In this document: positions 1 to 64,000 of the stretch, piece after piece
Numbering within the stretch: the stretch's first letter is position 1
How the letters are laid out: each line of letters starts with the position of its first letter
Source of the DNA: Terebella lapidaria
Taxonomy: Eukaryota; Annelida; Polychaeta; Terebellida; Terebellidae
Assembly: GCA_949152475.1 (NCBI GenBank)
Contig: OX424561.1
Span: 6,014,001 to 6,078,000 of the forward strand
Reading direction: 5' to 3'
DNA length: 64,000 nucleotides
The notes under the pieces: generated by a model
What the model was told of the DNA's origin: nothing
Seen by the model: the letters and a program-made list of their open reading frames with translations, nothing else
The model's database searches: none
Program-made: the position numbers and the translations under genes

Positions 1-207
1 ACATCCACAATTCAGTCCCAAGCTGTAAAGTGGATAATAAGCGAGATACTAGCCATTTTGTGCTTAGACCTTGAAAATGAGGTCAAAGGTCAAATTAAAG
101 GTCATCAAAATATTCGGACTATATCATTCCCTATATGTGCACAATTGATTCCTAAGCTGTAAAGTCGATAATAAACGAGATATTAGCCATTTTGTGCTAT
201 ATTCTTG
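1..207 (+). repeat. End of a 133-bp tandem array (composite repeat family R1)
   Basis: The first 207 bases contain two adjacent copies of the unit that also builds arrays at 29.7-30.9, 45.8-46.6 and (inverted) 58.1-59.1 kb. Shared words are CCTAAGCTGTAAAGTCGATA, GAGATATTAGCCATTTTGT and AATGAGGTCAAAGGTCAAAT. The array is cut by the window edge, so its full size is unknown. Confidence 0.85.
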
Positions 208-1848
208 CATGTGATTCTTGCATATTCTTGCACTTTCTCCACTGAGAAGTCCTGTCGTGCATTTTTGTGGGATTGTCTCTTACTGATATTACACTGATCG
301 AAGCACCAGACCAAAAACCAGAATGTTATGACGGCAAACAAAGTTATATTCATCGTCATATCACTGAGTATAGCCATTCTTGACGATCCACTTCACCTTT
401 AGGGGATTTAGAGGAAGAACTAGTTGAAATTTATTTAAAAAGCACAAATTATTCAATGTGAGGGAATCATTTTATTGAATTTGCTGTACAATTTAGTCAT
501 TTGTTGTCACATGTAACTCCATATCTTTTCACAGCTATAAAGCGCATAACTTGTTCACTAAAAAAATATACACGAGTGCAAATTAACCTTGTGCCTAATA
601 GTACTATATTAGCAATTCAATTAACAAAGTGAATTAGGAATGAAATAAGTCACACTGGAGTATAGCCAGGAAAACTGGCATATGCTGGTTTTACTGCTTC
701 ACATCACAGCCATACATTTGATGGAAAATATTCACAACTGCTTTAACAAGAAACTGATGAGAAAACTCTTTCATTGTGAAACAAAGCCAGCTTTTCTAAA
801 CGACTTGGTTTGTAAACTTACTTGCAATCTGTATCGTGATGATCAGTTATTCTGAACAACAGAACCATATTCAGAACACCTTATAACTCCGTCATCACGG
901 TCTTTCTGTCAGAGAATCAGCCACGCTCATGCTCATGATTCAATTGTAAATCAAAAACCTAAATCAACTGGAATTTACAGGATGATCGTATTTTGACACC
1001 GTTGCATGCGATATCACATCAGAACCACACAGAGAATATACACCCTTAAAAAAGTTATCCATCAAGACTGTTTTGAGTCTGTACAAGTGATTACAAAGGA
1101 AAGGTATGACTAAGAATCCCTGAACACGTAGGTCACCGCGTGGACTTTGTGCACCCGAATACTATCACAAGTACGCCTGCACTGATACAATCCTTCCTCG
1201 GAGGTAAACTTCTTAAAACAAGTAACGTAAAATATGAGGAATAATCGCGGCACGAGATGATCTGACATGCAATTTCTACTCGAGCTATTGCCATCTATTT
1301 TCACTCTGATATTATCCGATTTTATCATCAAAAGAACAGAAATATTTCTCAATTTAATTAACGAAATGTAGATCTATCAGTAACATGCATGGTCATGAAA
1401 TTTTGTATTGTAGATGCTAGCGCAACTATAACATCAGTGATTAACTCGTCTCCGTGAAAGCACAAACTTGAACAACAAGGTCATGACTCACAAAACATCT
1501 ATTGTACATTTTGTTCTTCATCATTCTAAATGCACTTGCTAGCATTTGACATCACATGCATGTACATTTCAGAAGGGTCTTATCTTACATGGACCACTGT
1601 AACAATACAACAAACAAAGCTCGGTCTGACAGTCAATAATTCACTGTACTGTATATCATATTTGTTCAAATCCACTAGCTCTACTGAATAGTTGCAGCAC
1701 TTTGTGTACCATTTTAAACATGACGAAGTAAAACGGATTATTACCCAATACTGTATAATATATATAATCATATATGTATAGGATACGATAAAGTTCCCAC
1801 CACCAGTCCGTGTGAGGCATGACACTGTAGTATTTTATGATTGTTTGA
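208..1848. other. Sequence downstream of the stress-protein gene, no gene seen
   Basis: AT-rich sequence with no coding exon I can support. On the minus strand it would hold the 3' UTR of the universal stress protein gene that ends at 1849. Minus-strand AATAAA hexamers occur near 430-435 and 471-476, over 1.3 kb from the stop, so the true polyadenylation site is undecided. Confidence 0.5.
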
Positions 1849-4800
1849 CTAGTGCCTGCAGACAACAACAGGACAGTGAGCGTGATGGACGACATAGTCA
1901 CTGACGCTACCGAGAATGGTCCGCCGAATAGACCCTAGACCCCTGGTTCCCATGACGATCATTATTGCCTTCTCGTCTGTGGCAGTCTCCACAATCACTT
2001 CTCCCGGGCGGTTACTGAACACGGCCTTGATCTTACCCGAAACCTGCAAAACAGCAGACAGAATCAGACGCGGGTTCATGGGTTATTCAACATGTTTAAA
2101 CGTCGAATTTAATTTGGACAGCTTGTTGTAATTTGTGATCATGAATTTTTAATGAGCAAGGATTGAGGTGAATCACCGTGTTGTCAAAATCCTCAAGAAA
2201 GTACCAGAGAATTAGAAAGAAAGTTGAAAGAACAAAATTAGAGAAAAGAAGCACAGCTAAGAGCACATACCCCCTTGGCCCTCATTTGATCGGCAAACTT
2301 TTCCTCGAGCGTTTTGACTCGTTCCTTCTCTTTGTGCAGTAGTTCCTCCCACAGCTCCCCGCTCATGTACATGGCCTCTGTAGGACAGATGTAACAAGAG
2401 ATAACTGGTGGTCTTACGGGGACATGGATCATGTTTCTTGTTCTTTCTCTCGCATCGGTAGACTTGTAAATATTCAGATTTTATCAGAAAACAAGAACTT
2501 TGACACTTGATGTCTTATCAACCTTTTTTCTGCAGTTATGTCACTATGCTTAAGCATATTTTCATGACGGCTCGTTTTTATGATGTTTTCACTTTCAGCT
2601 TGTCTGCACCTGTGTGAGGACTACAATTCCTTGAAAAATGCTCATGAATCTTGCAAATTTATTCATTAAATAGGTTCAAATTTTTTGTAATTTTGGCCCC
2701 ATGTTTGTACATACATGTATCTTATGAATGGCTATCCTATACAACTCCCATGACCCATGTACTATACTTTTATGGTACATAATCTTTGTTATACCATGAG
2801 ATTGCTAACATGACAATAGCCTCTTCTGTGGAGTACATGGTCAATCGTTTAGGTTATATACACGTATAATATATGGCTCACAATATTGTTGGAATCATCT
2901 AGTAAGTCATGTATATTGTACATGTATGTAGTTGACCCGACAAAAACAGATGGGGGTTATAACAACATTAATTGTTATATGTTGGTTTTCTATTGTGTGT
3001 GTACACATGGTGCATGGTAACATGTTTGCTATTTTCACATGTAGGGCATGGACACACTGCACTCTGACCAATGACTATATCCAGTCCATAGTCAAAAGAC
3101 CCAACAATACAAAACCAATTTAACATACCGGTATACACACATATACATATGATATACCAGTACTGTATGTCCCCTCATGGTCCCCCTTCTCAGTATGTAT
3201 GACACTAATTTGATACAGGATTATATCATCGAAGTTATAATAGCAATGGTCACTCATGTTCATATGCAAATTTATGCAATGATTGCAAATGAACCTTATT
3301 TTTCTGACGTACTAGAAAATTTTACATCAAAGGAGAGGTCAGCCTATATGTATCTAGGTATTATGCAAAAATATATGCATATCATTTCCCAGCACTGCCA
3401 AATCAATGGACTGCAAACATACCAGTACATGTAAACATGGTAAAAGGGACAGCTAGTGATTAGGGTTCAATCTAATTCTCAGTCAATGGCCAAGAGTTCA
3501 GTATGCTAGGTCAATCTGATGAAGCTTTGAGCAGGTCTCACAGGATCTGTCCTGAGCTGATCCCGATCCCTGCTGACAAACAATGACAGCCATCATCGGT
3601 CATGTTGGAGGGACATTGTAAGCAGTACAATCCAGCCCAATCACTTGACCTCTATGTATAAAATAGAAGACGAACAGCCGTAGGGAATGACGAATGCACG
3701 AGTCAATCCTCGAACGGTAGCAAGAGGATTAACGAGTGTAAAGTCATACCCTAGTGAGTGGTCTATAGTATTGTGCTTGTACCACTGGTGTGTCTATGTG
3801 GAATAGACCACAGTCTGGCCAATTGTTGAAGGCGGCAACCGTGGTACAATCAGTGATACAGCCCCAGTCTGTATGTAGTATGTACATGTATCATGTGTAT
3901 ATCTAAATGACCTACAAGCCTAGTACAATCCACTGCTGACAATTATTATGATTATAGTTCCTAAGCTTCCAACAAATATATACGTGATAATATAATACGT
4001 TTTTTATATGTATTTTTTTTTTATTAAACTGATCTGCTACTGAGATTGATAAAAACTGCTGTAATATGTACACACCAGCGAAACCGACTAGCGGAACGCG
4101 CGTTCCCTCGATCAAAGATGGCGAGCGGTAGGTTTTGCTTCGAGAAATTTTCCGGCCGATGCGGCGAATTAGGGCGATATTTGCATGTGATATATACATA
4201 AATCAAAATTATAGATTGGTTAGTCAGGTAAAGCACCTGCATTAGATAGTAATATGGGTGTATGGTGTCGAAAATGAGCTGATAAGAAAACACAAAGATC
4301 AGCGGAACGCGAAGATCAACTTTGCAAACGATTAACGGAACGCAAAGAATTGACCTACGGAACGCGAAGTCATGAACATGAAATTTCCAGCTAAGAATTT
4401 ATTTTCCGAACTGTATATGCATGTTTGTTCACTGTAGTGTTGAAGGTATACTCCTATATTTCAGACATGGCAGCTGTTGACAGTGTTATGCTAGATGAAG
4501 GTCAAAATTAACAAAAATATAATAATGAGGTGTTCCGTGCGTGACTACGAAATTCAGGCCCATATAGTCCTATGCAAACATCACTGACATGTGCTTGAAT
4601 GAGTTTTTGTCATTTATAGCTTGAGAATTCAGATGGTGAGCCGCACTGTGTGAGCATGCTATACATCATGTTACATGCTATACATCATGTTACATGCTAT
4701 ACATCATGTTACATGTATGTTATCTATGTTTATTTGATACCGTACCACAAACCTATATGTACATTCAGAATATTATGTCCAGAGTGTGCTTTGATGTACA

Positions 4801-7800
4801 CTGAGGAATGGAATGAGACAATTACTATTAAATGGAAGTGCTTGATTTCAACCACGTGCGAAATATTATTTATATTCTAATATCAGTAAGATTTTGTGAT
4901 GAGTGTAGTATGTTAAGTAGGCATAGCCTATAGGCCTTAAGGTAGTCCGCTCCAGACAGTGAGGGGAGGGCTCAAAGAGTTTTTTTTAAATAAATAAGTG
5001 TATCAACGTAATCTAGAGCTTCAAAATTACATACTTTACAGAGTAAATATTCAGCATCCTAAAACTGAAAAGAAAATAGGGGGTCACCCTATCCGTTCGC
5101 ATGGAAAACATGATGCAAGATGTGAATATGGACAAAAAAATGCACAAAAATGCCATAATTTATGTCATTTTAGGTAATTGTTTGTGATTTTGATCGAATA
5201 TGTAGAAGAAACGAGCACGGTGACCCCCTATTTTCTTTTCATTATTAGGATGGTGATCAGTTACTCTATAAAAATAGGTCATTTTGAAGAGATAATATTC
5301 AAGAAATGACTTTCAAATTGTGACTCTTCGTTACCTCAATGTTTGTAGCGGACTACGTTAAATTATAACTGACTACAATGCAGTTTACATGAGCGTAAAT
5401 AAGTTTTCTATGGTATCGTCGTAAGGAAAATTTACAGTTCTCATGTTTTACAACATAGTAGCGGAATAGGGTGCTGACTGATTCGTACCGACCGGTACTT
5501 GGTGGACAGTAATATCTCATGCTGGTTTTTCTGCAAGTACACACATTTTCATATCACTATTACAATGTCATGAAATGTTAAATAGATCATGGATAACCAG
5601 AAAACGTTTTTGAATCGGTATAACTTTTTTGTGCATGGGACAATTTTCAGTGCAGATCATTCTTCGTGTTTATAAATTAAGGTCAAAGCTTATAATTCGA
5701 AACTGAAACGAATAGGCCTACATCGATAATAAATTCCACAATGACTGTCCATATGTTCATAGTACTAATTTCAATCATTACAGTACTGATCTGGAAACCA
5801 TTCTGGTTATTTTATGCTCTTTTCGGTCTATATTTAAAGAGTGATGCAAACCATATACCATTTCGAAACATATGGCATATAGGGATACTAGTGATTGAGA
5901 AAATAAATTCCAAAGGTGGAAATTTTTCGGCATAAAAATGACCAGTAAAACGTCAAAAACAAAAATGAACAAGAAAAAAAACACAGAATAAATAACACAT
6001 ACAAAATTTTTGGTAGGGCCTACTTGTACTATTGATACTAGTATATTACATAATCTGGTCGATTTTATTGGGAATTTTAGGCCTGCAATATTCATATTTC
6101 AGGGAGAAAACTGGCATTCGTGTTGAAATGTTCTTCGAACACGATACATTTCCTAAATTGAGAAATGATAGTAAAACTTCATGTTCCTAATTTTATAGTG
6201 AGGAATCCTCTTCGACGTTATGAAAGAAACACACGTGTGCATAACAGTTATTTTCACGTATTTGTTGAGTCACATGTTGGTTTATTAATTTATTTCATGC
6301 AACATGGTTTTGCGCGTTCCGTTCATCGGGACATAAATTGTATGGCGCTTTCCGTAAATCATTGTATTGCGTTCCGTTAATCAGTGCGGGTTTTCAGCGA
6401 TAAGAAATATTCATTGTTTATGCGTTTTAAGTGGCATACAACCTGTTTATAATGATTGCTGCCCGGAGTAATATGTGCTTCATCTACATACAACACAAAC
6501 CATACAAATAACGTGAAATATTCCATGTTCTTCGGCAAAACAAATCGAAGCAAAACCTACCGCTCGCCATCTTTGATCGAGGGAACGCGCGTTCCGCTAG
6601 TCGGTTTCGCTGGTGTGATGTATGAAAAGTGACACAAATTTGTGTGCATTTCTATTATTTTGTATGGTCCAAAATGAAAGGAAAGAAAAATTGGTAATAC
6701 AATGTAGTCCAATTTGTTATTGTATTGAAATATTAGTTGAACCTATTTTACAGACAAGTGTTGAACCATCTTCCAGCTTAAAAAGCAAGCCGATAAAGCC
6801 ACTCTGATTACATTTTCTTGAATGCGAATGGTCAGTAAGGTAACCATGGTACAGGGATCGACATTAACACTGGCCCACTGGCCCCACGCCTTATTTTGAG
6901 CCTGTGGGGCCAGTAGGGGCCACCAGATTCCCTAAGTCACTGGCCCCACTGGGCCAGTATAAAATCTTGCATTCTTTGAATTTTACTTCACAATATTTCA
7001 CTTCCTTTGAAAGCCTTTCTATGTTGCTTATTTATGAAAATGCATTAGTATTTGATATTCAAGTTACACTGATTGTTAGTGAACTTTGAAAGTGGGGCCA
7101 GTAGATTATTGATGGGGCCAGTAACTTCCAGATGTTACTGGCCCCATGGGGCCACTGGTGTCATATGCCTAATGTCGATCCCTGCATGGTAACTGGTACT
7201 CACGCTGAGAGGCGACAAATGGAGGTTCGGCACTGTGGATCAACAACAATCTGTTTCCTTCTTTGTGCAGATGATCCATGTAAACTGGAAGACATTAATT
7301 TTACATGTAATGTTACATCTTACATTGTAATCTTACATGATCTTCTCACATACATGTAATTATTATGTAAGTTAGTATAATGGACCATTTCACAGGGCCC
7401 TCATGAATATCTGGTGTTATTTTGGCAGTTAAAAATGAACTGATGGCTACTGAGGGCAGAACACACCTTCCATGGAAGTGTAAAATCACACATGACATTC
7501 CAAAAGTGTCTTTAATTGCATGAGTGTGCTCGTCCGCGTGCACATGTTAGCGGTCATATGTAGTAATGTAGCAATATGCATGATACTAGTATGTGCCCAA
7601 CACCCATCGAGAATGGAGAAATTATAAATGTACAGACAAAATGTGTCTAAGCGTCTCTTGTGGAAACATTCGTGCTTGTAAATTGTATCTCAAAATTATT
7701 CCAATCGAATTGAGTTCTAGTTTTATTTGAGCATGTTGAGGTACATGCGACATCTATAAGTCTGTATTTATAATCATATAAAGTTATGCACAAAATGGTT

Positions 7801-10790
7801 GAAACTGATTCAAATTCCCTTCTGACTGGTCCAGATATGTTTATGTTTTCAGACCATGGAATTATTTGGTGTGAGATCCATTAGTCCATTAGCACGAGTC
7901 ATGAGGGTCATGATAGCAGTGATCAAGAATCTGCATTTTGATAGAAAATTGTCACTTGAAACTCGGATGACAGTCGGTTGATACTATGATTTTGTAAATT
8001 GTTTGCTAGTATTGTTTGCATTGTATTCTTGCAATGCGAAAAGGTATCGAGTTATAACCTGGCATACCGGTGCTACAATTGGGAGTCAAAAGGCCATCAA
8101 TGGTTTACATCCATCAGGAATGGAAGTATTGTTGTCATTTTGAACCAAATAGAGGTGCATTCTACCGAAACTTGGTGAGATTGCATCGCTAAAGATGCAA
8201 ACACTGCACAAAATCATGTGCAGGCCCAGATATTCTATGGCGGTGCTTTTAACCCTTTGAACCGGAATTTTTTTCGAGGTGACCCGTCAGGGACTGGATA
8301 TTTTATGAAGCGACTCACAGGCATCTGAATTAATTTTCAAAAACACTGGTCAACCCTTACTCATCAGGTTCATCATGAAGTACACCCACCATATCTCATA
8401 TTTGAATAAATATAACACATACATATGTTTATAAGTGTCCAAGACAGTTGATATCTTTTAATATGCCCTGGTAACAAACTGGTTGCCATGGCAACCATCA
8501 CCCCAGAAGGTGCTATATACAACCGTTTTTCATCATAATTCTACATCATGAGTTCCTGGAATCTTCGGGGCAAATCACTTACAATAAAATTTAATGCATA
8601 TAAACACATTGTATTAGAACTAAATCTTTCATATGATACATGTACTAACAATATACATGGTTATGAGTTTTTGTTACAAATTAAGTGCAGACATGTAGGT
8701 CTATCAGTAAATCGGACCCAAGTGATAAGTCGGTAACCGATAGGCGAGAGGACCGTACATTGTGCCATACAATGTGTAAACAATTGTTTCCATGACTGTC
8801 AATTAATAGACAAATTGCATTTAATATATATATAAGTATATGATGTAGGCCTATAGATGATGCTTGCCTCATCTGGTTACCATGGTGATCTATTTCATTG
8901 TAATAGGGGGCCTATGAAGCCATTATATACTTCTTTGTGAAATCATTCGACCCTTGAAAGTAAATGTTGTACCTCCAGCTAGACTGATTTTGAGATGTTG
9001 AGAGTAAATCAGTGCATCAAAAGCAGAATGATTAATAAATACAGGTACTCAAATTATATCTAAAATTGATTATTCAATGACTTTTGGATTTGTTTATGAC
9101 CTCAGGTTTAGCCCATTGTGCAGCTACAGCGCTCTTCTGCTACTGTGTGCTTCTCACCTGTTCATCTGATAGATCAGAACTCTAGTGTTGGGATCCATAC
9201 CCCCCCCCCCCCTCCCCAAATATCCAGCATTGCAGGGGCTTGTGATAACTCATTATTACCAACAGGGGTGTCCAGGATACTGGTGATAGCTACCAAGTGA
9301 TGTTCCATGCCCAACCCTATTTTTCTTGGAATGAAGCAGCAAACTATCATGAACGCTTCTGATTCACACTTGTATAATGCCTCCACCTACACTTCCATTT
9401 TGCTTCAAACTTAGCAAATGAGAAAAAAAGTACCCATAACCCCCTCTCAACATTCCATATATGGACCTGTCCAACTTGTCACAGTAATCTACGGAGTCTG
9501 TGATGTGTCATTGGAGATAATATGGTTATATACTAGTATGACAACTTTCAACTTGACTGAATTTTCTTTCCCCAATGTGCTGAATATTTATACAGTTCCA
9601 GTTGGATTGTCAGATGTAATTGATTTATTGATGAGATAATTTTCTTTGCTGTATGTTATGAATATTTTAAACGACCCCTTTCGGACACCATACTTTCCAT
9701 ATGTATCCTGATTCCGGGGCCCGTGTTATGACATCATCGGATCATGTGATCAATCATGGCAGCTTTGACACAAGAGCTCTGCTGCTTTGCTGTGACAAAC
9801 TTGGTCAAATAAATGTTGTTTTTTTCGTTTGAATCACAAAAATGTGACAAACAAACATCTGAATACTTATCTGGCGACCAATATATAAAGTTACAGGTCA
9901 GTTTGTTCTTTAGAACCATTCAAACGAACTTCTGTTTTTGCGAGTGTCAGAGCACTGACATGTGACATTTTACTAGGCAAATTTGGCGGGAATGTGCAGC
10001 AATCTGTCAACTAATTGCGGGCTGTCATTAATTTTATTTTGATAAATTCATGATGATCCAAGTACACATACTTTTATTATATATTCATCCACCAAATTGT
10101 GAAGTTTTGTGTAATTTGCGCGAGTAAAACTTCCTTTATGACACATCTCGCATCCTAATGTCAAAAGTCAAACGTACGGCAACTCGCGATGGCTGGAGGT
10201 AGCAACAAAACGCAACTCGCGATAGCCAGTGGTAGCAACAAAACGCAACTCGCGGCGGCATAGGGTTAACTTGAGGTAACAAGCCATCCGTCATAAATTC
10301 GCCACATCCCAAATTTGGCAACTCAATATTATCAGAGCTCAGACGTTTTTGGCCTAGGATCTCTGCCGAGCCGACCTGGGCCGATATGAGCATTGGCCGA
10401 TATGAGCATTGGCTCGGCAGAGATCCTGGGTCAAAAACGTAATCTGACATTTTCTTCCATCTAGTCTAGAAGCGTCGGGAGAAAAATCTTGGAAATCCCC
10501 TAAAAGCCGAATCCCATACAGTGCCCCTTTAATCATTCGTACAATCATAGAGTTCTATGGTACAATGTTACAGCCATAAATGATCAGAGATCGACGGTGT
10601 TAGGACTAACACATGACAGGGACGCCCCCTTTCGTTTCTTCCCTGAAAAACTCAATTTTCAAAGTCAACATTTCTACATCAGCTCACCACGGGCGCGCCA
10701 TACTCACTGATACTTACAATTGAATGCTTGTTCACTCTGGTCACTTCCATCGATTGCAACCACAACTAATTTAGTGCCTTGCGCTGCCAT
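1849..10790 (-). CDS. Universal stress protein (UspA family), 4 coding exons, 151 aa
   Basis: Small USP-domain protein; the family binds ATP or AMP in the cytoplasm and is tied to stress tolerance in bacteria, plants and many invertebrates. Coding exons on the minus strand: 10718-10790, 7204-7284, 2271-2377, 1849-2043 (456 nt, 151 codons plus stop). All introns are GT-AG, and the split codons rejoin cleanly (Phe at junction 1, Gln at junction 2). Exon 1 starts [17 protein letters not shown], the first strand and Asp-Gly-Ser of the fold. Exon 2 gives the second strand ([11 protein letters not shown]), exon 3 a charged helix, and exon 4 the nucleotide-binding signature [20 protein letters not shown] and the final strand CPVVVC. 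The ATG at 10790 is the only start in frame before the conserved strand. Length is normal for the family. Introns of 5-3.4 kb hold mobile elements. Vertebrates lack close copies, so it fits an invertebrate. Confidence 0.9.
2378..4065. other. Intron of the stress-protein gene, no further feature
   Basis: Part of the intron between exons at 7204-7284 and 2271-2377. AT-rich with many ACATGTA words. No exon, RNA gene or clear repeat boundary seen. Confidence 0.5.
4071..6617. mobile_element. 2.5-kb element with perfect 73-bp inverted repeats, 5-bp target duplication
   Basis: The termini CACACCAGCGAAACCGACTA and its complement match without error for 73 bp at both ends. They are flanked by the direct repeat ATGTA (4066-4070 and 6618-6622). 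Subterminal regions carry repeated GGAACGC words (4290-4370), mirrored as GCGTTCC or near variants at 6310-6380, a layout typical of transposase-binding sites. No transposase reading frame is visible, so it is a non-autonomous DNA transposon. Perfect termini suggest recent movement. It sits in an intron of the stress-protein gene. A 5-bp duplication alone does not fix the superfamily. Confidence 0.85.
4937..5361. mobile_element. Nested foldback MITE flanked by TTAA
   Basis: Long imperfect inverted arms begin GGTAGTCCGCT (4941) and end AGCGGACTACG (5357), between TTAA at 4937-4940 and 5358-5361. The arms share AAAATAGGGGGTCACC about 145 bp in. It lies inside the 4071-6617 element, so it is younger than that insertion or moved with it. 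TTAA duplication fits piggyBac-like or Kolobok-like MITEs. Confidence 0.75.
6852..7184. mobile_element. hAT-like MITE with CAGGG termini
   Basis: Ends CAGGGATCGACATTA and its complement, flanked by the 7-bp direct repeat CATGGTA (6845-6851 and 7185-7191). The interior repeats CTGGCCCC-type words near both ends. CAGGG termini are characteristic of hAT elements; hAT duplications are normally 8 bp, so one base may have been lost. It ends only 12 bp downstream of the donor site of stress-protein exon 2. Confidence 0.75.
7285..10280. other. Intron 1 of the stress-protein gene, simple repeats only
   Basis: No exon seen between stress-protein exons 1 and 2. Holds a poly-C run near 9200-9218 and a perfect palindrome GTTGCCATGGCAAC at about 8482, the form of an RFX X-box. 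At 10190-10260 a ~44-bp unit with AACAAAACGCAACTCGCG is repeated. No other structure recognised. Confidence 0.5.
10282..10450. mobile_element. Fragment of a MITE related to the one at 42.6 kb, with a hairpin
   Basis: AGCCATCCGTCATAAATTCG and the following ATTATCAGAGCTCAGA match the inverted repeat of the complete MITE at 42599-42814. It runs into a hairpin whose arms GGATCTCTGCCGAGCC and complement enclose two direct copies of GCCGATATGAGCATTG. The right terminus is not found, so it looks truncated or rearranged. Confidence 0.6.
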
Positions 10791-11047
10791 TTTGCTGTTT
10801 ATGCTGCACAGTTCGCAGATAAATGCTCGCTATCTCGACGTCTGTTTTTACGTGTTTACGCCTTGTTTTGACTGCTGCAGATAGCGTGACTGAATTCACG
10901 AACGGGGCGTTCAAGGTCAAGGCCGACCGCAGGACGAGTCCATTACATCAAAACCATGATTGGGGTATCAAGACACCTCCATTTTCCAAAAGAGGGTTTC
11001 AACTTTGCTGTTTTTCTGCTCTTCTAACATAATGTAGGATAAGGTTT

Positions 11048-12722
11048 TGAACATTGAACATTGAACATTTATTCCAAACTGATAAGTAAAATTTACAAAC
11101 ATAATCATGTAAATAAAAGAGGCGATTCCTATCAGCTTGAGGGTTACCCAAGACTTCAAGTCTGTACAACGGGTAACCCCGTGACATAAATTACAACGTA
11201 AGTTCAAGAACACATAGACGTCCACATAAATACATATAATTTTTTTTCTTTTTTTAAACTAGATGACATATATACATATATAATACAAGGACATATAAAC
11301 AGTGATTGGCGACAATATTGCACAATTATGATAATGATTGTAAAAACAATTGAGTGATAGTGTGACGATGAGGAGGGGTGCATAATTATAATGTGCTAGA
11401 TATATGGCTAATATTTGTTGATATAGTGTTTTTTAACATTGTTAGAAAATGATTTAATTGTTCGTTTGGATTTGATATCACATGGTAAGGATAGCCAAAG
11501 GTTAGGGCATTGATGTAGGAATGTTTTCGATATTCTATGGGTTTTTCTATAGCTAACATGAAGATCGTGGTGATGACGCGTGTGATAATTGTGTATGTTA
11601 TTGTTAGTTTTGAATAACAATTGCAGTGAGGGAGGCAGCGAACCGTTGACATAAGAAAACATATACTTGCACAGTTGCAATTTATAAATATCGTCTAATT
11701 TCAGTATTCTGGTGGATTTATAAAGCGGAGATGTGTGTTCATTATATTTGACTTTGCAGATGTTTCTAATGCATCGTTTTTGTATTTGTTCTATTTTCTG
11801 TATCTGTGACTGTACAGCAGAACCCCAAACAAGTATCCCATATTCAATATGGGGATGTATTAGACTGTAATATAATAACTTTAGATTAGAACGTGATAAT
11901 ACCCTTTTCGCTGAGTTAATGGCATATGACCCACTTGACAATTTTTTGCAGATATGATCAATGTGTTTTGTCCATTCTAGCCTTTCGTCGATATGAACAC
12001 CTAGGAATTTAGTACATTTAACACGCAAAATTTTTTGATTCCCAAGATTCAAACAATTCAAATTATCAGTTTCCGTTTTCGAAGGTTTTGGTGCGAATAT
12101 GACGAAATTTGTTTTCTGCACGTTTAGAGACAGTTTATTCGCAGCAAACCAGTTAGACAATGTAGTTAGGTCGTGCTCAATATTACGACACATGGCTTGA
12201 ATATCTCTGGATGACAGATACACAGTCGTGTCATCTGCGAATAGGATACATTTGGAATGTGTCAGAGAATTCGGCAGGTCATTTGTGTATATTACGAACA
12301 ATAAAGGGCCCAATACGGAGCCTTGCGGAACCCCACAGGTGACGTTATGATAGGTAGAGTTTATACTGCGGTATTGTACATATTGTATTCTATTGTTGAG
12401 GTAGTCTCTGAACCACTCCAAGGCAATTCCGCGTACGCCGTAGTATTCCAACTTTTTCAATAATATTTGATGATCAATGGTATCAAATGCCTTGGAGAGG
12501 TCCAGGAAGACGGAAAAAGTAGTTGCATTATCCTCCAGAGATTTGTAAACATACGCAGAAAAGTTAGCGATTGCATCAGTTGTCGAGTGTTTGGGTCTGA
12601 AGCCATATTGATCTCGAAATAGTAGCTCTTTTGTGCTAAGAAAATTGTACAGGCGTTTATGGACCGCTTTCTCTAAAATTTTTGATAAAGAAGGCAAGAG
12701 CGATATTGGACGATAGTTGCCC
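11048..12722 (-). mobile_element. 5'-truncated non-LTR retrotransposon (Jockey/CR1-like)
   Basis: Reads on the minus strand from an abrupt 5' break at about 12722 to a 3' tail of three AATGTTC-type 7-bp repeats near 11048-11070. Short tandem tails instead of poly(A) are usual in CR1/Jockey-type LINEs. The endonuclease and all upstream sequence are missing, as expected from incomplete target-primed reverse transcription. The break lies 35 bp from a TTAA-flanked element. Confidence 0.85.
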
Positions 12723-12733
12723 ATATGGTACAT
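11408..12733 (-). CDS. Reverse transcriptase domain of a truncated LINE
   Basis: Uninterrupted frame of about 440 codons, of which the first few come from flanking DNA. Reverse transcriptase motifs appear in order: NYRPISLLP, the first catalytic Asp in FLDLSKAFDTIDH, the template-grip motif GVPQGSVLGPLLF, the catalytic FADD box (LFADDTTVYLSS), then LNVQKTNFV and FLGVHIDE. A C-terminal region with HIEYGILVWG follows. It lacks the endonuclease and the N-terminal part of the palm, so it cannot make a complete protein, yet it has no internal stop, which suggests a young insertion. Confidence 0.9.
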   Translation of the reverse strand: MYHMGNYRPISLLPSLSKILEKAVHKRLYNFLSTKELLFRDQYGFRPKHSTTDAIANFSAYVYKSLEDNATTFSVFLDLSKAFDTIDHQILLKKLEYYGVRGIALEWFRDYLNNRIQYVQYRSINSTYHNVTCGVPQGSVLGPLLFVIYTNDLPNSLTHSKCILFADDTTVYLSSRDIQAMCRNIEHDLTTLSNWFAANKLSLNVQKTNFVIFAPKPSKTETDNLNCLNLGNQKILRVKCTKFLGVHIDERLEWTKHIDHICKKLSSGSYAINSAKRVLSRSNLKLLYYSLIHPHIEYGILVWGSAVQSQIQKIEQIQKRCIRNICKVKYNEHTSPLYKSTRILKLDDIYKLQLCKYMFSYVNGSLPPSLQLLFKTNNNIHNYHTRHHHDLHVSYRKTHRISKTFLHQCPNLWLSLPCDIKSKRTIKSFSNNVKKHYINKY

Positions 12734-12756
12734 GTATCATGCAAGTAACTTCATTA

Positions 12757-13631
12757 TTAAAGTGATATTGGCAGGAAAACTATTTTTTTCCAAATCAATT
12801 ACCGTATTGGTCCTAGCCCTGAATACAAGGCACAACGATCGGTCAAACCCCCCCCCCCCCCACCCCCACCGGACCGTCCTTGTCAGGTCCGGTTGGGGGG
12901 GGGGGGGGGGGGAGGTGACCGGTCGTTGTGCCTTGTATTCAGGGCTATATTGGTCCTAATAGTGGCACACGCCCAAATAGTAGAGCGCCCCCCTCTTTTC
13001 CCAAAAAATATTCGATTTTTGTAACCTTGTAACTGACCTAAAATCTTTCTAATAAGTTCTTGAAGTGTTCTAATCCACATAATTATGTTATTTGAATCAT
13101 AATAAAGGGGATTTAAGGCTATAGGTGTATTATTCAGTGATTTTCTCAATTTTGACCCTAATTTTGAAGTGATTATTTCACGCGCTGCTGCAGGAGGTCT
13201 TGCTTTGGCTCGCCGTGCTACTATTAGGACCATTACGGTACATATATGCTTGTGGTCTCAGAAAAATAGGTTACAAAGCAAACTATGCTTGATCAATGCA
13301 TTTAATCAAGCAAATGACAGTACTAGCAGCCGCTTTTCTCTTGTTTTGCGCGACACTCTGACTTAACTTAGGTCACGCTTGATTGACTCGAACATATACG
13401 AGTAAGCTGAAATCGCATTGCATCAAGGGATACAAAACACCGAGGTAATGTAACGGTAATGTAAACAAACTCGAACTATTCCCATCAGAAATGCGCAACG
13501 AAATCAATTAGAAAGGGGTGTCTGTTTTGGCATACATGTACAAGTGCAGATATATAACTGTTATGTATGTTTTCTAGGTTCGATCAGAAAGGTATGGAAA
13601 AATCCATAACTTCCTGCCAATATCACTTTAA
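12757..13631. mobile_element. TTAA-flanked inverted-repeat element
   Basis: Termini AGTGATATTGGCAGGAA (12761) and complement (ending 13627) sit between TTAA at 12757-12760 and 13628-13631. Inside, a second inverted pair TATTGGTCCTAATAGT / ACTATTAGGACCATTA lies near 12948 and 13218. No transposase visible. TTAA targets suggest a piggyBac- or Kolobok-type MITE. A related internal fragment occurs at about 19290-19370. Confidence 0.75.
12814..12947. mobile_element. Foldback MITE with C/G tracts and 9-bp target duplication (MULE-like)
   Basis: A nearly complete 134-bp hairpin: arms TAGCCCTGAATACAAGGCAC and complement, then a run of about 15 C opposing about 18 G, with a small loop. Flanked by TATTGGTCC at 12805-12813 and 12948-12956, a perfect 9-bp duplication, the size made by Mutator-like elements. 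It interrupts the TTAA-flanked element. Confidence 0.75.
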
Positions 13632-13811
13632 TTTGAAGTCTATTGTTTGTAGGCTAATAAGCTATCAATAAAACTACTTGATTCTACTAAAATGTATGCA
13701 CTCAGCAAAGCCTGAAAACTCAAGTTCAACCATCAGTGTCGACGTAGTTTGTTTTGGATAATCGGATCAACTTTCTCAATTTTTGAGATAGAACTCTGAA
13801 ATTTGGTGAAA

Positions 13812-16100
13812 AACTAGACGTCAAGGCCTAAAGATGCCTTGGAGGCATTTCGGTGTTAAGACTAATTTGTAATATTTATAACATGTTTACCATGGGCTCT
13901 ACAATGCTCTACGACACACTATTTCCACGATGTCGATGAAAACGAAAAATGCCGACTTGGCGAAAAAAATTCAGGTCAAGGTCAAAGTTCATCCATAATA
14001 CTCCTTAGACATGTTTGTCTGGTGCCACGAGTCCAAAAATAATGTCCGTTTCGCTCTACGACGCACCGTTTCCGAGATATCGACGAAAACGAAAAATGCC
14101 CACTCGGCGAAAAAATTTCAGGTCAAGGTCAAAGTTCATCCATAATACCCCTTAGACATGTTTGTCTAGTGCCACGAGTCCGAAAATAACATCCATTTCG
14201 CTGTACGACGCACCGTTTCCGAGATATCGACGAAAACATAAATTGCCAACTCGGCAGAAAAATTCAAGATAAGGTCAAAGGTCATCCTCAATACCCTTTA
14301 GACATGTTTGTCTAGGACAACGAGTCCGAAAATAACATCCTTTTCGCTCTACGACGCACCGTTTCCGAGATATCGTCGAAAACGAAAAATGCCCACTCGG
14401 CAGAAAAATTCAAGGTCAAGGTCAAAGTTCATCCATAATACCCCTTAGACATGTTTATCTAGTGCCACGAGTCCGAAAATAACGTCTGTTTCGCTCTACG
14501 ACACACCGTTTCCGAGATATCGATGAAAACGAAAAATGCCGACTCGGCGAAAAAATTTTAGGTCAAGGTCGAAGTTCATCCATAATACCCTAAAGACATG
14601 TTTGTCTAGTGCCACGAGTCCGAAAATAACGTCCGTTTCGCTCTACGACGCACCGTTTCCGAGATATCGACGAAAACGAAAAACGCCGACTCGGCAGAAA
14701 AATTCAAGGTCAAGGTCGATGGTCATCCTTAATACCCCTTAGACACGTTTGTCTAGGGCGACGAGTCTGAAAATAACGTCCGTTTCGCTCTACGACACAC
14801 CTTTTTTTTACGAGAAATCGATGAAAACGAAAAATGACGACTCAGCGAAAAAATTTTCGGTCAAGGTCGAAGTTCATCCATAATACCCTATAGACATGTT
14901 TGTCTAGTGCCACGAGTCCGAAAATAACGTCTGTTTCGCTCTACGACGCACCGTTTCCGAGATATCGACGAAAACGAAAAACGCCGACTCGGCAGAAAAA
15001 TTCAAGGTCAAGGTCGATGGTCATCCTTAATACCCCTTAGACATGTTTGTCTAGGGCGACGAGTCTGAAAATAATGTCCGTTTCGCTCTACAACGCACCG
15101 TTTCCGAGAAATCGATGAAAATGAAAAATGCCGACTCGGCGAAAAAATTTTCGGTCAAGGTCGAAGTTCATCCATAATACCCTATAGACATGTTTGTCTA
15201 GTGCCACGAGTCCGAAAATAACGTCCGTTTCGCTCTACGACGCACCGTTTCCGAGATATCGACGAAAACGAAAAACGCTGACTCGGCAGAAAAATTCAAG
15301 GTCACGGTCGATGGTCATCCTTAATACCCCTTAGACATGTTTGTCTAGGGCGACGAGTCCGAAAATAACGTCCGTTTCGCTCTACGACGCACCGTTTCCG
15401 AGATATCGATGAAAACGAAAAATGCCGACTCGGCGAAAAAAATTTTAGGTCAAGGTCAAAGTTCATCCATAATACCCCTTAGACATGTTTATCTAGTGCC
15501 ACGAGTCTGAAAATAACGTCCGTTTCGCTCTACGACACACCGTTTCCGAGATATCGACGAAAACGAAAAATGACGACTTGGCAGAAAAATTTAAGGTAAA
15601 GGTCGAATGTCACCCTTAATACCCCTTAGACATGTTTGTCTAGGGCGACGAGTCCGAAAATAACGTCCGTTTCGCTCTACGACGCACCGTTTCCAAGATA
15701 TGCAGGAAACCTCAAGGATGACTGGGCAAAAACTCTTCCGACCTCTAGGTCAAAGGTCGTTTGACAGATTGATCTCAAAATCAATAGGGTTCTTCCCTAT
15801 TGATATATGAACCTCCGTGCAAAGTTCTGCAGCCATTGTCTACATACTTTTTGAGTTATCGAGCGAAAACAAAGTCCAAAAAAAAACATTGATTTCATCC
15901 TCACGGACCTCGGATCCGGCTGGAAAACAATAGGGTTCTTCCACATAATATGTCTGACCAATGCTGAAAATTTGGCGAAGATACATCGAGGCAAACTAAA
16001 GTTATCGGTTGGAAACCAAAACGGCGGGAAAAAAAAAAAAAAAAAAAAAAAAAAGGAAAAAAAATTCTGCTAAAACCATTACGGCATGACGCGCAATTAA
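13812..16100 (+). mobile_element. Helentron/HINE-like element, copy A
   Basis: Begins AACTAGACGTCAAGGCCTAA, followed by GGAGGCATTTCGGTG. Then comes a 147-bp tandem array, a unique 3' segment with ATCAATAGGGTTCTTCC, a poly(A) tract of about 28, and a decayed terminus (TTCTGCTAAAACC). Intact copies end in a hairpin, AAGGCATTTctgccGAAATGCCTT. No protein coding. The organisation (terminal inverted motif, ~150-bp tandem core, 3' hairpin) matches Helentron-associated elements described in molluscs and insects; assignment to that group is inference. Confidence 0.7.
13900..15710 (+). repeat. 147-bp tandem satellite array A (about 12 units)
   Basis: Units share TTCGCTCTACGACGCACCGT, TTTCCGAGATATCGACGAAA, AATGCCGACTCGGC, GGTCAAGGTCAAAGTTCATC and TTAGACATGTTTGTCTAG. 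Two neighbouring unit forms alternate irregularly (AGTGCCACGAG and AGGGCGACGAG). It is the core of element copy A. Confidence 0.9.
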
Positions 16101-16744
16101 TGCACACAAAATTTCAAGTTGATCCGATTATTTATAACAAAACTACGGCCAAAAAGCGTGTTCACTGATGGATGAACTTGAGTTTACAGTCCTCACTCCA
16201 CAGTTGGTTTGTATATGCACATGCATATTAGATACCGAATTGGTCCAAGTAGAAGAGTGGTGTCCTGATGCAGGACTTTCAACATTAGGCCACACCAAAT
16301 TGTAAAATTGGTCTATGGATTTTTCCCAAAAATTTCTATACGTTTTTTTTTTTTTTTATTACAAGTAAAATTTTCCATCTACCGGGGGGGGGGGGGGGGG
16401 GGGTTTGGGGGGGTTATGGAATTTTGACCAAATTTTTTTTTTTTTTTACAAATAAATATTTCTTCTATGGATTTTTGACAATAATTTTCTGTACGCTGGA
16501 AACTTTTTTTCACAAATAAAGTTTTGCTTAATGGACTTTCGCCTAATATTTTCTATATGGAAGGTATTTTGGTCAAATGTTCCCACTCAGATTGTAATTA
16601 CAGTTTTTACAATGAACTTTGTCATATACACCTTAGCGAACAAGTTGCCCAACTCATATAAACAAAGAATGAAACAAATTTGTGCAAGATATACATGTAT
16701 AAACTTCATTATGGCCTCTATTCTGTAGACATCAAAATGAATGT
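16101..16744. other. Spacer between HINE copies with poly-G and poly-T tracts
   Basis: Contains a run of about 20 G at 16384-16403, a further 7-G run, and several poly-T tracts within a loosely repeated segment (TTTTCTATACG-like words). No gene seen. The G tract could form a quadruplex. Confidence 0.5.
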
Positions 16745-19022
16745 AACTAGACGTCAAGGCCTAAAGATGCCTTGGAGGCATTTCGGTGTGATGATTAATT
16801 TATAATATATACTAGATATCGACGAAAAAGAAAAATGCCGACTCGGCAAAAAAATTTCGGGTCAAGGTCAAAGTTCATCCATAATACCAATTAGACATGT
16901 TTGTCTAGGGCGACGAGTCCAAAAATAACGTCCGTTTCGCTCTACGAAGCATCGTTTCCGAGATATCGACGAAAACGAGAAATGCCGACTCGGCAAAAAA
17001 ATTTCGGGTCAAGGTCAAAGTTCATCCGTAATACCCATTAGACATGTTTGTCTAGGGCGACGAGTCCGAAAATAACGTCCGTTTCGCTCTACGACACACC
17101 GTTTCCAAGATATCGACGAAACCGAAAAATGCCGACTCGGCCAAAAAATTTCAGGTCAAGGTCAAAGTTCATCCATAATACCCTTAAGACATGTTTGTCT
17201 AGGGCGACGAGTCCGAAAATAACGTCCGTTTCGCTCTACGAAGCACCGTTTCCGAAATATCGACGAAAACGAAAGATGCTGACTCGGCAAAAAAATTTCG
17301 GGTCAAGGTCAAAGTTCATCCATAATACCCTTTAGACATGTTTGTCTAGGGCGACGAGTCCGAAAACAACGTCCGTTTCGCTCTACGAAGCACCGTTTCC
17401 GAGATATCGCCGAAAACGAAAAATGCCGACTCGGCAAAAAAATTTCGGGTCAAGGTCAAAGTTCATCCATAATACCCCTTGAGCATGTTTGTCTAGGGCG
17501 ACGAGTCTGAAAATAACGTCCGTTTCGCTCTACGACACACCGTTTCCGAGATATCGATGAAAACGAAAAATGCCGACTCGGCAAAAAAATTTCGGGTCAA
17601 GGTCGAAGTTCATCCATAATACCCCTCAGACATGTTTGTCTAGGGCGACGAGTCCGAAAATAACGTCCGTTTCGCTCTACGACGCACCGTTTCCGAGATA
17701 TCGATGAAAACGAAAAATGCCGACTCGGCAAAAAAAAATTGGGTCAAGGTCAATCTTCATTCATAATACCCCTTAGACATGTTTGTCTAGGGCGACGATT
17801 CCGAAAATAACGTCCGTTTCGCTCTACGAAGCACGGTTTCCGAGATATCGACGAAAATGAAAAATATCGACTCGGCAAAAAAATTTCGGGTCAAGGTCAA
17901 AGTTCATCCATAATACCATCTAGACATGTTAGTCTAGGGCGACGAGTCCGAAAATAACGTCCGTTTCGCTCTACGACGCACCGTTTCCGAGATATCGACG
18001 AAAACGAAAAATGCCGACTCGGCAAAAAAATTCAAGGTCAAGGTCAAAGTTCATCCATAATACCCTTTAGACATGTTTGTCTAGGGCGACAAGTCCGAAA
18101 ATAACGTCCGTTTCGCTCTACGACACACCGTTTCCGAGATATCGACGAAAACGAAAAATGCCGACTCGGCAAAAAAATTTCGGGTCAAGGTCAAAGTTCA
18201 TCCATAATACCCCTTAGACATGTTTGTCTAGGGCGACGAGTCCGAAAATAACGTCCGTTTCGCTCTACGACGCACCGTTTCCAAGATATGCAGGATGCCT
18301 CATGGATGACTCAGCAAAAAATTATTTTGACCTCTAGGTCAAAGGTCGTTTGACGTATCGATCCCAAAATCAATAGGGTTCTTCCCTGTTGATATATAAA
18401 CCTCCGTGCAAAATTCTGCAACTATTGCCTGAATATTTTTCGAGTTATCGTCCAGAAACCAAGTTTCAAGATCAGCCTCGATTTCATCCTCAAGGACCTC
18501 ACGGACCTCGGAGCCGGATCAAAAAAAATAATACACCCTAGAGATGTTTGTCTAGGGCGACGAGTCCGAAAATAACGTCCGTTTCGCTCTACGACGCACG
18601 GTTTCTGAGATATGCAGGAAGCCTCAAGGATGAATCAGCAAAAAATTATTTCGACCTCTAGGTCAAAGGTCGTTTGACGGATCGATCCCGAAATCAATAG
18701 GGTTCTTCCCTGGTGGCATATGAACCTCCATGCAGAGTTCTGCAACTATTGCACAAATATTTTTCCAGTTATCGTCCGGAAACCAAGTCTCAAAATTAGC
18801 CTTGATTTCATCCTCACGGACCTCACGGACCTCGGATCCATCTCAAAAAGAATAGGATTCTTCCACATATCATTTCTGACTTGTGGTGAAAATTTGACGA
18901 GGATCCGTCAAGGCAATCTAAAGTTATCGTCCGGAAACCAAAAGTGGCGGAAGAAAAAAAAAAAAAAAAAAAAAAAAATTCTGCTAAAACCACAAAGGCA
19001 TTTCTGCCGAAATGCCTTAATT
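16745..19022 (+). mobile_element. Helentron/HINE-like element, copy B
   Basis: Complete copy: starts AACTAGACGTCAAGGCCTAA and ends in poly(A) (18954-18978), TTCTGCTAAAACC and the hairpin AAGGCATTTctgccGAAATGCCTT before AATTAA. GGCATTTCGG near the left end and CCGAAATGCC at the right end form inverted subterminal motifs. The 3' unique segment is partly duplicated: two copies of the ATCAATAGGGTTCTTCC region lie at about 18368 and 18696. Confidence 0.75.
16812..18290 (+). repeat. 147-bp tandem satellite array B (about 10 units)
   Basis: Same unit as array A; adjacent copies of TTCGCTCTAC at 17524 and 17671 give the 147-bp period. Most units carry GGTCAAGGTCAAAGTTCATC and the GACATGTTTGTC hairpin. 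Confidence 0.9.
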
Positions 19023-19430
19023 AATATAATCAGGTAGGGAACAGATTGTTAACATACATGATGGCAATGCAATGATGAATATTGTTGAACTGGCCATTAT
19101 CATAAACTGTACACATTATGTCAGTCATAATACATTGTATTGTACTTAACTGCATGGAGAAAGATGTAATTACCGGTATTGATATTATTAAATCTATAGA
19201 AATGTTTTGGGATCAGAAAGTATGATGACGGTATGATGTTTAAGACAATACGAGACCATGCTTCAAGAAAAAAAGACAGTTATAGAGTAAAGAACACAGC
19301 CCTTTTTCTCGCAAAAGAGAGGGGCGCTCTTCTGTTAGAGGTTGTGATCCTATTAGGACCAATATTGTACACCTTGTCATTGAATATTGCCTGTTGCAGA
19401 CATCAGACAAGACACTTTACACAAAAATAA
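19023..19430. other. 3' flank of TATDN3
   Basis: No exon. Holds a fragment (about 19290-19370, GATCCTATTAGGACCAATA) related to the interior of the TTAA-flanked element at 12.76-13.63 kb. Confidence 0.5.
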
Positions 19431-19436
19431 TTTATT
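19431..19436 (-). terminator. Polyadenylation signal of TATDN3
   Basis: AATAAA on the minus strand, about 100 bp past the TATDN3 stop codon at 19533. Canonical hexamer and a plausible short 3' UTR. Confidence 0.6.
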
Positions 19437-19532
19437 TGACTCCAGGAGGTATAAACATCATAAACACAAATCCAGGTATATCATTCTGCATTCTGATATA
19501 AAAATTGTCATAATGTGCCACAACACAAAATG

Positions 19533-22500
19533 CTATGATAATTTAGTTAGGTATGATCGTATTTTTGGAAATAGCTTGAGTGTATTGTCCAGTAGAACTT
19601 TTGCAACTTCTTCATGACTGATCTTCTTGACTTTAGCGATGTAATCACATGCAAGGTTGATGTTGCTGGGTTCATTTCGTTCCTGTTTCAAAAAGTATTG
19701 CAAACAAACAAAATATTATTCCATCCATATGTAAATTTTTTCTCTTTGATGTCATGTTGTAATTTAATTAAAACTAGACGTCAAGGCCTAAAGATGCCTT
19801 GGAGGCATTTCGGTGTGATGAATAATTTATAATACTAGATATCGACGAAAATGAAAAATGTCGACAAATTTCGGGTCAAGGTCAAAGTTCATCCATAATA
19901 CCCGCTAGACATGTTTGTCTAGGGCGACGAGTCCGAAAATACCATCCGTTTCGCTCTACGACGCACCGTTTCCGAGATATCGACGAAAACAAAAACTGCC
20001 GACTCGGCAAAAAAATTTCGGGTCAAGGTCAAAGTTCATCCATAATTCCCCTTAGACATGTACATGTTTGTCTAGTGCGACGAGTCCGAAAATAACGTCC
20101 GTTTCGCTCTACGACGCACCGTTTCCGAGATAACGACGAAAACGAAAAATGCCGACTCGGCAAAAAAATTTCGGGTCAAGGTCAAAGTTCATCAATAATA
20201 CCCCTTAGACATGTTTGTCTAGTGCGACGAGTCCGAAAATAACGTCCGTTTCGCTCTACGACGCACCGTTTCCGAGATATCGACGAAAACGAAAAATGCC
20301 GACTCGGCAAAAAAATTTCGGGTCAAGGTCAAAGTTCATCCATAATTCCCCTTAGACATGTTTGTCTAGTGCGACGAGTCCGAAAATAACGTCCGTTTCG
20401 CTCTACGACGCACCGTTTCCGAGATATCGACGAAAACGAAAAATGCCGACTCGGCAAAAAAATTTCGGGTCAAGGTCAAAGTTCATCCATAATACCCCTT
20501 AGACATGTTTGTCTAGTGCGACGAGTCCGAAAATAACGTCCGTTTCGCTCTACGACACACCGTTTCCGAGATATCGACGAAAACGAAAAATGCCGACTCG
20601 GCAAAAAAATTTCGGGTCAAGGTCAAAGTTCATCCATAATACCCCTTAGATATGTTTGTCTAGGACGACGAGTCCGAAAATAACGTCCGTTTCGCTCTAC
20701 GACGCACCGTTTCCGAGATATGCAGGATGAATCAAGGATGACTCAGCAAAAAATTATTTCGACCTCTAGGTCAAAGGTCGTTTGAGGTATCGATCCCAAA
20801 ATCAATAGGGTTCTTCCCTGGTGATATATAAACCTCCGTGCAAAATTCTGCAACTATTGCCTGAATATTTTTTGAGTTATCGTCCGGAAACCAAGTTCCT
20901 CGATTTCATCCTCACGGACCTCAGAGCCGGATCAAAAAAAAAAGTACACCCTAGACATGTTTGTCTAGGGCGACGAGTCCGAAAATAACGTCCGTTTCGC
21001 TCTACGACGCACGGTTTCCGAGATATGCAGGAAGCCTCAAGGATGAATCAGCAAAAAATTATTTTGACCTCTAGGTCAAAGGTCGTTTGACGGATCGATC
21101 CCAAAATCAATAGGGTTCTTCCCTGGTGGCATATGAACCTCCATGCAGAGTTCTGCAACTATTGCATAAATATTTTTCCAGTTATCGTCCGGAAACCAAG
21201 TCTTAAAATTAGCCTTGATTTCATCCTCACGGACCTCCGATCCGGCTCAAAAAGAATAGGGTTCTTCCTCATATCATTTCTGACTTGCGGTGAAAATTTG
21301 ACAAGGATCCGTCAAGGCAATCTAAAGTTATCGTCCGGAAACCAAAAGTGGCGGAAGAAGAAAAAAAAAAAAAAAAAAAAAAAAAATTCTGCTAAAACCA
21401 TAAAGGCATTTCTGCCGAAATGCCTTAATTAATAATTTCATTTGGATGTAACTTGCATTGTTACCTGTTTGACAGGACCAAGAGCAGGAGAATCAGTTTC
21501 CAAGCACATGTTTTCAAGAGGTATTCGTTCCACCAGTTTCTGCTTCTTGGTGGAAATTAATACAAATTGCAAATTTTGAAAATCACATGTTACTTACACA
21601 TGCAATAAAATATTGGCAATCAATCCTTGCAAATGCAGCAATCATTTCCATTTGGCACATGAAAATACATATAAAGTCCAATATTTCCATTGAGTTCCAG
21701 ATGTCACCTGTTGGCTGCGGACGATGGAGGGCGGTATACTGAAGTGGAACCCGGCTTCGACCCCCTCCATAGCCACGGCAGGTCGACCGTCAAACGCGTG
21801 TAGAAGCACACTGGTGGCGTCCTCCTCCTTCAGTAGCTGTATAGTGGGACGTCCGGCAGACCGCGAGTGCACATTCCTAAAAAGTCGTTTTACACATACT
21901 GTTGTATACTACTCATTTTTTTCTACAAATAACCAGCTTTATTTGCACATATCATCTGTATTTTATGTCAAAATATTCTCATCATTGCCAGAATACAAAC
22001 TTTATAATGAGAACTTCATTAATGTTTCTCGTTATTTTTTTTTTATTTTCATTATCTTTTTTACACAATCAAAATATGAATATTTCTTGAAGACATAACT
22101 ACTCACAGAGGTAAATTATACAGTTTGGCCAATTCGATCTGCAAAAATTATACCATTTTAGATGATACATGCACATGTTTATAGGAAAAAAATTACAAGC
22201 AATGTCAAAGCTGCTTCGACATAGTCAAGCTGACAAAAAAAATCACAAGATGATCACCTGTCTCCTAAGAACATTCCTTTGGACAGTTTTTGAATTTTCA
22301 TCAGTACAAAACCTGGGAGTAAAATCCAATCCAACCTGTTTTTGAAAATATTATAGTTAAACACAACATCAAGAATGTTAGTAAAAAAAGTCATGTGTCT
22401 GTGAACTGTCAAAATCAATCTAACCTATCCAATCTTACCTCTCCAATAGCCAGCAGCTTTTCATGATGCTTGTGTATCCAAGGAATTGCTTGTTCAAGAT

Positions 22501-25500
22501 CCTTGAAATGATCAACAGAAGCTAATATTTATCAAGGTGCATAACTTCCCTTTTTCAATGCACAAACATAATACACAAGGAAGTTTTATACATATCAGAA
22601 GCCGAATAATTCAGTGAGTTTGTACATACTTTTTCCAGGACACTCCTCTGGCTGTCTGGTGCTTCTCCCTGAATAGTCAGCATATAAAAACTAGACGTCA
22701 AGGCCTGAAGATGCCTTGGGGCATTTCGTGTGAGTTCTATTGCTACCTAACATTTACCTAAGAGACCGCGTCTAGAACCATGATGACTCTGAATCTGTCC
22801 GTGGTCAAAGTTTAAGTGACATACCCCGTCCTTAGGCATCTTTGCGTTTCGCTCTACGACGCACCGTTTCCGAGATACGGCCCAACAGGAAGTGCCGAGT
22901 CGGCGAAAAAAAAATTCGACACCAGGGGTCGTCTCGACCGAAGATACACACTAGACTAGTTTGTCTAGTGCCAGGAGGCCGAAATTGAGCTCCGTTTCGC
23001 TCTACGACGCACCGTTTCCGAGATACGGCTGAGACTAGTTTGTCTAGTGCCAGGAGGCCGAAATTGAGCTCCGTTTCGCTCTACGACGCACCGTTTCCGA
23101 GATACGGCCCAACAGGAAGTGCCGAGTCGGCGAAAATAAAATTCGACACCAGGGGTTGTCTCGACCCAAGATACCCTCTAGACTAGTTTGTCTAGTGCCA
23201 GGAGGCCGAAATTGAGCTCCGTTTCGCTCTACGACGCACCGTTTCCGGGATACGGCCAAACAGGAAGTGCCGAGTCGGCGAAAAAAAAATTCGACACCAG
23301 GGGACGTCTCGACCCAAGATACACACTAGACTAGTTTGTCTAGAGCCAGTAGGCCGAAATTGAGCTCCGTTTCGCTCTACGACATACCATTTCCGAGATA
23401 CGGCCAAACAGGAAGTGCCGAGTCAGCGAAAAAAAAAATCGACACCAGGGGTCGTTTCGACCCAAGATACCCTCTAGACTAGTTTGTCTAGTGCCAGGAG
23501 GCCGAAATTGAGCTCCGTTTCGCTCTACGACGCACCGTTCCGAGATACGGCCAAACAGGAAGTGCCGTGCCAGGAGGCCGAAATTGAGCTCCGTTTCGCT
23601 CTACGACGCACCGTTTCCGAGATACGGCCAAACAGGAAGTGCCGAGTCGGCGAAAAAAAAAATCGGCACCAGGAGTCGTTTTGACCCAAGATACCCTCTA
23701 GACTAGTTTGTCTAGTGCCAGGAGGCCGAAATTGAGCTTCGTTTCGCTCTACGACGCACCGTTTCCGGGATACGGCCAAACAGGAAGTGCCTAGTCGGCG
23801 AAAAAAAAATTCGACACCAGGGGTCGTCTCGACCGAAGATACACACTAGACTAGTTTGTTTAGTGCCAGCAGGCCGAAATTGAGCTCCCTTTCGCTCTAC
23901 GACGCACCGTTTCCGAGATACGGCCAAACAGGAAGTGCCGAGTCGGCGAAAAAAAAAATCGACACCAGGGGACGTCTCGACCGAAGATACACACTAGACT
24001 AGTTTGTCTAGTGCCAGGAGGCCGAAATTGAGCTCCCTTTCGCTCTACGACGCACCGTTTCCGAGATACGGCCAAACAGGAAGTGCCGAGTCGGCGAAAA
24101 AAAAATTCGACACCAGGGGACGTCTCGACCGAAGATACACACTAGATTAGTTTGTCTAGAACCAGGAGGCCGAAATTGAGCTCCGTTTCGCTCTACGACA
24201 TACCGTTTCCGAGATACGGCCAAACAGGAAGTGCCGAGTCGGCGAAAAAAAAAATCGACACCAGGGGTCGTTTCGACCCAAGATACCCTCTAGACTAGTT
24301 TGTCTAGTGCCAGGAGGCCGAAATTGAGCTCCGTTTCGCTCTACGACGCACCGTTTCCGAGATACGGCCCAACAGGAAGTGCCGAGTCGGCGAAAAAAAA
24401 ATTCGACACCAGGGGTTGTCTCGACCCAAGATACCCTCTAGACTAGTTTGTCTAGTGCCAGGAGGCCGAAATTGAGCTCCGTTTCGCTCTACGACGCACC
24501 GTTTCCGGGATACGGCCAAACAGGAAGTGCCGAGTCGGCGAAAAAAAAATTCGACACCAGGGGTCGTTTCGACCCAAGATACACACTAGACTAGTTTGTC
24601 TAGTGCCAGGAGGCCGAAATTGAGCTCCGTTTCGCTCTACGACGTACCGTTTCCGAGATACGGCCAAACAGGAAGTGCCGAGTCGGCGAAAAAAAAATTC
24701 GACACCAGGGGACGTCTCGACCGAAGATACACACTAGACTAGTTTGTCTAGAGCCAGTAGGCCGAAATTGAGCTCCGTTTCGCTCTACGACATACCATTT
24801 CCGAGATACGGCCAAACAGGAAGTGCCGAGTCAGCGAAAAAAAAAATCGACACCAGGGGTCGTTTCGACCCAAGATACCCTCTAGACTAGTTTGTCTAGT
24901 GCCAGCAGGCCGAAATTGAGTTCCGTTTCGCTCTACGACGCACCGTTTCCGGGATACGGCCAAACAGGAAGTGCCGAGTCGGCGAAAAAAAAATTCGACA
25001 CCAGGGGTCGTCTCGACCGAAGATACACACTAGACTAGTTTGTCTAGTGCCAGGAGGCCGAAATTGAGCTCCGTTTCGCTCTACGACGCACCGTTTCCGG
25101 GATACGGCCAAACAGGAAGTGCCGAGTCGGCGAAAAAAAAATTCGACACCAGGGGTCGTTTCGACCCAAGATACACACTAGACTAGTTTGTCTAGTGCCA
25201 GGAGGCCGAAATTGAGCTCCGTTTCGCTCTACGACGTACCGTTTCCGAGATACGGCCAAACAGGAAGTGCCGAGTCGGCGAAAAAAAAATTCGACACCAG
25301 GGGACGTCTCGACCGAAGATACACACTAGACTAGTTTGTCTAGAGCCAGTAGGCCGAAATTGAGCTCCGTTTCGCTCTACGACATACCATTTCCGAGATA
25401 CGGCCAAACAGGAAGTGCCGAGTCAGCGAAAAAAAAATTGACACCAGGGGTCGTTTCGACCCAAGATACCCCCTAGACTAGTTTGTCTAGTGCCAGGAGG

Positions 25501-28500
25501 CCGAAATTGAGCTCTGTTTCGCTCTACGACGCACCGTTTCCGAGATATGCATGAAAGCCTCAAGGATGAATCAGCAAAATTTCTTCCGAGCTCTAGGTCA
25601 AAGGTCGTTCGACGGAGTGATCCCAAAATCAATAGGGTTCTTCCTTGGTGGTATATGAACTCCCATGCAGAGAATACTTGCCATTGCATGAATACTTTTT
25701 GAGTTATCGATCGGAAACCAAGTCTCGAAATCAACCTTGATTTCATCCTCACGGACCTCACGGACCCCGGAGCCGCCTCCAAAACAATAGGGGTCTTCCA
25801 TGTAATATTTCTGACCAGTGGTGTAAATTTGGACAAGATCCGTTCAGGCGTTCCCGAGTTATTGCTCGGAAACCAAAACGGCGGAAAGTAAAAAAAAAAG
25901 AAGAAAAAAAAAAAAAAAAAAAAAAAACCAGACAAAACCATAAGGGCATTTCGGGCCAAAATGCCCTAATTAGCTCTTTTTTGCAAATATTTATTTTTAT
26001 ATTACATTAATTGTTTTTTTGTCTGTTGAAAATTATATCCAGTGTATTTCACAAATTTATGCATGTAATGCAACACACGCAATATTTATGATGTTACAAT
26101 CTACAATTTACCTGCACTGGGTGTACGCCAAGACAGGGCAAACAGAACTGTGGAAACCTGTAAAACCATGGAATATAAAGTGTCATTCTGTACATGTGTA
26201 TTGACATCTCCCATCAGGCTACAGTATATTAATTATATTGGCCATTCAACTCAATGTTAAATGATCTTACTTTGATGGTCCATAACACCTTCCTAAAAAA
26301 TTTGCCCAAAGGCTAAGACAGGTTACCGGACAATTTTGGTTTGGCCATGGCAGCATTGGCAGGTAACAGACCTTGAGATTTACCAATCAAGGTTCGCAGT
26401 GTGAACAAATGACCTTGAGATTTACCAATCAAGGTTATTCGTGTGAACTTTGATGTCACCATTACATGTATGTGTGCGGCATTTGATATTCCATATGTTC
26501 ATAATACAAAGATATATCTGGGTGGAATCGTTTAGGCCGCTCAGGTCAATTTACACATTACGAGTCAGACATTTGGCACTCAAGGTCATCTGACGTCAAG
26601 TTCAAGGTCATCATTAGTTGTGCCATATATGTCTTGCTATATGTTCATAATGCAAACATGAGCTCTATCTGCAAGCATTTCATCTATAGAGGCAAATCTG
26701 GGCATTTTTTGACCCCAAAATGGCTGTTTTGACCTTTCAAGGTCATCCAAGGTCAAATTCAAGGTCACCACACAAGTCGCCATAGATGACTTCCCATTTG
26801 AAAGTGCCAATTTCTAAGCTGTATCTTCAAGTGTTCTATGAGTGCAGTCCTGACAGCTCCCATTATGGAGGAAAAAAGTGCCGAAAATTTTTGAAGTCCA
26901 AAATTTTTTTCAAAGGGTGAAAATTTTTTTTGCCTAGAAATGGCCCAAAATGGACAATAATGCGATTTGGGCCGAAAAATTTTTTTTTCGCCGACCTGTC
27001 GAAAATTCAAAATGGCCGCCATACGCAGGCCGGCGATTCAAGGGCAACCAAACTTATAGGGCGTGTAAGTGAGATTTGAAACGTCACGTTATTTTACGTG
27101 ATTTGACCTTTCTGGTGACATTTGATTTTCCCGCCAAATTTTCGGGCCAATTCGTAAAATTCTACATATTCGAACTCCTGCAACTCACACGGAAATTATC
27201 GGAAAATTATCGTATGTTCGTACTTTGATCATGACCCGTTCCTACGATCGCTAACGATCTAAATATGCATTTTTCATAAGCATTTCATTCCATTTAAAAG
27301 GGATGAAAAACGTATGTTTTCATGTTCCAAGGTCATGATCTTGACGGGAGAAAAAAGCTCATTCCCTTTAAACTACGTGACTAGTATCCAAACCGTCGGT
27401 GGTGTTTGTGACTATATATGATGTGGCATATGTTCTGTGCACTTTTTGTTATAACATCACAAAAATAATCTTGTTATATTGGAATATGGAGTCCAAAAAC
27501 ATGCTGTGAAACACAACATAGATCGGGGGCAAATTGACCATGAAAAAATATCCATTCATTATTATAAACAGTGGTATGTTGTAGTTTGGAGCAAGTGTAA
27601 TTAAAAAAACATGAATTGCAACAATATTCTTAATAATATTTTTGTATGGTAAGTCAAGCAAAATCAGCAAAAATGACCACGTGGCATTGTTTGTCACCAC
27701 TACGTACCTAAATACGTCATTTTACGACATATATGAAACGAGACTTACAGGCCCTATACACATCACAGAGATACATATTGAGAATCTTTTGGAACAAAAA
27801 TCTCAAATCTGATCAGACAGTTTTTGAGAAAATGGCCGCCAAAGTTCAAAATTGACCGTTTTTCGACGAAAACGGCCGCCATTTTGAAAAAAAATTGAAA
27901 AATCAAAAAACTAAAAAATACCTCCTTCTCAAATTATTTTAAGGTATCTTTTCCCAAATTTTCAGAAAGATTAGACCGTAAACTTTAAAGATAAAAATGT
28001 GGACGGACGACGACGACGATGACGACGACGGACGGACGGACGACGGACGCAATGCCACGGCAATAGGTTATCGGACCATAGGTCCGGTAACCTAGAAAAA
28101 TCCCAGCCTAACCACTATGCTAGTTTTATCCCTCAACATATTGGGCATCGCGTGGTAAGCATGAATATATTTGACGACACATGGGATTTTTCGCTATTCT
28201 GCCTTGAATGGACCCGGGGTGAAAATACCCCAAATTATGGGTACTGATGCCCATGCAAAACCCCTTTGATTCCCCAGCTCTTGAGAAGAACGCCAACAAG
28301 ATACTGCCTTGAAAACCGGGTCATTATTTCCCAGCACTGCGTTCTTTCAGGTGAATATACACTCGTCCAGAAGTCTGGCCTAAAAAAATATATGAGGCGA
28401 TGTTTAACAACAGTTTCCCTTTAAATTGCCTAAGTGAGGTGAACGCTCGTTGATTGGCTGAGCGAATTACTCTACACTGCCCATCAGTGCCAACCCAGCC

Positions 28501-31500
28501 AAAGCGACGCGGAGAGCTACATGCTACATGACTGTTTCAAAGGTACATAACCATGATAACACTTCTGAATTTTAGAAATGTATTGCCAGACTACCTTGTG
28601 GAAAGGTCCAGTACATTTTGGAAGTCATCTGGTCTAATAGCCACAACTAATGCCGCCAATACGCCAGCCTATATTACAACAGAAACTGATATGTTCATTG
28701 CATGTATTATGTTACGAATCAATAGATCTACATGTCAACATCACATGTTACATAATAATTAATTGTGAAAATTTTTTACCTCCCTTGCTCTCTCTATGAC
28801 ATCAGAAAGATCCTATAGTACACAAACAAATTAGATCTGATTACATTGTATCATATGTTAGGCCTAAAAAAATTAATTTTCTGTTTCTCGTCCTCCTATT
28901 TCTTCAAAACTAGGTAGGGAGGGACTTTTTATTTTTTTTCATTTTTTATTTTGCAAAAAATGCCGTCCTCAGCTCAAGAGAAAACTGGGTAGGGAGGCAC
29001 TTTTTATTTTTTTATTTTTGGTGGGACAACATTTCAAACATATGAATATAAATTTGATTTATTGATTGGTTGAAAAAAAAAAACACTTGCGCACAGACTC
29101 ATTCAAGCTCAAATAAATCAAGCCTCTAGAATTGAAATCATGTGTAACACATGACTTTAATGAATTCACATCTAGAAGTTTGATTCATTTGGGCTTGAAA
29201 CCTCTTGGCCGGGCACCTTGGCACTACTGGTGTGCCATCATCCTAGCAGTCAGCACAGACAGGATGATTGTGGTTACTAGTAGTATTATTATCAAAAAAC
29301 GTCAGTTGATAATATATTTCAATGATGAGTAATTGTGGAGATCCGTTCTATCAGTTAATATGTCCATTGAAGTATTCATGAGGAATATAGTAAATCAATT
29401 CTTGATCACAATTTTATATGTATTATTACATACATGTAACCACATAGAATAACTGTTTTTGAAAACTGGTAGCGTCTTTGTCTCATTTGGTGGAGAGTGA
29501 AAAGAAGGAGGTAAGTTAAATATATGCCTAAGTTGCATGCTGTGATTCAGTGTCTCGATCATTCACTATCCTCAAAATAAGGGCGGGAACACTTTTTATT
29601 TTTTATTTGAGAATTGCAAATAAAAAATTAGCCCAAGGGCTAAGAAAGGTTACCGGACAATATACATTTTAGATATTAGCCTTTTGTCCAGTGACCTTGA
29701 AAATAATTTTTCAACAAATATATCACTTCTAGTATGTCCACAATAAATTCCTAAGCTGTAAAGTCGATAATAAGTGAGATATTAGCCATTCTGTGATCGG
29801 TGATGTGACCTAGAAAATGAGGTCAAAGTTCAAGTTCATGAAAAGATTCAGTATATATCATTCCTCTATATTCGCAATTGATTCCTAAGCTGTAAAGATG
29901 ATAATAAGCGACATATTAGCCATTTTGTTCTCTGACCTTGAAAATTGGATCAAAGTTCAAATTCTAGATCACCAAAATATTCAGCATACATCATTTCCTA
30001 TATGTTCACTATGGACCCCTAAGCTGTGAATTTGATAATAAGAGAGATATAAACCATTTTTTATTCTGACCTTGAAAATAAAACGACTGGCCTTGAAATT
30101 TAGGTCAAAGGTCAAATTCAAGGTCATGAGAATATTCAGAATATATCATTTCCTATATGTTCACAATTGATTCCTAAGCTGTAAAGTTGATAATAAGCAA
30201 GATATTAGCCATTTTGTCCTGTTGACCTTGAAAATGAGGTCAAAAGTCAAATTCAAGGTCACTAGAATATTCAGCATATATCATTTCCTATATGTTCACA
30301 ATTGATTCATAAGGCGTAAAGTCACTAATAAGCAAGATATTGGCCATTTTGTCCTGTGACCTTGAAAATGAGGTCAAAGGTCAACTTCAAGGTCACAAAA
30401 ATATTCAGCATATATCATTTCCTATATGTTCACAATTGATTCCTAAGCTGTAAAGTCGATAATAAGCGAGATATTAGCAATTTTGTCCTGTGACCTTGGA
30501 AATGAGGTCAAGGTCAAATTCGAGGTCACGAGAAAATTCAGCATATATCATTTCCTATATGTTCACAATGTATTCCTAAGCTGTAAAGTCGATAATAAGC
30601 GAGATATTAGCCATTTTGTCATGTGACCTTGAAAATGAGGTCAAAGGTCAAATTCAAGGTCATGAGAATATTCAGCATATATCATTTCCTATATGTTCAC
30701 AATTGAATCCTAAGCTGTAAAGTCGATAATAAGCGAGATATTAGCCATTTTGTCCTGTGACCTTGAAAATGAGGTCGAAGGTCAAATTCAAGGTCACGAC
30801 AATATTCAGCATATATCATTTCCTATATGTCCACAATTGATTCCTAGTCTCTAATCTCAATATTAAGTGAGATATTAGGCTTAATGTGTCCCATTATAAA
30901 GCATAGGAGAATTTAACATGGGAAAGTCCCATTTGGGCCGAGTTTGGGCCCAAAATGGCCCACTTCGAGCGATTCAAGGGCAACGAAATTTATACATGTC
31001 ACAGAGGTACATATGAGGAGTGTTATGCATGAATAAGAAAAAAAGCTACTGAACAGATTTTGAGAAAACGACAGCCAAAGTCCAAAATTGGCCATTTTTC
31101 GACGAAAACGGCCGCCATTTTGAAATAATTGCGAAAATCAAAAAACTAAAAAATACCTCCCTCTCGAAATATTTTTAGGCATTTTTGTGCAAAATTTCAG
31201 AAAGATTCGATCGTAAACTTTAAAGATAAAAATGTAGACGGACGACGACGGACGACGACGGACGACGACGACGACGACGGACGACGGACGCAACGCCACG
31301 GCAATAGGTTATCGGACCAAAGGTCCGGTAACCTAAAAATCCAGGAGCTGCTTTTGAACACAGGCGGACGGGGACGAGAAACAGAAAATTAATTTTTTTA
31401 GGCCTTATTGTGAATAAAAAACTGACTGAGATTTGTTCTACTTTTATTTTACATAGATCTATGTATGAAATGATATATTATACTCTGTATAATATAGATT

Positions 31501-32058
31501 ATACTTTGTATACTATAGATTATTTAAACAAATCGGTAATTGATAACTTGCAACTTGCCAGACAACTATAACAGTCAACCTGGATATAGATCTACCACTG
31601 TATAAGTGTATCGTCGGGGTACCTAATCATCGACCCTGTCCTTAATCATCGACCCCTGCAAACACTGCCAAACAGCTGTGCAAAACAGACATCTCACAAT
31701 AACCACATTGAAAGTACTTCTAATACACATTTCAGCACATTTCACATTTTAGTTTATTGCAGTTTTGTCCAGTCGTTTGCAGGGGTTGACGATTGGAGAG
31801 GGTCGATGATTAGGTACTCTGACGCTACATGAGCCAGCAGCTGTACAAAGATGATCAACCTGCATACTGTTAACTGTATCTAGTCAATATTAATAATCTA
31901 TGGTATAGTACTATAGACCAGTCCAAGCGCTCGATTGATCTGGGTATAGACTAGATCTAGTATGTCTACACTAGACTACAGCCTGGTATGTCTAATACAG
32001 TCACCTGCTCAAAATCCTTGTCAAATAAATGAGCATGACTATCAATATATTGTGCCAT
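19533..32058 (-). CDS. TATDN3: TatD-type metal-dependent DNase TATDN3, 11 coding exons, 272 aa
   Basis: Putative metal-dependent deoxyribonuclease of the TatD family (TIM barrel, amidohydrolase-like). Minus-strand coding exons: 32005-32058, 28780-28812, 28595-28668, 26112-26157, 22630-22668, 22439-22501, 22258-22335, 22107-22138, 21708-21876, 21465-21545, 19533-19682. They total 819 nt (272 codons plus stop; human TATDN3 is about 274) and every junction keeps frame with GT-AG introns. Metal and active-site residues are present: HAH in DSHAHLF (exon 1), Glu in AIGE plus GLDF (exons 6-7), His in NVHSR, HAF in LLHAFDGR, and the Asp of ETDSPALG. Exon 9 ([23 protein letters not shown]) is nearly identical to the vertebrate protein. 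The first ATG (32058) precedes the conserved HxH strand directly. Introns hold at least five mobile elements, so a short gene covers 12.5 kb. NSL1 lies divergently upstream. Confidence 0.95.
19772..21432 (+). mobile_element. Helentron/HINE-like element, copy C, in TATDN3 last intron
   Basis: Complete copy with start AACTAGACGTCAAGGCCTAA, 147-bp core, 3' unique segment, poly(A) (21360-21386) and terminal hairpin ending ATGCCTTAATTAA. It fills most of the intron between TATDN3 exons 10 and 11, in the antisense orientation to that gene. Confidence 0.75.
19838..20725 (+). repeat. 147-bp tandem satellite array C (about 6 units)
   Basis: Shortest of the four arrays. Units are very alike, with the form CTAGTGCGACGAGTCCGAAA, suggesting recent expansion from one unit. 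Confidence 0.9.
22688..25972 (+). mobile_element. Helentron/HINE-like element, copy D (divergent subfamily), in TATDN3 intron
   Basis: Starts AACTAGACGTCAAGGCCTGA and ends with a poly(A)-rich tract and the hairpin GGGCATTTCGGGCCAAAATGCCC. Termini match copies A-C, but the tandem core is a different 148-bp sequence variant. It lies in the intron between TATDN3 exons 4 and 5. Confidence 0.75.
22845..25550 (+). repeat. 148-bp tandem satellite array D (about 18 units) with higher-order structure
   Basis: Unit words: GAGCTCCGTTTCGCTCTACG, GAAGTGCCGAGTCGGCGAAA, CTAGACTAGTTTGTCTAG. It shares TTTCGCTCTACGACGCACCG with arrays A-C but differs elsewhere. Copies 592 bp apart (4 x 148) are nearly identical around 24452-24850 and 25044-25440. 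One unit near 23500-23640 is truncated. Confidence 0.9.
26300..28094 (+). mobile_element. Composite repeat R1a with AGGTTACCGGAC termini, in TATDN3 intron
   Basis: Left end GCCCAAAGGCTAAGACAGGT then TACCGGACAATT; right end ATAGGTTATCGGACCATAGG then TCCGGTAACCTA. The 12-mer AGGTTACCGGAC is therefore inverted at both ends. The interior has AAGGTCA-rich stretches, GGCCGCCATTTTG words, and a GACGACGACGG microsatellite next to the right end. A second copy, inverted and interrupted, is at 48982-56380. No coding capacity; probably a non-autonomous DNA transposon. Confidence 0.7.
29628..31335 (+). mobile_element. Composite repeat R1b carrying a 133-bp tandem array
   Basis: Left end TTAGCCCAAGGGCTAAGAAA then GGTTACCGGACAAT; right end GGCAATAGGTTATCGGACCA then AAGGTCCGGTAACCTA. 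Same ends as R1a, but the interior is the 133-bp array followed by a segment with GGCCGCCATTTTG and a GACGACGACGG microsatellite (31232-31290). Confidence 0.7.
29680..30900 (+). repeat. 133-bp tandem array (about 9 units)
   Basis: Copies of CCATTTTGTC at 30611 and 30744 give the 133-bp period. Most units read TGACCTTGAAAATGAGGTCA then AAGGTCAAATTCAAGGTCA, TATCATTTCCTATATGTTCA and GATTCCTAAGCTGTAAAGTC. The first two or three units are more diverged. Confidence 0.9.
31616..31820. mobile_element. Short MITE in TATDN3 intron 1
   Basis: Inverted arms GTACCTAATCATCGACCCT near both ends, extended inward by CGACCCCTGCAAAC / GTTTGCAGGGGTTGACG, about 205 bp in all. No clear target duplication and no coding. 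Confidence 0.65.
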
Positions 32059-33394
32059 TTCAACTGAGCAATTCAAAAACTGGATTGTAGATCTTGATTT
32101 CCAGATCCCTACTTCAGTTCTGTGATAACCGAGAATGGAGAGTGTATTGCACAACGCTAACCCAATCCTCCACTCATGCCAATAATGTTGACAGCCTGCA
32201 CTTTCGTTTTCGCAACGTATGGAATGCCTGGAACGCAATTTGTCGTTCAGCTCTTTAAATCTTCCACAATACAATCCCGTACACCATATACACCACACAT
32301 CAAAATCGTACAACTGATCTATAATGAGACAATAATTACAAAAAAATATATATTCATATACATAAATTTATAACACATTATAAATTTCTCATGGAAATGG
32401 GTTTTATTTCAATAACAAAATTTGGCGTGCCATAGTGAGGAATCGTGGGAAAACCCATCCACTAAGTTGAGATCAGTACGAAAAACAAGGCGGATCGTGT
32501 GTGCGGAATTGAGGCGGATCTACCATATCCGTGAACGTATTCAAGTCTGGAGGGCTTCTTGCAAATGTTATTTTCAGTGTTTGTCACGATGATCGGTAAA
32601 ATAAGCTTCTAAACCACTAGCTGTAAAGGTTTCTCAGGATATATATATGGACATCATCGCCCATAAGTTGGCTTCATGTCGTTTATCTCCCTCCCAGGGT
32701 CCCGCTGATGTGTCTATATGGACAGATTTCACTAATTCCTTCGGCCATACAAAACAATGATAAAAAGCCCAAATTCAAGTCTCCATAGCTCCATCCCAGA
32801 ACAAGATGAACCTTAGCAGCTTATATACAAAGCTAGCCAATTCATTTCTTCATCTCACTATAGTAAGGAAAATATGTTGATAAATTGGATTTTCAGCTAC
32901 AGCTCGAATTCTGAGGGTACCCCCTTAAAACGACTGATTTTCATGCCTGACAACCCATATATATCGTTCGTCGTCCAAGCCGTTCTGTGCGTGCTGTGGT
33001 CTTGAAACTATTCGTGTGCAATGCCAACCAGCTCGGGTCAACAAGCAGCCATAGCAAAATATCCCCCACCATTCTGCGGGGGATCAAGGGCATCCCCCGT
33101 TTTCAATATAGGAAATTCTCTGTAACGGATATGACGCAATATCATTGGTGTTGTCCTGTAACGGATATAATGCAATAGCATTGGTGTTGTCCTGTAACGG
33201 ATATGACGCAATATCATTGGTGTTGTCATGCCATATGTGTACATGATACATGTATATAGGGCTCAAATCGAGGCCTATATGTTGACAACAATGAACCAAA
33301 TTTTATAAGTGGCTCTGCTGAAAGGCACCAGTTTCAAACATTGTGCTGCCGCATATACTCAGTATTCCCTGGTAAAAGTACGTGTGACCTAATC
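32059..33394. other. Upstream region of TATDN3, left part of the divergent intergenic interval
   Basis: No exon seen. It should contain the TATDN3 5' UTR and promoter on the minus strand, but I can point to no clear core element. A 36-bp tandem repeat lies at 33119-33226. Confidence 0.45.
33119..33226. repeat. 36-bp tandem repeat, 3 copies
   Basis: TGTAACGGATATGACGCAAT then ATCATTGGTGTTGTCC, starting at 33121, 33157 and 33193. The middle copy has substitutions (ATAATGCAATAGC). The unit is a multiple of 3. Confidence 0.85.
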
Positions 33395-35190
33395 CAGACC
33401 GAGGTTGAGTCCCCTTGTGGGATGTGCCATAGAGAAGTTACGGACACATATGCCCTTCCATCTAATGCAACTGTAATATATGGATCCATAACAGATGTTC
33501 AACAATCACAGACTCTCTCTATAACCAACACAATATGAACCAATCACTTAATTACCTTTGTCTGTCCAGTTTGCAATATGCTTTCCTATCTGGCCAAATT
33601 TTCAGGTGCTATTTTTGAAACAACCAACAAATTTGACCCACTCCTACATCAAACTATGGATGACCTTCCAAGTATAGGATCTCCCGACTCATTCGGACCG
33701 GTCCCATCTGCAATATCCTCCCCGACAATGCGACTGACATCTATGCCCAACCGGCAATCAAAAGTCATGACCATCAACTGTAACAGTCTACGAAGTATGG
33801 GGAAACAGGCCGAACTTCAAACCCTGATTGACCAACATAACCCAGATAGTACCTGGTCAGGAATCCAAACTAGGTCCTCAACATTTAAACAGTGAAGTAT
33901 TCCTGCATAACTTTACTACATTTTTCCGTAAAGAAGGAAATACCAGTGGCGGTGGAGTATTCATACTCCTGGAAGAAGAATTGTCTTACAAAGATGACGC
34001 CTTATTCTCAACCTGCCCAACTGAAATTGAAATTGTGTGGACCCAGTTCCAGGTCACACACTCGGCAGAAAAAAAATAAACATTCCTTCCGTGTACCGAC
34101 CGCCAAACTCCAGGATATGAAAGAGCTAAAGGACCACTTGCTAGAGGTCTTCGGTAAGAACAAAAATTCCATATACATCATCGCTGGGAACTTCAACCTC
34201 ACGTGTATAGACTGGATCAATGAAACTGTGAACAAAAGTCAAAACTACAGCACAGATGATGTGCAATCCTGTGAAATTCTTTTGGATAGCCTGAATGAAC
34301 TTTGAACAAAAGTCAGTGATGAAAACCTTGACAGTGCTCCCCAACTGGGCCAAGCATTCCCAGACATGCCCCACATCACTTTTGGACTAGAAGGGATAAA
34401 AAAGGTTATTGAAATCCATTAACCCGTCCAAAGCATGGGGACCTGATCAACTCCAAGCATGCTTCCTGAAGAAAACGGCAGTAGAAGTAGCACCAATGTT
34501 CCACCACATCTTTTTACAGTCATACCTTACCAGCCGTTTGCCAAGCTCATAGACCAAGGCCCTGATATGCCCGATCTTTAAAAAAAGGAACTCACTCACA
34601 GCCAGAAAACTACCGCCCGATTTCTTTAACCACGAGCCAGGAACCCGCGCACCAACAGAAACATCTACAAAGTCGAAGCTGAACAGAACTGAGGTGCGCG
34701 ATTTGTGCTGAATGGCTATAACTACGGACTACAACACCGTCATACAGCCTACGACCTCCTCCTTTTCTACAAGATCAGAAAAAAAGCTTTTGTCAGTGTT
34801 CCAGACATAAACTCTCCATCCTGATCGACACCTGCACGTGCAGGCCCTCCACTCAGAAGCCTTCAAGCATCAGTATGTCCGAATGGACATGTACGTCCGA
34901 AGAGTCAGAATGTGGAACCTTCTGCCACAACCCATAGTCATCGCTCCATCAGTGGAGTCCTTCAAATTCCAGACGTTCTCGTGGCTCTCATCCTAGCTCT
35001 GGGTGAATTCCTGCAACACTTGGATGCTGATATAGATGCTGACCATGACTGGTTTTAGACCACTGGACCTTCGCTTTTATCTCTTTCGTATCTGACTGCA
35101 CTGCTATGATGCAGTCAGTATGATACGGCTGGTATCCCTTTGTACTTGAAGATTGGAGATTGAAGACCACTGGCCCCGGGCCACTGGTGC
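33395..35190 (+). pseudogene. Decayed non-LTR retrotransposon with PHD-like finger, endonuclease and RT remnants
   Basis: Fragments in several frames, in the right order for one element: Cys pairs SPCGMC and FVCPVCN (PHD/RING-like finger, split by a frameshift), VMTINCNSLRSMGKQ and IVPGQESKL (start of an APE-type endonuclease), GGGVFILLEEEL, IIAGNFNLTCIDW (endonuclease core), then MGTxSTPSMLPEE and NYGLQHRHTAYDLLLFYKI from the reverse transcriptase and its C-terminal end, and MWNLLPQPIV near the stop. The catalytic palm is deleted and many stops and frameshifts are present. It belongs to the Jockey/CR1 assemblage but is not the LINE at 11 kb. The non-coding tail runs to about 35190. Confidence 0.75.
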
Positions 35191-36411
35191 TTTGAGGGTA
35201 TGACTGTATGGAATACTAGACTAGCCTATTTACCAAAAAAATCAGCTACTGTGATTTTTATTAAATTTCATTTGCAAATATATTGTAGATATGAGAATTG
35301 GTATCCTGATATAACTTGGCATTCACCTGCCGAGGGATCAAACGGCACTTTTCTGCAAACTTTTATACTTCTGTCCACAAAACGAATGATATTGGGGAGG
35401 ATGGTGGAAAAAACTGCGAAAGTTAGTAATTAATCCGGTGCAATGATACTTTTTCACTGAAATGTCGTTGTTGTGTTCGTCTTCATATCAAAGAATAATA
35501 TTCATGATGGACACATGTGATGGATAGGCTATATTGCAGGCCAGAGTTCATGACTTGATTGGCTATACACCAGCCGTGACGGCACCAGGAATTTGATATC
35601 CTGAATGGCTGACTCTTGAAGTGGTAGTTTTTTTTTTTTTTTATTGCACTGTGATTTTGATTAAGACACACCTTTCTATCTTCTGGGTTTGTAAGTGTGT
35701 TATTAGCATCCATTGTAGTTAACTCGTTCACCTGGACCCTAAGGTTTTCGACATGTAGGCCTACATGTTGCGAGTTCGTAAAAACAAAAGTGTTTGTCAG
35801 ATATCCTTGCTGTGTCAACATTACATGGTCTCGTGTTCGGATTTACTAAATTTATGGCTAAATCAACTAAATGGCTCTGATCAGCTAAATAGTAAATGGC
35901 GTTAGGACAGGAACATGTGAAATGCTTCTAAAACTGAAGCCGTTGATAGGCCTATACCTCAGTATTTCAGTCAGCAATTACCTCAGTGTTCAGTCAACAA
36001 TTACGGAAACTGAAGCAAATTCGAGCTTTCATTGTGTTTATATGCCGGTGGATGCATTAAGTTTTTTTGCCAGTGCCACGCTTACGACGATTCATTCCAT
36101 CATGACGGAACAATAAGTTTTTGTCACCAGGATGAACAAATAATCTATGTCATGTACATAGGCTGGGCCTTCAAATTTGTTCAGAAGTCACGGCTATCAG
36201 CGATCACACTGCTGCTGTGCGCGCTATGGTATACGAAAGGTAACGGGCGGCCGGGTCGTGTGTCCTCGCTCCCCACCCCCCCCCCCCCTCACCCTTCTGT
36301 CCACTGTAAGGATCCGCCCCAGTACGTCATCGTATTATCAGCAATCAAGCTTGCCATTAGTGAAATCGTCGCTAGTGCGCATGCCTAAGGAGGGACATTT
36401 GATTCAAGAAG
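35191..36411. other. Upstream region of NSL1
   Basis: No exon found. Contains a poly-T tract near 35628-35642, a C-run at 36276-36290, and GC-richer sequence just before the NSL1 ATG that probably holds its promoter. Confidence 0.45.
36323..36385 (+). promoter_or_regulatory. Possible NSL1 core promoter sites (CRE-like and NRF1-like)
   Basis: TACGTCAT at 36323-36330 resembles a CRE/ATF half site and TGCGCATGCC at 36376-36385 resembles an NRF1 site. Both are common in TATA-less housekeeping promoters. They lie within 90 bp of the ATG. Motif matches only. Confidence 0.3.
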
Positions 36412-39400
36412 ATGGCGACAAAGACAGAAGAGAATCTTGTTCAGTGCCGAAGCGTGAAAACTCTGCAAAGTATAGAGAACCAGATATGTACAAGCGTCGA
36501 CGATATAGTTGCAAAAAACATCTACTGCACAGAAGAGGAAAAAGCAAAAATCCGCGAACGTTTTAGAGAGGTGAAGATCGAAGGCTTGTTGTTATGGAAT
36601 GCCTAATCACTAATGCCATTCACAATTTATAGTCTACGGGTAACTTAGGGCAGCCAGCGGGCCTCACAATGCTAGTCTACGGGTGCATTGAATGTACAGC
36701 TGTACTAAATTTTTTGGCCCATGCAATTTGGTCAGAGACGGTAACCTATGTTGAAAATGGCAACAATAATATATACCCACGGCCGGAGCAAGTAACTTTT
36801 CTGAAATCACAAAATTGAGGTAAAATATTTCAAGACAAGATCGAGGTGGGTATTTTTTTATTTTTTTATTAGAGTCTAGATTCTATTTTTTTTTATTTTC
36901 GCATTATTTCCAAAGTGGCGGCCATTTTTGACAAAAAACAGCCAATTTTAGACTCTGGCAGCAGTTTTTATCAAAAACTGTCTGATCACTGTTGAAATTT
37001 TTGTTTCAAAAGATTCCCCTCACTAGTATGTACCTTTGTGATATTTACACTGTATAAGTTTTGTTGCCCTTGAATCGCCGGTCTGCACGTTGTGGCCATT
37101 TTGATTTATTCTACAGGTCGCTGAAAAAAAATTGTCCGAAATCAAGTTTAGACTTCTACGAAGCCCCTGAGGTGACATACTGAAAAATATTTATCAATCT
37201 GTGCGCACAAATTAACAAATCGAGCACACGGTTTACCAAACCATGCGCACAATTTAACAATTCGTGGCCACGAATTAACAATCCGCGGGCACGAAATACT
37301 AAAATCGTGGGCACGGAAACTAATTCGCTGCCACGAATTGATAAATCGTGTCCACGGATTAGTTATACCAATTCGTGGCCACGAAATACTAATTCGTGCG
37401 CACGAATCGTTAAATCGTGCCCACGGATTATTTAAGGTAATCCGTGTGCACGAATTGACCTATCCCAAATCCAATTTGTCCGAGTCTTTTTATGTCATTT
37501 TCAACATATTCTGCAAAACGTTAATATTAGCCAAAGAGAAGTTTTTTGACGTATTTTGTGAAACTCGGACAACTTTTGGGGGCGTTGGGATAGGTCAATT
37601 ACTAATACATGCGCACGAATTAGTATTTTGTGGCCATGAATTAGTATTTCGTGCACACAAATTAGTATTTCGTGGCCACATATTAGTATTTATGCGCATG
37701 AATTAGTAATTCGTAGTGTTCGGACTCGGTGAAAATTTCAAGCTCGATCATCGGTGGCACAGTTCCGACCGATGATCGAGCAAGCTCGAGCTTTCAGGCA
37801 AATTCGGAAACTGGACGATAATAGGAGATATGAATGTCCAGATGCTCAATGATGCAACGTGGCATAAATTAATACCAGAAATGGTAACTATTGGCCTCTT
37901 TGGGTGTTTGTTCACGATCAAAATTTAAGCAGATATGCTATTTTGAAGAGAAACAAACAAAACACGACCGAGATTTCGATTTTGTGTGAAAATAATTGAT
38001 CCCCATCCCTGTTGATGTCAGGCCCATTCGATAGATGGCGCTACCTGTGTTTGCGCGATTCATTTCCTGTCAAATTTCAGTGTTTACCATGTTTATGAGA
38101 TATGTTTTTGTTCCTTTCAAATAAAATTTATTCATCTTAAATGATCGATCATTCAAGTTGATGCTCGAGTGCTCGTTTCTGGCCAAAGCTCGACCGATTA
38201 ATCGATCATTCGAGTGCTCGACCTAACACTAGTAATTCGTGCACACGAATTGTTAAATTGTGCGCACTGAATTTTTGATATGTCATCTCAGGGGCTCCGT
38301 AGATTTCTACTATCCGTTTTTGACCAAAATTATACTGTGAGTCTCAGAGGCAATGGCATGTATATTTAGGCGGATTTGGCATTTAATGTCACAGTAACCA
38401 ATAATGTTTATTACAAAAGAATACAATCCTTTGCACTTTCCATAGATTTACACAAGCACACTTCATGAGCACATATCGATTGACGGAAAGACCTGGGCTG
38501 TTGTACAAGATGAAGATGAACCCACAACAGGTAAATAGTGTACATCATAATTCGCCGTACACACAACCATCAGGTCAACCTGTTGGTGGGAACTCATAAT
38601 ATTAATGGATACATGTATAGTATAGATAATCATGAATGTAGAATCTTCTTTTATGATGAATTCATACATTTCTATGATATGTACCAAACACATGGGTTCA
38701 ATGGAATGCATAAATTATTAACATACTATGTAACTTCTCCAGCAGTAATGATTCTCTGGATTTATCTCATTTTGGGATTAATCTCCATAGCATACCTGAC
38801 TGACTGTGTACATTATCCATCCCTCTGTTTACAGAAATTGAGCCAGTTAACACGGAGAAGCAGAAGCACTTGAGAGAGGTACTGTACCCGGCCGTGGGCA
38901 GCCAGATGGTCGACACCATGAAGCAGCGTCACTACTGCCCCCAAAAGTGTGCTCATGTCTATGCCAAACAGTGCCTCGCAGAATGCATGTATCTTGTAAG
39001 TGTCTCGTGGGAAAAATGTATGTTAGAGAGTTACAAAAAATGGTTACTGTCCATGGGGAGTATAGAATAGCAAATCTTTACTACAAAAACTAGGGGGAAA
39101 AGTATGTTTGTTGGAAATTGAATGCAGATTGTTATCTCAATAGCTATCTGATACTCACAGATACTGTAAAAACACTTTTTTTCGCGGGTATTAAATTACG
39201 CGGTTTTTACCCCCAGGCAATTTCGCAGGGATTTAATTTCGCGGTTCAGTGATTGCCAGTAATCGCGTAAAGAATTTGCAGTTGATGGACATCACAGTAT
39301 CAATGCAATTGGTGTGAGAAATGGAAAGTCACAGGAAATCAAATCAGATTTTATTTGAAATTTTAAACACAAACGTCAAACAAGTCATGCTTAGTCTGCA

Positions 39401-40212
39401 AAAGCTTGAACTTGGTGCAGATGTCATCGGCACCAAGTTCAAGCACGTGCCATGTGCACATGTCAAGTGCCATGCAGACGCTAGCGACCGGTATCTGGGC
39501 ACTGTAACTAACGTAATTCTGCGCGTTATGATTAGCAACAGCGTATTGTGCTATGGACGGCCACAAACCTCAAAATTAATTTTCGCGGGAGACTTATTTC
39601 AGCGAGGTATTTAATTTCGCGGATCTACCCTTACCGCGAAATACGCGAAATAAGTACCGCGCGAAAATTAGTACTTTTACAGTAATCAGACTTGAGCATT
39701 TAACAGCTCTACTGAATAATTTCCACCAGTATTAAATATAATCCACATATGTTAGCATTGAAGCTTGAAGCTATGCTTTGCAGGAGGGGGGGGGGGGGGG
39801 GGGTATGGAGTATAAATCACACTATTGACATGATTGATGTTTTTGTTTTTACACAGGACAAGTTGAAGGCTGATCCTGAGATAGATCCAGTACAACTGCC
39901 CGAGGAATTCTGTAATCTCAATCCCAGTAGTGACATGGTCACTTGCGCAGAAAAAATATCCACTGTGACAAAGGTGATTTGTTGTTGACCTTGGCAATAT
40001 AATATATGCACCTACAGACTACAGTATTGAATAGTTTTACATCACATGCTAGTTTGACATGAATTTTAGCAATAAAACATCTCCTTGTACATAGGTGCAT
40101 TTGTATTTTGTGAATGATATGAATTTTCCCCTTTTTCTTGCAGACTATAATGGGCACATCAGAAAGTGTTGCAGACATTGTAGACGTTCTCAGATTTTCC
40201 CAAAATGCATGA
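36412..40212 (+). CDS. NSL1: NSL1, Mis12 kinetochore complex subunit, 5 coding exons, 196 aa
   Basis: Subunit of the Mis12/MIND complex (MIS12, PMF1, DSN1, NSL1), which links inner centromere chromatin to the Ndc80 complex. Exons: 36412-36570, 38446-38530, 38835-38995, 39857-39973, 40144-40212, all with GT-AG introns and consistent phase. It was recognised from its order of features: an N-terminal helical segment (VQCRSVKTLQSIENQ), HISIDGKTW (human has SINGQAW at the matching place), a helix with a TMKQRHYCPQK motif matching human ATKRKQYPRK, and the final helix ending DIVDVLRF (human FSQVLRM). Similarity is low, but order, spacing and position next to a divergent TATDN3 all agree. The ATG has a good context (AAGATGG). 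At 196 residues it is shorter than human (281): it stops just after the VLR helix, without the tail that in human holds the Ndc80-binding PVIHL motif. A later alternative exon could exist. Confidence 0.8.
37157..38301. mobile_element. Snap-back element 1: TACGNAGC termini, array of CGTGNNCACG palindromes
   Basis: Termini TACGAAGCCCCTGAGGTGAC and complement of TACGGAGCCCCTGAGATGAC, flanked by GACTTC (37151-37156) and GATTTC (38302-38307), a 6-bp duplication with one mismatch. The subterminal body consists of self-complementary words such as TTCGTGGCCACGAA and TTCGTGCGCACGAA separated by TTAxTAA. It holds two nested inserts: a hairpin with ends TTGACCTATCCCAA at about 37456-37602, and the 518-bp element at 37714-38231. 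It lies in NSL1 intron 1. Confidence 0.75.
37714..38231. mobile_element. Nested inverted-repeat insertion with 8-bp duplication
   Basis: Ends TAGTGTT and AACACTA with subterminal CTCG-rich inverted arms (for example GCTCGATCATCGGT / ACCGATGATCGAGC at 37742-37784). Flanked by GTAATTCG at 37706-37713 and 38232-38239. The flanking octamer is also an array word of the host element, so the duplication could be partly coincidental. Confidence 0.6.
39162..39684. mobile_element. MITE with TACTGTAAAA termini in NSL1 intron
   Basis: Inverted ends TACTGTAAAA / TTTTACAGTA, probably with a TA duplication. Subterminal TTCGCG-type words (TTTCGCGGG, AATTTCGCGG) are repeated on both arms. Inside is the perfect 14-bp-arm hairpin CTTGAACTTGGTGC / GCACCAAGTTCAAG (39408-39446). 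No coding. Confidence 0.75.
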
Positions 40213-40379
40213 AATTACACATCCAAACATGTTATATAAAATACTGACACTAGAAGACTACCATTTTGAACGAGATGTCACAATAACCATCTAGTACTTA
40301 ATATGATGGATTGATCAATTATTGGTGTAGTTAACTTTTGTGTATATATACCTGTATGTATTTTGTGTGCTGAATGCCA

Positions 40380-40385
40380 AATAAA
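40380..40385 (+). terminator. Polyadenylation signal of NSL1
   Basis: AATAAA about 170 bp past the NSL1 stop (40212), followed by a GT/T-rich stretch. Confidence 0.65.
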
Positions 40386-40888
40386 ATGAATTACCTACCA
40401 TGCACATTGTTATTATTCATTCGAAAGATTCAAGCCATTGCTCATATATAAGTCTGCCATAAGCAAAGGCAGGTTTCATTGATATTTTTAATGTCACATT
40501 TAAAGATTCCACAGAATTAGAGAGGAGTTCTAGACAATGTAAATGAAAAATTCACGGTACATAAACTGTACATGTCCTGTCATTGGTCAATTCAAGGGCA
40601 CGAGAATATTCAGCTTACATGTAACTGGACCAAGTTATTCTAGCAAGGTAATTCGTAGGTTTTGTTTACATTAAATAAACAGATATGTTCGACGTAATTG
40701 TAACACGTATACAATCATTATATATAAGGCTGCGATAGCTGTGTGTGTAACACCATGGATGCACACACGATTTGTGTTGTCGGTGTTGTGAGATTATGTC
40801 AAGATGTCGGTATTTGGTGACAATATAAATCAAGATGTCTGCGCCCATATGAACCATATCTTCCGTGATATCAGAAAAAAGTTCAATA

Positions 40889-43800
40889 ATGGACAGTGAA
40901 CAGGACAAATTTAAAACTTCTTTCAAATATTTTAAGAGTCGCAACCCACCTCCCGATTTATCGAAAGTGGTAGACTTCGATTTGCTCAATTCACAACAGG
41001 TACTTTCGACTTCCGTTCCTTTTTACACATATTATCGCCCGGTATTTTCCCCCTCGCCCCTGTGCAGGGGATATACTGTGTGTGTACTTACACAACCGCA
41101 CTCGACTGACAACAGTATGAAAATACTGGACATATCTATAAGCCTATGCGCATCCATTCTTTTCATTTTATACATTTTTGATGTGAAAAGTTACGGAAGC
41201 TCTGAAAGGACATGGTGAAAAAAAAAAAAATCTCGTATATACGACATATTATCTCGTATATACGATTTTTGTATATCTCGTATATACGACATATTACCTC
41301 GTATATATGACTTGTTTGTATCTCGTATATACGACTTGCGTATCTCGTATATACGACTTGTGTATCTCGTATATATGACTTGTATATCTCGTATATACGA
41401 CATATTATCTCGTATATACGACTTGTTTGTATCTCGTATATACGACTTGCGTATCTCGTATATACGACTTGTGTATCTCGTATATAGGACTTGTATATCT
41501 CGTATATATGACATAATTATCAATGAACTGGCAATTCGCATTTCCTCAGTGGTCTTCCATAGATGCCAGCGATGTAGATCCATATACAAGTCGTACCGTA
41601 TTGACGCGCATATAAGAACATAAGAACACTTCTCATAAACTAAAGAATGGGGACCTAATTAAATCCCTGGCACACTTACTCATAACTGTTTGGGTGCTAC
41701 ACTGTTCCAAGCCTATAACCATGATAACACACACATTTGACATATACAATTTAATTTCATATAATTTTATAAGGCCACAAGAGTATATGTTTAATGTCCA
41801 AATGCTGCACATGTAAAATTGCAATGCTTTTGCCCGAAAGACGTGTAATTTTTCACAATGTGGAATCATTAACATACAAATGTTCTTATATGTGGGTGAT
41901 GTTTTGATTGCATTCTTTTTAAAATTCACATATTTCTTTGTCCGAATATGAGGACATTCTCACATATAAGGACATGTGCTTATATGCGCGTCAATACGGT
42001 ATATACGAGATATACAAGTCGTATATAGGCCTACGAGATTATGTCGTATATACGACATATACAAACTCGTATATACGAGATAATATGTCGTATATACGAG
42101 ATATACACAAGTCGTATATACGAGATAATATGTCGTATATACGAGATATTATTTTTTTTCACCATGTCCTATCAGAGCTTCCGTAAAAAGTAGATCTATT
42201 GAATCTTCCAATCTGATGTACATGAAAACCAAAACTGAAAACAAACAATTTTTATTGCAAAAATATCGTGAAATTGTCATTGGAATTTATTTTGATACCC
42301 AACCCACCGTAAAACATTGGACTGTGAATTCCACTCTTCCTGGTGAGTACAGGTATCAATTAAACATATATATATATATATTGCTATCTGAATTTTCATT
42401 GTGAAATTTTCTTGCAGATACTTGAAATCAAAGCGAAATGTTCTACCAGTTTGCCGTGTATCGAAGGCATTGCTCCTGTTGAAAGCTGGAAAGTATATCA
42501 ACTAAATAATTTATCAGGTATAACAGCTACTACCAGTAATATGTTATAAAGCTATATTTGTAAACATGGATTTAAATTAAACAAGTATAGTTCATATGCG
42601 AGCCATCAGTCCTAAATTCGCCGCAATCCCAAATTCGCCAACGTGGATTTCAGGCCTTGTAATGTAAATGAAACTAACAAGTTCGATCGTCAGTCGAGAC
42701 TCTGATATCCAATCTTTGTTCCAGTAAATTATTTTCCACAAAACGAGCTTCTGAGTTCTGATAATATCAAGTTGGCGAATTTTGGGATGCTGCGAATTTA
42801 GGACGGATGGCTCGTGTAGTGCTAGTCTCACATCACACATGGAAGTGGATGCTGTGTCGTCATTGTGGTGACCATGGTTATTGACATACAACAACTAAAC
42901 TTTGATTCCATATCCTTGTGTGTATGATTATTATCCTGATTATGGTAATTAAAACCAACGTATAATTTTTTTTTCACATTTTTCCTTGAAGATTTCTACT
43001 TCATAAGAAATCCATTCGAACCACATGGCCAGCGTTACTGGGCATACCGGTGTCTACGGGAGCTTCCAGACAAGCCAAATGTCTGCAATCTAGATGCTCA
43101 CATGACGCGTGATGAAACAGAAAACATATGGGACAACAGGTCTGTGAAGCCGATAGTCATCATACAGAAGAATGACTCCAAATGTCTCAATTACAAGGTT
43201 AAATTCTTGTATATGCTATTTCACCATGGTACTGCTATCTGCTAATCATGGTAATGATATAGTAGTATAAAATTTTGCTTCTGTGGATACAGACACAATA
43301 CCAAGCCTGGTGAAAAGACATTGATGGACAAGCTGAGATGGGTGACATTGGGTTTTCATCATAACTGGGAAACAAAGGTAACATTATGATCATGTTATAA
43401 GTACATAATGCTACACTAATCATGCCAATAGATATACGTTTATCAAATACCTAATGGATATGCTTTGACAACTTGGTTTTGTCTGCAAAGAGACAGGGAT
43501 GAGATTTTGAAATGAAAATCTGACTTTGGCACTAAACAAAAAATATTTTTCATAATTTTTGGATAGAGTTCAGGCTTGTCCTAGTCCACTGTATACTTGC
43601 TCAAATGAATGTCCCCATTGACTCACTCAGTCCATTTGAATCCACTCCCCTGTCTCCCATCCCATGATACAGGTTTACAACACAGAGGAGCGTGCGCCGT
43701 TCCCGGCAGACTTGAGTTACCTGGTACAGTATATCGTGGCGGCTCTGGAGCCGGGGAGTAGATACCACGCGGAGGCTGCTATAGTCAATTACTACCACAT

Positions 43801-44884
43801 GGACTCGACCCTCGCCGGACACACCGACCACTCCGAGTTTGACCTCAGTGCCCCGCTCATCTCCGTCAGGTGAGTGGGATTGGTGAGCGGGAGGAAATAT
43901 CATCCATTTTCTATTCTGTATATTTCATGCATGTGCATATGAAGACTTGAAGAATAAATCTAATTTATTTAAATTAAAAAAACTTTTTAAAGAGAAACTG
44001 TATTTTGCTGCTGGCTAATTTATTTCATGTTCTGAACTGTAGTTTGGGTTTCTTCAAAATAATTGATATTGAATTTGACAGTCAGTAATGCTGATTATGT
44101 TCATCATGCAATCATGATACAATTTATATAAACATGATAAGAAAGATAGAAATTAGCAATCAGTTGTAACTTGTATGTAGCCAAAGGGTCATGGTAATAA
44201 TGAGATAATTGTATTGTAATGTTCCCTCACAGTTTTGGTCAGCCTGCAATATTTCTGATTGGTGGCACAACTAAAACAACTGAACCAGTACCCATGTTCC
44301 TGCGCAGTGGAGACATTGTTGTGATGTCAGGCAGATCTCGTTTAGCCTATCATGCCATACCCCGGGTCATTTCGGAGCCGACGGATGTACTGTCACCATG
44401 GCTACAGGAAGTTAGTACTACAGGCAAAGCAAAAGCTGATCCTGTGATTTGGGATTCCGAGGGAAAAAGTCATGGCGACAGTGACATCACTGCAGCTATT
44501 GGCACTGGGAATTTCTGTGAGGCGGGTGACGAAGAAGATTTGCAGCCTTCCAAAAAACTCCAAAAAATGGAGGGCATGAAGATGGTGTCCAAAACTGTGA
44601 GTACGGGGGGAAAAAATTGTGAGGTTTGTTGCACGAAGGGCAAAGAATCCTGTCTGGATGGAATCCCCAGTGATTTGAATATTTGTGATGGTGTTGACAA
44701 AACGTGTGATTACGCAAGCCAAATAAATAACCACATCAAACATAAACTCAGTGATGTGGATTTCAATCCGTTTGGACTATACTTGAAAAGTTCAAGGATA
44801 AACATCAACGTGAGACAAGTTTTCAAGTACGACGAGAATTCAACCAGACTACCTTGTGGTCAAGCTGACTTGTCTAACAGCTGA
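40889..44884 (+). CDS. ALKBH1: Nucleic acid dioxygenase ALKBH1, 6 coding exons, about 445 aa
   Basis: Fe(II)/2-oxoglutarate dioxygenase of the AlkB family; animal ALKBH1 acts on tRNA (5-methylcytosine and 1-methyladenosine) and has been linked to DNA 6mA and AP-site cleavage, in mitochondria and nucleus. Exons: 40889-40999, 42418-42517, 42992-43197, 43306-43377, 43673-43869, 44233-44884. Hallmarks: the N-terminal [13 protein letters not shown] segment, [46 protein letters not shown] with the iron ligands HTD (GHTDHSEFD) and the distal His (YHAIPRV), [24 protein letters not shown], and the 2-oxoglutarate Arg pair in [10 protein letters not shown]. The catalytic set is complete. The junction of exons 3 and 4 is uncertain: AAG|gttaaa with acceptor at 43306 keeps frame, as does a donor at 43208 with acceptor at 43293. 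Between the distal His and the Arg pair lies about 100 residues more than in human, including seven Cys. Confidence 0.95.
41192..42185. mobile_element. Snap-back element 2: TACGGAAGC termini, TCGTATATACGA arrays
   Basis: Termini TACGGAAGCTCTGAAAGGAC and its near-perfect complement, flanked by AAAAGT at 41186-41191 and 42186-42191. Inside each end are tandem self-complementary words TCGTATATACGA spaced by ATATC, GACTTG or similar (41230-41515 and 42000-42150). A further inverted pair ACCGTATTGACGCGCATA at 41595 and its complement ending 42000 marks a nested 406-bp element. It lies in ALKBH1 intron 1. Confidence 0.8.
42599..42814. mobile_element. 216-bp MITE in ALKBH1 intron 2
   Basis: Inverted arms CGAGCCATCAGTCCTAAATT and CGAGCCATCCGTCCTAAATT (on the complement), extended by ATTCGCC words. 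A truncated relative lies at 10282-10450. Target duplication not clear. Confidence 0.75.
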
Positions 44885-44957
44885 CGTCACTCAACAGTTT
44901 TTGGTTGGTTGTTTATTGGATTTTACTTGTGTGTCATCACTATGTGTAAACTGTAAA

Positions 44958-44963
44958 AATAAA
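44958..44963 (+). terminator. Polyadenylation signal of ALKBH1
   Basis: AATAAA 74 bp past the ALKBH1 stop at 44884. Confidence 0.7.
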
Positions 44964-45289
44964 ACTTTAATTGAAATAATTGAAATGCTTGAGTTCATTT
45001 CATTGACTAAAGTGAGGAGCACTAAAAATCCTTAAAACTTAACTTGATCAATGTCACTAGCCCAATGGGTATGTAATACATAATACTAGCCCAGTTGGTA
45101 TGTAATACATATAGAAATGTACTAATATATATAGCCGTTAGTCAGATCTGGCCATAAGGCAAGGGTGTGGTAGCTCACCGGCACATCATGAGAATTGCTC
45201 AAAGTACTGATTTTCCAAAGGATAAATTGTTACACTGATCTTCATTGTCAAAACATATTCAAAAATGTTGCCGAACACACTTTTTTCGT

Positions 45290-45800
45290 ATAATACGAAA
45301 TCAAGTGACATTTTGAAATGTTTTTTTCGTTAATGATATACAAGGGGGGATATTTTTTTTTGGCTGGAAATCACTAGAAACGAATAGTGACTTGATTTGG
45401 GACAATTTTTTTTTTCGCTGACCTGTCAAAAAATCGAAATGGCTGCCCCACGCAGACCGTAAATTCAAAGGCAACAAAACTTATACACATCACAAAGGAA
45501 CACAGGTAGAGTCTTATGCATGATTTGGAGAAAATTTGTCTGAATAGATTTTGAGAAAATGGCCGCCAAAGACAAAAATCATCACAAAAAAAAAATTTCA
45601 ACAAAAAAGGTCGTTTTGACATTTCAAGGTCATTGAAAGTCAAATTCGAGGTCTCCTGCAATATATGATTTCCCATTCGAATGTGCCAATACCTAGGCTC
45701 ATATCTTTAAGTGTTCTCAGAGTTTACCCTGCAAAGCTCCCATTATGAAGGAAAAAACTTGATTTGGGACAAAACAAAATTTTCCACCGACATGTCAAAA
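45290..45800 (+). repeat. Diverged fragment of composite repeat R1a
   Basis: Shares with R1a the words GAAAATGGCCGCCAAAG, TTTTTTTTTCGCTGACCTGTC and CATTTCAAGGTCATTGAA, but both termini are missing. The 300 bp before it (44965-45290) shows nothing. Confidence 0.6.
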
Positions 45801-45810
45801 ATTAGGCCAA

Positions 45811-47045
45811 GGGCCAAAGATAGGTTACCGGACAATGTTTAATATTTTAAATGTTAGCCAGGTCACTGGTTAAATTCAAGGTCAAGACAATATTCAGCAT
45901 ATATACTATTAAGCATATATCATGTCCATAGTTGATTACTAAGGTGTAAATTCAATAATCAGAGAGATATTAGCAATTTTGTGCTGTGGCCTTCAAAATG
46001 AAGGCAAAGGTCAAATTCAAGGTCATCAAAATATTCAGTGTATCATTTTCTATATGTCCACAATTGATTCCCAAGCCATACAGTCAATAGAGGAGCAAAA
46101 TATGAGCCATTTTGTCCTGTGACCTTGGAAATGAGGTCAGAGGTCAAATTCAAGGTCACGAGAATATTCAGCATATATCATTTCCTATATGTCCACAATT
46201 GATTCCTAAGCTGTAAAATCGATAATAAGTGAGATATTGGCCACTTTGTCCTGTGACCTTGAAAATGAGGTCAAAGGCCAAATTCAAGGTCATGACAATA
46301 ATCTGCATATATCATTTCCTATATGTTCATAACTGATTTCTAAGCTGTAAAGTCGATAACAAGCGAGATATTAGCCATTTTGTCCTATGACCTTGAAAAT
46401 GGGGTCGAAGGTCAAATTCAAGGTCATCAGAATATTCAGCATATATAATTCCTATATGTCCACAAGTGATTCCCAAGCTGTAGAGTAGATAATAGGCGAG
46501 ATACAAGCCATTTTGTGCTCTGACCTTGAAACTGCGGTCAGAGGTCAAATTCAAGGTCACGAGAATATTCAACATATATAATTTCCTATATGTCCACAAT
46601 TGATTCCTAGTGTCTAATCTCAATATTAAGTGAGATATTAGGCATAATGTGTCCCATTATAAAGCATGTTAGAATTCAACATGGGAAAGTCCCATTTGGG
46701 CCGAGTTTGGGCCAAAATGGCCCACTTCGAGCAATTCAAGCGCAACGAAATGTATAGACATCATAGGAGTACATATGAGGAGTGTTATGTATCAACAAGA
46801 AAAACAGTTACTGAACAGATTTTTAGAAAATGGCCGCCAAAGTCCAAACTCAGGCATTTTTCGTCGAAAACGGCCGCCATTTTGAAAAAAAAATGCGAAA
46901 TTCAAAAAACTAAAAAATACCTCCTTCTTGAATTATTTTTAAGAATTTCTGTGCAAAATTTCGGAAAAATTCACTTGTAAACAAAAAACATAAAAATGTG
47001 GACGACGGACGACGATGGTCGACGGACGCAACGCCATGCCAATAA
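45811..47045 (+). mobile_element. Composite repeat R1b, second copy, right end lost
   Basis: Left end ATTAGGCCAAGGGCCAAAGA then TAGGTTACCGGACAAT. A 133-bp array of about 6 units (45840-46640) follows, then the GGCCGCCATTTTG segment and a short GACGACGG stretch ending near 47045. The terminal ATCGGACCAAAGGTCCGGTA part is absent. Apparent reading frames here are shadows. Confidence 0.7.
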
Positions 47046-47201
47046 TCGAATAAAAAAAGGAAAAAAAAAAACAACTCTCAGGCTAGCCCAAGGAATATTT
47101 CAGTTAATTTTCAGAAAAATTCATCAAGACAAAAGAAAAAGTTTATTGCCGGACGGACGGACGGGCGCCTATCTCGATTGGCCGCTGAAATTACAAAACT
47201 G

Positions 47202-47909
47202 TACGGAGCTTCTGAGAGGACATGGAAGAAATATTTTTAGCACATCGTTATTGCGTTCCCTCGCAATATTATCGCGTTCCCTCGCATTCCGGATCGCGTT
47301 CCCTCGCGATCTTATTGCGTTCCCTCGCAATCCGGATCGCAGTCCCTCGCAATCCGGATCACGTTCCCTCGCGATATTATCGCGTTCCCTCGCGATCTTA
47401 TTGCGTTCCCTCGCGATATTATCGCATTCCCTCGCGATCTTATTGCGTTCCCTCGCATTCCGGATCGCATTCCCTCGCGATCTTATTGCATTCCCTCGCA
47501 ATCCGGATCGCGTTCCCTCGCGATATTATCGCGTTCCCTCGCGATCTTATCGTGTCCCCTAGCGATCTTATTGCGTTCCCTCGCATTCCGGATCGCGTTC
47601 CCTCGCGATCTTGTAGAATAACCTTCTCAGAATTCATTGGCGTCAGCACAATGCGAGGGAACGCGATCCAGAATGCGAGGGAACGCAATAAGATCGCGAG
47701 GGAATGCGATAATATCGCGAGGGAATGCGATCCGGATTGCAAGGGAACGCAATAAGATCGCGAGGGAACGCGATCCGGATTGTGAGGGAACGCAATAAGA
47801 TCGCGAGGGAACGTGATCCGGAATGCGAGGGAACGCGATAATATTGCGAGGGAACGCAATAACCATATGTCAAAAAATATTTCTTCCATGTCCTTTCAGC
47901 GGCTCCGTA
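47202..47909. mobile_element. Snap-back element 3: TACGGAGC termini, GCGTTCCCTCGC array in giant hairpin
   Basis: Termini TACGGAGCTTCTGAGAGGAC and complement of TACGGAGCCGCTGAAAGGAC, flanked by perfect 6-bp AAACTG (47196-47201 and 47910-47915). The left arm (47252-47611) repeats 21-22-bp units of GCGTTCCCTCGC plus GATCTTATT, AATATTATC or ATTCCGGATC. The right arm (47651-47868) has the same units inverted, so almost the whole element can fold back around a ~40-bp centre. Confidence 0.85.
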
Positions 47910-47915
47910 AAACTG

Positions 47916-48981
47916 CATGGCCCCTAAAATCAAACGTTTGGCCTAAAGCATAGTTGGAGGGGCCTTTTTCAGCTTTTTTAGACCCCTAATTCGGGAACGT
48001 TTGTCCGGACGGACGGCTAGACGAAGAACGACTGACGAAAAACCACGAAAATAGCTTTATGGATAGTTAAGCTATAAAGTCAGACCAGAGCACTAACTAA
48101 GGTTACCGAAGAATGTTTAGTACGTCTTAAGTCACAACTTGTGTTTCAATTTTGCCTTTTGACCTTTCAAGTTTATTAATAATCGCATTTGAATGTGTCA
48201 ATATTCAAGCGCTATCTTGAAGTATTGTAGGAGTTCACTACATACAGCTTCCAATATGAAAGGAAAAGTGGATGAAATGTTTGGTCCGGTCTAAAACACA
48301 TCAGTTTGTAGGGTTGCCCAAAAGTATCCCCACACGAAATTCCAAAACTTGAGTCGTCTCAGATAGGAAGAGGAAGCGGTTGAAGACCTGAAAGATGACA
48401 CCGGACACCGACAGTTGCCGTGATCTGAGACATTTATGCCCCAAATAGAATAAGGAACTGCAACACTTCCCGCGTGTAATCTTCAAACTTTTCATATTCA
48501 CACCATTCGTGAAATTAAAGTTGTTTTCCACAAACCCATACTTGACCATTGACTCTGAAGGTTATATTGAATGTCGAACTCCAAGAACAGACGAACTATA
48601 ATTGAATTAAGATTGTGATCAGGCAAAGTGATACCCAGACAGAAAAGCAAATCAATATACTCTATTTTCTTTTTCTTTTCTTTTTTACAAATTTCAGACT
48701 TCTATCGCGAAAATTAAAAAGTTGGCAATCTACCCCAATGTTAAAATTAGCCCTTTCACTTAATTTCTGGGTCCGCAAACAATTTTGTATATTTACTTGG
48801 TTTTGTAGCGATGCAATCTTTCGAAATCAACATGTTTGTGTAAAGTGTATCTTGTGTAGAATGTGTCTTCTGATCCACCCCCAATGTGTCTTCTGATCCG
48901 AAACTATAATAATACTTCGAATCCTGGTGGATGTAAACAGCAAAAAGTTCAAATATGCTCAGATTCTCGAAAACCCCTTTT
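47916..48981. other. Unassigned sequence
   Basis: No gene recognised. A 45-bp word around 48692-48740 (CAGACTTCTATCGC, GTTGGCAATCTACC) recurs inverted at about 56944-56990, on the far side of the nested transposon cluster. Confidence 0.4.
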
Positions 48982-49944
48982 TAGGTTACCGGACCTTTGG
49001 TCCGATAACCTATTGGCATGGCGTTGCGTCCGTCGTCCGTCCGTCCGTCCGTCCGGGCGGACGAGAGTATGGTTGTGTGACTAGAAAAGGCACACAACCA
49101 TAAGTTGTGAGGAAATTTCTTCTTGTGTGCCTATTTTGGGGAGTTGTGTGCCTATTTTAGATAGGAAATTTAACATGTAAAAGGCACACAAGAAGGTCTC
49201 GTCCGCACGTCCGTCCGTCCGTCCGTCCGTCCGGCGTTAACATTTTTATCTTTAAAGTTAACGATCGAATCTTTCTGAAATTTTGCACAAAAATGCCTAA
49301 AAATATTTTGAGAAGGAGGTATTTTTTTGTTTTTTGATTTTCGCATTTTTTTCAATATGGCGGCCGTTTTTGTCGAAAAACGCTCAATTTTGAACTTTGA
49401 CGGCCATTTTCTCAAAAACTGTCTGATCAGTTTTGAGTTTTTGGTTTCAAAAGATTCCCCTCATATACCTCTGTGATATGTATAAGTTTGGTTGCCCTAA
49501 ATCTGCCGGTTTTCGTGTGGCGGCCATTTTGAATTTTTGGCGGGTCGGCGAAAAAAAATTTTTTCGCCCCAGATCGCATTACTATTCATTTTGGGCCATT
49601 TCTAGAGCAAAAAAAAATTTTCACCCTTTGAAAAAAATTTTGGACTTAGAAAATTTTCGGCACTTTTTCCCTTCATAATGGGAGCTGTCCGGACTGTACT
49701 CATAGAACGCTTGAAGATAGAGCTTAGAAATTGGCACTTTCAAATGGGAAGTCATATATGGCGACTTGTGTGGTGACCTTGAATTTGACCTTGGATGACC
49801 TTGAAAGGTCAAAACAGCCATTTTTGGGTCGAAAAACGCTCAAATTTGCACCTGGTCTGTATTTTCTCAAAAACTCTCTGATCAGTTTTGAGATTTTTGC
49901 TTAAAAAGATTCCTCTTATATACCTCTGCGACGTGTATAAGTTT
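48982..49944 (-). mobile_element. Composite repeat R1a, inverted copy, first part
   Basis: Begins TAGGTTACCGGACCTTTGGT then CCGATAACCTATTGGCA and CCGTCCGTCCGT microsatellites, the right end of R1a read in reverse. It continues to GTATAAGTTT at 49944, where a 5.7-kb element is inserted. It resumes at 55652 and ends with the R1 left terminus (CCGGTAACCTATCTTAGCCT) near 56380. An internal stretch of about 400 bp is duplicated across the break. Confidence 0.75.
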
Positions 49945-51458
49945 TAGGCAAGCGGCCAAGGGCTTGAAAAAATGAATTTAATCACCCCACTGTGCACAAG
50001 GCTGAATGATATATCAAAATGACCAGTAAAGCCCCCTTGTTAATTTTTGTCATATTATAGTTTTTCAAATCCGGGGGTTACCATGGTAACGGTGCTTGAC
50101 TACAGATTGCTCAAAACAGCTCGTATGAGCTTTTTGAGATGCACTGTCACTGGATTTAATATCAATATTCGCACACATTTTTTCTTGCTATATAGAGTTT
50201 TATGTGTTTCATATAATTTTGTAACTGGCTCATTCATTGCACGAATATAGCATATAAAGCAATGAATTATATCTGAAATGGATAAATTGATACAAAAATA
50301 GGACCATACATGTGCACGTTCACACATCATTTTATTTATTTAGGAATATAGCGTTGCAAATGAAATAAGTTCAAACATAAGTGTTATAATTTGCAAATAA
50401 TAAGCTGAAATATTTATGTACACTCTACTTTCATGTATATATTATGTATTCAATGAAAAATTATCGTTGCCATGGCAATCATAGCATGGGAAAATATGCC
50501 TGGGTCTGTTCAATCAATATCGTGTCTGGCGATTTTGCCCAAAGATCGCTGCAGGAGTTCCATTGCTAACACTATTATTGTTTTGGCCGTGTTCGAAGCA
50601 AGTGTGTTGCATAGCAATACTGTCTAATCTTGTTGCTCCACTATACTGCAACAATGGTCTTACGTCATCCCTAGTGTCTCTTGAGGTTAAAAATTCTATC
50701 AAGCCGCTTTGTGTGTTCGGAGTTGTCTCAGAGTTCGCAAAGCGAGAGGACGACGGATGAGTTCAACCATGAGCTCCGTGTCCCTTTCGTCCGGCTAGAA
50801 GTGGGTCATAAGACCCCGGGGACGATTTCCAATCGGGGGCCCAGGACGGTGATGAACCAGGGCTCGTCCTTGTGATCATCAGTCTCTCGCCATGCGATGA
50901 TGCGACAAAGGCTCCGGGGTTCTATCCTTAGGCGGACCATCGGCGAGCCGGCCACAGCTAACACCATGGTGATGATCCCGCATCTGAGTGGTGTCCTTAC
51001 GTCCGAGCTTGCTCGGTGGACTGCTACCTGGTTAACGTTCTAAAGTAAATACTACGCCCGCAGTTACCCATGGTGAGCGGGTTATCCACGAGGGTCAGGG
51101 ATAGCGGACAGCATCAAACTTTACATTGGTACCGTGACCAGGGTCGGCTGACAGCGATCCATGGAAGCCTACTGTCGCAGTGTCTTTGCTCCTTAGTCCC
51201 AGGGGACCGCCTGCTTTTCTCCGGGATAATCTGAAATACAGCAAGACAATTCAATATGAATGACAATGTGTCTCAACATACCTGCTCCCACGACAACTGG
51301 GAGCTAACCCAGGATGAATCTGGCCATCCGAGAGGGCGCTCGGGCGATCCGCAGGACCGGAACCAGACCGCGGAGTTGTCCCCGGCTACGGACCTACTGC
51401 TGTAGGTTTTGCCACGGGTTGGGCTGATACTTGGACTGCTCCCAGTACGCCACTGGCC

Positions 51459-53935
51459 TTGGGTCTGGGTAAGATACCCGGGAGCGCTCCCCGCGCGTGG
51501 CACAAGCGGTTTAACAGAGATACTGCTGATCTGGAGGACTACCTCCTTCAGCTCTGGAGAACTGCTGTGTACGAGGGTTGGACACAGCAGGAAGCTGGAC
51601 ATATCCTCTCTGGCAACCTGGAGGGCAAGGCTCTCCAGGAGATGTCCTGTTTGCCGTCGGTGAACGCGACATTTGCTGAGGTTGCCGAGCAAGTTCGCTT
51701 ACTGTTCAGCCCAATGACAAACAAGCGGATGTACGAGAAGCAGTTTGATAACAACTGTAGGTTTTCATATAGCGCTTTCTAACGTTTTCCAACATTCTCA
51801 AAGCGCTTTAAAACTATTACCCCCGATTTTATGGCTTGTAACCACTTTCCGACCACTTTCACCTGTAAGGCTGCCACTGGCGCAAGGTGATTAGATCACA
51901 CATACATTAGCAGACACTGCCAATCGGGTACTCATTTGTACGACTGAGTGAACCGAGACACATTGTGATACACACTTTGCCCAAGGGTGTTGGACATTCA
52001 ACACATCAGCGCCAGCACCACGGCTCGAACCAGCAACCTGCTGGTCATGAGGCGAGCACCATAACTGACTGTGCTACCTGCCCCCACAAAGTTTGTTTCC
52101 GCTTGCCTACTGTACAGTGATCGAATATGCATTTAACCTGTGCGTACTCGGCCACCGAGCCCACTCGGAAGAGCCGGCGAGTAGGTTCGAGCCGATGCTT
52201 ATCGACCAGTTTATCGAGAGGCAGCCATACCAAATATTGTACGCCCTGGCCGCCCACGAGAAACGGACGATGAAGGAGGCTATCAACGCCGCACTAGCGA
52301 TAGAGGCAGCTGTCCGCTCCAGACAGATGCCTCCGAACCGGCCCCCGCCGTCGACCATTCCCTCGCTGGCTGCTGCTCCTCCTTCCACGGTAGCATCGCA
52401 AGTGGCTCCTTGGGCGTTTCCGGCCATTCGGGAACTCGCCCAGGAACTAATCCCCCAGTGGGTTAGTTCGTCCGCGCAGCCAATGATGGCGTCGGTTCAA
52501 GCTGATCGGGCCGCGGCGTCATGCTCGTCTTCGGACAAGGGTGATGTTGAAAAGTACGATTTCAGCGCAGCGCAGATGATTGCGCACTGCGCTGGGATCG
52601 CAGCTCCGGGGCTCTTAGATTGCTGCGCTTTCACCTCCGTACCTAACGCCAACCGGCCCTGCTACTTCTGCAGAAAACAGGGTAATTTCTGGTTACAGTG
52701 TCCGGAGTTGCTGGAACGCCTGCGAGCCAGCGGCTACAAAGGCAGCTTGCCTGAGGCCCGCCGGAGAAACTCAAACTTTCGCACGGTCCTCCGGGACAGA
52801 GACGGCAACCCATTTCGTGAGGGAAACTGAAACCATATTTCAGTGCAGCGAAGATGATTGCGCATGTGCTGGGATCGCAGCTCTGGGGTTCTTAGATTGC
52901 TGCGCTTTCACCTCCGGACCCAACGCCAACCGGCCCTGCTACTTCTGCAGAAAACAGGGTCATTTCTGGTTACAGTGTCCGGAGTTGCTGGAACGCCTGC
53001 GAGCCAGCGGCTACAAAGGCAGCTTGCCTGAGGCCCGCCGGAGAAACTCAAACTTTCGCCTGGTCCTCCGGGACAGAGACGGCAACCCTTTCGTGAGGGA
53101 AACTGAAACCAGGTTTCAGTGCAGCGCAGATGATTGCGCACTGCGCTGGGATCGCAGCTCTGGGGCTCTTAGATTGCTACGCTTTCACCTCCGGACCTAA
53201 CGCCAACCGGCCCTGCTACTTCTGCAGAAAACAGGGTCTTTTCTGGTTACAGTGTCCGGAGTTGCTGGAATGCCTGCGAGCCAGCGGCTACAAAGGCAAC
53301 TTGCCTGAGGCCCGCTGGAGAAACTCAAACTTTCACACGGTCCTCCGGGGCAGAGACGGCAACCCTTTCGTGAGGGAAACTAAAACCGGAAGTGGTGGCA
53401 ACCAACACTGCGTCTGGGGACAGTTGTCCTGTGGCACCTGTAGCTGCCCCACCCGCTGAAGAGCCGGACGATTCTCAAGTAGATATAACTCTAACGGGAG
53501 TGGTCCTTGAGGATACGAGGACACCTCGGTTATCCGTCGTGCGCATTGGTTAGGGAACCCTGTTGGTACCTGCCTTTACCATTTGCGCGGGAGCCGGTTC
53601 AGTTCCTTGTTACTTCGGTTCAGAGGTCACCCTGGTCGCCACTGGGACATACAAGCGGGAACCCGCTTTCCGCAGCATGGAGCTGCGGGATCCTGGCAGT
53701 TACAAGTTCTACGGAGCAGGTAACAACAACAACCGTATCCACGGACTGATCGACCTCCAAGTCAAACTTGGAGGTATCACCTACACTACAGAGGCGATCG
53801 TCGCAGATATCGGGGCAGCCGGAATCATTGGAATGCACTTTCTACGGATCCACAGGGTGATTGCAGACTTTAGTTCCGGAGGAGGGACACCCATTATCTC
53901 TTCCGCCAGGGTTTGTGCTGTTCATTCCAGCTCAG
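51459..53935 (+). pseudogene. Degenerate retroelement gag and protease-like remnant
   Basis: Retrotransposon gag in broken frames. 51459-51756 encodes a capsid-like helical segment (DTADLEDYLLQLW, GHILSGNLEGKALQEM, TFAEVAEQVRLLF). A SINE interrupts it. 52090-52830 continues it with LIDQFIERQPYQILYALA, then a Pro/Ser linker and a CCHC-type knuckle. The knuckle module of about 276 bp is present three times in tandem; only the middle copy keeps the zinc-ligand His. 53560-53900 resembles the C-terminal half of a retropepsin (EAIVADIGAAGIIGMHFL) but shows no DSG/DTG active site. No reverse transcriptase or integrase is seen. TTGGTACCGTGACCAGG at 51127 could be a primer-binding site. Confidence 0.7.
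51757..52090 (-). mobile_element. tRNA-derived SINE inside the gag remnant
   Basis: On the minus strand it starts GGGGGCAGGTAGCACAGTCA and has an A-box-like TAGCACAGTCAGTTATGG and a B-box GGTTCGAGCC about 40 bp further, the RNA polymerase III promoter of a tRNA-related head. A body of about 250 bp with CACCTTGCGCCAGTGGCAG follows and ends near AGCGCTATATGAAAACC. It cuts the gag frame in two. Confidence 0.75.
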
Positions 53936-53948
53936 GGCGGTGCGCACC

Positions 53949-54179
53949 ACGAGATGGCGAATGAAGGACGGTCTGTTATATCCAGTATTCTTCGAGGGTC
54001 CATCTACTGCCGAGATGATGGAAGATCTCCTCTGTGGTAGTCGGGGACGAAACTTGTGCAGTACAAGCTGTACATGTTTAAGGAACAACATGCCATGCAC
54101 TGACCAGTGCTCATTTGGTGGTGGCGATCGTTGCCATAACAACTCAAACGTTGATGAGAATGATGTGGACTCTTCATAA
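53949..54179 (+). pseudogene. C-terminal Cys-rich tail of a transposon-type protein
   Basis: Frame reading KDGLLYPVFFEGPSTAEMME followed by a cluster CGSRGRNLCSTSCTC, NNMPCTDQC and a stop. Such tails (acidic or hydrophobic stretch, then six or more Cys with Gly) close many uncharacterised proteins of animal DNA transposons. Only the last ~75 codons remain, in a different frame from the preceding protease-like remnant, so this is probably the host element's own coding relic. Confidence 0.5.
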
Positions 54180-55480
54180 TATACTAGTACTTGCTCAACA
54201 AGGTTCAGTTGATTTCAAATCCACAGTGATAAGGTAGAAAGTATGTGGAGTAATTGCTGAATGTGGATATTTGATGGATAAAATGCGTTGGGGGAAACTG
54301 TATGCTATTGTATTCTCACAAGAAATTTACAATCTGACAGCTAGTAAATGTACATGTTGCAATATATTTGAAACATAATACTGTACATATATGTGAAATC
54401 ATTCCTAACTATGGAAATGGTGGACGTACACAGGTAGATGTAAAGCATGTTTTTGCCGGTATTTACAGTTTCCCCAGATATGTAACATGTGATTTCTGAA
54501 GACAAGGTACTAGTATCATATAAAGACTACCCTTGAAACTTCATGGTTGCCATGGCAGCCGTGATTGAAACAATCTGTAAATATGTGTATAGTATATGTA
54601 GATGTATTTGACATAATATATAGGATCTAATTTTAAAGTGGGGGTCCAGTCAAAATGAAAATTATCAGAATTAAACAAAAACATCAGAATTTAATAGCAT
54701 CATTTCGTCACCAAGGGAACAACGCCCGAAATATTGCCCTTAGCAACGGTGGTTGCTATGGACCCAAACTTCATGAATATGCTAATTTTTGTCAAAAATA
54801 CATTATAACATGCATGTATTTCATTTAAAACATAAAACAAATGCCTTATCATCATCATAACTTTTTTTAGTTACGAGCAAAGTTCCCTACCAACGGCGTT
54901 GCTATGGACAGTATCTGAGGGATAGATGGTATGGCAATGTTCGACTACACATGTCGTATGTACTATATACAGGTATGCTGTCTGCAAAATATATCTGATG
55001 CATTATTGAATATTTGTCATCTCCGCCTATTTTTATGCACAGTTTCTTTGATAATTGTGAATAATGTACACCTAATCCTGAATACTCCAATGGTTGCCTT
55101 GACAACCGTGTGATCAAATTATTATTCAATTATTAACTATTTATTTTAAACATTGAATATATGACATTTACTTAAATTGGATGTGTTTGATATAGATATA
55201 TTTATCAATCCATTTTTGTAGAGCATAAAAAACTTCTTACTGAGTCTCCATTTTTCGAGACAATCTATAGATATATTTATTCGATTGCATTTCAGCATTC
55301 TGCCTACTGAATATCCAAAAAACATGCTTAATATAGCCATGCGACTCGGCTAAGTACATATAGGTACAAACAAGATGGTCAGATGATATAAAACACTGAT
55401 GAAGGAACTGGATATGACAATACATTTATCTCAGTCATACATTAGGCAAAAATCCAGATTTGAACACCAATCTTAGGGAT
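54180..55480. other. Non-coding right part of the 5.7-kb element
   Basis: AT-rich, no coding frame supported. Contains X-box-like palindromes at about 54543 (GGTTGCCATGGCAGCC), 54740, and 55092 (GGTTGCCTTGACAACC). Confidence 0.45.
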
Positions 55481-55651
55481 CCGTAGTCAAGGCCCGTTAC
55501 CATGACAACCCCCTGGATGCAGAGTGTAAAATATGACGGAAAATGACCAGTAGAGTCTACCGTTTATTTTGATATATAATTCAGCCTTGTGCACAGTTGG
55601 GTGATTAAACTCCTTAAATATGGCCCTTTTGGGCACCTGGCCGCTAGCCTA

Positions 55652-56380
55652 TTTTGTTGCCCTTGAATCGCCGATCTCAGTGTGGCGGCCATTTTGAATT
55701 TTTGACGCGTCGGCGAAAAAAAAAATTTTCGCCCCAAATAACATTACTATCCATTTTGGGCCATTTCTAGGCAAAAAAAAATTTTCACCCTTTGAAAAAA
55801 ATTTTGGACTTGGAAAATTTTCGGCACTTTTTTCCTTCATAATGGGAGCTGTCAGGACTGTACTCATAGAACGCTTGAAGATAGAGCTTAGAAATTGGCA
55901 CTTTCAAATCGGAAGTCATATATGGCGACTTGTGTGGTGACCTTGAATTTGACCTTGGATGACCTTGAAAGGTCAAAACAGCCATTTTGGGGTCAAAAAA
56001 TGCCCAGATTTGCCTTTGTAGATGAAATGCTTGCAGATAGAGCTCCTGTTTGCATTATGAACATATAGGAAGACATATATGGCACAACTAATGATGACCT
56101 TGAACTTGACGTCAGATGACCTTGAGTGCCAAATGTCTGACTTGGAATGTGTAAATTGACTTGAGCGGCCTAAACGATTCCACCCAACATATAGAATATC
56201 AAATGCCGCACACATACATGTAATGGTTACATCGAAGTTCATACGGATGACCTTGATTGGTAAATCCCAAGGTCATATGTTTACACTGCGAACCTTGATT
56301 GGTAAAAGCTCTGTTACCTGCCAATGCTGCCATGGCCAAACCAAAATTGTCCGGTAACCTATCTTAGCCTTTGGGCTAAT
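55652..56380 (-). mobile_element. Composite repeat R1a, inverted copy, second part
   Basis: Continues the R1a copy broken at 49944: TTTTGTTGCCCTTGAATCGC, then GCGGCCATTTTGAATTTTTG, GACCTTGAATTTGACCTTGG, and the terminus CCGGTAACCTATCTTAGCCT / TTGGGCTAA. Confidence 0.75.
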
Positions 56381-56394
56381 TTTTTGGCTGAGTT

Positions 56395-56943
56395 TTAAAG
56401 CTGCTGCCTTCGAATTTATGCAATATTTTTTTCAAAACCAATTTTTTGTTAAACACATCTAATGCAACATAAAAAAGGTGTGCTCAATGATTTTTACTAT
56501 TACAGTCCATACGAGTTGTCTTTTCATCCGTTTTCGTGCCCATTTTGTACCGGCTCTGTAAATAAACAAACGAAGTGTATCCATCAAACCCGAATGTAAA
56601 CAAATGCTCAAATCGCGCTTAAAAGTCCACATCGATTACATTTTCCAGTTCGTATGTGCATATATAGTGTAGTTATGAGAAAATAATCAGTGATATACCA
56701 TGGTGTGCGTGGAATTGTCAGTCTATCTCGCACTTCTATGCTTTGTTTACATCTGCGTGTGATGGATACAGTTCCTGTATTTAGGCGATAAAACCGCCTG
56801 TTCAAATGAGCAAAATTTCCCCGAGGACTGGTTATTTTCATAATATTTGATGTGAGTATGTTTCATTCAGTTAGTTTAGCATGTTTAATATGAAATATAG
56901 TTTTCAAAAAAAAATTGACTGGTTTCGAAGGCAGCTGCTTTAA
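56395..56943. mobile_element. TTAA-flanked MITE
   Basis: Inverted ends AGCTGCTGCCTTCGAA (56399) and complement of AGCAGCTGCCTTCGAA (ending 56939), flanked by TTAA at 56395-56398 and 56940-56943. Both arms continue with a run of T. No coding frame. Confidence 0.75.
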
Positions 56944-57663
56944 CATTTGGTAGATTGCCAACTTTTGGCGATAGAAGTCTGAAGTTTGATAGAAAAATGC
57001 CGTTTGACTCCAATGCCGTTGGCCAAATAATCATCCCGATCATAACCTGATTATAATCATTATTACCGATTACAAGGACGCTAATCAGGCAATCATATCT
57101 GTTTATAGCTATGTGAATGAGTGTTGATCCAATTTCAAACGTAAAGATATGAGCCGTTATTTCCATTTGAAGTTCGATTTTTCGTTTCAAACGTCATTTG
57201 AACGCCCGCATAGGCTACTGTTATTCTCATTTGAAGCCCGATTTTTTGTTTCAAATGTCATTTGACGCCCGCGTTCTATGTTCAAACGTGTATTTGCGTT
57301 CCATACGGTGAAGCCAAGCCAAAAAGAACGTTAGCTGTTCACCATATACGGTGTAAGGCTTGTTTGGTCTTGTTTTATTCAATAAACAGAATAGAAATAT
57401 ACTCCCACACTGATTAAAACTTGGTTGATCGGTAATAATAGTAACAATATGATTTTTTATGTGCATTATGATTATGGTTATTTGAGGCCCTGTTGGATGA
57501 TTTGAAGCCCTCCATGGCCATTTGAATCCCTCGCTGGCGCTCGGGCTTCGAATGGTCCATGTCGGGCTTCAAATCATCCAAGACGGGCCATCCAAGACAT
57601 ATTATTGTTATATTAACCAACAATTATGATTTATATTTCTTTATGTGCATATAATATCTAATT
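56944..57663. other. Unassigned sequence with ATTTGAAGCCC words
   Basis: No gene. CATTTGAAG and CAAATGTCATTTGA words recur (57160-57260), and GGATGATTTGAAGCCC pairs with GGGCTTCAAATCATCC (57495-57582), a possible small foldback element without clear termini. Confidence 0.4.
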
Positions 57664-59140
57664 TTTTAGCTTACCGGGCCTATGGTCCGATAAGCTTACC
57701 GGGCCTATGGTCCGAGAAGCTATTGTCGTCAGGTAGCGTCCGGCGTCCGTCCGTCGGCGTCCGCGTCGGCGTTGTCAAATGCTGGGAAAAATCTGTTAGA
57801 TGAATATTGCTGTAATTCACAAAATATGTTCTATGGGCCCATATTTCCGGACCATTTTTTTTTTCGTCGATTGAATCGTTTTTTTTTTCTAAAATGGCGG
57901 CTATTTTTGTCGAAAAATGGGGCCAATTTCGGAATTTGGCGGCCATTTTCTCAAAAACTGATCAGATTTGAGATTTCTGTTTCAAAAGATTCCCCTGATA
58001 TACCTCTGTGCTGTGTATAAGTTTCGTTGCCCTCGAATCGTCGGTCTGCGTGTGGCAGCCATTTTGATTTTTTCGACCGGTCCCAGATATAACTTTCCCA
58101 TGTTGATTTAGCCTATGCTTTATAATGGGGACAAATTTCTCCTAATATCTCACTCAATTTTGGGATTAGACATAGGTATCAATTGTGCACATATAGGACA
58201 TAGGTATCAATTGTGCACATATAGGAAATTATATATGCCGATTATTCTCGTGACATTGAATTTGACCTTCGACCTAATTTTCAAGGTCGCAGCAAAAAAT
58301 GGCTAATATCTCGCTTATTATCGACTTTACAGCTTAGGAATCAATTGTTGACTCATAGAAAATGATATATGCTAAATATTCTCATGACCTTGAACTTGAC
58401 CTTTGACCTTATTCTCAAGGTCAGCGCACAAAATGGGTAATATCTCGCTTATTATCAACTTAACAGCTTAGGAATCCATGGTTGACATATAGGAAATGAT
58501 ATATGCCGAATATTCTGATGATTTTGAATCTGACCTTTGACCTCATTTTCAAGGTCAGAGCACAAAATGGCTAATATCTAGCATAGACATAGAAGAGAGA
58601 TGGACTGCCAACTCTGATATCACTCTCTCTGTTTCTAGTCATTGAGCTTGAGGTCACAAAAGGTCAGAGGAAGATGGTAGTTACACTTCCGTTGTCAACG
58701 TATAACGTCGTATTGCCATTGTTCATTCCTGACGATCCTCAGCGTGTTGACGTCACGTACGGTATTCGACGTATTTTGACAATTCAATTTTGCCATGAAA
58801 CTTCAAACCGGAAATAAAGTACCCATGTTCCTCTGGTCACAAGCTCAAGGTCACTGAGGTCGAGTTGGCAGTCCATCTCTCTTCTATGTCTATGATATCT
58901 AGTATATTATCTACTTTACTGCTTAGGAATCAATTGTGAACTCATAGGAAATGATGTTTGCCGAATATTTCGATGACCTTGAACTTGATCTTTGACCTCG
59001 TTTTCAAGGCCAGAGCACGAAATCGCTAATATCTTGCTTATTATCGACTTTACAGCTTAGGCATCAATTGAGGACATATACATGTAGGAAATTATATATG
59101 CCGAATATTCTTGTGAGCTTGAATTTGACCTTGGACCTCA
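57664..59140 (-). mobile_element. R1-related composite repeat, inverted, with 133-bp array
   Basis: Starts with two copies of AGCTTACCGGGCCTATGGTC, a variant of the R1 terminus, then CGTCCGTCCG microsatellites and a GGCGGCCATTTTC segment. About six 133-bp units read in reverse (58140-59140: GCTAATATCTCGCTTATTAT, CAGCTTAGGAATCAATTG). An hAT-like MITE interrupts the array at 58582-58894. The left terminus is not seen. Confidence 0.7.
58582..58894. mobile_element. 313-bp hAT-like MITE with perfect 8-bp duplication
   Basis: Arms CATAGACATAGAAGAGAGAT and complement match for 33 bp. Flanked by ATATCTAG at 58574-58581 and 58895-58902, which fits the hAT duplication pattern nTnnnnAn. It interrupts a 133-bp unit, so it is younger than the array. 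Confidence 0.85.
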
Positions 59141-59460
59141 ATAAACTGTAACCGATACAAAAGCAAAGAATATCTTTGACAGTACTGGTCAGTTCCGTTC
59201 TAGTTTCATATCATTGTATATTAGGCCCTAACACGATCGACTTACGTAGAGCAAATTTAAGGCGTGAATGATGTGCAATTATTCTCAAACTCAAGACATT
59301 GCCTTCAGCTTACATATAACTGTCTCTATGTTTTAATTGTATTTTTAGTTTGCTCATCATAACATAACCTATATCATTTACCTAATTTCTCAACTTTTTT
59401 AATTGTTATTTTAGTTTGCTCATCATTTCATAACCTACATACACATCATGTTGTACTAGT
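59141..59460. other. Short spacer with a 64-bp-offset direct duplication
   Basis: TTTAGTTTGCTCATCAT and ATAACCTA occur at about 59345-59371 and 59410-59437. No gene seen. Confidence 0.5.
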
Positions 59461-59759
59461 TGTTATGCTAAGCGATACTTACCTCTGACTCTGGGGTCGT
59501 GTAATTGGCGAGCCCTCATTCGCCAACCACACATGAAATATGGGTGAAAAAGCTAAACGAAAGTTAGCCGGTCCGTTTAGACCCTGCGTTAGTAATGGTA
59601 GTTACCTGAGCAGTTCACCCTCCGTGTGGTAGCATAATCGTGCCGGTCCACTGCCTCCCAGTTCACTTTTGTTTTTGGCGAGCTCCTGTCAACAACAACT
59701 TTGCGTCGCTCGCGATTGCCCCTTTGAAGTTTGGATTTTGGAACTTAGCTGTTTCTACG

Positions 59760-62279
59760 ATGGAATCGTCTTCTGTCAGGAGATGTACCAAGTGTGGACA
59801 CTTCTTGGTTCCTCTCGATCTCGATCCTCACGATCGCTGTCCGTCTTGCAGACCGTTTGTTTGCTGTGCGTCTCAGCGCTGTCAGATCTGCGAATCTTGG
59901 CCCGATGACAGATTCGACAGGATAGATCAGCGTAGGATCGACAGGGAGAAGAAGAGGTCGCGTTCTGCTGATCGACGATCTCTGGATTCCTCTTCCTCCT
60001 CTCGTCTTGATTCCCTCGAACAGACGGTTGGGAATTTGCAGACTTCCATTGCGTCCATGTCGGCGATGTTGTCGTCCCTGGTTGGGAAAGGAGTTGCGAC
60101 ACCGGCCACCCCCACGGTGGATGAAGTTCCGACGCCGCTTCTCTCTGGTGACCCGTTCGTCGGCGGCAACCCCCCGAGCCACAGTCCAGCTGACCAGCCT
60201 TCGTGTTCCTGGGGTTTGCCTTCGTTGGACCCGATCTTCTCGGAGCCAGTTGACTCGGCCACGGTGGATTCCCGTTCCCAGGCTGCCGAGACCGGCGAGT
60301 CGGTCTCGGAGGAACAGTCAGGTGAAGGCAGGGGCCCCGTCGGTCGTGCCAAGTGTGGCCCCCCCGACTACTCCACCGTCCAGCTCTCCGACGGCCCTGT
60401 TGATGTGCTTGTGGTGGACAAGTCTCTCGCTGGTAGCCCGGGCCGTGTTCAGCACCGTGACGCCTCTTCAGCCCAGGGTACCTCTTCTCCAGCCGCAGCG
60501 GTGCCGCGCGGGTGCTTACCCGACCGTGACCGTGATCAGCAGCCACCGGTGGCCAGCCCGGGGGTTTCTCAGCCCAGTGTTCTGCCCCGCGATCTTCCAC
60601 CGTCCGTCAGTCGACGCGCGGACAGCCGGTCGTCTTCCTCCAGTGGAGATTCGCACCGCGGGTCAACAGCCACGGCGGATAGTGTTCTTCCAGCGGTGGG
60701 CCGCCCGTCCTCGCCTGACCGCCGCCACCGTCCAGCTCGGCCTGTGGATCAACACCGTTCCGGCGATTGGGATCGTCCGTCCTCCAGCCGCGCGGATCGG
60801 TTCCGTGATTGGGTTTATGATCATCGTCGTGAATATGACTTTGACCGTTCTTACCATGAAGAGTTGGATCGTTACTACCGTTCCGGCCGTTCTCGTGACG
60901 ATAGGGACTACTACTACCGTCGGGAGCGTGCGGACCGCAGGGACTACTCCTCCAGGGATTCTCACGGTAGCCGTGGAGAGAAAAGTTCACGCTCGGACTA
61001 CGACCGTGTGAGGGAGCCCAAGCGTCCCGCTTCAGACCACGCCCCTAGGTCTGAAGGTGAGCAACACGCGGCCGGGTCGTCCTCTGTTGCTGTTTTGGAG
61101 CCTCCAGTCTCGTTGCCTCCCCCCCCGGCAGACCAGATCTCGGATGAACCTCCAGTCAAGAAGCCGCGGGTGGCTAGCCCGGCTAGGTCTGCCGACTCCT
61201 CAGCTACGGCCGGTACCTCCAAGCCTTCCTCCTCCAAGTCTGACGACGACACCTTTGCCCAGGTCCGCGTTTGGGTTCAGGAGGCCTTCCCTGACGAGAT
61301 TGAGCTACCTGTAGCCAAGGGGACTTCTTATACGTCGGTGGGTGAGCGTGTGCTCCACACCCGTCAGCAGCCGGAGCCGGACGTGCGCTTCCCGTGGTCC
61401 GAGGGTATCTTGTCAGTACGGACTCTAGTGGAAGAGAAGATCGTCCCAGTCAATGGACAGCCCCTACGAGCTGGCAAGTTCGCCTCGTGCTTCCAAGGAC
61501 AATTAAAGCACTACCAGTCTACGGATTGCGGTAGCACTCTGGAGGCAGCGGCGGTGAATGACGACCTGTCAGTCATCGCCCCTGGGCTCAAGTCCTCGAG
61601 TGTTACCGCTACACTTTCGGACTCAGATCTCAAGACCTGGGAATCTTACCCGCGTCGGGTACAACTGGTTGCCAACACCCTCGACTGGCTCTCGGGCCTC
61701 CTCAGCGTGCAGGTCGACCGTCTGGCCCCCGGTTCGGTTCCAGCGGACGCCGATTTGGACACGGATGCCACTGTTCAAGTACCGGTGTCGGAGTTGCTGC
61801 GCATCAAGAGGACTCTTTCCTCCGTTAACAAGTGTGTGGGACAGATTACGAAGGAGTCGCACGTGGAGTGGGCCAACGTCGTTCTCAGGCGACGGGACGC
61901 CTTTCTCAAGAGATCTACCTCCAAGCTGTCGGACGCCTTCAAGTCCAAGTTACGCACGTCCTCGGTCTTTGGTCCTCGCCTCTTTGACCCGGATGTCCTG
62001 GCCAAGGCAGGCCAGGCGGTTGCCCAGGAAGCGGACCTTCTCAGCAAATTTAACTTAGTTAAATTGGTGGAACGCCAGGAGAAGAAGCCTGCGGCATCCT
62101 CTTCCTCGTCGTTCAAGATCCCGAAGGTCAAGGCCACGGAGTCGAAACAGCAGTCTCAGTCGTCTCAGTTTTCTAAAGGCTCCAAGTTTGACAAGAACAA
62201 GAAGTCGACTAACTCTTCACGTGGAGGTCGCGGCGGCAGTGGATCCTCGTCTTCTGCCAAGCCTCAGCCCCGCTCCTGA
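59760..62279 (+). CDS. DIRS-like ORF1 (gag-type) protein, about 839 aa
   Basis: Structural protein of a DIRS-like element. The frame is open from 59640, but the ATG at 59760 is preferred because MESSSVRRCTKCG starts just before a zinc-ribbon-like motif (C-x2-C, 14 residues, C-x2-C) usual at the N-terminus of such ORF1 proteins. Next come an Arg/Ser-rich and acidic low-complexity region (to about residue 490), a globular part from VWVQEAFPDEIELP through LKTWESYPRRVQLVANTLDW and ADLLSKFNLVKLVER, and a Ser/Gly/Lys-rich basic tail ending at 62279. No internal stop, so the copy may be recent. Long overlapping frames on both strands are byproducts of its GC-rich codons. Confidence 0.8.
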   Translation: MESSSVRRCTKCGHFLVPLDLDPHDRCPSCRPFVCCASQRCQICESWPDDRFDRIDQRRIDREKKRSRSADRRSLDSSSSSRLDSLEQTVGNLQTSIASMSAMLSSLVGKGVATPATPTVDEVPTPLLSGDPFVGGNPPSHSPADQPSCSWGLPSLDPIFSEPVDSATVDSRSQAAETGESVSEEQSGEGRGPVGRAKCGPPDYSTVQLSDGPVDVLVVDKSLAGSPGRVQHRDASSAQGTSSPAAAVPRGCLPDRDRDQQPPVASPGVSQPSVLPRDLPPSVSRRADSRSSSSSGDSHRGSTATADSVLPAVGRPSSPDRRHRPARPVDQHRSGDWDRPSSSRADRFRDWVYDHRREYDFDRSYHEELDRYYRSGRSRDDRDYYYRRERADRRDYSSRDSHGSRGEKSSRSDYDRVREPKRPASDHAPRSEGEQHAAGSSSVAVLEPPVSLPPPPADQISDEPPVKKPRVASPARSADSSATAGTSKPSSSKSDDDTFAQVRVWVQEAFPDEIELPVAKGTSYTSVGERVLHTRQQPEPDVRFPWSEGILSVRTLVEEKIVPVNGQPLRAGKFASCFQGQLKHYQSTDCGSTLEAAAVNDDLSVIAPGLKSSSVTATLSDSDLKTWESYPRRVQLVANTLDWLSGLLSVQVDRLAPGSVPADADLDTDATVQVPVSELLRIKRTLSSVNKCVGQITKESHVEWANVVLRRRDAFLKRSTSKLSDAFKSKLRTSSVFGPRLFDPDVLAKAGQAVAQEADLLSKFNLVKLVERQEKKPAASSSSSFKIPKVKATESKQQSQSSQFSKGSKFDKNKKSTNSSRGGRGGSGSSSSAKPQPRS

Positions 62280-64000
62280 TGTGTCCCAGACGCTCCCACG
62301 GAACCACGATTCGGATGTATCCCCCGTGGGAGCTCGTCTTCAGGCCTTTTGGCCAGTCTGGGATACGGAATTCGAGGACTGTCTAGTAACTACCATACTG
62401 CGTCACGGGTACCGGATTCCCTTCAGTCAGGCGCCTCCTCTCTCCCCTCTACCGATAGCGTTCGCATCCTACGCCCCGGGGTCGGAGAAGTTTGCGGTCC
62501 TGGACGCCCTCGTGTCCGAGATGCTCCTCAAGGAAGCCACGGAGAAGGTGACCCAGAACTCTCCCGGCTTCTACAGTCGTCTGTTTGTCGTCCCCAAGCT
62601 CACGGGCGGCTGGCGACCGATAATCGACCTCAGTCCCCTGAACAAGTTTGTCTCCAAGGAGAAGTTTTCCATGGAGTGCCCACGGACGGTTCTACTGTCT
62701 CTGCGCAGCGGGGACTGGATGACCTCCATAGATCTGAAAGATGCCTACTTTCACATCCCGATTCATCCCTCATCACGGCCCTACCTTCGTTTCCAGTGGG
62801 GCAACGTGATCTACCAGTTCCGTGCTCTGTGTTTCGGCCTCTCCACCGCCCCGTTCCTGTTCACCAGGGTGTTTCAGCCGGTATCGGCGTGGGCGCACCG
62901 CAGGGGGATTCGTCTCACGAGGTATCTGGACGATTGGCTGATTACGGCCACGGACCAGCAGACGGTGGCCGCACACACGGACCAGATCGTTCGGCTTTGT
63001 CAGCGAGTCGGTCTCATCATAAATTTCAAGAAGTCAGACTTGGCTCCTTCCCAGCGTGTCACCTACCTCGGGATGGACATCGACACGCAGTCCTTCCTGA
63101 CACGTCCGACGGCAGATCGTATTCAACGTTTGAACGGCGTTCTACGGTCTTTCTCCATCGGGGTTCCCGTCGCGGCGGTGGTGTTCCTGAGGCTCCTAGG
63201 TCACATGGTGTCGCTAGAGAAGATCGTCCCTGGTGCACGGTTGCGCATGCGGGCGATCCAGTTCCACTTGAAGGACCACTGGTCTTCCGAGCAGGACTTG
63301 TCAACTCTGGTTCCGGTGGTTTCCGCTCTCCAGCCAGATCTCCTCTGGTGGTCCGATCCAGTCAACCTGCTACGGGGTCATCCGATTCACGAGTTGGAGC
63401 CCGACTTTCTCCTGTTCTCCGACGCGTCTCGCCTCGGTTGGGGTGCTCACCTCGGCGAAAGTCAAGTCTCCGGTCTCTGGTCGGCGGCCGATCTCCGGCA
63501 TCACATCAATTGGCTGGAGCTCAGGGCTGTCTGGTTGGGCCTGCGCCTTTTTCATCAGACGGTTGCCGGGTCCACGGTACTGGCCATGACCGACAACACG
63601 ACGGTCGTCGGCTATATCAAGAATCAGGGGGGGACACGATCAAGGGAGCTAAGCGCCTTGACTCGAAGAATCTTGGAGTGGGCGGAATCCCAGGATGTCA
63701 GTCTTCTGGCCCGACACATCCCGGGCTCCATGAACACCATCGCCGACGCCCTTTCGAGGAAGGGTCCGGTTTCCACGAACTGGTCTCTGAACCCTCAGGT
63801 TTGCAGTCACCTGTGGCGTCTTTGGGGTCAGCCTCACTTGGACCTGTTCGCCACGTTCCAGAACAATCGTCTACCTCTCTATGTGTCCCCGTTCCCGGAC
63901 CCTCATGCCTGGGCAGTCGACGCCCTCGCTCAGGACTGGTCCATCCTATGGGCGTACGCTTTTCCTCCGTTCTCACTGATTCCCGTGGTTCTACAGAGGA
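62278..64000 (+). CDS. DIRS-like reverse transcriptase and RNase H, partial
   Basis: Open frame, shifted +1 relative to ORF1 and free of stops from 62059 to the window end. Recognisable protein begins around 62330 (ARLQAFWPVWDTEF). Motifs: FVVPKLTGGWRPIIDLSPLN, SIDLKDAYFHIPIHP (first catalytic Asp), FRALCFGLSTAPFLFTRVF, RYLDDWLI (catalytic Asp pair in the YLDD form typical of DIRS), then NFKKSDLAPSQRVTYLGM. RNase H follows: FSDASRLGWGAHLG, INWLELRAVWLGL, MTDNTTVVGYI, and HIPGSMNTIADALSR. A downstream segment with HLDLFATFQNNRLPLY is typical of DIRS proteins. No ATG precedes the conserved core in this frame until about 62519, so frameshifting or overlap with ORF1 is likely. Confidence 0.9.

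What the first reader, a model, noticed from the sequence alone, without database searches (positions are those of the whole stretch)
37157..47909. A family of snap-back elements with shared ends but different palindromic interiors
Elements at 37157-38301, 41192-42185 and 47202-47909 share ends of the form TACGRAGCYYCTGARRKGACAT and each has a 6-bp target duplication (GAYTTC, AAAAGT, AAACTG). Yet the interiors are unrelated in sequence: CGTGNNCACG words, TCGTATATACGA words, and GCGTTCCCTCGC units. What is conserved is architecture: short self-complementary or inverted words repeated in tandem on both arms, so each strand can fold on itself. The same termini with independently generated palindromic fillers suggests either repeated capture and amplification of a palindromic word during replication, or selection for foldback structure (cruciform or long dsRNA). 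Superfamily unknown; 6-bp duplications would suit Dada-like elements.
Basis: partly seen in the sequence, partly recalled or inferred. Interest (0 to 1): 0.85.

Follow-up and report, generated by a model that had tools for sequence, protein, structure and literature searches.

The report
Transposons with palindromic repeat-array ends
Three snap-back elements in this stretch look like short, gene-less members of a family of IS3EU-like jumping genes whose ends are arrays of small palindromes repeated about every two turns of the DNA helix; two gene-carrying relatives elsewhere in the same genome have the same architecture, so the arrays look like a working part of the transposon and not random filler.

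Summary
The three elements share TACGR.. ends and 6-bp duplications (one with 1 mismatch). The terminus occurs 3,451 times in the 761.6-Mb genome; the reversed control 0 times. Of 35 distinct paired elements, 26 have perfect 6-bp duplications and 30 at most 1 mismatch; off-register null 17 of 2,338. Ends and duplication fit superfamily IS3EU (TAYGG..CCRTA, 6 bp; PMC12730594), not Dada. Of ten PF24764 (integrase-core) loci held, two were read with long flanks; both lie in transposons (10.3 and 8.8 kb, perfect 6-bp duplications) whose arms are palindromic arrays. Word sequence differs between families, but the repeat unit is about 20-22 bp in six of six word families; self-complementary centres 10-11 bp apart appear in 9 of 12 arrays, not in family B. 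Best reading: extended transposon-end binding arrays for the transposase or a partner protein, kept and enlarged in gene-less copies. Protein binding is inferred. The transposases that move the window's own families were not found. Selection for hairpin pairing is not supported (symmetric word decay 8 seen, 8.9 expected).

The parts
37151..37156 (.). target-site duplication of element 1 (GACTTC)
   Evidence: 1 mismatch to GATTTC at 38302-38307
37157..38301 (+). element 1 (family A, CGTGNNCACG words), 1145 bp including nested insertion
37200..37456 (.). family-A array, about 21-bp step
37610..37713 (.). second family-A array, 21-bp step
37714..38231 (.). nested hAT-like insertion TAGTGTT..AACACTA, 8-bp duplication GTAATTCG; not part of the ancestral element
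38302..38307 (.). target-site duplication of element 1, right copy (GATTTC)
41186..41191 (.). target-site duplication AAAAGT
41192..42185 (+). element 2 (family C, TCGTATATACGA words), 994 bp
41230..41512 (.). family-C left array, steps 21-24 bp
41596..41999 (.). inner TA-flanked inverted-repeat element CCGTATTG..CAATACGG, present in 6 of 9 family-C copies by pattern
41999..42152 (.). family-C right array, steps 21-25 bp
42186..42191 (.). target-site duplication AAAAGT, right copy
47196..47201 (.). target-site duplication AAACTG
47202..47909 (+). element 3 (family B, GCGTTCCCTCGC words), 708 bp
47248..47612 (+). family-B left array, 15 exact TTCCCT words, all one way
47652..47862 (-). family-B right array, 10 exact words, all the opposite way
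47910..47915 (.). target-site duplication AAACTG, right copy

Best explanation
The three elements are non-autonomous members of an IS3EU-like superfamily of cut-and-paste DNA transposons. The outer ~22 bp (TACGG...GACAT) is the cleavage end. The arms behind it are arrays of a unit of about 20-22 bp (two helical turns), palindromic or nearly so, in most families with a second dyad half a unit away. The arrays most likely act as multi-site end-recognition arrays, in the way that Tn7 ends hold several 22-bp TnsB sites, bound by the transposase or by a partner protein encoded by the autonomous copy. The word sequence is lineage-specific while the unit length is kept. Arrays grow and shrink by duplication or loss of units, and inverted arms let gene-less copies collapse to end-to-end arrays that snap back. 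Shown: termini, duplications, arrays in two coding elements, common step, gene-less derivatives. Inferred: protein binding, which protein it is, and that the window's three families use a transposase of the same kind.
For: Genome: 1760+1691 terminus hits, 0 for the reversed pattern. Duplications 26 of 35 perfect, 30 of 35 with <=1 mismatch, null 17 of 2338; four 4-kb regions picked by position hold no terminus at <=4 mismatches. PF24764 gives 133 matches in this genome and rings in 0 of 14 control genomes. Two of the multi-copy open frames were fetched with longer flanks, and both sit in transposons with arrays: F, C12:16210198-16220545, duplication AGAACC on both sides, and a second copy C12:31041967-31052268, GACATA on both sides; G, C4:19695657-19704456, TTTAAG on both sides. 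F arms: TACGCGTA + TTAATATTAA unit, 26 of 27 intervals exactly 20 bp; G left arm: TTTTCGCTGCAGCTAAAA-like words, 18 of 22 intervals 20 or 21 bp. Gene-less relatives L090 (AGGAAC both sides) and L094. Strongest lag is 20-22, or about twice that with 20-22 next or tied, in 12 of 12 arrays of 6 word families. Family-A steps: 221 of 267 are 21 bp; family B: 60 of 71 are 21 or 22 bp. F and G proteins: PF24764 E 1.3e-35 and 8.2e-33; best NCBIfam match IS481 transposase E 3e-4 and 6e-4.
Against: No autonomous copy with the window's own TACGGAGC..GACAT ends was found: large copies L039, L073, L074 and L075 carry no PF24764-like frame. The eight best PF24764 loci (L079-L086, 1.5-kb flanks) showed neither such ends nor palindrome arrays. 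F and G transposases are 53% identical with 18 of 22 terminal bases alike, yet their words are unrelated; this fits a faster-evolving partner protein at least as well as the transposase itself. F and B ends share only 9 of 17 bases beyond TACGG (shuffles reach this in 1.1%). Second dyads 10-11 bp away were not seen in the two family-B arrays or the G left arm. A copy with only 5 words (L019, 178 bp) has a perfect duplication, so long arrays are not strictly needed, or were lost after insertion. No protein-DNA data.
Confidence: 0.6

Rival explanations
1. The arrays bind an accessory DNA-binding protein of the transposon or a host factor, not the transposase; the transposase reads only the outer 22 bp.
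For: F and G share 18 of 22 terminal bases and 53% transposase identity but have unrelated words; about 6 kb of F and 4 kb of G were not read.
Against: None direct; a second gene, if any, was not seen (the PF02816 search did not complete).
Confidence: 0.25
2. Selection for snap-back structure itself (cruciform, dsRNA or siRNA precursor) maintains the palindromes.
For: Very stable folds; strictly inverted arms in 9 of 9 family-B copies.
Against: In family A, symmetric two-sided decay of words is 8, expected 8.9 by independence, so no sign of compensatory change (decay on both sides of any kind is 23 against 16.3 expected); inverted arms alone would give a hairpin without short palindromes at a common two-turn step; the arms of coding element F lie about 9.5 kb apart.
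Confidence: 0.06
3. Neutral replication slippage or template switching repeatedly amplified whatever palindromic word lay near the ends.
For: Higher-order periods of 43, 69, 111 and 128 bp; adjacent word centres alike 34% against 24% for any pair; family-A copies with 5 to 31 words.
Against: Does not explain a 20-22 bp step in six of six word families, or arrays on both arms of coding element F.
Confidence: 0.09

Closest known systems
IS3EU superfamily of eukaryotic DNA transposons (passages of PMC10045372 and PMC12730594 seen)
   Same: TA..TA ends (TAYGG..CCRTA in fungal families), 6-bp duplication, long terminal inverted repeats, transposase related to IS3/IS481
   Different: No palindromic unit arrays are mentioned in the passages seen; direct comparison with Repbase IS3EU transposases was not possible
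Tn7 / Tn7-like ends with TnsB-binding sites (passages of PMC11406308 seen)
   Same: Several ~22-bp binding sites in each end; DDE transposase of the retroviral-integrase type (the latter recalled)
   Different: Bacterial, few sites (four, overlapping, in the right end), not described as palindromic; a likeness of working principle only
Galileo / Foldback-like elements (passages of PMC4168063 seen)
   Same: Long inverted arms, internal tandem repeats that expand, coding and gene-less forms
   Different: Galileo is of the P superfamily with a 7-bp duplication; the tandem repeats described in one D. willistoni copy are ~140 bp
Dada elements (recalled)
   Same: 6-7 bp duplication
   Different: Dada inserts in multicopy RNA genes; the 35 sampled insertions have 35 different duplications and no RNA gene was found near those scanned

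Membership tests
IS3EU | termini TA..TA, TAYGG..CCRTA | tested here: met
   A, B, C and F families; G has TACAG at one end, window element 1 TACGA at one end
IS3EU | 6-bp target-site duplication | tested here: met
   26 of 35 perfect, 30 of 35 <=1 mismatch; F two copies and G one copy perfect; L094 has 7 bp
IS3EU | terminal inverted repeats over 30 bp | tested here: met
   F left and right ends match over the 40 bases printed with 2 differences; element 2 arms 123 nt, 93% complementary
IS3EU | DDE transposase related to IS3/IS481 | tested here: met
   for coding relatives F and G only: PF24764; IS481 model E 3e-4 and 6e-4, far below its curated cut-off; a third PF24764 protein, L080, matches IS481 6e-14 and IS3 8e-6
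IS3EU | transposase falls inside the IS3EU/GingerRoot clade | not testable with these tools
   no IS3EU reference protein in hand
IS3EU | alpha-kinase gene beside the transposase (stated for fungal TET+ families, PMC12730594) | not tested
   PF02816 search did not complete
Dada | insertion into multicopy RNA genes (recalled) | tested here: not met
   0 tRNA genes in 37 loci, 0 Rfam matches in 20 loci, 35 different duplications in 35 elements
Foldback/Galileo (P superfamily) | P-type transposase | tested here: not met
   coding relatives F and G encode PF24764; the window's own families have no known transposase

The most novel reading that the evidence does not exclude
A eukaryotic transposon superfamily uses multi-site ends built from a two-turn palindromic unit whose length and symmetry are conserved while its sequence is replaced between lineages, so that related transposons in one genome each carry a private address code, and gene-less copies amplify the code into snap-back arrays.
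Probability: 0.45. Interest if true: 0.78.

Novelty: new variant of a known kind. Interest (0 to 1): 0.62.

Why it matters
If the arrays are end-recognition sites, one genome holds at least six parallel versions of the same protein-DNA problem: same geometry, different letters. That makes it possible to test how a transposon changes its recognition sequence, how non-autonomous copies compete for one machine, and how foldback elements arise. I saw no description of such arrays in IS3EU in the listings of my searches (with 40 of 43 papers listed, 62, 91 with no paper found) or in the passages of three of those papers; most papers were not opened, and I know of Repbase reports only by recall and did not search them.

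Tried and rejected
Rejected: Dada assignment; hairpin selection; CG-N6-CG as a universal rule (it holds for families A to D; in all 260.5 kb then held, overlapping loci included, arrays of >=4 words were 57 at CpG distance 8, but also 3 at 4, 15 at 10, 2 at 11, 24 at 13 and 1 at 14, and none at 5, 6, 7, 9, 12, 15; F words carry CGCG and G words do not fit). L039 as an autonomous copy: its 9.7-kb pair of ends shows no transposase frame and is probably two elements. Large family-C copies L073, L074, L075: no transposase frame. L053: a tandem duplication behind a family-A end, no transposase. Eight best PF24764 loci: no IS3EU-type ends or arrays within 1.5 kb. AlphaFold2 model of the F transposase: mean pLDDT 53, not used for a fold search. 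PDB sequence search: two weak integrase-core matches, best E 0.074. Transposase fragments against Pfam: only a weak Clr5 match, E 5e-4. Not run: promoter scan, phage and plasmid searches, any other genome.
Full report
What is there. Elements at 37157-38301, 41192-42185 and 47202-47909 are confirmed by sequence, by terminus search (6 matches; shuffles mean 0.01) and by 6-bp duplications (GACTTC/GATTTC, AAAAGT, AAACTG). Element 1 holds a nested hAT-like insertion (37714-38231, duplication GTAATTCG) and element 2 a TA-flanked inner element (41596-41999) that a pattern finds in 6 of 9 family-C copies. Without the nested insertion element 1 is about 620 bp.

Genome-wide test. Only about the first 100 places are listed, all on contig C1, so my sample of families A and B is from C1 and the window; I fetched 30 loci with the search and 20 regions by hand. 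From these, the family-C loci and the window I obtained 35 distinct paired elements: 16 family A, 9 family B, 9 family C and 1 unassigned; window elements are among them (element 1 as L001). Of the 35, 26 have a perfect 6-bp duplication and 30 at most one mismatch; the same comparison at shifted registers gives 17 of 2,338 with at most one mismatch. The 5 that fail are L018, L036, L049, one of the two in L054, and L078. Of 87 distinct terminus sites at <=2 mismatches, 70 have a partner at <=4 mismatches within 6 kb (sites with identical flanks count once). I looked at what follows 14 partnerless places: 13 have 3 or more words of their family within 600 bp and 1 (L015) has none. Family C (TACGGAAGCTCTGAAAGGACAT, <=2 mismatches) has 100 + 86 hits. 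Four 4-kb regions picked by position, not by match, hold no terminus at <=4 mismatches.

The arrays. Family A words are CGTG-SS-CACG with an 11-bp spacer RWTTRNYAAWY that is itself self-complementary (283 words in 16 elements); 221 of 267 steps are 21 bp. Family B words GCGTTCCCTCGC stand at 21 or 22 bp in 60 of 71 steps counted on one strand and point one way in the left arm and the other way in the right arm in 9 of 9 copies; the middle piece is inverted in 2 of the 8 copies where it could be read. Element 2 (family C) has steps of 21-25 bp apart from the gap between its arms. A further word type D (CTCGATNNATCGAG, about 22 bp) lies in L039 at 8490-8733 and 9205-9262; its ends could not be established. 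Families A to D share CG-N6-CG; F and G do not, so this is not a general rule.

Coding relatives. Two papers, of which I saw passages only, say that IS3EU transposons end TA..TA (TAYGG..CCRTA in rust fungi), usually make 6-bp duplications and have transposases related to IS3 and IS481 (PMC10045372; PMC12730594). A PF24764 (integrase core) search gave 133 matches in this genome and none in 14 control genomes. The best eight loci (L079-L086) showed no IS3EU-type ends and no palindrome arrays within their 1.5-kb flanks. A request for seven of the multi-copy frames was too large; I then fetched two (L087, L088). Both turned out to lie in transposons with palindromic arrays. Element F is C12:16210198-16220545 (10,348 bp, AGAACC on both sides), with another copy at C12:31041967-31052268 (GACATA on both sides) and three more places at 97-100% identity on C1, C2 and C23 whose duplications I did not read. 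Its arms are 20-bp units of TACGCGTA and TTAATATTAA; it encodes an open frame of 420 residues with PF24764 at E 1.3e-35. Element G is C4:19695657-19704456 (8,800 bp, TTTAAG on both sides); its left arm has words like TTTTCGCTGCAGCTAAAA at 20-21 bp, and it has a related frame of 385 residues. F and G proteins are 53% identical over 311 residues; both best match the IS481 transposase model in NCBIfam at weak E-values (3e-4, 6e-4). Likely catalytic residues in F are D163, D222 and E264 (my reading); D222 and E264 are invariant in a six-protein alignment, while D163 lies outside some of the fragments aligned. Gene-less relatives of F and G exist as snap-back elements (L090, 876 bp, AGGAAC on both sides; L094, 833 bp, 7-bp CATCCAC on both sides).

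What it means. Across 12 arrays from 6 word families the strongest repeat lag is 20, 21 or 22 bp, or about its double with 20-22 next or tied. Strong self-complementary centres exceed the mean of base shuffles in all 12, though by a single centre in one family-B arm; neighbouring centres 10-11 bp apart occur in 9 of 12, and not in the two family-B arms or the G left arm. A unit of about two helical turns, present in the arms of coding elements, is what one expects of multi-site transposon ends. Tn7 ends hold several 22-bp TnsB sites (passages of PMC11406308). I therefore take the arrays to be binding arrays of the transposase or of a partner protein. This step is inference. That F and G have like transposases and like outer ends but unrelated words leaves a partner protein as a serious alternative.

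What it is not. Selection for pairing of the strands is not supported: in family A symmetric decay of the two halves of a word is 8, expected 8.9; decay on both sides of any kind is 23, expected 16.3, as old words would give. Block duplication reshapes arrays, but a slippage origin alone does not predict a common unit length. The Dada reading fails: 35 different duplications in 35 elements, no tRNA gene in 37 loci and no Rfam match in 20 loci.

Limits. The transposase that moves the three window families was not found. The alpha-kinase test did not complete. Genome counts are those the search tool reports and may be lower bounds. The structure prediction of the F protein was too poor to use.

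Noticed in passing
window 13906-25547: Several long tandem arrays of 147-148 bp units (up to about 13 copies, 86-95% matches); similar sequence follows the left end inside the family-C copy L074 (by eye).
   Followed up: no
window 37457-37600: Inside element 1 a ~140-bp stretch flanked by inverted TTGACCTATCCCAA / TTGGGATAGGTCAA looks like a second small nested inverted-repeat element.
   Followed up: no
L039 8490-8733 and 9205-9262: A fourth palindromic-word array (CTCGATNNATCGAG, 22-bp step) with a second array about 470 bp away; its ends were not found.
   Followed up: partly
window 45860-46645, 29718-30878, 58201-58579: 134-bp tandem repeats of similar sequence at three places in the window, one apparently in reverse orientation.
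   Followed up: no
L079-L086: A second group of PF24764 genes, some apparently interrupted by introns, scoring higher against the Pfam model than F and G; L080 matches IS481 at 6e-14; L082 and L083 lie about 113 kb apart with equal scores; no IS3EU-type ends within 1.5 kb.
   Followed up: partly
L053 1511 and 4314: A family-A terminus with a short array lies in a 2.8-kb tandem duplication on C1.
   Followed up: partly
family-C copies L063, L069: The inner TA-flanked element has its own palindromic word (ATAAGGACATGTCCTTAT in L069, near forms in L063), so a snap-back element sits within a snap-back element.
   Followed up: no
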